Assembly (NCBI GenBank): GCA_002729235.1
Contig: PBTY01000034.1
Coordinates: 69,374 to 104,732, forward strand
Length of the DNA stretch: 35,359 nucleotides
Origin: Rickettsiales bacterium
GTDB taxonomy: Bacteria; Bacteroidota; Bacteroidia; Cytophagales; Cyclobacteriaceae
Reading direction: 5' to 3'
The notes beneath the pieces were generated by a model. It was not told the origin of the DNA, did not search any database, and saw only the letters and a program-made list of their open reading frames with translations. Shown piece after piece: positions 1-35,359 of the stretch. Made by a program: the position numbers and the translations under genes. How positions within the stretch are numbered: position 1 is the first letter of the stretch; the number at the start of each line of letters is the position of its first letter.

Positions 1-342
1 AACCTTTGGAAAATCGTGAGAGCGATCCAAACAGGTTTTGTGGAAAAAGGATACAGAATTGGATCTACGCAATCCCCTGTAACTCCGGTAGTTATGAATG
101 GAGATACGTTGGAGGCAGTAAATCTTGTAAAAGATTTGCGCGACAATCATAAGATTTTCTGTTCTGTTGTCGTTTATCCAGTAGTACCGAAGGGAACGAT
201 CATCTTGAGAATCATCCCAACGGCTGTTCACTCACTAGATGATGTCGAGCAAACTATCGCTGCTTTCGAAGCGGTGAAAGGAAAGCTAGATAGCGGTGAA
301 TACAAGAAGGCAGGAGTAGAAGGAGCTTACGCGAAAATTTAA
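1..342 (+). CDS. Alpha-oxoamine synthase (serine palmitoyltransferase / 2-amino-3-ketobutyrate CoA ligase family), C-terminal fragment
   Basis: The reading frame is open from base 1 (NLWKIVRAIQTGF...) and ends at a TAA at 340-342, so this is the last 113 codons of a gene that starts left of the window. The segment TQSPVTPVVMNGD followed by IFCSVVVYPVVPKG and LRIIPTAVHSLDDVE is typical of the small C-terminal domain of PLP-dependent alpha-oxoamine synthases, which condense an amino acid with an acyl-CoA. In Bacteroidota the closest match by memory is the serine palmitoyltransferase that starts sphingolipid synthesis. The PLP-binding lysine lies outside the window, so substrate choice (serine versus glycine) cannot be judged here. 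An internal GTG at 16 is not a start. Family assignment is firm; the exact enzyme is an inference. Confidence 0.8.
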   Translation, partial: NLWKIVRAIQTGFVEKGYRIGSTQSPVTPVVMNGDTLEAVNLVKDLRDNHKIFCSVVVYPVVPKGTIILRIIPTAVHSLDDVEQTIAAFEAVKGKLDSGEYKKAGVEGAYAKI

Positions 343-380
343 TTTTCTGCTTTTTTTGAGCATTATGCTTGATTTTTGAA

Positions 381-396
381 CAATTTATATAAATTG
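381..396. promoter_or_regulatory. Perfect 16-bp AT-rich palindrome upstream of the H1-like gene
   Basis: CAATTTATATAAATTG is a perfect inverted repeat with no spacer. It lies 45 bases before the start of the H1-like gene, in the only gap between it and the preceding gene. It could be an operator or overlap a promoter. Because it is almost pure A/T, chance symmetry is possible. Confidence 0.35.
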
Positions 397-441
397 CTCT
401 ATCGAATAATTATCAGTAACCTTAATTAAAGATCTATCAAT

Positions 442-618
442 ATGAAAAGATTCGAACAACTTAAAGAATTAGTAGACGGACTTGAAGCTGACTTTGCGAA
501 ATTTTATGACAAGCAAAATTCTGCAGCTGGTACTAGAGTTAGAAAAGGTATGCAAGACCTTAAAAACATAGCTCAAGAGATCAGAATCGAAGTTCAAGAC
601 ATGAAGAACAAAGGTTAA
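442..618 (+). CDS. Histone H1-like small protein (58 aa)
   Basis: A 58-residue protein starting MKRFEQLKELVDGLEADF and ending MKNKG. It is rich in Lys, Arg, Glu and Ala, with AAGTRVRKGMQDLKNIAQEI in the middle and a helical heptad-like pattern throughout. This matches small Bacteroidota proteins annotated as histone H1-like (Hc1-related), thought to bind DNA or be nucleoid-associated. There is one ATG, no strong Shine-Dalgarno (an AAAGA lies about 10 bases before it), and a textbook terminator 28 bases after the stop, so the gene appears monocistronic and probably well expressed. The family call is from sequence resemblance; DNA binding in this organism is inference. Confidence 0.78.
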   Translation: MKRFEQLKELVDGLEADFAKFYDKQNSAAGTRVRKGMQDLKNIAQEIRIEVQDMKNKG

Positions 619-645
619 TCTACTGATTGAAAGATCATAAATGAG

Positions 646-672
646 AAAGGGGCTTTTTAAGCCCCTTTTTTT
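646..672 (+). terminator. Rho-independent terminator of the H1-like gene
   Basis: AAAGGGGCTT, loop TTT, then AAGCCCCTTT followed by a T-run: a 10-bp stem with a GC core. It sits 28 bases after the stop of the H1-like gene and separates it from the next gene. Confidence 0.92.
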
Positions 673-696
673 GTGCCCTTTTACTAATATTTGAAG

Positions 697-1182
697 ATGA
701 AAACGACACTACTCATATTATTTGGCTTGACAGCTTCTCTTATGGCAATATCACAAGATGAAGAGGAAGCCGTTTTGGAAATCGCTAAACAACTATTCGT
801 GGCTATGGAAACCAATGATGGCGATTTAGCAGCTTCTTTATTTACCGAAGGAGCTCAATTGAGTACGGTTCACAAAGACAAAGAAGGAATAACCAGAGTA
901 TCATACATTCCTGTAGAGAAGTTAGTAGAAGTTTTTAGTAAGGAAAAGGAGCAGACTTACTCGGAACCAATTTGGAACGAACGAATTATGATTGATGGAG
1001 ACTATGCGGTCGTTTGGGTCGATTATGCGTTTTATATAGGAAACTCGTTCAGTCATTGTGGTGTGGATATGTTCCAGATGGTAAAGTTGGAAGCAGGTTG
1101 GAAGATATTTGGACTCACAGATACGAGAAGAAAAAGTGATTGTACTGTTCCTGAGGAGATCTCCGCGACATATACTAAATAG
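697..1182 (+). CDS. Secreted NTF2-like / SnoaL-like (DUF4440-type) protein
   Basis: 161 residues from the ATG at 697; a TTG two codons earlier is less likely. Residues 1-18 (MKTTLLILFGLTASLMAI) form a Sec signal peptide, so the protein is exported. The mature part shows the cone-shaped alpha+beta pattern of the NTF2-like superfamily: an N-terminal helix (VLEIAKQLFVAMETNDGD), ALASLF-type turn, then strands YAVVWVDYAFYIG and FQMVKLEAGWKIFGLTDTRRK. The 'GWKIFGLTDTRR' ending is typical of DUF4440/lumazine-binding-like members. Two cysteines (in SHCGVD and SDCTV) might pair in the periplasm. The specific function is unknown. It precedes the phosphoesterase gene by 29 bases and may be cotranscribed with it. 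Confidence 0.72.
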   Translation: MKTTLLILFGLTASLMAISQDEEEAVLEIAKQLFVAMETNDGDLAASLFTEGAQLSTVHKDKEGITRVSYIPVEKLVEVFSKEKEQTYSEPIWNERIMIDGDYAVVWVDYAFYIGNSFSHCGVDMFQMVKLEAGWKIFGLTDTRRKSDCTVPEEISATYTK

Positions 1183-1211
1183 GAAAAGAGGCTTTTTATT
1201 AAATCACACCA

Positions 1212-2395
1212 ATGAAAATATTGCCGTTGATGGTTGCTTTGGTTGCTCTGAGCACTGCTTGTTGCGACTGTGTGGAGCCCAAATCTGAAGGGCTGATTGT
1301 CCAGGAAAATGACTATTGGACTTTTGTGAGCATGCCTGATTTTTTGAATGTTGATACAGATTATCCGCAATCAGGTTGGGAAGAATCACTCAACTATATT
1401 TTATCTAGTATTAATAAAGAAGATCCTGACTTTTTACTTGTTCCGGGAGATTTACTCATGGGACATTGGGATGGTCTTGAAGGAAATGATAGCGTAAATA
1501 TTCATCGTTATGCCAAGAAGTACTACAGTGCTTGGAAAAATCGTCTAAATGCTCATGGATTGCCTTATTATACCGCTGTTGGTGATCATGATATTGGAGA
1601 TAATCCCTGGGATACCGAAGATAAATTTAATGCGGTTAGGCACTACAAGACGGCATTTCGTGAGAATATGCAAATGCCAGATAACGGACCCGAACACATG
1701 AAGGGAACCGCTTTTTGGTGGAAATATCGTAATGTTTTGTTTATTTCCCTGGATGTGTTTGAAGAAGGTGAAGGTGAGCAAGGGCGCATACTCCCGGGAG
1801 TAACTGGAGAACAGTTAAGCTGGTTGAAGAATGTTTGGATAAAAATCGAGATGTGAATCATACCATTGTGATGGGACATGTTCCAGTACTTGGTCCAGTT
1901 AGGTTGTGGAGTTCAAGTGGATTAATGCTAAACGGTGGAGCAGAATCTTTGCTGTGGAAAACATTATCGGAGTATCAGGTTGATGCATATCTGTGTGGAG
2001 AGGTTCATGCTGTGACCTGTACAGACAGAAAAAGGGTGCTTCAGATTGCTCATGGAGGTCTTGTAGGATATAATACTATGACGAGTTATCTGGTGGTTCA
2101 TGTGACAGAGGAACGTCTTTATTTAGAGATTAAGGAAATTCCGTTAAAGCCATATGGAGAACATTTGTGGCAAACAAAGGACAATAGACCTCTAGAGAAT
2201 TTATCTATTGATTATGAGCGATTTAAGGGAGGAACTAATATTCTTGGGCAAGCAATTTTGGATAAATCTCAAGGTCGTAATTTGAACACTAGATGGGGGT
2301 ATTTTGAGGAGAGATTTGCAACAAGCAATGACAGAGGGGTATCTGTTTTTAGAAACGATGGAAATCAGAATTTAACGATCGCATGTCCAAACTGA
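1212..2395 (+). pseudogene. Calcineurin-like metallophosphoesterase lipoprotein, split by a -1 frameshift
   Basis: Two overlapping frames together encode one protein of about 394 residues. The first frame (1212-1856) begins MKILPLMVALVALSTACCDC, a lipoprotein signal with lipobox LSTA|C. It continues with phosphoesterase motifs GDLLMGHWD and GDHDIGD (GNHD in most members), then reaches GEQLSWLKNV and stops soon after. The second frame (open across this point to 2395) continues with LDKNRDVNHTIVMGHVPVLG (the GHxP motif) and CGEVHA (usually GHxH). Restoring one base near 1826-1828, for example TTG-GAA-GAA-TGT in place of TTGAAGAATG, rejoins them as SWLEECLDKNR. Each half lacks part of the metal site, so neither is likely to be active alone. 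The cause may be a real mutation or a sequencing/assembly error. The stop overlaps the next gene by 13 bases. Confidence 0.82.
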
Positions 2396-3093
2396 TAAGA
2401 TTATTAAGACGATTAGTTAGAAGAGAAGGCTCACCACTCTTTCATTTAACTGATTCCGGTTATCTTCAGTCTTACGCAGAATATATTGACCAGAGAGTGC
2501 TCTGGAATCCAAAGGAAGCTATAGGAGGGATGTGGGATGAAATTGGAGCTTTACAATTTCAGTTTCTCAAGTCACAAGGCCTCAAACCGCATCATCAACT
2601 GTTAGATATTGGCTGTGGAACACTCCGTGGAGGACAGCACTTCATAGATTATCTGAATAAGGATAACTACGCGGGGTTCGATATTTCGAGTGAAGCGATT
2701 AGCTATTCGCAAGTATTTGTTGGTCAGATGTTTGTGGATAAAAATCCTTTATTATTCCACTCCATGAAGGGATTGCAATCTCCTGAATTGGAGGGAATGA
2801 AATTCGATTATATTTTGGCACAATCGGTCTTTACACATGTAGGTCCCCAACTAATAGAGGAGTATATCGCTGAAGTAAGAAATTATTTGACTGACACAGG
2901 TAGATTCTTCTTCACTTATGATGAATCGAGTGAACATCTTGTCCAAAGAGAAGTAGATTATCTTTACCCTTTTGAGTTCTTTGAATCTATAGCGACAAAA
3001 TATGGATTTCAATTAATCGATTGCAGGAATGAATATGAGCACCCCCGCAACCAGATCATGGTGTGTTTTACTTGTCTCCCAGATACATTTTGA
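2383..3093 (+). CDS. Class I SAM-dependent methyltransferase
   Basis: 236 residues starting MSKLIRLLRRLVRRE. Motif I of Rossmann-fold methyltransferases is clear at LLDIGCGTLRGG, followed by the acidic loop YAGFDIS (SAM ribose contact), then FDYILAQSVFTHVG as the post-motif strand and helix. The basic N-terminus (RRLVRRE) may be a membrane or nucleic-acid contact. The substrate cannot be read from sequence; relatives often sit in glycan or small-molecule clusters. The start lies inside the end of the frameshifted phosphoesterase, implying translational coupling. The 3' end runs 26 bases into the convergent dapA, so both proteins' C-termini are encoded by the same bases on opposite strands. 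Confidence 0.8.
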   Translation: MSKLIRLLRRLVRREGSPLFHLTDSGYLQSYAEYIDQRVLWNPKEAIGGMWDEIGALQFQFLKSQGLKPHHQLLDIGCGTLRGGQHFIDYLNKDNYAGFDISSEAISYSQVFVGQMFVDKNPLLFHSMKGLQSPELEGMKFDYILAQSVFTHVGPQLIEEYIAEVRNYLTDTGRFFFTYDESSEHLVQREVDYLYPFEFFESIATKYGFQLIDCRNEYEHPRNQIMVCFTCLPDTF

Positions 3094-3946
3094 AGTGTCT
3101 TAGGAGTTCCTTAGAACCTTCAAAAAGCGGTAGTCTTACATCTCTGGACATGATTCCAAGGGCTTCTAATCCCGTTTTGACAGATACAGGATTTCCTTCT
3201 CTGCCAACCAAATCATAGCCCGTCATCATTTGCATGTGAAGCTTATTGGCATCTTCAAAATTACCCTCCAAACCAAAACGAATCATGTTGCCAAAAGTCT
3301 TTGGTTGGATGTTGGCAATGACCGATATGGCCCCAATGCAACCGAACGACATCATGGGAAGAGTCAATGCGTCATCCCCTGAAATCAAAATGAAATCATC
3401 TGGAGTCTTGTCCTGTATTTCCATACACTGAGCAAGATTGCCTGAGGCTTCTTTGGTTCCGATAATGTTTGGATGCTTGGATAAGTTAATGGTTGTTTCT
3501 GCAGTCACATTAGAGCTTGTTCTTGCAGGAACATTGTAAAGAATGACAGGGAATGGACTTGCATCAGCAATGGCTTCATAATGCTTTTGGATTCCCATTT
3601 GACTAGGCTTGTTGTAGTATGGACTCAAACTTAAAATTGCCGCCAGATCATAATCTTTGACATATTTCAATTGATCAATTGTCCACTGTGTGCTGTTGCC
3701 GCCCAATCCATACACCACAGGTAAGTTTTTTGGGTTGTTCGCCAGCACAAATTCTATAACCTGATTTTTTTCTTCAGCAGTGATTGTCGGTGCTTCACCA
3801 GTAGTACCCAATACGACCAGGTATTCTACACCACCTTCACTCACATATTCCAAAAGTTGCTTTAATGCATCGAAATCAATCGACAAATCTTTTTTAAATG
3901 GGGTGACGAGGGCTACTCCTGTTCCTTTAAATTGGTTGATATTCAT
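3068..3946 (-). CDS. dapA: 4-hydroxy-tetrahydrodipicolinate synthase
   Basis: 292 residues, normal length for DapA. It condenses pyruvate with aspartate semialdehyde, the first committed step to lysine and meso-diaminopimelate for peptidoglycan. The TIM-barrel markers are present: GTGVALVTPF at the N-terminus, the LGTTGEAPT loop at about residues 47-54, Tyr137 in ILYNVPART, and Schiff-base Lys165 in GTKEASGN. It is the last gene of a leftward ligA / DUF6913-like / dapA operon and its ATG overlaps the end of the DUF6913-like gene by 20 bases. The 3' end overlaps the convergent methyltransferase gene. Among N-acetylneuraminate lyase relatives, the DapA motifs and housekeeping context favour DapA. 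Confidence 0.93.
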   Translation of the reverse strand: MNINQFKGTGVALVTPFKKDLSIDFDALKQLLEYVSEGGVEYLVVLGTTGEAPTITAEEKNQVIEFVLANNPKNLPVVYGLGGNSTQWTIDQLKYVKDYDLAAILSLSPYYNKPSQMGIQKHYEAIADASPFPVILYNVPARTSSNVTAETTINLSKHPNIIGTKEASGNLAQCMEIQDKTPDDFILISGDDALTLPMMSFGCIGAISVIANIQPKTFGNMIRFGLEGNFEDANKLHMQMMTGYDLVGREGNPVSVKTGLEALGIMSRDVRLPLFEGSKELLRHFKMYLGDK

Positions 3947-4445
3947 TGCTTTGGATCATCTTTAAATACCTAATTACCTCACTGCTTAGTGAAGCTTTGT
4001 CATCTGTAGAGTTAATCATCAAATCATAGTAATGCGCCCGTGCGTCACTGTTGATTCCTACTCTACATTTGGTCTTGATAAGCGAAAATACATAATCAAT
4101 TAAGAAATGCCCGGATTGATCAAGACATAGTGCGAAATCATATTGTTGAGCTAGAAATTTGCCCAGATCATCTCCTTTGACATCTCCTCCATAAGTGATG
4201 TCCAGACTTGTGAAAAAGGGCATTTCCGTGATTCGTTTTTTAGGTTGATTGCAATAAACCATCACTTCCACTTCTTTGCCAAGTCCTTTTAAATCTTTGA
4301 CAATCTCCTTGAGTTTATCTTCATTCTCAAACAAATCCGAATAGACAATGGCAAAGCGTTGGCTGGTGCGAAAGTCCATCATCTCCTGTGGACGATGTTT
4401 CTTTAGGTTCTTCTTTGTTTTATAGTTGATGATTGTCTTTTTCAT
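3927..4445 (-). CDS. DUF6913-like conserved Bacteroidota protein
   Basis: 172 residues starting MKKTIINYKTKKNLKKHRPQ, a strongly basic N-terminus. An alpha/beta pattern follows with FAIVYSDLFENEDKLKEIV, VMVYCNQPKKRITEMPFFTS, and a conserved-looking block YDFALCLDQSGHFLIDYVFSLIKTKCRVGINSDAR. There is no signal peptide or membrane segment. I recognise it as the Bacteroidota family usually labelled DUF6913, with no known activity. It starts one base after the ligA stop and its end overlaps dapA by 20 bases, so it is translated as part of that operon. The strict conservation of tight spacing suggests a housekeeping role, but none can be assigned. Confidence 0.72.
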   Translation of the reverse strand: MKKTIINYKTKKNLKKHRPQEMMDFRTSQRFAIVYSDLFENEDKLKEIVKDLKGLGKEVEVMVYCNQPKKRITEMPFFTSLDITYGGDVKGDDLGKFLAQQYDFALCLDQSGHFLIDYVFSLIKTKCRVGINSDARAHYYDLMINSTDDKASLSSEVIRYLKMIQSNEYQPI

Positions 4446-4446
4446 C

Positions 4447-6648
<2,202 letters not shown>

Positions 6649-8085
6649 ATGTTGGAAATTGAGGTTCTGGATAGAAAGATAGATTTACAGCCAATCATTT
6701 TACAGGTTGGTGAAGTGGCACAAGCAATTGGTCTGGAGACTTATATTGTTGGAGGATATGTTCGTGACCTCATATTGCAACGTCCTTCTAAGGATATTGA
6801 TTTTGTGTGTGTTGGTTCTGGAATAGAGTTAGCACAAGCAGTGAAGAAAGAATTGGGCCAAGATGCCAAGCTTGCTGTCTATAAGAATTTTGGAACGGCT
6901 GCAATAGCTTATAAGAATTTTGAATTAGAGTTTGTTGGTGCGCGTAAAGAAAGCTATCGTTTAGATTCCAGGAAACCGATCGTAGAGAATGGTACCTTAT
7001 CGGATGATCAAAATCGTCGAGATTTTACGATTAATGCACTGGCTATTAGTTTGAATAAATCCAACTTCGGTGAATTGATTGATCCGTTTGGAGGTGTAGA
7101 TCATTTATCTCAAAAGCAGATCATTACGCCATTGGATCCTGAGGTGACTTTTTCGGATGATCCATTGCGAATTATGCGGGCTATTCGGTTTGCCTCTCAG
7201 TTGAATTTTGATATCGCGCCCGAGACCTTTGATGCTATAGTAACTCAGAAGGGTCGTATCAAGATTATTTCCCAGGAGCGAATTACCGATGAATTGAACA
7301 AGATCATTTTATCACCAGTACCTTCCTATGGATTCAAGTTGCTGTTTAGTTCTGGTTTATTGGAGATCATTTTTCCAGAAATGGCTAAGCTGCATGGAGT
7401 AAAGCGGATCAATGGCAAGGGACACAAGGACAATTTTTACCATACCCTTCAAGTATTAGACAATATCTGTGAAGATACCGATGACCTGTGGCTGCGATGG
7501 TCTGCCATTTTGCATGACATTGCCAAGCCAGCCACTCAGCGCTTTCATGACAAAGCTGGCTGGACCTTTCATGGTCACGAAGATCTAGGAGCCAAATGGA
7601 CTCCTCGCATCTTCAAGCGAATGAAGTTGCCTTTGAATGAAAAGATGAAGTATGTACAGAAACTCGTCAAGCTTCATTTAAGGCCAATCGCTTTGGTAAA
7701 TGAAAAAGTAACCGATTCAGCTATTCGAAGACTCTTGTATGAGGCAGGCGATGATATTGATGACTTGATGACGCTATGTCGTGCGGATATCACATCAAAG
7801 AACATGGATAAGGTTCGTAAGTACCTGGCCAACTTCAAAAAAGTAGAGCGGAAGATTAAAGAAGTAGAAGAGCGAGATCATGTACGCAACTTCCAGCCAC
7901 CCATATCAGGAGAAGAGATTATGGAATTCTTCGGCATTCAACCATCTAGAGAAGTAGGAGAGATTAAGAATGTAATCAAAGAAGCCATTTTGGAAGGAAC
8001 CATTCGTAACAATCGAGACGAAGCCCTGGAGTTGATGAAGGATACTGGCAAAACGCTCGGATTATCACTTAAGAACGCCGAATAG
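6649..8085 (+). CDS. CCA-adding-type tRNA nucleotidyltransferase / poly(A) polymerase family, with HD domain
   Basis: 478 residues. The class II nucleotidyltransferase head is at the N-terminus: VGGYVRD at residues 34-40 and the catalytic carboxylate pair Asp49/Asp51 in KDIDFVCVG. The [10 protein letters not shown] motif and the [16 protein letters not shown] block bind the nucleotide and primer. An HD-type phosphohydrolase domain follows from about residue 250 ([11 protein letters not shown] ... [11 protein letters not shown]), as in many bacterial CCA enzymes. The protein probably adds or repairs the CCA end of tRNA. GGAG at 6642-6645 precedes the ATG. No partner gene is evident; it is transcribed away from ligA. 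Confidence 0.9.
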
Positions 8086-8209
8086 CCTTCCGAAAACGTT
8101 ATTAATTGTTAAAATCTGCAAGCTGGAGCCAAAATTGCTCAGGTAGAGTTAAAATATGCTGCATATTTCTATTTTTGCAGACTTACTGAAAGAAATTATA
8201 GAATACTAC

Positions 8210-8914
8210 ATGAAATATTTAATGACATTGGCCATCGTGTTTGTAGGCATTGCCGCTACCGCACAGGATGGAACTCAACAAGCTAAACAAGACTCTATTC
8301 CATGGGAGTTGCGCAAGAATGCCTTTATTTATTCCCAGGCAAAAAAATACAATGACCCTGCTCTTGCCAGAATGGCTTTGTACAATATCATGGCCGAATC
8401 ACCTGGGAATTATGCAATCTATGATACACTTGCCCTTTGGTATTATGAGTACAATCAGTTGGCATCAGCAGCACTAGTGGCTAGCGATGCTATGAGAATA
8501 AACCCAAATGACTTGTTTGCAGCAGAAATAGCTGCTGTTTCGTTTGAAGGTTTGGGAGTGAAAAATCGAGCTGTTGACAATTTCGAGAAGCTTTATCTTG
8601 GTAATAATGAGATAGGAGTTCTGTACAAGGTTGCTTTTCTTCAAATGGAACTCAAAAGATACGGCGAAGCCATTAACAATGCAGATGTCATTATTGAGTC
8701 TCCTAAATCAGAAACGGAGAAATTGATTTTTCCAGTTGATGACAAAGGAAAGACCCAGGAGGTATCATTGAAAGTAGCAACTATCCGATTGAAAGGAATG
8801 ATTGAGCAGGATAGAGGTAATACCGCATTAGCGAAAGACCTGTTCCAGAAGGCTTTGGATATGCAGCCTGACTTTTTGATTCTGAAACAGCAAATTGAAG
8901 AAGTGAGCAAATAA
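8210..8914 (+). CDS. Secreted TPR-like protein
   Basis: 234 residues from the ATG at 8210, chosen because it opens a clean signal peptide (MKYLMTLAIVFVGIAATAQ); starts further upstream only add a non-signal extension. The mature region is alpha-helical with TPR-like repeats: YDTLALWYYEYNQLASAALVA, LFAAEIAAVSFEGLGVKNRA, VLYKVAFLQMELKRYGEAIN and, at the end, RLKGMIEQDRGNTALAKDLF followed by KALDMQPDFLILKQQIEE. Such proteins are periplasmic scaffolds in Bacteroidota; no enzymatic motif is visible. It is followed immediately by a strong terminator and looks monocistronic. Confidence 0.78.
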   Translation: MKYLMTLAIVFVGIAATAQDGTQQAKQDSIPWELRKNAFIYSQAKKYNDPALARMALYNIMAESPGNYAIYDTLALWYYEYNQLASAALVASDAMRINPNDLFAAEIAAVSFEGLGVKNRAVDNFEKLYLGNNEIGVLYKVAFLQMELKRYGEAINNADVIIESPKSETEKLIFPVDDKGKTQEVSLKVATIRLKGMIEQDRGNTALAKDLFQKALDMQPDFLILKQQIEEVSK

Positions 8915-8932
8915 GAAGAAACTTCAATAGTG

Positions 8933-8960
8933 AAAGCACGCTAATCAGCGTGCTTTTTTT
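8933..8960 (+). terminator. Rho-independent terminator after the secreted TPR gene
   Basis: AAGCACGCT, loop AATC, AGCGTGCTT, then a run of T: a 9-bp stem rich in GC placed 20 bases after the stop codon. Confidence 0.92.
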
Positions 8961-9129
8961 GTTTCGTCACCCCTTGGGTAGGGCTGTCCTAATAAAGCGC
9001 CTTCGCCTTTGTTGGAGTTCTCCAACAAGATCATATCGACAATTTAAAATGCAGGTGATATCTTTTATAACCGTAAGCGTCATGAACATGTGCATGGGAA
9101 AGGGGAGTCTTTAATAATTCGCCTGCCAA
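8961..9129. other. Intergenic gap with a 9+9 bp inverted repeat at 9009-9028
   Basis: TTGTTGGAG-TT-CTCCAACAA is a perfect inverted repeat between the convergent ends of the TPR gene and the histidine kinase gene. With only two bases between the arms it resembles an operator more than a terminator, yet no gene starts nearby. A bidirectional stop or an unannotated short transcript are alternatives. I see no open frame of credible coding character in this gap. Confidence 0.4.
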
Positions 9130-12100
9130 TCAAATCCTCGGCAGAAGTATTCTAGCCGTAGTTCCTTTACCCCATTCTGAAGAGTAGGTGAGCTGACCAT
9201 GATGCTCTGTAATGATGGCGTAGGTGATGGAGAGGCCCAGACCAGTTCCTTTTCCTGGTTCTTTGGTACTAAAGAAGGGTTCTGTGATCTTTGGAAGATC
9301 TTCTGGTTTAATACCTTGTCCAGAGTCTGTTATATCTATCAATACTTGCGATTTTCCCACCCGGGTATGGATTTTAATACGACCACTTCCATCAATGGAC
9401 TGCAAGGCATTGGTGATGATATTTAAAAATACCTGATGTATTTTACCACTATTTGCCATAATCATGGCATGGTCATTCTCGTAATGTCTGACCACTTCAA
9501 TCTCGTTTTTTATCCGATATTGCAGCATGGTTAGGCAGTTTTCTATGATGTGATGAACTTCACATGGTTCATTACGATCATCAGCAGAGTGGCTGAATTC
9601 ATTTAGGCTGGATACTATCTTGGACGCTCTACTAACTCCTTCTTTGATGGCGCTAATTAGTAAAGGATAATCCTCGTTGTTCAGGTGACCATTGTGCGTA
9701 AGTGTCTGTTCTAGTCCTTCTACGCCCCCCTGAATGAAGTTGAGTGGGTTATTGATTTCATGTGCCACTCCTGCTGAAAGTACACCTAGTGAGGCCATTT
9801 TATCAGACTGAACCATTTGTTCCTGCACACTTCTTAGTTGTTCGATGACCTCATTGAGTTCTTTTTTCTGTTGTTCCAGCTCTTTGGTTCGGTCTGAAAC
9901 GGTTGTTTCCAGCCAAATATTGCGAGACGTAAGGGCCCTAAGCCTAAGCCAATAAACCAGTAACGCCAGCGCAATAATGGCGATGCCCATCAGAATTCTG
10001 GCCCATGTGGTTTGCCACCATGCAGCCTTGATAATGATTTCTTTGGTTAACATAGAATCACTGTACTTTCCATCCACGCCGGTCTGTAGAAGGAACTCAT
10101 AAGATCCAGGTGGAAGATTGGTGTAAATCCCATTACGCTCCCTCGTAGCAGTGATCCATTCTTTATCAAAAGGATCCAAACGATATCGAAACTGTAAGCG
10201 ATCAGACTGCACATAGCTGATAGCTGTGAAGTCTATCAAAAGTCTGTCAGTGCCCGCAGGCACAATGGTTTCATTTTCATAATCTAATTGATTATTATCT
10301 GCAGATATACTTTCTATAATCATGTAGGGTTCAAAGATTGGGGCGTTGATCTTAGCTGGGTCAAGATTTACCACACCATCAAGGGTGGGTATCCACACCA
10401 TTCCCTCTGAATCTTTAAAGGACAGTGAAGCTCCAAGACAATGGCTGTTTTTCATGCCATAGCTCTTGTCATATTGCTTGACATTTAGTGCAATGGACGA
10501 ATCGTTTGCTGCTTTCTCCAGCTCCTCAAGGTTAATACTCAAAATAGAGTTCTCGGAAGGAAGCCAAAGGTTTCCAAAATCATCAGCAATGATGTCATAA
10601 ACAATATCGAACCCCAGCCCTTCCTCCTGGTCAAAGTTGACAATTTTGTCTTTACTGTAACCCGTCAATCCATCATTGGAGGTGAGCCAAATAAAGTTTT
10701 CAGTACTAAAAGTGGAGAACATAAAGCTCGCAGGAAGTCCGTCCTCAATGGTTATATACTCAATAGTACCATCTGTGTCTATGATGTTTAATCCTCCAAT
10801 GGTCCCAACAATGATTCGTCCATCTTGGCTCTCTTCCAGTGACATAATGTAGTTGGAGCTCAGTCCGTCTTCAATATTAATCGTGTTCCATTCATCAAGT
10901 GAAGTAAATCGAATAAGTCCGGCGTTTTTGGTGCCTACCCAAACATGACCCTTACGATCTTCAAAAGCCACTCGGATATAGTTATCAGGGAATCCATCAT
11001 TAACAGTAAAACTTCGGCTATTATCTCCATCCAACACAAATAGTCCCGCATAAGTACTCACCCAAATGCGTTTTTGGCTATCTGTAAAAAGGTGTTTGAG
11101 TCGTGCATTGGGAATATGAATAGGAGGTGTCCATATGGATATTTTCTCATCTTTTAGAAGGTTCAGGACACTGTTTTCGTTTCCCAACAAATATTCATTA
11201 TTACCTATTTGAGTTACACTTGAAATGATAGGAGTAGAAGTACCCTCTTCAGTTGAATAACTAACAATGGAGCCATCAGATAGGAAAAAGATGCCATTGC
11301 GATATGTGGCAACCCACAAATTACCGCGCTTATCTACCAACATATCTCTGACGATGTTATTAGGCATTCCATTATCTTCAGTCAGAGAGTCCAACCTAGT
11401 ATTGTCAGGATTCCATCGGAAAAGTCCGTTCATTGTACCTAACCAGATGACATTGTTTTGATCTACATGCACGGAATTGACAGCCCTGCCAGAAAAGGAA
11501 GGGTGGGACTTAAAGGTCTGATCGCTCCAGGTATACAATCCTATTCCTGTAGCTATGTATAACTGTTTATCTACATAAAAGAAATCATTAATACCATTTA
11601 CGTTGATCTCAGGTGTAATATCAGTGATAATATCATTCGAATATTGAAGTAACCTTGAGTCGTCAGTTCCAAAGAAAATGTCTCCATTTTCAGTTTCTAT
11701 CATGGAGAGAACAGTGCTTTCGGTTAAATCGAACTGAAGGGTACGATCTTCAAGATGTTCGTTTTTGTACTGAAGAAGTCTATTGGACCTTGTGCTAAAC
11801 CAAAGATCACCAGTTGAGGTAATCATCATCTGCTCCACACTCATATCACTGGTGCTTTCCAGTCCTGTGGGAACTTTGAAGTTGCCAGAGTTGAAGACAG
11901 TAGGACCATGTTGTGTGCCAATCCAGATCTCTCCATTTATTCCTGTTGCCAATCTCAGTATAGTAGGAGTGGGGATGTTACTATTAGAAGTGTTAAACAC
12001 GGTGAAATCCTTACCATCAAACCGATGTAGACCCGCATACGTGGCAATCCAAATGTAGCCGTCATCAGATTGTAGGATTTCATTGGTAGATTCGGAGGCC

Positions 12101-12234
12101 ATACCTTCTTCAGTACTCCAACTTCGCAAGACGTATTGACTTGGGTTTTTAGTAATGTCTAAATGAACATCTTGACTAATTAAAATGAATGAATAGGAAT
12201 AAACCAATACAAATGTGAGCCATTTGAAGTTCAT
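9130..12234 (-). CDS. Periplasmic-propeller sensor histidine kinase (reg_prop / Y_Y_Y type, no receiver domain)
   Basis: 1034 residues from the ATG at 12234, preceded by AAAGGA; the longer frame would start at a TTG. Residues 1-21 form a signal peptide. From about residue 35 to 600 are reg_prop beta-propeller blades (repeats such as [45 protein letters not shown]). A Y_Y_Y domain follows ([14 protein letters not shown] ... [12 protein letters not shown]), then one membrane helix ([19 protein letters not shown]), a coiled coil, the dimerisation helix with phospho-acceptor His825 ([13 protein letters not shown]), and an ATPase domain with N (IITNALQS), G1 (DSGQGI) and G2 (GKGTGLGLS) boxes. Unlike classic hybrid two-component systems of polysaccharide loci there is no receiver or AraC domain, so the partner regulator lies elsewhere. 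Confidence 0.93.
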
Positions 12235-12334
12235 GGTCCTTTGAGAAATTAGACCCTTCCGTATGGTGAATATTAGCTTATGAATCAAGTACAGTAAACC
12301 CTTTCGGTCGTTTTATTCAAAACATTAACGCATT

Positions 12335-12349
12335 ACATTGCTGCAATGT
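12335..12349. promoter_or_regulatory. Perfect 15-bp inverted repeat upstream of the histidine kinase gene
   Basis: ACATTGC-T-GCAATGT lies 100 bases upstream of the kinase start and 72 bases beyond the end of the SRPBCC gene. The form (7-bp arms, 1-base centre) suits a dimeric DNA-binding protein. A second weaker repeat, AACCAAC-N7-GTTGGTT at 12381-12401, lies closer to the SRPBCC stop and could be part of its transcript end. Confidence 0.4.
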
Positions 12350-12421
12350 GAGTGAGTTTTCGAGTAGAGTACGTATTCATAACCAACATAAACAGTTGGT
12401 TGTTAGTTTTATTTTGGTTGG

Positions 12422-12871
12422 TTATTTTTCAGCTGCTTCTCGCAAACAATCCAACCAGTTCAGCAATGAGCTATGTAGCTTTTGATGGCTGAAAAACAAG
12501 GTAAAGAAGCCTTGCATGGACTCTTCAGTGGTTACAATGGTTTGATTGCCATCAGCCTCGAATTTCCAAACATGGATTGCTTTGATGCCCATAGTGGTAC
12601 CTGTCCAACTTATTAATTCCTTCTCTTTGATTTGCCTGATGGTTGACTTAATGGTACTTCCCCCGATAGTCCATGAAAAATTTGCTCCAACTGAAACTTG
12701 ATCAATAGTAACCGATTTGATATCTGTGTTCCATTCAGGCCATTTAGAGATATCAGATAATATATTCCATACCACATCAACTGGGGCATTTATGATCGTG
12801 GATTGGCTATCCCGAACACTTGCATCCTGATTGATCTTACCTTCTTTAGCTAACGGACCTAATATCTTCAT
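12422..12871 (-). CDS. SRPBCC (START/Bet v1-like) domain protein
   Basis: 149 residues. The sequence shows the standard polyketide-cyclase/AHSA1-like layout: strand STIINAPVDVVWNILSDISKWPEWNTD, then KSVTIDQVSVGANFSWTIGG, strand LISWTGTTMGIKAIHVWKFE, strand QTIVTTEESMQGF, and a long C-terminal helix (LHSSLLNWLDCLREAAE). These proteins bind hydrophobic ligands in a deep cavity; some are enzymes, many are of unknown role. There is no signal peptide, so it is cytoplasmic. It lies between susD and the sensor kinase, separated from both by gaps of about 190 bases, so it may have its own promoter. The ligand is unknown. Confidence 0.82.
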   Translation of the reverse strand: MKILGPLAKEGKINQDASVRDSQSTIINAPVDVVWNILSDISKWPEWNTDIKSVTIDQVSVGANFSWTIGGSTIKSTIRQIKEKELISWTGTTMGIKAIHVWKFEADGNQTIVTTEESMQGFFTLFFSHQKLHSSLLNWLDCLREAAEK

Positions 12872-13014
12872 CTCTTTCTGAGGTGTGGGTGATTAAGTAA
12901 AAATACACTTTTGCGTTTTACACCAAAAAGGAAATGGATAAATCTCGATGAATGGATTTATTCGAAAGGTTAAAAAAAGAAAAACCTGGATATTTCAGTT
13001 GGTTATAAATAAAG

Positions 13015-13041
13015 AAGGCTAACTGAACAACAGTTAGCCTT
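13015..13041 (-). terminator. Terminator hairpin after susD
   Basis: AAGGCTAACTG, loop of 5, CAGTTAGCCTT: an 11-bp perfect stem 26 bases past the susD stop. On the minus strand it is followed by the T-rich CTTTATTTAT; on the plus strand by TTT. It ends the susC-susD transcript. Confidence 0.82.
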
Positions 13042-13067
13042 TTTAAAGAATGATTTATTTCAAAATT

Positions 13068-14717
13068 CTAGTTTTGATCTTCACCAGATAGGTTTGGATT
13101 CGCATCTATCTCAGCTTGAGGGATTTTGAAAATCCAGTCATCGTTAATAGAAGGTCTGTCCACTTGATAAGCATCTTGGTACAATACTTCAGAAGCTCCA
13201 GATCCACCATTAGCGGCATGATCAATACCTTCATCCCAACGAATCTTATCAGTATACCCAAAGCCTTCACCCCAAAGTTCCAAATGTCTTTGGAATTTGA
13301 TTTGGTCCATCAAAGCATCTTGGGTTCCATACACTGTAGCATCGAAACCTGTATCTCTTGTGCCAACAAGTGCCTGAAGAGCTGCTTGTGCAGCACCGAT
13401 ATTTCCTTGCATTGCCTCAGCTTCAGCTTCTATTAGATACATCTCTGCACTTCGCATGTAGATAACATCGTCTGGATCAATTGAACCTGGATTTGCTTGC
13501 TTCAATTTAAATTGCATGTATGGGTGTGTATTGTGCCCTGAGACCAATCCATAAGTAGCTTTAATGGCTGCTTCAGCAGCATCAAACTCTTCTTCAGTAG
13601 TATATAGTGGATTGGTATTGTTTTCCCATCCTCCTTCACCATTTGCGGCAGAAGTATTCGTGTTTGGAGCATCAGGAAGGAATACCTGTCTTCTAAAGTC
13701 AGTAGCAGGAATAGCATCTACCATTCTTCTATCCGCAATTTTTGGATTATTTCTGATCTGGCTACCATTAAAGGTGTTGGTTGCTAAATAGAAATAAGAG
13801 CGGAAGAATGTAGTTTCAGCATCAATTACATTACTACCCCAAATCACCTCAGAAAGGTTGTTGCTATTGAATCCAGACAACCAATCAGATTCTCCCATCA
13901 GAGGATAGCCGTCTCTAGCAGCAATAGCCTCTGATGCAGCAGTGGCCCAGTCACCCATTGATAGTGCCATTCTAGCTTTTAAACCATGGGCAACGTTGAT
14001 GTTCAACTGTGATTTTGCAGCTTCTCCACTTCCAGTTCTTCCAGTTCCTGATTCGAAAGCAGTTATCGCCGCATCCAAATCCAATTCAATTTGATCATAA
14101 ATCGCCTGTACACTTGATCTAGGCTGACTAGTAAATGGAGATTCAGTAGCAAAAAGAAGTGGAACTCCAGGATCCGTAGATGGATTACCAATCAAATAGC
14201 CTCTTGCAAAATGCTGAACCAGTGACAAGTAAGCAAAAGCTCTGTAAGTATACGCCTGGCCTTTGATTTCATTCAATTCAGGTGTTTCCGTAAAGCCACT
14301 TTCAGCAATACCATTGATCAAAAGGTTCGCATGTGCAATGATGTTGTATCGGTGATACCACATGATTTCATTACTCAACGTAGTAGGAATGGTATGGCCG
14401 TTCCACTGTGCATTGTCTCTCCATCCAAGGTTGTTTGCATTGGCAGAGTGAATCAATATACCCGCCAAATTATCTCCCTGAGGTACATACCAGTGATCGT
14501 TGGCTATTGCCGTATTACCACCAGGGAAAATTGTTTGTGATTGAGAATACATACCTCTATGTACTCCATTTAGTACAAGCTGCATGTTTTCAACACTTGC
14601 CAAAGCATCAGTAGCTGATATGGCATCAGTAGGTGTTCTTTCTAAAAAGTCTTCCTCGCATGACGCCAAAAGGAAGGCAAAAAACACCAAAAATGTAGTT
14701 TTATATATATATGACAT
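13068..14717 (-). CDS. SusD/RagB-family outer-membrane lipoprotein
   Basis: 549 residues from the ATG at 14717; a TTG two codons upstream is less likely. The N-terminus MSYIYKTTFLVFFAFLLASC carries a lipobox (LLAS|C) followed by acidic residues, typical of surface-exposed lipoproteins in this phylum. The remainder has SusD features: FLERTPTDAISATDAL, TPR-like helices with ELNEIKGQAYTYRAFAYLSL, and the C-terminal YMRSAEMYLIEAEAEAMQGN. It should cap the SusC barrel and capture a glycan or peptide at the cell surface. It begins 20 bases after susC and shares its transcript. No glycosidase, peptidase or sulfatase gene is adjacent, so the nutrient cannot be guessed. Confidence 0.93.
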   Translation of the reverse strand: MSYIYKTTFLVFFAFLLASCEEDFLERTPTDAISATDALASVENMQLVLNGVHRGMYSQSQTIFPGGNTAIANDHWYVPQGDNLAGILIHSANANNLGWRDNAQWNGHTIPTTLSNEIMWYHRYNIIAHANLLINGIAESGFTETPELNEIKGQAYTYRAFAYLSLVQHFARGYLIGNPSTDPGVPLLFATESPFTSQPRSSVQAIYDQIELDLDAAITAFESGTGRTGSGEAAKSQLNINVAHGLKARMALSMGDWATAASEAIAARDGYPLMGESDWLSGFNSNNLSEVIWGSNVIDAETTFFRSYFYLATNTFNGSQIRNNPKIADRRMVDAIPATDFRRQVFLPDAPNTNTSAANGEGGWENNTNPLYTTEEEFDAAEAAIKATYGLVSGHNTHPYMQFKLKQANPGSIDPDDVIYMRSAEMYLIEAEAEAMQGNIGAAQAALQALVGTRDTGFDATVYGTQDALMDQIKFQRHLELWGEGFGYTDKIRWDEGIDHAANGGSGASEVLYQDAYQVDRPSINDDWIFKIPQAEIDANPNLSGEDQN

Positions 14718-14737
14718 AATCAAATATTTTTAGTGAT

Positions 14738-17700
14738 TTAGAATGACAAGTTCAAACCGAGAGAAACAGTTCTTCCAGGGACAAAATCGTCGCCAGGAGC
14801 TGTACCAGCTAAGTTGTATTGAGGATCAAGACCAGACCTTTTGCTTCTAAGAAGCAAGTTTTCACCTATTACAGACACTCTCAAGCTGCTCATTCCTATT
14901 TTGTCTAGAATAGCTGGACTAAAGTTATAGCCTAAGCTTGCATTACGTATAGCAAAGAATGAAGCATCTGTTAAGAAACGATCTGACTGGGTTTGAACCA
15001 ATTCTGGGTTTCCAACTTCTAATCTTGGCACATCAGTAATATCACCTGGAGCTCTCCATGCATTTAAAATGTCTGGGTGTAATGCACGACCATAATCGCT
15101 GGTAATCATTAGTCCGGCGTATGCATTGTCTAGAACATATCCGCCGATTCCGTAAGTCATCAACATGCCAAAATCAAAACCTTTATAGCTTATTCTATTG
15201 TTGATTGATCCCAAGAAATCAGGTACAGCAGATTTGTCTGTGTATCCTCTTTGAGTTTCAGACCAATTAGTTGTGGTCAAATGATTTCCTTCTTCGTCCA
15301 ATACTGGTACGCTTTCATTATTTTCATCAAAATCATACTGGTAGTACAATTGATCACCGGTTTCAGGATCAACGCCTGCTGTTTTATACAGAAAAAAGTC
15401 ATATCTAGAACGACCCTCTGCCCAACGCTTGCTGCCATCAATAAACGGTGACGGTAGGTTAGTGATTTCATTGTTAAAGGTAGATCCCAGTAGTGTCAAA
15501 CTCCATCTAAAATCCGTAGTTTTGATCAAGTTAGCTGTTAATGAAAGCTCAATTCCTTTATTTACCATTGTTCCGTCATTTACAGGAACTTCATTAATTC
15601 CGTTACTTGCTGGAATTGGAAGCAAATAAAGTAAGTCGGTAACATTTCTTTGGTAGTATTCGATTGACCCTTCGAAGAAATCATCAAATAATCCAAATTC
15701 TAATGCTAAATCATAATTTTGAGAAGTTTCCCATTGTAGGTCAGCATTACCGACTGATGATAACAAAATTGCAGGGTCAGCTGCATTGGAAGTTATATCA
15801 AACAATGCTTGAGATAAAAACCATCGGCTCAATCCAAGGTTGTCTTGACCCACTTCGCCATATGATCCTCTAAGTTTAAGCTGACTGATAAAAGAAATAT
15901 CCTGAATGAATGGTTCCTGATCTACGAGCCATGAAGCGCCAACAGAATAGAAGCTTCCCCATCTGTTTTCCGAATCAAAAGTTGAAGAACCATCTCTTCG
16001 AACTGATGCACTCAAGAAGTACTTATTATTGTAATCATAGTTAGCCCGGAAAAAATAACTTTCTAAACTATGTTCTTGAGAAGCTCCATCCAAATTAACA
16101 ATATTCGAGAAATTGGCAAATTCATAAATTCCACTAGCTGTTTCATTTGTTGCTAATCCAGACAGGAAAGACCTTTTCCATTCAACACTCTCATGTCCTG
16201 CTGTAAGGTCTACAGTGTGAACTCCAAAGTCCTTTTTGTAAGTAAATACCTGGTTAAACGTGGTAGTGGATTGGCGCAATTTAGTTTGGCTTAACCTTGC
16301 TGTTGGCTGTGCATCTCCAATTACAGGGTTTTCATACTCACTTTCAGAAAAATCTGTAAAATCGCCTCCATAAGTCACTCTTAAGTTTAGCCCATCAATA
16401 ATTTTAACGTCCCCAAATGTTCTAAAACCATAAGTATTGTCCTGATCACCTTCATTATTTAAAGTCAATTCTTGAAGGGCATGACGTCCCTGGTTTCTTG
16501 GTCTGGAACCAATGCCATAGTCAGCAAAACCTTCACCATTATCCCATACAGGGTTTCCTTCTGCATCTTTTACGATGTTGCCATCTCTGTCATTTACGTA
16601 AACAGGATAGATGGAACCCATGTTTTGAGAAAAACTAAATGGATTCACAATGCTTCCAGATCCTGCTGAACTTGGCCCACGAGTTTCAGTTAGAGCCAGA
16701 TTTGCACTACCACCAATTTTGATGCGATCGTTGGCCTGGAATTCTCCTCCTAGTCTAGAAGTTAAGCGATCAAAACCAGAGCGAATCACGTAGCTTTCAT
16801 CTGACAAACTTCCGACCGATAGGAATACCGAATGATCCTCTCCACCGGCTGTTACATTCACATTGTAATTTGATCTCACACCGGTTCTTTGCATCTCATC
16901 GAACCAGTCTAAGCTTTTGTAGATCACTTGGGCATTTGGATTTAATTTACCATCAGTTCCAACAATTTGGTCGTTTTCTACATTAAAAGGGTTGTATCCT
17001 AATTGGTTGTAGATATTGGCAGAAGCGTATGCAGCGTCTCCTCCAGCTGCTGAGGTATTTCTAAGAGCTTCCCAATACGTCTCATAGTACTCACCAGGAC
17101 TCACTTGATCATAAAATGGTACACTTCTGGATGACCAACCAATTTGGGAAGAAGCGTTAACTCGGATTCCACCATCTCTACCTTTTTTAGTGGTAATGAT
17201 CACCACACCATTCGCAGCTCTGGATCCATAAAGTGCGGTTGAAGCGGCGTCTTTTAACACCGTAAACGATTCAATATCATTTTGATTGAGGGTGTTTAAA
17301 GGAGCTGTGTATTGCATGCCATCAACTATGTATAATGGAGTTGTAATACCATTTAATGTTCCAACACCCCTAATGACAATACCTGGGGATGCACCAGGAC
17401 CTGCAGGAGAAGTAAATTGTACCCCACTAGCATTTCCTTCGATCGCTGAAAGAGCATTAGTCACTTGCCGTGTTTCAAGATCCCTTGCTCCAACTGTCTG
17501 GGCAGCACCTGTGAAGTTTCGCTGTGTGGAAGTACCATAAGCAGTTACTACCACCTCTTGTAACTCAGTTACTCCACCAAGTTTGATGTCAATTTTTGTT
17601 TGAGCACCTACAACAACTTCTTGGGTTTCGAAACCAACGAATGAGAAGACCAAAGTGGCTCCTTCACCAACACTGATTCGATACATACCATCAAGATCAG

Positions 17701-17854
17701 TTTGAGTTCCCATGTCAGTACCCTTTACGAGTACCGTTGCACCTGGCAAGCCATCACCCGTGTCATCGGTGACTTTACCAGTAACGGTTTGTTGTGCCAT
17801 CACTGTACAAATGGCAGCAAAAACCATGAGATTGAATAGTAATATTCTCTTCAT
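14738..17854 (-). CDS. SusC/RagA-family TonB-dependent outer-membrane transporter
   Basis: 1038 residues. A signal peptide (to about residue 21, ending VMAQ) is followed by the carboxypeptidase-regulatory-like domain (VTGKVTDDTGDGLPGATVLV ... FVGFETQEVVVG), then the link LQEVVVTAYGT and the plug domain (GIVIRGVGTLN, PLYIVDGMQY, NDIESFTVLKDAASTALYGS, GVVIITTKKG). The rest is a beta-barrel ending in VSLGLNLSF with a terminal aromatic residue, as required for outer-membrane insertion. It imports a ligand captured by the downstream SusD using TonB energy. AAGGGA precedes the ATG. The gene starts about 150 bases after the end of the Omp85-like gene, with a palindrome in between. Confidence 0.96.
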   Translation of the reverse strand: MKRILLFNLMVFAAICTVMAQQTVTGKVTDDTGDGLPGATVLVKGTDMGTQTDLDGMYRISVGEGATLVFSFVGFETQEVVVGAQTKIDIKLGGVTELQEVVVTAYGTSTQRNFTGAAQTVGARDLETRQVTNALSAIEGNASGVQFTSPAGPGASPGIVIRGVGTLNGITTPLYIVDGMQYTAPLNTLNQNDIESFTVLKDAASTALYGSRAANGVVIITTKKGRDGGIRVNASSQIGWSSRSVPFYDQVSPGEYYETYWEALRNTSAAGGDAAYASANIYNQLGYNPFNVENDQIVGTDGKLNPNAQVIYKSLDWFDEMQRTGVRSNYNVNVTAGGEDHSVFLSVGSLSDESYVIRSGFDRLTSRLGGEFQANDRIKIGGSANLALTETRGPSSAGSGSIVNPFSFSQNMGSIYPVYVNDRDGNIVKDAEGNPVWDNGEGFADYGIGSRPRNQGRHALQELTLNNEGDQDNTYGFRTFGDVKIIDGLNLRVTYGGDFTDFSESEYENPVIGDAQPTARLSQTKLRQSTTTFNQVFTYKKDFGVHTVDLTAGHESVEWKRSFLSGLATNETASGIYEFANFSNIVNLDGASQEHSLESYFFRANYDYNNKYFLSASVRRDGSSTFDSENRWGSFYSVGASWLVDQEPFIQDISFISQLKLRGSYGEVGQDNLGLSRWFLSQALFDITSNAADPAILLSSVGNADLQWETSQNYDLALEFGLFDDFFEGSIEYYQRNVTDLLYLLPIPASNGINEVPVNDGTMVNKGIELSLTANLIKTTDFRWSLTLLGSTFNNEITNLPSPFIDGSKRWAEGRSRYDFFLYKTAGVDPETGDQLYYQYDFDENNESVPVLDEEGNHLTTTNWSETQRGYTDKSAVPDFLGSINNRISYKGFDFGMLMTYGIGGYVLDNAYAGLMITSDYGRALHPDILNAWRAPGDITDVPRLEVGNPELVQTQSDRFLTDASFFAIRNASLGYNFSPAILDKIGMSSLRVSVIGENLLLRSKRSGLDPQYNLAGTAPGDDFVPGRTVSLGLNLSF

Positions 17855-17941
17855 ATTATCCCTTGTTTTTTTGTGAAAAAATTGATTAATGGAGAATCTA
17901 GTACCTAATTGTGAGATTAATTGATAACCTAGTAATAATGT

Positions 17942-17960
17942 GCTTAGATTTTATCTAAGC
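17942..17960. promoter_or_regulatory. 8+8 bp inverted repeat upstream of susC
   Basis: GCTTAGAT-TTT-ATCTAAGC lies 88 bases upstream of susC and 45 bases beyond the stop of the Omp85-like gene. It has no T-run on the minus strand, so it is more likely an operator or a weak transcript end than a strong terminator. Confidence 0.45.
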
Positions 17961-18004
17961 GGTAGAATTATTAGGATGTTCGCAATACACAAACCGTTGT
18001 AATA

Positions 18005-19078
18005 TCAAAAAGCCTCATTAATGTTGATATAAAACCCCGATGTGTTAACACCACGAGCATAGTCTACCCTTATTCTTATGTGCTCTTTTTTGTTGATCTC
18101 GGCACGTAAACCAACTCCATAACTTCCGAGGATTTTTTCATAGCTTCCTATCTTGTTAGAAACTCCACCAAAACCTCCAAATGCACTGATTAAAACTCTA
18201 TTGTGAACATAACGTCTAATCTCCGTTTGAATTACCGTCTGGTGGTTATCCCGATAGCCTCCTTTATAATAGCCTCGCATTTGTCTGCCACCTCCAAGAA
18301 GTGCCAGGTTATAGAATGGAGGATCTCCAAGAATGGATTGATGATACAACTGGAATGCCAGCTCAGTTTTGCTCAAAGGAGTGAAATACTTTCTCACATC
18401 AATGTACATATCAGTGAATGAGTAATTGCCGATCAATGCATTTTCATATTGTAATAATCGACCTTCCAAATAATAGCCACTACCTGGAGAAAAGACATTA
18501 TTGCGCATATCGTAAATGAAAGTTGCGCCAAGTCCAAACACATTACCAGGCTGTATCCCTCGGGTTTGTTGCTCTTTTAATTGACCATTAGGGTCTATTT
18601 CAATGTTGAAATACTTGTCGAAAAAGATGGTAGGACCTATGTAGAGGTTCGATTTTGCTTGATATAACAGGTTCGTCTCTAATCTTAGAAAGTCTGCAGT
18701 ATATACTTCATAAATGTCCAGATCGACATCAGAACCGATACCATAATATTGATACGGGTAGATGTAGTATGCGTATTCACCTTTAAGCCAAAGTTTGTCT
18801 TGTTTTAAAAAGAAGTTGTAAGGAAATGTAATGAGCACCTGATTTTCTAGCGTGTAGATCAGTACCGATTGAAAGTTTGAAGGTTTACTCAGGCTGTCAT
18901 CACTGGTTCGAAAATAGAACATGCCGGCTACGCCAAACCCAAGACTTGTTTCAGGCGAAAAGAAAATGGCCGGTAATACAATGACACCAGACTTTTTGTC
19001 CTGTTTTTCTTGAGCTTGGGATGAAGAAAATCCCAACAAAAGAGCCAATGTTAGAATAATTGACCGTGAAGTGTTCAT
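18005..19078 (-). CDS. Omp85-superfamily (surface antigen D15-like) beta-barrel protein
   Basis: 357 residues with a signal peptide (MNTSRSIILTLALLLGFSSSQA). It is almost all amphipathic strands: SLGFGVAGMFYFRTSD, LWLKGEYAYYIYPYQYYGIG, YLEGRLLQYENALIGN, and ends with a phenylalanine. The LGGGRQMRGYYKGGYRDN segment resembles the VRGF/Y loop-6 motif of BamA/TamA-type barrels, and FSPGSGYYLEGR resembles the D15 domain entry. There are no POTRA domains, so it is a barrel-only member of unknown job. It starts 24 bases after the end of the seven-helix membrane protein gene and is probably cotranscribed with it. Confidence 0.8.
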   Translation of the reverse strand: MNTSRSIILTLALLLGFSSSQAQEKQDKKSGVIVLPAIFFSPETSLGFGVAGMFYFRTSDDSLSKPSNFQSVLIYTLENQVLITFPYNFFLKQDKLWLKGEYAYYIYPYQYYGIGSDVDLDIYEVYTADFLRLETNLLYQAKSNLYIGPTIFFDKYFNIEIDPNGQLKEQQTRGIQPGNVFGLGATFIYDMRNNVFSPGSGYYLEGRLLQYENALIGNYSFTDMYIDVRKYFTPLSKTELAFQLYHQSILGDPPFYNLALLGGGRQMRGYYKGGYRDNHQTVIQTEIRRYVHNRVLISAFGGFGGVSNKIGSYEKILGSYGVGLRAEINKKEHIRIRVDYARGVNTSGFYININEAF

Positions 19079-19102
19079 AGGTTAACTACAATAGTAACCA
19101 AA

Positions 19103-19945
19103 TCAATGCGTCTCAGTCGATTTACTCTTAAGAAAATTATTATAAGCGAATGTTAGACCGAGAACAAATAATCCAGCCAATAAGCCTATGATCATATTGA
19201 TGTAGGCTGGAGCAATGAGTGACATACGAATCAAAATCGTTGCCAGGGCAAAACTTGAGTATCGAAATAGATTGTAGTACCGCGTATCAAATCGAAGTGA
19301 ATACAAGAGGATCAAAATGTCACTGAATATCAATATGGAATAAAAGATATTGAATGAGGGGCTATAGATACCATCAGTAATGAAATGGACCACATCTAGT
19401 ACTCCTATATAAATGAAGGCCAGTAATAGGAAAATGGCAGTTAGTTTTTTAAATCTCACAAACTGAGATTGTTCATAAACACTCTCTGTAACTGGAATGT
19501 GTTTTTGTGCACGATAGTAGAACCCAATTATTAAGAAGATGAATAGGGCGCCGAAAGCATCAGATAGTATGTGATATAGGGGCTCTATTTGAAGATCATT
19601 CCATGTTAGCGGTTCTTCAAATTTTCCAAACTCTTTGAATGCAGATCTCAATAATATGATGGATAGTATTTCGAATTGTTTACCTACCGAGTCAGCAACA
19701 GAGTGAGGGAGGACAAATACCAATCCTAAAATTTCAATAATTAATAAAATAGTGAAAGCAATATCCACTGCCAGGAAATAACTGATTTCATGATTGATAA
19801 AACCAGGTTTGATCTCATGAGAGAAGAAAGCAATACACAAACCAGCTGCAAAACCAATAATCAATAGGTTGCTGACCACTTTCTGAGTGATACGTTTATG
19901 CCAGTTGGATTCTATTCGTTCAAATAGGTTTAACAATCGGTTCAT
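19103..19945 (-). CDS. Unknown polytopic membrane protein, divergent from the hydrogenase island
   Basis: 280 residues with about seven membrane helices, roughly at residues 25-43, 57-80, 90-105, 123-146, 167-190, 200-217 and 226-270. The N-terminal stretch is basic and cytoplasmic. Several histidines lie in or near helices (FFSHE, INHEI, LPHSV, LYHIL, VVHFI), which could be heme or metal ligands, but no family signature is recognisable to me. It is transcribed leftward with the Omp85-like gene. Its start is 86 bases from the first tetR, and a perfect 18-bp palindrome lies in that shared gap, so it may be controlled with the hydrogenase genes. A role in hydrogenase electron transfer is only a possibility. 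Confidence 0.55.
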   Translation of the reverse strand: MNRLLNLFERIESNWHKRITQKVVSNLLIIGFAAGLCIAFFSHEIKPGFINHEISYFLAVDIAFTILLIIEILGLVFVLPHSVADSVGKQFEILSIILLRSAFKEFGKFEEPLTWNDLQIEPLYHILSDAFGALFIFLIIGFYYRAQKHIPVTESVYEQSQFVRFKKLTAIFLLLAFIYIGVLDVVHFITDGIYSPSFNIFYSILIFSDILILLYSLRFDTRYYNLFRYSSFALATILIRMSLIAPAYINMIIGLLAGLFVLGLTFAYNNFLKSKSTETH

Positions 19946-20004
19946 TACGGTTGATGTTGTTTATTGCTATTAATCTATCAATTTTTGTTAGATTAATAAA
20001 GAGA

Positions 20005-20022
20005 TTAGAAAACGTTTTCTAA
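20005..20022. promoter_or_regulatory. Operator candidate 1: perfect 18-bp palindrome before the first tetR
   Basis: TTAGAAAACGTTTTCTAA is perfectly symmetric and ends 9 bases before the ATG of the first tetR, next to its AAGG ribosome site. A protein bound here should block that gene's own expression. It also lies in the gap shared with the leftward membrane protein gene. A further inverted repeat, TAATCTA/TAGATTA (19971-19977 and 19989-19995), lies just upstream. Confidence 0.82.
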
Positions 20023-20031
20023 ATAAGGCAA

Positions 20032-20646
20032 ATGACCAACCGCGATAAAACCAAAGAGTCTGCATTGAAGTTGTTCAATGAAATGGGATATGCCAACGTG
20101 CGTTTGCAACACATCTCAGATGACTGTTTAGTGAGTGTTGGGAATATGGCTTATCATTTTAAAAACAAGCAAGCCATCTTGAAAGCCGTCTATGAAGATT
20201 TGGCTCAACGGCATCAATCATTATTATCTGACCTTAATCAAGTTCCCATATTTGACTACATGGATGAACATTTTCAAAAGGTTTACAGAGTGGTAGAGAC
20301 TTATCAGTTTTTTTATCTGGACACCAATGATATCATACGGAGTGATGAGGAAATTGCTCTTAAGTATACTCAATATCTAAAATGGGAGAAGGAGCAATTG
20401 ATTCAGGTATTTCGATTTAATGTATCACGGGGTTCATTCTTACCGATGAGTGAGGATACCTTAGCTCATTTGAGTGAGTTGATATCCTTAATCAAACAAG
20501 GGTGGGTCAATCCGGTAATACTGAAGGATCCAGAAGCTAACCAACGATTTAAGACCTTTATTTGGGACACATTATACCCTTATTTTTCTGAGCGGGGAGT
20601 AACTGAGTACGAGCAAATGCGTAAATTACACCAGACAAATTGGTGA
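20032..20646 (+). CDS. TetR-family transcriptional regulator, copy 1
   Basis: 204 residues. The N-terminal helix-turn-helix spans about residues 8-50, with recognition segment SVGNMAYHFKNK at 35-46, the usual TetR placement. The C-terminal part is helical and ends PYFSERGVTEYEQM. The second TetR protein (21018-21632) has the same length and aligns without gaps through the DNA-binding domain, and its end is also similar (PYFSKTGEIEY), so the two are paralogues. The promoter region carries a perfect TTAGAAA-type palindrome, pointing to autoregulation. It begins the hydrogenase island and forms a tight operon with the next two genes. The effector is unknown. Confidence 0.86.
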   Translation: MTNRDKTKESALKLFNEMGYANVRLQHISDDCLVSVGNMAYHFKNKQAILKAVYEDLAQRHQSLLSDLNQVPIFDYMDEHFQKVYRVVETYQFFYLDTNDIIRSDEEIALKYTQYLKWEKEQLIQVFRFNVSRGSFLPMSEDTLAHLSELISLIKQGWVNPVILKDPEANQRFKTFIWDTLYPYFSERGVTEYEQMRKLHQTNW

Positions 20647-20649
20647 TGA

Positions 20650-21015
20650 ATGTCCAAAAAGCCGGTATATATCGATCAGTTTTGCTATGAGTTAATGCTT
20701 TCAGGGATTAATGATCAATCGCTGGCCGATCAGAAAGGCGATCATATGGACCTGGCTTTGTTTTACGATGACCAATGGCTAATGGACAGTGCTGTCGTAG
20801 AAAATGTCGTATATAACAAAGGACACTGGGATATTTATCTGGTATTTGTCGATCCACTACACCCATTAAAATTAATCAGGCGAAAGATATCGTCGTACTT
20901 TACTGAAAAGAAAGCTTTGCAGGCCGGTAATTATATGAGAAGATTGGCAGCCAAAGATCAGAGAGGTACGATTAGAGTAGATATCAGTAACCATAAGCCT
21001 CTATCTGATAATTAA
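20650..21015 (+). CDS. Unknown 121-residue protein between two tetR genes
   Basis: A soluble 121-residue protein starting MSKKPVYIDQFCYELMLSG, three bases after the first tetR (which ends in a double TGA). It shows beta strands in the middle (MDLALFYDDQWLMDSAVVEN, HWDIYLVFVDPLHPLKLIRR) and a basic helical end (FTEKKALQAGNYMRRLAAKD). It has one cysteine, no metal-binding motif, no signal peptide and no membrane helix. I do not recognise a family. The position locked between two regulators suggests a part in regulation, for example as a sensor or antiactivator, but this rests on context alone. Confidence 0.75.
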   Translation: MSKKPVYIDQFCYELMLSGINDQSLADQKGDHMDLALFYDDQWLMDSAVVENVVYNKGHWDIYLVFVDPLHPLKLIRRKISSYFTEKKALQAGNYMRRLAAKDQRGTIRVDISNHKPLSDN

Positions 21016-21017
21016 GA

Positions 21018-21632
21018 ATGCAGACCAAAACCAAAATACTCAACGCGGCACTTGACATTTACAGCAAAGAAGGATTAACTGGAGTTAAGTTTCAATCCAT
21101 TGCTGATGAAGTTGGTATTAGTGTTGGTAATCTGGCCTATCACTACAAGAGTAAAGATGACATAGTCCTTAAACTCTATGAGAGTATAGAATCTGATTTC
21201 ATGCATATACTGGAATCGTTTAGAAAGTACGATACCTTGTTCGACTTGGAGAATCAACTGGATATGTTGTACTCTTTCAGTGTCAAATACCCATTTTATT
21301 TCATTGATCAGTTTCAATTGACCGAATCACTTGGTGAAGTAGGTAACATCCACCAAAAGTTAATGATCAAATTGAGTTCTCAGCTTTTCATGCAATTGAA
21401 GTTTCAGGAACAACGAGGAGTCTTAAAGCCAGAAAAGACTTGTGATTTCTATAAAGACTTGTCAGATAACCTGTGGTGCTTTATTATGTATCATTCTGCC
21501 AAAGAAATGATCAAGAGTATCCGTAAGAGTCGTGAAGAGTTCAAGAAATCGTTTTGGATTCAGATAGAGCCCTATTTCTCGAAAACTGGTGAAATTGAAT
21601 ACCAAAAGGTCGTTATCCCTACAGTTGCATAG
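21018..21632 (+). CDS. TetR-family transcriptional regulator, copy 2
   Basis: 204 residues. The helix-turn-helix has the recognition segment SVGNLAYHYKSK at residues 35-46, nine of twelve positions identical to copy 1, with conservative changes at the other three. The ligand-binding half is much more divergent (DLENQLDMLYSFSVKYPFYF in place of the copy 1 sequence). The two could bind the same DNA site, compete, or form heterodimers while responding to different signals. It starts 2 bases after the 121-residue gene and ends 13 bases before the second palindrome, in front of hupS. Confidence 0.86.
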   Translation: MQTKTKILNAALDIYSKEGLTGVKFQSIADEVGISVGNLAYHYKSKDDIVLKLYESIESDFMHILESFRKYDTLFDLENQLDMLYSFSVKYPFYFIDQFQLTESLGEVGNIHQKLMIKLSSQLFMQLKFQEQRGVLKPEKTCDFYKDLSDNLWCFIMYHSAKEMIKSIRKSREEFKKSFWIQIEPYFSKTGEIEYQKVVIPTVA

Positions 21633-21645
21633 TTTCTATTTTATA

Positions 21646-21667
21646 AATTAGAAAATGTTTTCTAATT
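21646..21667. promoter_or_regulatory. Operator candidate 2: 22-bp palindrome upstream of hupS
   Basis: The core TTAGAAAATGTTTTCTAA at 21648-21665 differs from site 1 at one base, in the centre. Symmetry continues for two more bases on each side, so only the central TG breaks the 22-bp repeat. It lies 112 bases upstream of the hupS start, a position compatible with either activation or repression. Confidence 0.82.
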
Positions 21668-21669
21668 CC

Positions 21670-21708
21670 AATATTTGTTTTATATTGGGTAAATATTTGT
21701 CAAATATT
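21670..21708. promoter_or_regulatory. Three AATATTTG half-sites in the hupS leader
   Basis: AATATTTG occurs at 21670-21677 and again at 21692-21699, exactly 22 bases (two helical turns) apart. The second copy is followed after one base by its inverted copy CAAATATT at 21701-21708, giving a perfect 17-bp repeat. The cluster directly follows operator 2 and probably overlaps the hupS promoter. A TAnnTTTG promoter at good spacing is not clear. It may bind a second regulator. Confidence 0.5.
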
Positions 21709-21779
21709 CAATTCATCATTCTCTGCGGACTGCTAATTGAAGGTTTGGGAAAACATTAAACTAATTGACTAGCAACACT

Positions 21780-22739
21780 ATGGCAAATTTACTTTGGCTC
21801 CAAGGCGGAGCCTGTAGCGGCAATACCATGTCGTTTCTCAACGCTGAAGAGCCAACTGTTGTAGAGTTGGTTACCGATTTCGGCATCAACATCCTATGGC
21901 ACCCATCAATCGGATTGGAAATTGGACAACAGGTTTCCGATCTAATGAAAGACATTCTCAGTGGTAAAATAGAACTAGACATTCTGGTCTACGAAGGTTC
22001 TATCATACAAGGTCCTAATGGCACTGGTACGATGAACTACTTCGCTGATAGACCAATGATGGACTGGGTAAAAGAACTTTCGGAAGTGGCTCAGTTTACC
22101 GTGGCTATCGGAGACTGTGCTACCTGGGGAGGAATTCCAGCAGTAGCACCAAACCCAAGTGAATCAACTGGAATGCAGTTTCTGAAAGAGAAAAAAGGAG
22201 GTTTCCTCGGTCCAAACTATGTTTCCAAAGGAGGATTACCGGTTATCAATATTCCAGGCTGCCCTGCACACCCAGATTGGGTTACTCAGATATTGGTAGC
22301 AATTTCTACTGGAAGAATAGGTGGTGTTCTAATTGATGAATACCACAGACCAAAGACATTCTTTACAGACTTTGTACAAACTGGTTGTACCAGGGTGAGA
22401 AACTTCGTTCAGAAGGAAGACGCGCATTTTGGTAAGCGTGGAGGTTGTTTATTCTACGAAGTAGGGTGTAGAGGACCTATGACCAGAGCGAGTTGTAATA
22501 ATATTTTATGGAACAGGCATTCAAGTAAGACGAGATCAGGGCACCCATGCCTTGGTTGTACTGAACCAGGATTCCCACATCATGATTTGAAAAAAGGTAG
22601 TGTACTGAAAACAATGAAGTATTTGGGAGTATTCCCTAAAGATGTACCTACAGGAGAAAGCAAGCTGATGTATTACTTGAAAGCTGGAGTGGGTAAGGTA
22701 TCTCCAAGCAACAAAGTCCTTTTAGAAACTTCAAAATAA
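21780..22739 (+). CDS. hupS: [NiFe]-hydrogenase small subunit, group 2a-like
   Basis: 319 residues from the ATG at 21780 (MANLLWLQGG); a TTG five codons upstream is less likely. It is the electron-transferring Fe-S subunit of an uptake hydrogenase. There is no Tat signal and no C-terminal membrane anchor, so it is cytoplasmic, as in cyanobacterial HupS and mycobacterial Huc. Cluster ligands visible: Cys12 in GGACSGN, the cysteines of AIGDCATWGG and NIPGCPAHPDW, and the medial/distal set in CLFYEVGCRGPMTRASC and HPCLGCTEPGFP. The usual proximal CxxC is altered: the second position is Asn15, a feature shared with oxygen-tolerant relatives as I recall them. It is followed after 7 bases by the large subunit. 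Upstream lie operator 2 and the AATATTTG cluster. Confidence 0.95.
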   Translation: MANLLWLQGGACSGNTMSFLNAEEPTVVELVTDFGINILWHPSIGLEIGQQVSDLMKDILSGKIELDILVYEGSIIQGPNGTGTMNYFADRPMMDWVKELSEVAQFTVAIGDCATWGGIPAVAPNPSESTGMQFLKEKKGGFLGPNYVSKGGLPVINIPGCPAHPDWVTQILVAISTGRIGGVLIDEYHRPKTFFTDFVQTGCTRVRNFVQKEDAHFGKRGGCLFYEVGCRGPMTRASCNNILWNRHSSKTRSGHPCLGCTEPGFPHHDLKKGSVLKTMKYLGVFPKDVPTGESKLMYYLKAGVGKVSPSNKVLLETSK

Positions 22740-22746
22740 TCCAGAA

Positions 22747-24336
22747 ATGTCAACTAAAGAATTGAATATATCTCCTGTAGGCCGGGTAGAGGGCGACCTT
22801 GATGTTAAGGTCTACATGGAAAACGGTGTGGTCACAAGAGCACACACTCAAGCAGCCATGTTCCGTGGCTTTGAAAAAATTATGGAAGGCAAAGACCCAC
22901 AATCAGGGTTAATTGTAACCCCTAGAATCTGTGGAATCTGTGGTGGATCGCACCTTTACTGTGCGTCATCTGCTCTGGACACTGCCTGGGGTACTACTTT
23001 GACTCCTAATGCGCTTTTATTGAGGGCTTTAGGTCAGGCAACAGAGACAATCCAGAGTATTCCAAGATGGTTTTACGCAATTTTCGCTACGGACCTTGCT
23101 AACAAAAAATTCGCTAGTAAGCCGTTGTACCAGGAAGTGGTAAAACGTTTTGCTGCATACACCGGTACATCATTCCAAAGTGGTGTTACGGCATCGGGAA
23201 GACCTGTTGAAGTTTATGCATTATTCGGTGGTCAATGGCCACACTCGAGCTATATGGTGCCTGGAGGAGTAATGTGTGCTCCAACTTTAAAAGACATTAC
23301 CCGCGCACATGCAATCATGAACCAGTTCAGATTGGATTGGTTAGAAACCACCTGGTTAGGTTGTTCTATTGAGCGTTATTTGCAGATTAAATCATGGGAT
23401 GATTTAATGGCTTGGGTGGAGGAAAATGAATCGCAAAGAAATAGTGATCTAGGCTTGTTCATTCGTGCTGGATTAGAGTTTGGCCTGGACAAATTTGGTC
23501 AGGGTGTAGGGAAATTCCTTGCGTTCGGAACGTACCTACACAAAGACCGATACAATAAACCGACAGTAGAGGGTAGAAATCAGGCTCTGATTAACTCTAG
23601 TGGATTCTTTGACGGCAAAAACTATCACACATTTGATCACAAACAAGTATTTGAGCACACGGATCATACATGGTTTGAGACACAGCCACCTGCTCACCCT
23701 TGGGATCAGCCATTACCTACACCAGTAGAATCTCAAAACCTGGAAGGAACTGATTTTGACAACAAATACAGCTGGTCAAAAGCTCCTAGATATGATGGCC
23801 ATGCTGTGGAAGCAGGTCCACTTTCTAGAGTGATTATGAATGCAAACCCTAACAATATGGATCATCAAATTCAGGATCCTTTATTTGGGGATATTATTCA
23901 AAATATGGGTCCTAGTGTGTTCACCAGAACTTTAGCTCGTGTACATGAAGCGCCTAGATTGTTTGAATACATCAATCAGTGGTTGACAGAGATTGACCTG
24001 GATGGTGAATTCTATATCAAACCTGAGGAAAAAGATGGTAAAGGATTTGGTGCTACCGAAGCTGCACGTGGTGCTCTTGCTCACTGGGTGGAAATCGAAG
24101 GTGGTGTCATCAAAAACTATCAGGTTATTGCTCCAACGACGTGGAATGTTGGTCCTAATGATACAGAAGGGAAATCTGGCCCTATTGAAGCCGCACTTGA
24201 AGGTACAGAAATTGAAGATCCAAACGATCCGGTAGAAGTGGGAATGGTAGCCAGATCTTTTGATTCTTGTTTGGTATGTACGGTACATGCCCATGATCAA
24301 AAGTCTGGAAAAGAGCTGGTGAAGTTCAAACTGTAA
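22747..24336 (+). CDS. hupL: [NiFe]-hydrogenase large subunit, group 2a-like
   Basis: 529 residues; carries the Ni-Fe(CN)2CO site that splits H2. The N-terminal nickel-binding motif is RICGICGGSH at residues 60-69 (Cys62, Cys65). The C-terminal pair is Cys508 and Cys511 in FDSCLVCTVH, where most families have DPCxxC: a Ser stands for the Pro. A 15-residue tail follows His514 and is expected to be removed by the downstream protease after nickel insertion. Other family marks are ISPVGRVEGD at the start and FRGFEKIMEG. It has no signal peptide. The overall sequence resembles the HupL/Huc large subunits used to recycle or scavenge H2 in air. A terminator-like hairpin follows. Confidence 0.96.
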   Translation: MSTKELNISPVGRVEGDLDVKVYMENGVVTRAHTQAAMFRGFEKIMEGKDPQSGLIVTPRICGICGGSHLYCASSALDTAWGTTLTPNALLLRALGQATETIQSIPRWFYAIFATDLANKKFASKPLYQEVVKRFAAYTGTSFQSGVTASGRPVEVYALFGGQWPHSSYMVPGGVMCAPTLKDITRAHAIMNQFRLDWLETTWLGCSIERYLQIKSWDDLMAWVEENESQRNSDLGLFIRAGLEFGLDKFGQGVGKFLAFGTYLHKDRYNKPTVEGRNQALINSSGFFDGKNYHTFDHKQVFEHTDHTWFETQPPAHPWDQPLPTPVESQNLEGTDFDNKYSWSKAPRYDGHAVEAGPLSRVIMNANPNNMDHQIQDPLFGDIIQNMGPSVFTRTLARVHEAPRLFEYINQWLTEIDLDGEFYIKPEEKDGKGFGATEAARGALAHWVEIEGGVIKNYQVIAPTTWNVGPNDTEGKSGPIEAALEGTEIEDPNDPVEVGMVARSFDSCLVCTVHAHDQKSGKELVKFKL

Positions 24337-24362
24337 TTCTTCATACTAAAATTTGCTAGATT

Positions 24363-24394
24363 AAGGAAGGCTGCTCCGGTGGTCTTTCTTTTTT
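24363..24394 (+). terminator. Attenuator/partial terminator between hupL and the maturation genes
   Basis: Bases 24363-24374 pair with 24379-24390 to give a 12-bp stem that includes four G-U pairs, closed by the stable tetraloop C(UCCG)G and running into six T residues. It lies 26 bases past hupL and just before the protease gene. No promoter is evident after it, so partial read-through would give less maturation mRNA than structural mRNA. Confidence 0.72.
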
Positions 24395-24399
24395 AGTTT

Positions 24400-24888
24400 A
24401 TGCTTATGAAAAAGACTGCAATAATGGGTTTCGGAAACCCTGTGAGAAGTGACGATGCGATAGGTGTTCATGTAGTCAATGAGCTCAAAAAGAAGATTGT
24501 GAGCCCTGACATTACCTTGATGGATATGGGTACGAGTGCTTTTGAGGTGCTTTTTGGTTTGAAAGGGCATGAAAAAATCATTATTGTGGATGCTGTGGTC
24601 AATTCTGATGAAGAACCAGGTACTCTATTTAAGGTACCAGCAGAAGAAGTGCTGAGAGCTCCTCAAGATGATCCAATGGTTTTTTTACATGGATTAAAAT
24701 GGGACCAGGCACTGTCTTATGCTAAAAAAATTATGGGAGAGGAATATCCTACAGACATTGAAGTGTACTTGATTGCGGTGGACAACACCCGATTGGAAAT
24801 TGAGATTTCTAAAGAAGTACTCAATGCAGGAGAGCAGGTTATACAGTTGATTTTGGACGAGATAGGCGAGGCCAATTATGTCGAGTAG
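24400..24888 (+). CDS. hupW: Hydrogenase maturation endopeptidase (HyaD/HybD/HupW family)
   Basis: 162 residues. The family signature GFGNPVRSDDAIGVHVV is at residues 10-26, with the nickel-sensing Asp in DDAIG, and the second part, TLMDMGTSAFEVLFGL and IIIVDAVV, matches the M52 peptidase core. HLGLKW-like LHGLKWDQALSYAKKI follows. It removes the C-terminal peptide of the large subunit once nickel is in place; here the target is the 15-residue tail of HupL. An ATG at 24406 is an alternative start that begins MKKTAIMGFG. The symbol follows the cyanobacterial partner of HupL and is by analogy. Its end overlaps the next gene by 11 bases. Confidence 0.9.
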   Translation: MLMKKTAIMGFGNPVRSDDAIGVHVVNELKKKIVSPDITLMDMGTSAFEVLFGLKGHEKIIIVDAVVNSDEEPGTLFKVPAEEVLRAPQDDPMVFLHGLKWDQALSYAKKIMGEEYPTDIEVYLIAVDNTRLEIEISKEVLNAGEQVIQLILDEIGEANYVE

Positions 24889-25198
24889 TATCCAATTAAA
24901 ATCATCTCATGTCATTATCGATTCTTCTATCGCTATACCATGTTTTGGCGATTCAATACATGCCATGGTGAGTTATAAAGAGGAGTCCGGACAATTGCTG
25001 CTATCCTGGATTGAGAATTCATTTTTTTCGAAACTCCATAAGGTGCACCAGGTCATTATCAAGCAAAAAGATTTAAAAGGAACAGTCAGTGTGCCTGTAA
25101 GGGATGTTATTATAGATCATGATTTGAGCGAAATGGATCGTGAATTAAGCTTTGACTTCAATACTAAAAACAGATTCATCAAAATTGATTTAATCTAG
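24878..25198 (+). CDS. Unknown 106-residue hydrogenase-associated protein
   Basis: Starts inside the end of the protease gene (11-base overlap) and stops directly before the ATG of the TPR gene. It is predicted to be mainly beta: QLKSSHVIIDSSIAIP, HAMVSYKEESGQLLLSWIEN, KVHQVIIKQKDLKGTVSVP and ELSFDFNTKNRFIKIDLI. There is one cysteine (IPCFGD), no signal peptide, no membrane helix and no metal motif. I do not recognise a family. The tight coupling on both sides argues that it works with the protease or TPR protein in making or regulating the hydrogenase. Confidence 0.76.
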   Translation: MSSSIQLKSSHVIIDSSIAIPCFGDSIHAMVSYKEESGQLLLSWIENSFFSKLHKVHQVIIKQKDLKGTVSVPVRDVIIDHDLSEMDRELSFDFNTKNRFIKIDLI

Positions 25199-26674
25199 AT
25201 GGTAACCATACATTCATCAACCCACACATTAAAGACTATTCAACAAATCATTGAAGCAAATGGAGATCTCTCCAACTATGTTGAGCTTTTTCCTCTAGAT
25301 AAGAAGCGTGAGGTTTTAGAGTTGGATCTGTTTGTTATTGACAATGAGATTGTTTGGCCAGTAGAGTGGCTCAATAGACATATTCCCATTTATGTTCCGG
25401 TGGTTCCATTTTCTGAGGATAATTTGTTGTGTCTCATTTTATTGAAAATGGGTCATTATCCAATGGCTGAAAGCTATGCGATCAATGAGGTTTTAAACAA
25501 TCATGTGACCTTATTGAAAAGTTTATCAGAAGGACTTCCCATGCTGGATATGCAATACAACTCACTCCATGCTTATAATAAGGCCCTGTATAACCAATAT
25601 AATCCCTATGGTAATTATCAACTGGTGGAGTCAACATTGATTGATGCAGAGGAGGAATTCATTAAGGCAGATTGGAAAATAATGGCGAGAAAACACCTTG
25701 CCGTATTAAAAGCGGATAAAGGAAATGATCTGGAAGCGATTAAAATCAACCTGGATACCTTGTCTAAATGGAGTCTTTCTGATGAGAGTAAGGCTTCCAT
25801 TGCCCTAGATCTAACTGGATTTTTGGCTAATTATTCATTGACTTGTCAGGAAGATGACTTGATTCGTGATACCAAAGATTGTGTTGATTTTGGAATTTCC
25901 TTTTTCAAAGAGCATAAGTTTGAGCTGGAAGAGGCAATGATGCAAATAGATCTTGGTCAGATAAAAGGAGCCCGTTTCAATTTCCAAGCATCGTTAAGCT
26001 TGTTTGATTCTGGAATTTATCAGTTGAACTCATTAGAGCAACCTGATTTGATGTATAGCGCGATTTACCGGAAGGCAAAAGTGCTTCATCATTGGTCTCA
26101 AAACGGTAATCCACAATTTTATAAGTTAGCACTCGAAGCTTACAACAAATCATTGAAGTTTTATACTCAGTCTGATTTTCCAGAAGTATTCTTTGAGATA
26201 CATTCCCAATTGGCGATGATCTATGCTGAAATTCCGTCTGATGGTAACCAAAATGCTATTTGGGCAGCATTCTCAGCTACTTCATTTAAAGAAGCACTTG
26301 ATTTCTATGCACAGTCAGGGGACCTAGATAAATATGCAACAGTGGCTAATAATTATGCCAACGCATTGATCAATTTTCCTGAAGCCAAGAATTCCGATAA
26401 TATCGAAAAAGCAATACATTACTTCAATGAGGCCTTGGAGATCAGAACAGCTAAGACATATCCTCAACAGCGAGCATTTTTGATCTTGAATTATTTGGAA
26501 GCGTGTTGGCTAGCCAATAATATCAATAACCACATGGAGCGTGTCCGATTGGAGGACATGATGTCCAAGGTGAAAGAAGTAAAATCATTGACTGATAATA
26601 AGGAAGCTATTCAAAGGTCAGAAGAGCATCTTGCTCATTTGATCGAACTGAAGAAGATGTTGTTAACCGCTTAA
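25199..26674 (+). CDS. TPR-repeat hydrogenase-associated protein
   Basis: 491 residues; the ATG follows the previous stop codon without a gap. Residues 1-110 form an N-terminal alpha/beta part (LKTIQQIIEANGDLSNYVEL, WPVEWLNRHIPIYVPVVPF). From about 110 to the end it is helical with TPR-type repeats, for example WKIMARKHLAVLKADKGNDL, LALEAYNKSLKFYTQSDFP, VFFEIHSQLAMIYAEIP and NIEKAIHYFNEALEIRTAKT. There is no signal or membrane segment. To my recollection, TPR genes also occur in the clusters of group 1h and 2a hydrogenases of other phyla, with unproved roles. An assembly or maturation scaffold is a reasonable guess. hypA starts two bases after its stop. Confidence 0.82.
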   Translation: MVTIHSSTHTLKTIQQIIEANGDLSNYVELFPLDKKREVLELDLFVIDNEIVWPVEWLNRHIPIYVPVVPFSEDNLLCLILLKMGHYPMAESYAINEVLNNHVTLLKSLSEGLPMLDMQYNSLHAYNKALYNQYNPYGNYQLVESTLIDAEEEFIKADWKIMARKHLAVLKADKGNDLEAIKINLDTLSKWSLSDESKASIALDLTGFLANYSLTCQEDDLIRDTKDCVDFGISFFKEHKFELEEAMMQIDLGQIKGARFNFQASLSLFDSGIYQLNSLEQPDLMYSAIYRKAKVLHHWSQNGNPQFYKLALEAYNKSLKFYTQSDFPEVFFEIHSQLAMIYAEIPSDGNQNAIWAAFSATSFKEALDFYAQSGDLDKYATVANNYANALINFPEAKNSDNIEKAIHYFNEALEIRTAKTYPQQRAFLILNYLEACWLANNINNHMERVRLEDMMSKVKEVKSLTDNKEAIQRSEEHLAHLIELKKMLLTA

Positions 26675-26676
26675 TC

Positions 26677-27021
26677 ATGCACGAGGTATCTTTAGTACAA
26701 AGCATATTCAGAACATTGGAGTCTGAGTTTGATGAAGACGAGCTAGATCGCCTATCTCAAATTGATTTGAAAGTGGGGGTGCTTAGCAATGTGGAGCCTA
26801 TTTTGATGCAAAATGCTTTTAGTGCAGTGATTGAAACAAATGATAGATTCAAGTCTGTTAGACTTCATATAGATAAAGTTCCCATTTTGATCAAATGTGA
26901 CTTATGTGGTGAAGTTAGTCAGGTGGAGAACTATGTATTCAAATGCTCCAACGGGCATCCCAGTAAAAATGTCATTCAAGGTGAGGAACTCCTCATCGAA
27001 AGAGTTCATTTCAATGATTAA
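26677..27021 (+). CDS. hypA: Hydrogenase nickel-insertion protein HypA
   Basis: 114 residues beginning MHEVSLVQSI, with the conserved nickel-binding N-terminal Met-His-Glu. It passes nickel, with HypB, to the large subunit. The zinc site is unusual: Cys74 and Cys77 (CDLC) are normal, but the second pair is C90-SNG-H94 rather than CPxC, so the fourth ligand may be histidine. The C-terminal GEELLIERVHF matches the family strand. It closes the first part of the island; its stop lies 8 bases before operator 3. Confidence 0.92.
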   Translation: MHEVSLVQSIFRTLESEFDEDELDRLSQIDLKVGVLSNVEPILMQNAFSAVIETNDRFKSVRLHIDKVPILIKCDLCGEVSQVENYVFKCSNGHPSKNVIQGEELLIERVHFND

Positions 27022-27029
27022 TGATTGAT

Positions 27030-27047
27030 TTAGAAATTATTTTCTAA
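27030..27047. promoter_or_regulatory. Operator candidate 3: palindrome upstream of hypB
   Basis: TTAGAAATTATTTTCTAA has the same seven-base arms (TTAGAAA/TTTCTAA) as sites 1 and 2, and only the central bases differ. It lies between hypA and hypB, 64 bases before the hypB start, and suggests a separate regulated promoter for the hypB-onward genes. Confidence 0.78.
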
Positions 27048-27069
27048 TCGATCAAAATCCTTTTTCACA

Positions 27070-27097
27070 CCTCCAGATATCAGTATATTTCTGGAGG
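27070..27097 (+). promoter_or_regulatory. Hairpin that can mask the GGAGG in the hypB leader
   Basis: CCTCCAGA at 27070-27077 pairs perfectly with TCTGGAGG at 27090-27097 over a 12-base loop. The right arm contains GGAGG, an anti-Shine-Dalgarno match 14 bases before the ATG. There is no T-run after it, so it is not a simple terminator. It may tune hypB translation, although GGAGG is rather far from the ATG. Confidence 0.45.
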
Positions 27098-27111
27098 TAA
27101 ACAGTTAACTC

Positions 27112-27825
27112 ATGTCAATAGCAAAATCGAATCAACAAGCACGAGGTACCGTGCAATGTGAAAACTCCTCTATGAATCTTCTGAAAGCCAATGACTTCAT
27201 GGCTGATCAAATCAGAAAGGAGATGCATCGAAGAAATGTATTACTGATCAACATTACTTCATCTGCTGGTAGTGGCAAGACTACTTTAATGCAAGAGACG
27301 GCCAAAAGATTGTCTAGCAAGCTGAGCATGAAAGTGTTGGTGGGAGATTTGGAAACCGAGCGAGATGCGGACAGAATCAAACAAGCAGGAGTGGAGGCTC
27401 TTCAGATTGTAACTGGAGGCATTTGCCATTTAGAAGCACAAATGATCTGGCAAGGAATGGATAGCATCAATCTAGATGGTGTTGACTTACTATTTGTAGA
27501 GAATGTGGGTAATCTGGTTTGTCCCGCTTCTTTTGATTTAGGAGAGGATTACCGAGTAACTTTAATGGCTAGTACAGAAGGAGACGATAAACCAAAGAAA
27601 TATCCTAAGATGTTCTTAACCAGCGACTTAATGCTGGTTTCAAAGTCAGATCTGTTGCCGTATCTTCCATTTTCAGTGGAAGCAGTGACACAAGATGCCA
27701 GAGACATTAATCCAGAACTGGAAGTTATGCAAATCTCCAGTTTGAATGGCGAAGGTATCGATCAGTGGTGTGATTGGTTACTTGAAAAAGTAGAGGTAAA
27801 AAAGGCAACAGCTCAAATTGTCTGA
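27112..27825 (+). CDS. hypB: Hydrogenase nickel-insertion GTPase HypB
   Basis: 237 residues, a SIMIBI-class GTPase. Motifs: Walker A SSAGSGKTTLM (about residues 49-59), switch region VGDLETERDADRI, metal site TGGICHLEAQM, ENVGNLVCPASFDLG (Walker B area), and the guanine-specificity SKSD in LMLVSKSDLLPYL. It lacks the His-rich nickel-storage stretch seen in some N-termini; the leader MSIAKSNQQARGTVQC has no such run. It drives nickel delivery with HypA to HupL. It starts a second transcription unit preceded by operator 3 and runs to the hypF start with a gap of 3 bases. Confidence 0.94.
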   Translation: MSIAKSNQQARGTVQCENSSMNLLKANDFMADQIRKEMHRRNVLLINITSSAGSGKTTLMQETAKRLSSKLSMKVLVGDLETERDADRIKQAGVEALQIVTGGICHLEAQMIWQGMDSINLDGVDLLFVENVGNLVCPASFDLGEDYRVTLMASTEGDDKPKKYPKMFLTSDLMLVSKSDLLPYLPFSVEAVTQDARDINPELEVMQISSLNGEGIDQWCDWLLEKVEVKKATAQIV

Positions 27826-27828
27826 TTT

Positions 27829-30105
27829 TTGCAGACCTATCGGATACATATCGAAGGCATCGTACAGGGCGTTGGTTTTAGACCATTCGTAAAACGTCTG
27901 GCTGAAAGGTTTGAGATAAGTGGAACAGTTCAAAATGGCTTGGATGGTGTTCGCATTATTTTTAATGCCAAGGACCCAGATCATGCTCAAATATTTCTTG
28001 ATACCTGTGTCTCTGAGGCTCCAAAACAATCCAGAATTGACCACTATTCTATGGAATTAGTTGATTCTGAAAGATTTGATCAATTCGAACTATGCTTATC
28101 TGCCGGTCAGGGTGTTCTCAATGCTCCAATCACCCCTGATCAAGGACTTTGCAAACAATGTTCGGAAGAGCTTCTTGATCCTGCTAACATCCGGTATGGT
28201 TATCCTTTTATCAGTTGTACAGATTGCGGTCCGAGGTATTCCATTCTAAATGGGATGCCATTTGATCGAGAGACAACTACCATGGATTTGTTTCCAATGT
28301 GTTCAAATTGTGAGAAAGAATACAATAATGTAGACAATCGACGTTTTTATTCACAAATCAATAGTTGTCCTGAGTGCGGGATTCAATTATCGCTTTGGAC
28401 TGCTTCTGGTGAGTTAGAAATGACCGCTCAGGAAAAGGTCGATGAGGTAATCAAAGCTTTGCGCTCAGGATTTATTGTTGCTGTCAAAGGAATAGGAGGT
28501 TTTCTATTACTGTGTGATGCGTCCAACACAAAGAGTATCCAGCTGCTTCGAGAACGTAAAGTAAGACCAGATAAACCTTTTGCTGTTTTATGTCCATCGC
28601 TGGAATCCATACAATCCAATTTTATACCCTCAACTGCTGAGCAAAAAGCTTTACAAAGTGCAGCAGCTCCAATAGTTATTTTGAAACCTAGAAAGGGAAA
28701 TTTATTGGATTTAAAATTTGTTTCTCCAGGCTTGGATTCTGTTGGAACCATGTTGCCTTATGCGCCATTACTCAAAGTTATTGCTAATCAGTTTATGGAG
28801 CCTTTGGTGGCTACAAGTGCAAATAAAAGTGGGCAGCCGTTAATCTATAAATATGCTGAGGAGTTGCTTGATTTGGCCGATATTGTATTGGATCACAATC
28901 GAGAGGTTACATTTCCTCAAGATGATTCGGTAGTTCGTTTTACACCTTTTACGGATCATCAAATTGTCATGCGTCGATCCAGAGGTTTGGCTCCATCTTA
29001 TATGGCTAAATCTAACGAATTGGATGGATTACTTGCTGTTGGAGCTGAAATGAAAGGGACATTTGCTGTTGGTCATTGCGATCAGGTCTATATTTCACAA
29101 TATTTAGGTCAGCTAGGTTCTTTTGATAATCAAGAGAATTATAAATATGTATTGAATAAGCTTACCTCAATGATTGGATGTAATCCAGAGGTGGTTCTTC
29201 ATGATTTGCATGAGCAATATTTCACTACTGAATTAGCTTCTGAATATACCTTGGAGCAAATAAGTGTTCAGCATCACGAAGCGCATATGATGGCTGTTCT
29301 TTATGAACATTCTCAACTCGAAAGTAATGAGCCTGTTTTAGGTGTGGTTTGGGATGGTACAGGTGCTGGAACTGATGGTGCTGTTTGGGGAAGTGAATAC
29401 ATGGTATATGATGACGGGCATATCGATCGATTAGCTCATTGGGACTATTTTCCGGTTATAGCCGGAGACAAAATGAGTAAAGAGCCAAGATTGTCAGCCT
29501 TGGCTATTTTGGGAGAGAATAGTGGCTTGGAAAAGAAATTTACAAATCAGGAATGGTCTTACTATTCCAAATTGAGAAAACAAGAGTCATTGCAAACGTC
29601 TAGTATGGGGCGCATTTTTGATGCAGTAGCTTCTATTCTAGGCTTAATAGATGTGTCGACGTACGAAGGTCAAGCCGCCATGCTGTTGGAGCAATGTGCG
29701 TTGAGTTATTATCTTGAAAATGGATCAAATACTCCAGGAATTTATGAAATCTCTTTAGACCGATTGAATACGCGTGAGCTATTGGATATGATACTTGATG
29801 ATGTTTGTCAAGAAATTGAGCCCAATAAGATTGCTGCTAAATTCCATGAGACATTGGTTAGTTCAATTAGCTATATGATCCAGATTGGTCAGTTTCAAAA
29901 GGTAGCCTTCTCTGGTGGAGTTTTTCAGAATGGATTATTGGTTGATCTTATCCAGTTTAGGATAGAAGATCATGTGCAAACCTATTTCCACCAGCAACTT
30001 TCACCTAACGACGAAAATATTAGCCTGGGCCAGATGGTCCATTATCGATACGTACAATCAAAAGAGCCTTTAAAAACATTTAAACAACAAGAACAATGTG
30101 TTTAG
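27829..30105 (+). CDS. hypF: Carbamoyltransferase HypF (cyanide ligand synthesis)
   Basis: 758 residues, normal length. It converts carbamoyl phosphate and ATP to carbamoyl adenylate and passes the carbamoyl group to the C-terminal Cys of HypE. Domains: acylphosphatase (YRIHIEGIVQGVGFRPFVKR, residues 4-23), zinc fingers (CKQCSEELLD ... FISCTDCGPRY ... MCSNCEKEYN ... SCPECG), a YrdC-like domain (GIGGFLLLCDASN, ATSANKSGQP) and a Kae1-like domain (VQHHEAHMMA, WDGTGAGTDGAVWG). The start is a TTG at 27829, three bases after the hypB stop; no ATG or GTG precedes the acylphosphatase domain, so TTG seems real and translation is probably coupled to hypB. The end overlaps hypC by 10 bases. Confidence 0.95.
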   Translation: MQTYRIHIEGIVQGVGFRPFVKRLAERFEISGTVQNGLDGVRIIFNAKDPDHAQIFLDTCVSEAPKQSRIDHYSMELVDSERFDQFELCLSAGQGVLNAPITPDQGLCKQCSEELLDPANIRYGYPFISCTDCGPRYSILNGMPFDRETTTMDLFPMCSNCEKEYNNVDNRRFYSQINSCPECGIQLSLWTASGELEMTAQEKVDEVIKALRSGFIVAVKGIGGFLLLCDASNTKSIQLLRERKVRPDKPFAVLCPSLESIQSNFIPSTAEQKALQSAAAPIVILKPRKGNLLDLKFVSPGLDSVGTMLPYAPLLKVIANQFMEPLVATSANKSGQPLIYKYAEELLDLADIVLDHNREVTFPQDDSVVRFTPFTDHQIVMRRSRGLAPSYMAKSNELDGLLAVGAEMKGTFAVGHCDQVYISQYLGQLGSFDNQENYKYVLNKLTSMIGCNPEVVLHDLHEQYFTTELASEYTLEQISVQHHEAHMMAVLYEHSQLESNEPVLGVVWDGTGAGTDGAVWGSEYMVYDDGHIDRLAHWDYFPVIAGDKMSKEPRLSALAILGENSGLEKKFTNQEWSYYSKLRKQESLQTSSMGRIFDAVASILGLIDVSTYEGQAAMLLEQCALSYYLENGSNTPGIYEISLDRLNTRELLDMILDDVCQEIEPNKIAAKFHETLVSSISYMIQIGQFQKVAFSGGVFQNGLLVDLIQFRIEDHVQTYFHQQLSPNDENISLGQMVHYRYVQSKEPLKTFKQQEQCV

Positions 30106-30377
30106 CAATACCTGGAAAGATTAAGTCCATTGAAATGCGATACAACAATACGGTACGCATGGCCAAAGTACAATTTGGAGGGATCGTAAAAGAAGCAAGT
30201 CTCGAAATGGTTCCTGCAGCCAAAGAGGGAGATTATGTGTTGGTGCATGTAGGTGTTGCCATAAGCATTGTCAATGAGGAGGAGGCACAGAAAACCTTTG
30301 AGTATTTAAGAGAAGCTGGAGAACTGGACGAGCTAGAGCCAGCTTCAGTGGAGCAATTAAACAAGGAGGAGGAATGA
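30096..30377 (+). CDS. hypC: Hydrogenase assembly chaperone HypC
   Basis: 93 residues starting [13 protein letters not shown], the HypC/HypG hallmark. After removal of Met, the N-terminal Cys binds the Fe(CN)2CO unit together with HypD, and HypC then carries it to the large subunit. The middle [16 protein letters not shown] and [13 protein letters not shown] are typical OB-like strands. An acidic, Glu-rich tail (EEEAQK ... LNKEEE) follows. Only one hypC-type gene is visible in the island, fitting a single hydrogenase here. The ATG lies in the end of hypF and its TGA overlaps the hypD ATG (ATGA). Confidence 0.95.
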
Positions 30378-31471
30378 AGTATTTATCTGAATATCGAGAT
30401 CCTGAGCTTGTAAAAGAGTATTTGGAAGAACTTCATAAGGTTGTTACTAAGCCGTGGACGATCATGGAAGTTTGTGGTGGTCAGACCCATAGTCTGGTAA
30501 AGAATGGCATTCTGGACTTACTTCCTAAGGAAATAACCATGGTTCATGGACCGGGATGTCCTGTATGTGTTACTCCTTTAAACCTTATAGATAAAGCGAT
30601 TTATCTAGCTGAGGAAAAAGGTGCGATCCTTTGTTCCTATGGAGACATGCTTCGAGTACCAGGTTCACAAAAGAGTTTGCAAGAAGCCAAGGCTGGAGGT
30701 GCAGATATTCGCATTCTGTATTCTCCTTTGGAGGCTGTCAACATCGCGCGAGAGAACCCGGATAAACAGGTAGTGTTCTATGCTGTTGGTTTTGAAACGA
30801 CAGCTCCAGCCAATGCACTTTCTGTAGTTCATGCTCACAGAGATGGTTTGACCAATTACAGCATTCTTGCTTCACATGTGTTGGTTCCACCAGCTATTGA
30901 AGCATTGGTGAGCGATGAGGAAAGTGTAGTACAAGGATTTTTGGCTGCCGGGCATGTGTGCACCATTATGGGAATGGAGGAGTATTACCCATTAGTTGAA
31001 AAGCATCAGGTTCCAATAGTTGTTACGGGTTTTGAGCCTGTAGATCTGCTTCAGGGCATCTTAATGGTGGTGAAGCAACTCGAAAAAGGTGAGCATAAAC
31101 TCGAAAATCAGTATGCTCGAATGGTTAGTCGAGAAGGAAATCGCGAAGCACAGGGAGTAATTGAGCAGGTGTTTGAAGTGACTGATCGTCTATGGAGAGG
31201 AATGGAAGTAATTCCAAAAAGTGGTTACCAGGTGAAAAGTCAATTTGCGGATTATGATGCCAATGTCAAGTTTAGCATTGAGATAGAAGAAGCTCATGAG
31301 CACAAAGAATGCATTGCCGGTGAAATCATGAAAGGATTGAAAAAACCACATCAGTGCAGTCAGTTTGGTAAGAAGTGTACACCGGTTAATCCTCTTGGAG
31401 CTCCAATGGTTTCCTCAGAAGGCGCTTGTGCGGCCTATTATCATTATTCCACAACAGAAGAACTGGTCTAA
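30374..31471 (+). CDS. hypD: Hydrogenase maturation protein HypD (Fe-S scaffold)
   Basis: 365 residues. With HypC it holds the iron while CN and CO ligands are attached. Conserved parts: [15 protein letters not shown] (about residues 33-47), [10 protein letters not shown] (about 57-66), [10 protein letters not shown], and a C-terminal [4Fe-4S] region with cysteines in [19 protein letters not shown] and GACAAYY. The start has an unusually strong Shine-Dalgarno, AAGGAGGAGG at 30363-30372, and overlaps the hypC stop by 4 bases, which favours efficient coupled translation. It is followed after 14 bases by hypE. Confidence 0.95.
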
Positions 31472-31485
31472 AAGAGAGCAAGAGA

Positions 31486-32529
31486 ATGAAGTTTAGCAAC
31501 AATTGCCCAATGCCCAAATTAGACTTTGATGTCATCACCATGGGGCATGGAAGTGGAGGCGTTTTAACCCATAAATTACTCGACAAGGGAGTTTTCTCTT
31601 TGTTGAGTAATGATCTGTTGGATCAAAAGCATGATGGAGCCGTTTTCCAAATTGATGGACCGATGGCTTTCTCTACGGATAGTTATGTGGTAAATCCCAT
31701 CTTTTTCCCTGGCGGCAACATTGGTGATTTAGCTGTTAATGGCACAGTCAATGATCTGGCAATGTGCGGCGCTCAGCCAAAGTACCTGTCTCTTAGCTTT
31801 ATTCTAGAGGAAGGTTTGAAAATGGAAGAGTTTTGGGAAGTGCTGGTGAGCATCAAAGAAGCTGCAGAAAAAGCCGGCGTTCAAATCGTTACGGGAGATA
31901 CCAAGGTTGTAGATCGAGGTAAAGCAGATAAAATCTTTATCAATACATCAGGTGTTGGACAAGTGCTGAATGGTGCGAGCATCGGGATAGATAATGTAAA
32001 GCCAGGTGATAAGATCATTGTAAGTGGAGAAATTGCCAATCATGGTATTGCGGTAATGTCTGTTCGTGAGGGGTTGGAATTTGAAACGGATATTTTGACT
32101 GACAGTCGTCCACTGAATCATGCAGTGAAAGAGTTGATTGATCAATATGCACAGGACATTCATTTACTTCGCGACCCGACAAGAGGTGGAGTGAGTACTG
32201 TATTGAACGAAATTGCTCAACAAGGAAAAGTAGGGGTAGATATTGAATATAGACTTTTGCCACTCAATGAATCTGTTGAAGGAGCATGTGAAATGCTTGG
32301 ATTGGATCCGCTTTATGTGGCGAATGAGGGTGTTTTTCTTGCCATCGTCTCAGGTGATCAAGCAGAAGCCATTGTGGAGACTTTGCAATCTATTGAAGGT
32401 TGTGAGCAAGCAGCTATCATCGGTGAAGTCACAGAAGAACATATTGGGAAAGTCATTTCCACCAGTCCGATCATGGGACGTAGAGTGATTGGAATGCTTC
32501 CAGGAGAACAACTGCCAAGGATATGCTAG
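31486..32529 (+). CDS. hypE: Carbamoyl dehydratase HypE
   Basis: 347 residues from the ATG at 31486; longer frames start inside hypD and lack family sequence. It dehydrates its carbamoylated C-terminal cysteine to thiocyanate using ATP and donates cyanide to iron on HypCD. Features: MGHGSGGVLTHKL near the N-terminus, the PurM-like ATP site (FSTDSYVVNPIFFPGGNIGD and NGTVNDLAMCGA), DTKVVDRGKADK, LRDPTRGGVST and the essential C-terminal PRIC ending in Cys. The C-terminal cysteine codon overlaps the start of the NHL gene; a 7-base overlap couples the two. Confidence 0.95.
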   Translation: MKFSNNCPMPKLDFDVITMGHGSGGVLTHKLLDKGVFSLLSNDLLDQKHDGAVFQIDGPMAFSTDSYVVNPIFFPGGNIGDLAVNGTVNDLAMCGAQPKYLSLSFILEEGLKMEEFWEVLVSIKEAAEKAGVQIVTGDTKVVDRGKADKIFINTSGVGQVLNGASIGIDNVKPGDKIIVSGEIANHGIAVMSVREGLEFETDILTDSRPLNHAVKELIDQYAQDIHLLRDPTRGGVSTVLNEIAQQGKVGVDIEYRLLPLNESVEGACEMLGLDPLYVANEGVFLAIVSGDQAEAIVETLQSIEGCEQAAIIGEVTEEHIGKVISTSPIMGRRVIGMLPGEQLPRIC

Positions 32530-33626
32530 CCGAATTGCAAAAAGAAATATTACCTGGAGCTAATGTCTTTGTAGGTGATCCTACAGATCCATTTCTGGCA
32601 CCAAGAGGAGTTTGGATTGGTAAAGGAAAGATGTTGGTGTCTGATACCGGTCAGAATCGTGTGTATGTCTGGAATAGTATTCCAACTGGGAAGCAAGGGA
32701 AACCTGATTTAGTGTTGGGGCAAGATCTATTCGGAAGCACTGGCAGGAACAATCAGGGAACAGCATCTGGAAGTTCATTGCAGTATCCATCTGCGATATG
32801 GTCGGATGGAGAACGCATCATTCTGGGCGATGCCTGGAATCACCGGGTACTAATTTGGAATTCCTGGCCAACAAAAAATGGTCAGGAAGCCGATGTGGTG
32901 ATCGGTCAGAAAAATCTCAAAGATACACAGCCTAACATCAAAGGTGTGGGGGCAGAGCCGGATGCACATACGTTGTACTGGCCTTATGGTGTATTCAGTA
33001 ACGGTAAGGAATTATGGATTGCTGATACTGGTAATCGTCGAGTGCTGTATTTTGAAAGTATTCCTACAAAAAATGGTCAATCAGCAGATGCAGTCATTGG
33101 CAAGGAGAACTTCACCGAGCGAGATTACGATCATGAAAATCCAATTTGGCCCTATTCCGTTAAGATTAGTGAGTCAGGCCAATTAGCCATTACTGATACA
33201 CAGTATTATCGAGTGCTGGTGTGGAAGCATTGGAAAGATGCTTTGATACAAAAAGCTGATTTGATTATTGGACAGGAAGATTTCAATCAAAATGGTCAGA
33301 ATCAATTTCGATTAACACCAGCATCCAACACTTTGAATTGGTGCTACGATAGCTGCTTCGAAGGTGAAAATCTTTGGGTAGTTGATACTGGAAACAGTCG
33401 ATTGCTGAAGCATAATTTAAATAGTGAAAAGAATGCACCTGCTGCGATTGATTTGATCGGTCACACCGGGTTTGATATAGGAAGTGAAAATGTCAATACC
33501 ATTATGGGAACTGAAAATGCGCTTTATTGGCCATTTTCTGTATGTATTGATGGTGGGACTATTGCGATTGCTGATACTGGCAATCACCGAATTATTATTG
33601 GAGATTTAGCGAATAGAAAGAAATGA
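32523..33626 (+). CDS. NHL-repeat beta-propeller protein of the hydrogenase island
   Basis: 367 residues with no signal peptide or membrane helix. Five to six NHL-type repeats are visible, each with a (A/S)DTGNxRV core followed by a WNSxPTKNGQxADxVIGQ block: VSDTGQNRVYVWNSIPTGKQ, LGDAWNHRVLIWNSW, IADTGNRRVLYFESIP, ITDTQYYRVLVWKHW, VVDTGNSRLLKHNL and IADTGNHRIIIGDL. The fold is a six-bladed propeller that could bind protein partners. To my recollection similar NHL genes sit in group 1h/2a hydrogenase clusters of other bacteria, without known role. The start overlaps hypE by 7 bases; the end overlaps the permease ATG (ATGA). Confidence 0.85.
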   Translation: MLAELQKEILPGANVFVGDPTDPFLAPRGVWIGKGKMLVSDTGQNRVYVWNSIPTGKQGKPDLVLGQDLFGSTGRNNQGTASGSSLQYPSAIWSDGERIILGDAWNHRVLIWNSWPTKNGQEADVVIGQKNLKDTQPNIKGVGAEPDAHTLYWPYGVFSNGKELWIADTGNRRVLYFESIPTKNGQSADAVIGKENFTERDYDHENPIWPYSVKISESGQLAITDTQYYRVLVWKHWKDALIQKADLIIGQEDFNQNGQNQFRLTPASNTLNWCYDSCFEGENLWVVDTGNSRLLKHNLNSEKNAPAAIDLIGHTGFDIGSENVNTIMGTENALYWPFSVCIDGGTIAIADTGNHRIIIGDLANRKK

Positions 33627-34237
33627 CGTGGATACCATTTGTTTTTGCAGCCATGGTTGGATTTAATCATGCGTTTGAAGCAGATCATGTGTTGGCTGTT
33701 GGGAATATTGCCAATAAGCGCCCTAGCATTTGGATGGCGATAAAAGATGGCATTTTCTGGGGATTGGGGCATACTTCCATGATATTCCTGGTAGGTATCT
33801 TCATTATTATCGGAAAGCTGTTCTTATTGGAGGAGGTGGAATTCGAATTCTTCGAGGTTTTCGTAGGGATCTCCATGGTTGGTTTGGGTCTATATCGATT
33901 AGTAAAATACCAGAAGACTCATGATCACTCACATACTCCAAAGGATGCCAATTTCAGGGTTGCTTACTCTGTTGGTCTGATTCATGGGCTAGCAGGAAGC
34001 GGAACCGTCATTTTATTGGCCATGTCAGAAATCAAAAGCAATGTGGAAGGCATCTTTTACTTATTGATTTTTGGAATTGGATCCATTTTGGGCATGATGG
34101 TAGTGGCAGGTGTATTTACTTTGCCCTATTTAAAATCTATTCAGTCAGGTGGAGCATTTCACAAAGTGCTTGTCTGGATATCTGCAGGGTTGTGCCTCAG
34201 TTATGGTGTTTGGATGATTGTTAGTTACTTTCAATAA
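33623..34237 (+). CDS. Nickel/cobalt permease-like membrane protein (NicO/UreH/NiCoT superfamily)
   Basis: 204 residues with about six membrane helices. The first helix holds the NiCoT signature H-x4-D-H as NHAFEADHVLAVGN (His16, Asp21, His22). The second conserved block is GLIHGLAGSGTVILLAMSEI, and ISVGLGLYRLVKY lies between. A short histidine stretch, HDHSHTPKD, is placed in a loop and could catch metal. It most likely imports Ni2+ for the hydrogenase, as it ends the hyp operon. UreH-like proteins of the same superfamily are an alternative. The ATG overlaps the NHL stop by 4 bases and the next gene starts 3 bases after its end. Confidence 0.83.
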   Translation: MTWIPFVFAAMVGFNHAFEADHVLAVGNIANKRPSIWMAIKDGIFWGLGHTSMIFLVGIFIIIGKLFLLEEVEFEFFEVFVGISMVGLGLYRLVKYQKTHDHSHTPKDANFRVAYSVGLIHGLAGSGTVILLAMSEIKSNVEGIFYLLIFGIGSILGMMVVAGVFTLPYLKSIQSGGAFHKVLVWISAGLCLSYGVWMIVSYFQ

Positions 34238-34240
34238 TTG

Positions 34241-34801
34241 ATGAGCAAGGTTGAGCTTTTTATTGTTGCATTGACTCAGAGTGAATCTGTTCCCGGGAAG
34301 GCCAGCCTGATCCTGGAGGATGTCAAGCATTCCAGAAGACTTCCGGTGATTATCGGTAATTCTGAAGCTCAATCCATAGCCCTTGTATTGGAACGTATGA
34401 AACCCAAGCGTCCACAAACACATGATCTATTAGTGAATGTCCTTAAAGGTCTAAAAGGCACCCTAAAAGAGGTGTTGATACATAGATATGACAATGGGGT
34501 GTTCTTCTCAAAGCTTATTCTTAAGTCGCAGGATGATTTGATTGAGCTGGATAGCAGAGTCTCAGATGCGGTGGCAATTGCTTGTAGAATGGATACACCT
34601 ATATTCATCAATGAGGAGATTTTTGAGGAGATAAGCCTCGATAATGACATGGAGGCTATTCCTAAAACAACAAGGGGAGGTCTAACCAATTATTCCTTAG
34701 AGGAACTTGAGGATATGCTTCAAAAAGTACTGTTAAAAGAGGACTATATCAGTGCTACTCGAATCCGAGATGCCATTGAGAAAAAGATGCTGGGAAATTA
34801 G
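34241..34801 (+). CDS. Bifunctional nuclease family (DUF151) protein with UVR domain
   Basis: 186 residues from the ATG at 34241. The N-terminal part (MSKVELFIVALTQSES, LPVIIGNSEAQSIALVLERM, KRPQTHDLLVNVLKGL, VSDAVAIACRMDTPIFINEE) is a clear DUF151/bifunctional nuclease domain. The C-terminal part, LEELEDMLQKVLLKEDYISA followed by TRIRDAIEKK, is a UVR motif as in UvrB/UvrC, used for protein contact. The combination is widespread in Bacteroidota. The gene is unrelated to hydrogenase by known function but starts 3 bases after the permease, so it may be cotranscribed; it may mark the right border of the island. Confidence 0.87.
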   Translation: MSKVELFIVALTQSESVPGKASLILEDVKHSRRLPVIIGNSEAQSIALVLERMKPKRPQTHDLLVNVLKGLKGTLKEVLIHRYDNGVFFSKLILKSQDDLIELDSRVSDAVAIACRMDTPIFINEEIFEEISLDNDMEAIPKTTRGGLTNYSLEELEDMLQKVLLKEDYISATRIRDAIEKKMLGN

Positions 34802-34886
34802 CATCTAAATGATCTAAATTCTTCGTTATTTTCGCGAACCAAAAAGTAAGATGTTGGGTTCTTACATTTCTAATTGATTCTAGATC

Positions 34887-35359
34887 ATGGAACAAATTAC
34901 ATTAGGTTCAGGATGCTTTTGGTGTACAGAAGCGATTTTCCAGCGTTTGAAAGGCGTGGAGTCTGCTGTATCTGGTTACACAGGTGGTAAAACCAAAGAT
35001 CCATTTTATAAAGAAATTTGTACTGGTACCACAGGTCATGCTGAGGTAGTTCAGGTGACTTATGATCCAGCGATTATTTCACTCGAGGAAATCCTGGAGG
35101 TGTTCTGGAAGACTCACGATCCAACCACGTTGAATCGTCAGGGTAATGATGTGGGAACACAGTATCGTTCGGCGGTATTCTATCATTCAGAAGAGCAGAA
35201 AGAAACTGCGGAGCGCATCAAAAAGGCTTTAGATGAATCTGGAGCCTGGGGAGATCCGATTGTTACGGAAATCACTAAAGTAGATGTATTTTATCCTGCA
35301 GAAGATTACCATCAGGAATACTACAATGAAAACGGTAGTCAACCTTATTGCCAGTTCGT
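34887..35359 (+). CDS. msrA: Peptide-methionine (S)-S-oxide reductase, truncated by the window edge
   Basis: 157 complete codons of MsrA are visible and the frame is still open at base 35359. It reduces methionine-S-sulfoxide in proteins. The catalytic motif GCFWCTEAIF is at residues 9-18, with active Cys10. Further family blocks are VSGYTGG, TGHAEVVQVTYDP, FWKTHDPTTLNRQGNDVGTQ, YRSAVFYHSEEQ and DFYPAEDYHQ-type FYPAEDYHQEYY. It lies 85 bases after the DUF151 gene; no terminator is obvious in that gap. Confidence 0.95.
   Translation, partial: MEQITLGSGCFWCTEAIFQRLKGVESAVSGYTGGKTKDPFYKEICTGTTGHAEVVQVTYDPAIISLEEILEVFWKTHDPTTLNRQGNDVGTQYRSAVFYHSEEQKETAERIKKALDESGAWGDPIVTEITKVDVFYPAEDYHQEYYNENGSQPYCQF

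Follow-up and report, generated by a model that had tools for sequence, protein, structure and literature searches.

The regulator pair and the hydrogenase island

The window, meaning the whole stretch of 35,359 nucleotides analysed here, carries a [NiFe]-hydrogenase island with two genes for TetR-type regulators and three copies of one palindrome. Its features are the following:

20005..20022, no strand: operator 1, TTAGAAAACGTTTTCTAA, a perfect palindrome of 18 bp that ends 9 bp ahead of tetR1
20032..20646, plus strand: tetR1 (T1), TetR-type regulator with PF00440 and PF13972, T1 clade, model pLDDT 94.7
20650..21015, plus strand: mid121, 121-aa protein between the two tetR genes
21018..21632, plus strand: tetR2 (T2), TetR-type regulator with PF00440, T2 clade
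21648..21665, no strand: operator 2, TTAGAAAATGTTTTCTAA, before hupS
21681..21688, plus strand: possible hupS -7 box, TATATTGG, 5 of 6 to TAnnTTTG, 15 nt after operator 2
21780..22739, plus strand: hupS, Huc-like [NiFe]-hydrogenase small subunit
22747..24336, plus strand: hupL, Huc-like large subunit
24400..24888, plus strand: hupD-like maturation protease (HycI family)
24878..25198, plus strand: orf106, hydrogenase-linked protein without assigned function
25199..26674, plus strand: TPR-like cluster protein, its TPR hits falling short of the Pfam cut-off
26677..27021, plus strand: hypA
27030..27047, no strand: operator 3, TTAGAAATTATTTTCTAA, before the hypB operon
27112..27825, plus strand: hypB, CobW/HypB/UreG family
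27829..30105, plus strand: hypF, start uncertain
30096..31471, plus strand: hypC and hypD
31426..32529, plus strand: hypE, start uncertain
32523..33626, plus strand: NHL-repeat protein of the cluster
33623..34237, plus strand: NicO-like nickel transporter, scoring slightly under the Pfam cut-off
34238..34801, plus strand: bifunctional-nuclease-domain protein, end of the island

The hupS start is an ATG picked by hand, the open-reading-frame list beginning at TTG 21765; the names of hypF, hypC, hypD and hypE were assigned manually from location and translation, and these genes have homologues in relatives, those of hypF at the same position. Compared with solved structures, HupL (667 bits) and HupS (455 bits) match best those of Huc, the group 2a [NiFe]-hydrogenase of Mycobacterium smegmatis (PDB 7UUS/7UTD), the next best scores being 206 and 116 bits. 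Judged from sequence, the enzyme of the window is thus a Huc-like [NiFe]-hydrogenase, and a group 1l identity was dropped after HupL had matched Huc best. Unlike in Huc, tetR1, mid121 and tetR2 are attached here. The mid121 protein falls in no Pfam or NCBIfam family, and its candidacy as HucM or another known fold was rejected, its profile having found no significant match among the solved chains of the PDB, neither HucM nor another relative.

As originally noted, TetR1 and TetR2 are of equal length (204 aa) and have 9 of 12 recognition-helix residues in common (SVGNMAYHFKNK / SVGNLAYHYKSK). The two agree at 19/52 positions of the DNA-binding half and at 29/150 of the remaining ones. The TetR_N DNA-binding domain PF00440 is found in both proteins (33.7 and 33.8 bits, cut-off 24), and PF13972 scores 42.7 bits in TetR1 and 15.8 in TetR2 against a curated cut-off of 25. 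The proposal that the two have different ligand domains holds in that these domains have diverged, but they appear to keep the same fold, since both touch PF13972, TetR2 below the cut-off. TetR1, the one of the two that was modelled, is predicted to adopt the all-helical TetR fold (pLDDT 94.7; TM 0.88 to 3nnr); its closest solved folds, 3nnr and 3rh2, name no ligand in their listed titles. Across loci the paralogues split into two clades, T1 and T2, with an SH-aLRT of 99 each in a tree of the quick kind, where the TetRs of the window sit on long branches. By these comparisons, TetR1 and TetR2 are long-diverged paralogues.

The putative operator in the genome and in relatives

The three exact TTAGAAA-N4-TTTCTAA copies first noticed by eye lie precisely at 20005-20022, 21648-21665 and 27030-27047, and none occurred in 100 dinucleotide shuffles of the window. 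The claim that the window holds no others is sustained: allowing up to 3 mismatches adds two copies, both with 3, and 5.3 in all would be expected. The whole genome (6,553,609 bases) contains the same three exact copies and no more, against 0.14 expected from the base composition of the window, so the motif is not frequent at random sites. One-mismatch copies number 4, for 4.9 expected; these were considered as extra regulon members and set aside on that count. One of them stands immediately ahead of an ammonium transporter gene, and we make no regulon claim for it. With up to 2 mismatches allowed, the genome total is 69, whereas the reversed control pattern reaches 118, so the looser copies count as background.

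A scan of related hydrogenase clusters, which had been suggested as a check, ties one operator type to this TetR family. Among 80 hupS loci compared, the site (0-1 mismatch) precedes hupS in 41/41 loci with a family TetR, L016 counted among them, and in 0/39 loci with none in view, 9 of which show just 110-2369 bp of upstream DNA, so that a TetR could be out of view there. Of the 69 loci whose upstream DNA exceeds 2.5 kb, none has the reversed control pattern before hupS. This contrast of 41 with 39 rests on few independent events, because the TetR label needs only 2 independent changes on the hupSL tree; the paired sign test on that tree gives p = 0.5. Of the 196 genomes in the family scan, 16 encode a TetR scoring above 200 bits; in 15 of these an exact site adjoins hydrogenase genes, and the last one, G126, carries one-mismatch sites. 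Eight further genomes have exact sites (L132-L139) for which the 5-16 kb fetched showed neither a hydrogenase gene nor a family TetR; another genome, G140, combines the site with hyp genes yet has no TetR of this family. In the class scan, 28/395 genomes contain the exact site, including 7 of the 9 with a TetR above 200 bits, and it was in these 7 that its context was inspected. The remaining two are G584 (the genome of locus L052), with a one-mismatch site, and G523, with a TetR relic and no 0-1-mismatch site in 19 kb. A second, distant hydrogenase is likewise fronted by the same site and TetR family (L127-L130); the large-subunit stretch of L128 scores 469 bits to HofG (PDB 5AA5), which we take to be a group 1h hydrogenase, and 188 to the next. 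No HofG-like small subunit was found at E <= 1e-60 in the 395 class genomes, an absence that by itself shows nothing. Taken at sequence level, the tie between one operator type and this TetR family is supported.

At hupS, the offset between operator 2 and the -7 box is kept in relatives. In 22 of 42 loci an exact match to TAnnTTTG, presumably the -7 box consensus, follows the proximal hupS site at an offset of 14-16, and the rest of the interval up to the start shows none; the exact box is absent in the other 20, and the window itself has 5 of 6. Such a fixed distance fits repression. No box was seen at this offset after the hyp sites (0/20) or, at the hupS-type offset, in the HofG-like promoters. 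A second site with up to 3 mismatches stands 19-26 bp off the hupS site in 27/42 loci.

The hyp-operon site occurs in 28/30 T1-bearing loci vs 1/7 T2-only loci. The conserved core of the putative regulon comprises hupS and the hyp operon, the hyp site mostly tracking tetR1. Among cultivable relatives, Flavilitoribacter nigricans DSM 23189 (L077) has both TetRs, and Chitinophaga costaii A37T2 (L092) has T2 alone and lacks the hyp site. In every locus with a single paralogue in view (5 T1-only, 11 T2-only) the hupS site is present with 0-1 mismatch, although two of the eleven, L088 and L091, begin at a contig edge and so cannot be called T2-only, L091 also showing a T1 fragment. In eight single-TetR genomes searched whole, the next TetR match reached at most 135 bits. 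Operator 1 does end 9 bases before the tetR1 ATG, and the autorepression read from this remains plausible for the window; it is not general, a site being present in 4/34 tetR1 loci checked, and the autorepression site would be local to this lineage.

Cousin regulators and a possible operator code

Of 73 lower-scoring TetR cousins, many of them close kin, 33 show an nTAG...CTAn palindrome close to the start of their own gene, as against 0.16% of mononucleotide shuffles and 4/196 other ORFs of the same loci; for the other 40 none was obtained. These palindromes have the same TTAG...CTAA build as the hydrogenase site, and their inner triplet mostly tracks helix residues 2 and 6, although two triplets occur with helix class HA and three with PT. 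Helix likeness alone is a weak guide, because a palindrome was sought and not found for L247 (SIGNLAYHF), L315 and L324 (SVGNLTYHF). The palindromes before cousin tetR genes are the best evidence that the TetRs may read the site.

A candidate two-regulator switch

We propose, with a probability of roughly 0.8, that TetR1 and TetR2 act as repressors on one shared operator before hupS and hypB and are released by ligand. Both would read TTAGAAAA-N2-TTTTCTAA. Before hupS, the bound dimer would cover the -33 region and shut off hupSL with the accessory genes behind; before hypB, it would limit the maturation and nickel operon. A putative ligand, perhaps different for each paralogue, would release the regulators, whose signals may be shared or separate, and the third site, before tetR1 in this lineage, could provide negative feedback. 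Of the two, TetR1 would be associated with the hyp site, and the hupS site may be held by either.

Alternatively, the TetRs could be activators or dual-acting, a dimer just upstream of the promoter aiding RNA polymerase. The whole of the proximal hupS site does lie upstream of the -7 box, and a second site often stands 19-26 bp off; however, the right arm of the site falls where the consensus would place the -33 element, and the site 9 bp before the tetR1 start resembles the palindromes near many cousin tetR starts, both of which fit blocking, so that activation seems unlikely. That T1 and T2 work only as an obligate heterodimer, the pair being one regulator, would agree with their equal length here, adjacent genes, single palindrome and near-identical helices. 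The retention of the hupS site in every single-paralogue locus, doubtful ones included, and the genomes searched whole for a partner argue against this, and we consider it quite unlikely; heterodimers may form where both paralogues exist.

Another island-linked protein might instead read the site while the tetR genes merely travel along, and in most of the loci compared mid121, too, adjoins the tetR genes. However, the HofG-like hydrogenase of L127-L130 has TetR and site but showed no mid121 next to it, short mid121 homologues occur in loci lacking the site, and TTAG...CTAA palindromes precede cousin tetR genes; such a reader is very improbable. The AT-rich intergenic DNA and the 69 looser genome copies, though fewer than in the reversed control, could suggest chance or neutral relics, but the confinement of exact copies to this island and the recurrence of the site, in many relatives, at a constant spacing from the promoter make this explanation extremely improbable.

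Beyond repression by TetR1 and TetR2 itself, a wider reading, to which we give a little less than an even chance, is that a portable switch with two inputs governs the use of H2. Same-operator paralogues with different ligand domains would co-repress the enzyme operon, and T1 also the maturation and nickel operon; the switch would have been wired onto Huc-like and HofG-like types, and two helix residues would set the inner triplet of TTAG-nnn...CTAA operators.

The pair resembles the TetR, QacR and AcrR-type repressors in its TetR_N helix-turn-helix, all-helical fold and palindrome near its own or target promoter, and differs in that its two paralogues, within a hydrogenase island, go with a single operator and in the TTAG-nnn build of operators throughout the subfamily. 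HupUV/HoxBC with HupT/HoxJ and HoxA constitute a sensor hydrogenase and a two-component system. They also serve uptake hydrogenase control, by a two-component system there and, as proposed, by TetR here. In PMC2974642, they are described as H2-sensing and controlling uptake hydrogenase genes. Among the matches listed, no title or abstract opening names a TetR regulator of these hydrogenases, and 'tetr' in three papers of the hydrogenase search stood for tetratricopeptide, tetrazolium or tetramer; a search of the main text of a paper on mycobacterial TetRs (PMC4482099) gave no hit for 'hydrogenase'. The regulator pair and its common 18-base site before hydrogenase genes point to a so far undescribed on/off switch of H2 use.

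In PMC10305171, Robiginitalea biformata (Flavobacteriaceae) and Marinovum algicola encode group 1l enzymes and do not substantially consume H2, and its authors could not distinguish loss of function from very specific conditions. The operator and the two regulator genes would give a direct way of derepressing such an enzyme and tracing its signal. If the operator code is true, regulons of this TetR subfamily would be predictable from sequence.

The putative operator and the hydrogenase island

The original prediction placed the palindrome TTAGAAA-N4-TTTCTAA before tetR1, hupS and hypB. All three copies are exact, with none in 100 shuffles, and they are the only exact copies in the genome of 6,553,609 bases, for which the window composition predicts 0.14. 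At one mismatch, 4 sites are seen in this genome versus 4.9 predicted; at this chance level, one (L007, same genome, 1501-1518) lies directly before an ammonium transporter gene. The features concerned are:

20005-20022: putative operator before tetR1
20650-21015: mid121, ORF of 121 aa between the paralogous tetR1 and tetR2
21648-21665: putative operator before hupS
21668-21688: inverted repeat
27030-27047: putative operator before hypB
27069-27098: hairpin

The gaps between tetR1 and mid121 and between mid121 and tetR2 are only 3 and 2 bases, which suggests a single operon. No fold match was found for mid121; short homologues occur between orf106 and a TPR gene (e.g. L020 12459-12725), and also in loci without TetR. 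HupL matches Mycobacterium smegmatis Huc with 667 bits (next solved hydrogenase 206) and HupS with 455 (next 116); from these matches, the enzyme is judged Huc-like, group 2a by likeness to Huc. The island is patchy, since a search at E <= 1e-10 finds no [NiFe] large subunit in five genomes of the same genus (G007, G088, G133, G161, G180).

Co-occurrence of site and TetR

The best 80 of 344 HupS relatives from one scan were examined, the site being called at 0-1 mismatch within 250 bp of hupS. Where more than 2.5 kb of upstream DNA is available (69 loci), it is present in all 38 with a TetR match and in 1 of 31 without (L016), and the reversed control pattern in none. The contig of L016 carries tetR2 and mid121 ~16 kb downstream, and the locus is counted as TetR-bearing. 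Of 11 loci with shorter upstream regions, L075 and L091 have both TetR and site, and nine show neither within the 110-2369 bp in view. Taken together, the scan of related Bacteroidota hydrogenase clusters through which the prediction was to be checked finds the site in 41/41 TetR-bearing loci (29 exact, 12 one-mismatch) versus 0/39 without TetR in view, where the best copy has 2 mismatches. Five site-less genomes searched whole (those of L024, L038, L055, L072 and L093) hold no TetR of this tier (best match 136 bits). Relatedness of the loci weighs against the contrast: the TetR label switches just twice on the hupSL tree, the site switching along both times, and a paired sign test cannot reach significance. 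Two hupS-like genes are present in 17/80 loci (L042, L056, L060, L061, L073, L074, L077, L079-L083, L085, L086, L088, L089, L095), the extra one, 64-74% identical, lying between tetR2 and operator where the map is visible.

In a scan of 196 genomes of the family, a TetR above the 200-bit threshold is found in 16 (178 bits in the next); in 15 of these an exact site lies next to hydrogenase genes, and the 16th, G126, has one-mismatch sites. An exact site also occurs in nine genomes that lack such a TetR, eight of them with no hydrogenase genes within reach. In the ninth, G140 (L131 3384-12441), an exact site precedes a DUF2911 gene and a hyp operon, with neither family TetR nor [NiFe] large subunit found at the thresholds used. 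Also in this family, G014 and G056 (the L093 genome) have a Huc-like hydrogenase without TetR, and the fetched DNA contains no copy of the site, with up to 2 mismatches allowed; for G155 and G176, the hydrogenase upstream region is cut off by a contig break. A T1-like TetR adjoining a bifunctional-nuclease-domain gene stub (L244 9421-10002), apparently a relic, has neither hydrogenase genes nor a site at 0-1 mismatch within 19 kb.

In four genomes of the family (L127-L130, the first two closely related), a different small subunit (33-34% identity) has the site in front of it; for one stretch of the L128 large subunit, HofG is closest (469 bits vs 188). These HofG-like loci carry one family TetR, or two in L129, all placed by the tree on the T2 side; mid121 was not found there, and no HofG-like promoter checked shows a -7 box at the offset seen for hupS. 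The L130 genome (G087) has two further family TetRs in tandem after hypE (L345 2657-3926); their contig, which includes hypF and hypD as well and closes with a hofL-like gene, stops before any readable promoter. It represents either another HofG-like cluster or DNA of a second strain within the assembly.

Recognition helix and the two paralogues

Among 73 TetR cousins (<=190 bits, many of them kin), 33 have an 18-bp nTAG...CTAn palindrome between -120 and +20 of their own start and 40 have none; controls give 0.16% of mononucleotide shuffles and 4/196 other ORFs of the same loci. The inner triplet mostly tracks helix residues 2 and 6.

Table. Helix residues 2 and 6 of SxGNLxYH and inner triplet of each cousin's first palindrome (cousins)
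LT: TAC (7)
QH: TTC (3)
DR: CTC or CCC (4)
YC: GCA or GCC (6)
HE: GGC (3)
HA: TCC (2), AAC (1)
PT: three different triplets

The code is incomplete, because HA and PT pair with several triplets and 40/73 cousins lack the palindrome. In the hydrogenase TetRs these two positions are mostly V, I or P and A or T, respectively, and the sites are of the AAA type. As an inner control, a TetR on another contig of the same genome (L292; helix SQGNLHYHF) has two tandem TTAGTTC-type palindromes before its gene (5118-5163), ending at -37 and -9. Nine intermediate-tier TetRs lie away from hydrogenase genes (L247-L255), five with TTAGTAC palindromes and several adjoining a recurring set of ORFs (~532, 660, 272 and 285 aa).

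T1 and T2 form two groups in a quick tree (SH-aLRT 99 each), the window's own rows being long-branched. Clade profiles class 5 loci as T1-only and 11 as T2-only, though L088 and L091 begin at a contig edge and are not valid as T2-only; the hupS site (0-1 mismatch) is present in 16/16. In eight single-TetR genomes searched whole, the next match is <=135 bits. The hyp-operon site goes with T1: it occurs in 28/30 T1-bearing loci (exceptions L060, L240) and in 1/7 T2-only loci with readable hypB (L016; Fisher p = 8e-5, uncorrected for relatedness; L039 and L333 are kin). Of the 34 loci checked that carry tetR1, 4 have a site before it (the window, L018, L022, L141), all neighbours on the TetR tree.

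Promoter geometry

In 22/42 loci the proximal hupS site is followed at offset 14-16 by an exact TAnnTTTG, which occurs nowhere else between site and start; its window counterpart is TATATTGG, at offset 15. By the Bacteroidota promoter consensus, the right arm of the hupS operator would lie over the -33 element, a geometry that fits repression. A second site (<=3 mismatches) lies 19-26 bp off in 27/42 hupS loci, with none in the window. The inverted repeat CCAATAT-N7-ATATTGG takes in the candidate hupS -7 box. By the hyp sites, a -7-type box at a consistent offset is found in 0/20. Between the third putative operator and hypB, a perfect 9-bp hairpin pairs GGAGG with CCTCC (78-nt stretch, MFE -15.1 kcal/mol, z -3.2) and could possibly hide a ribosome site.

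Judged by sequence comparison, site and TetR together constitute a real, conserved module of Bacteroidota hydrogenase islands; that the TetRs bind the site, in which direction they control the genes, as what kind of dimer and in response to which signals is inferred.
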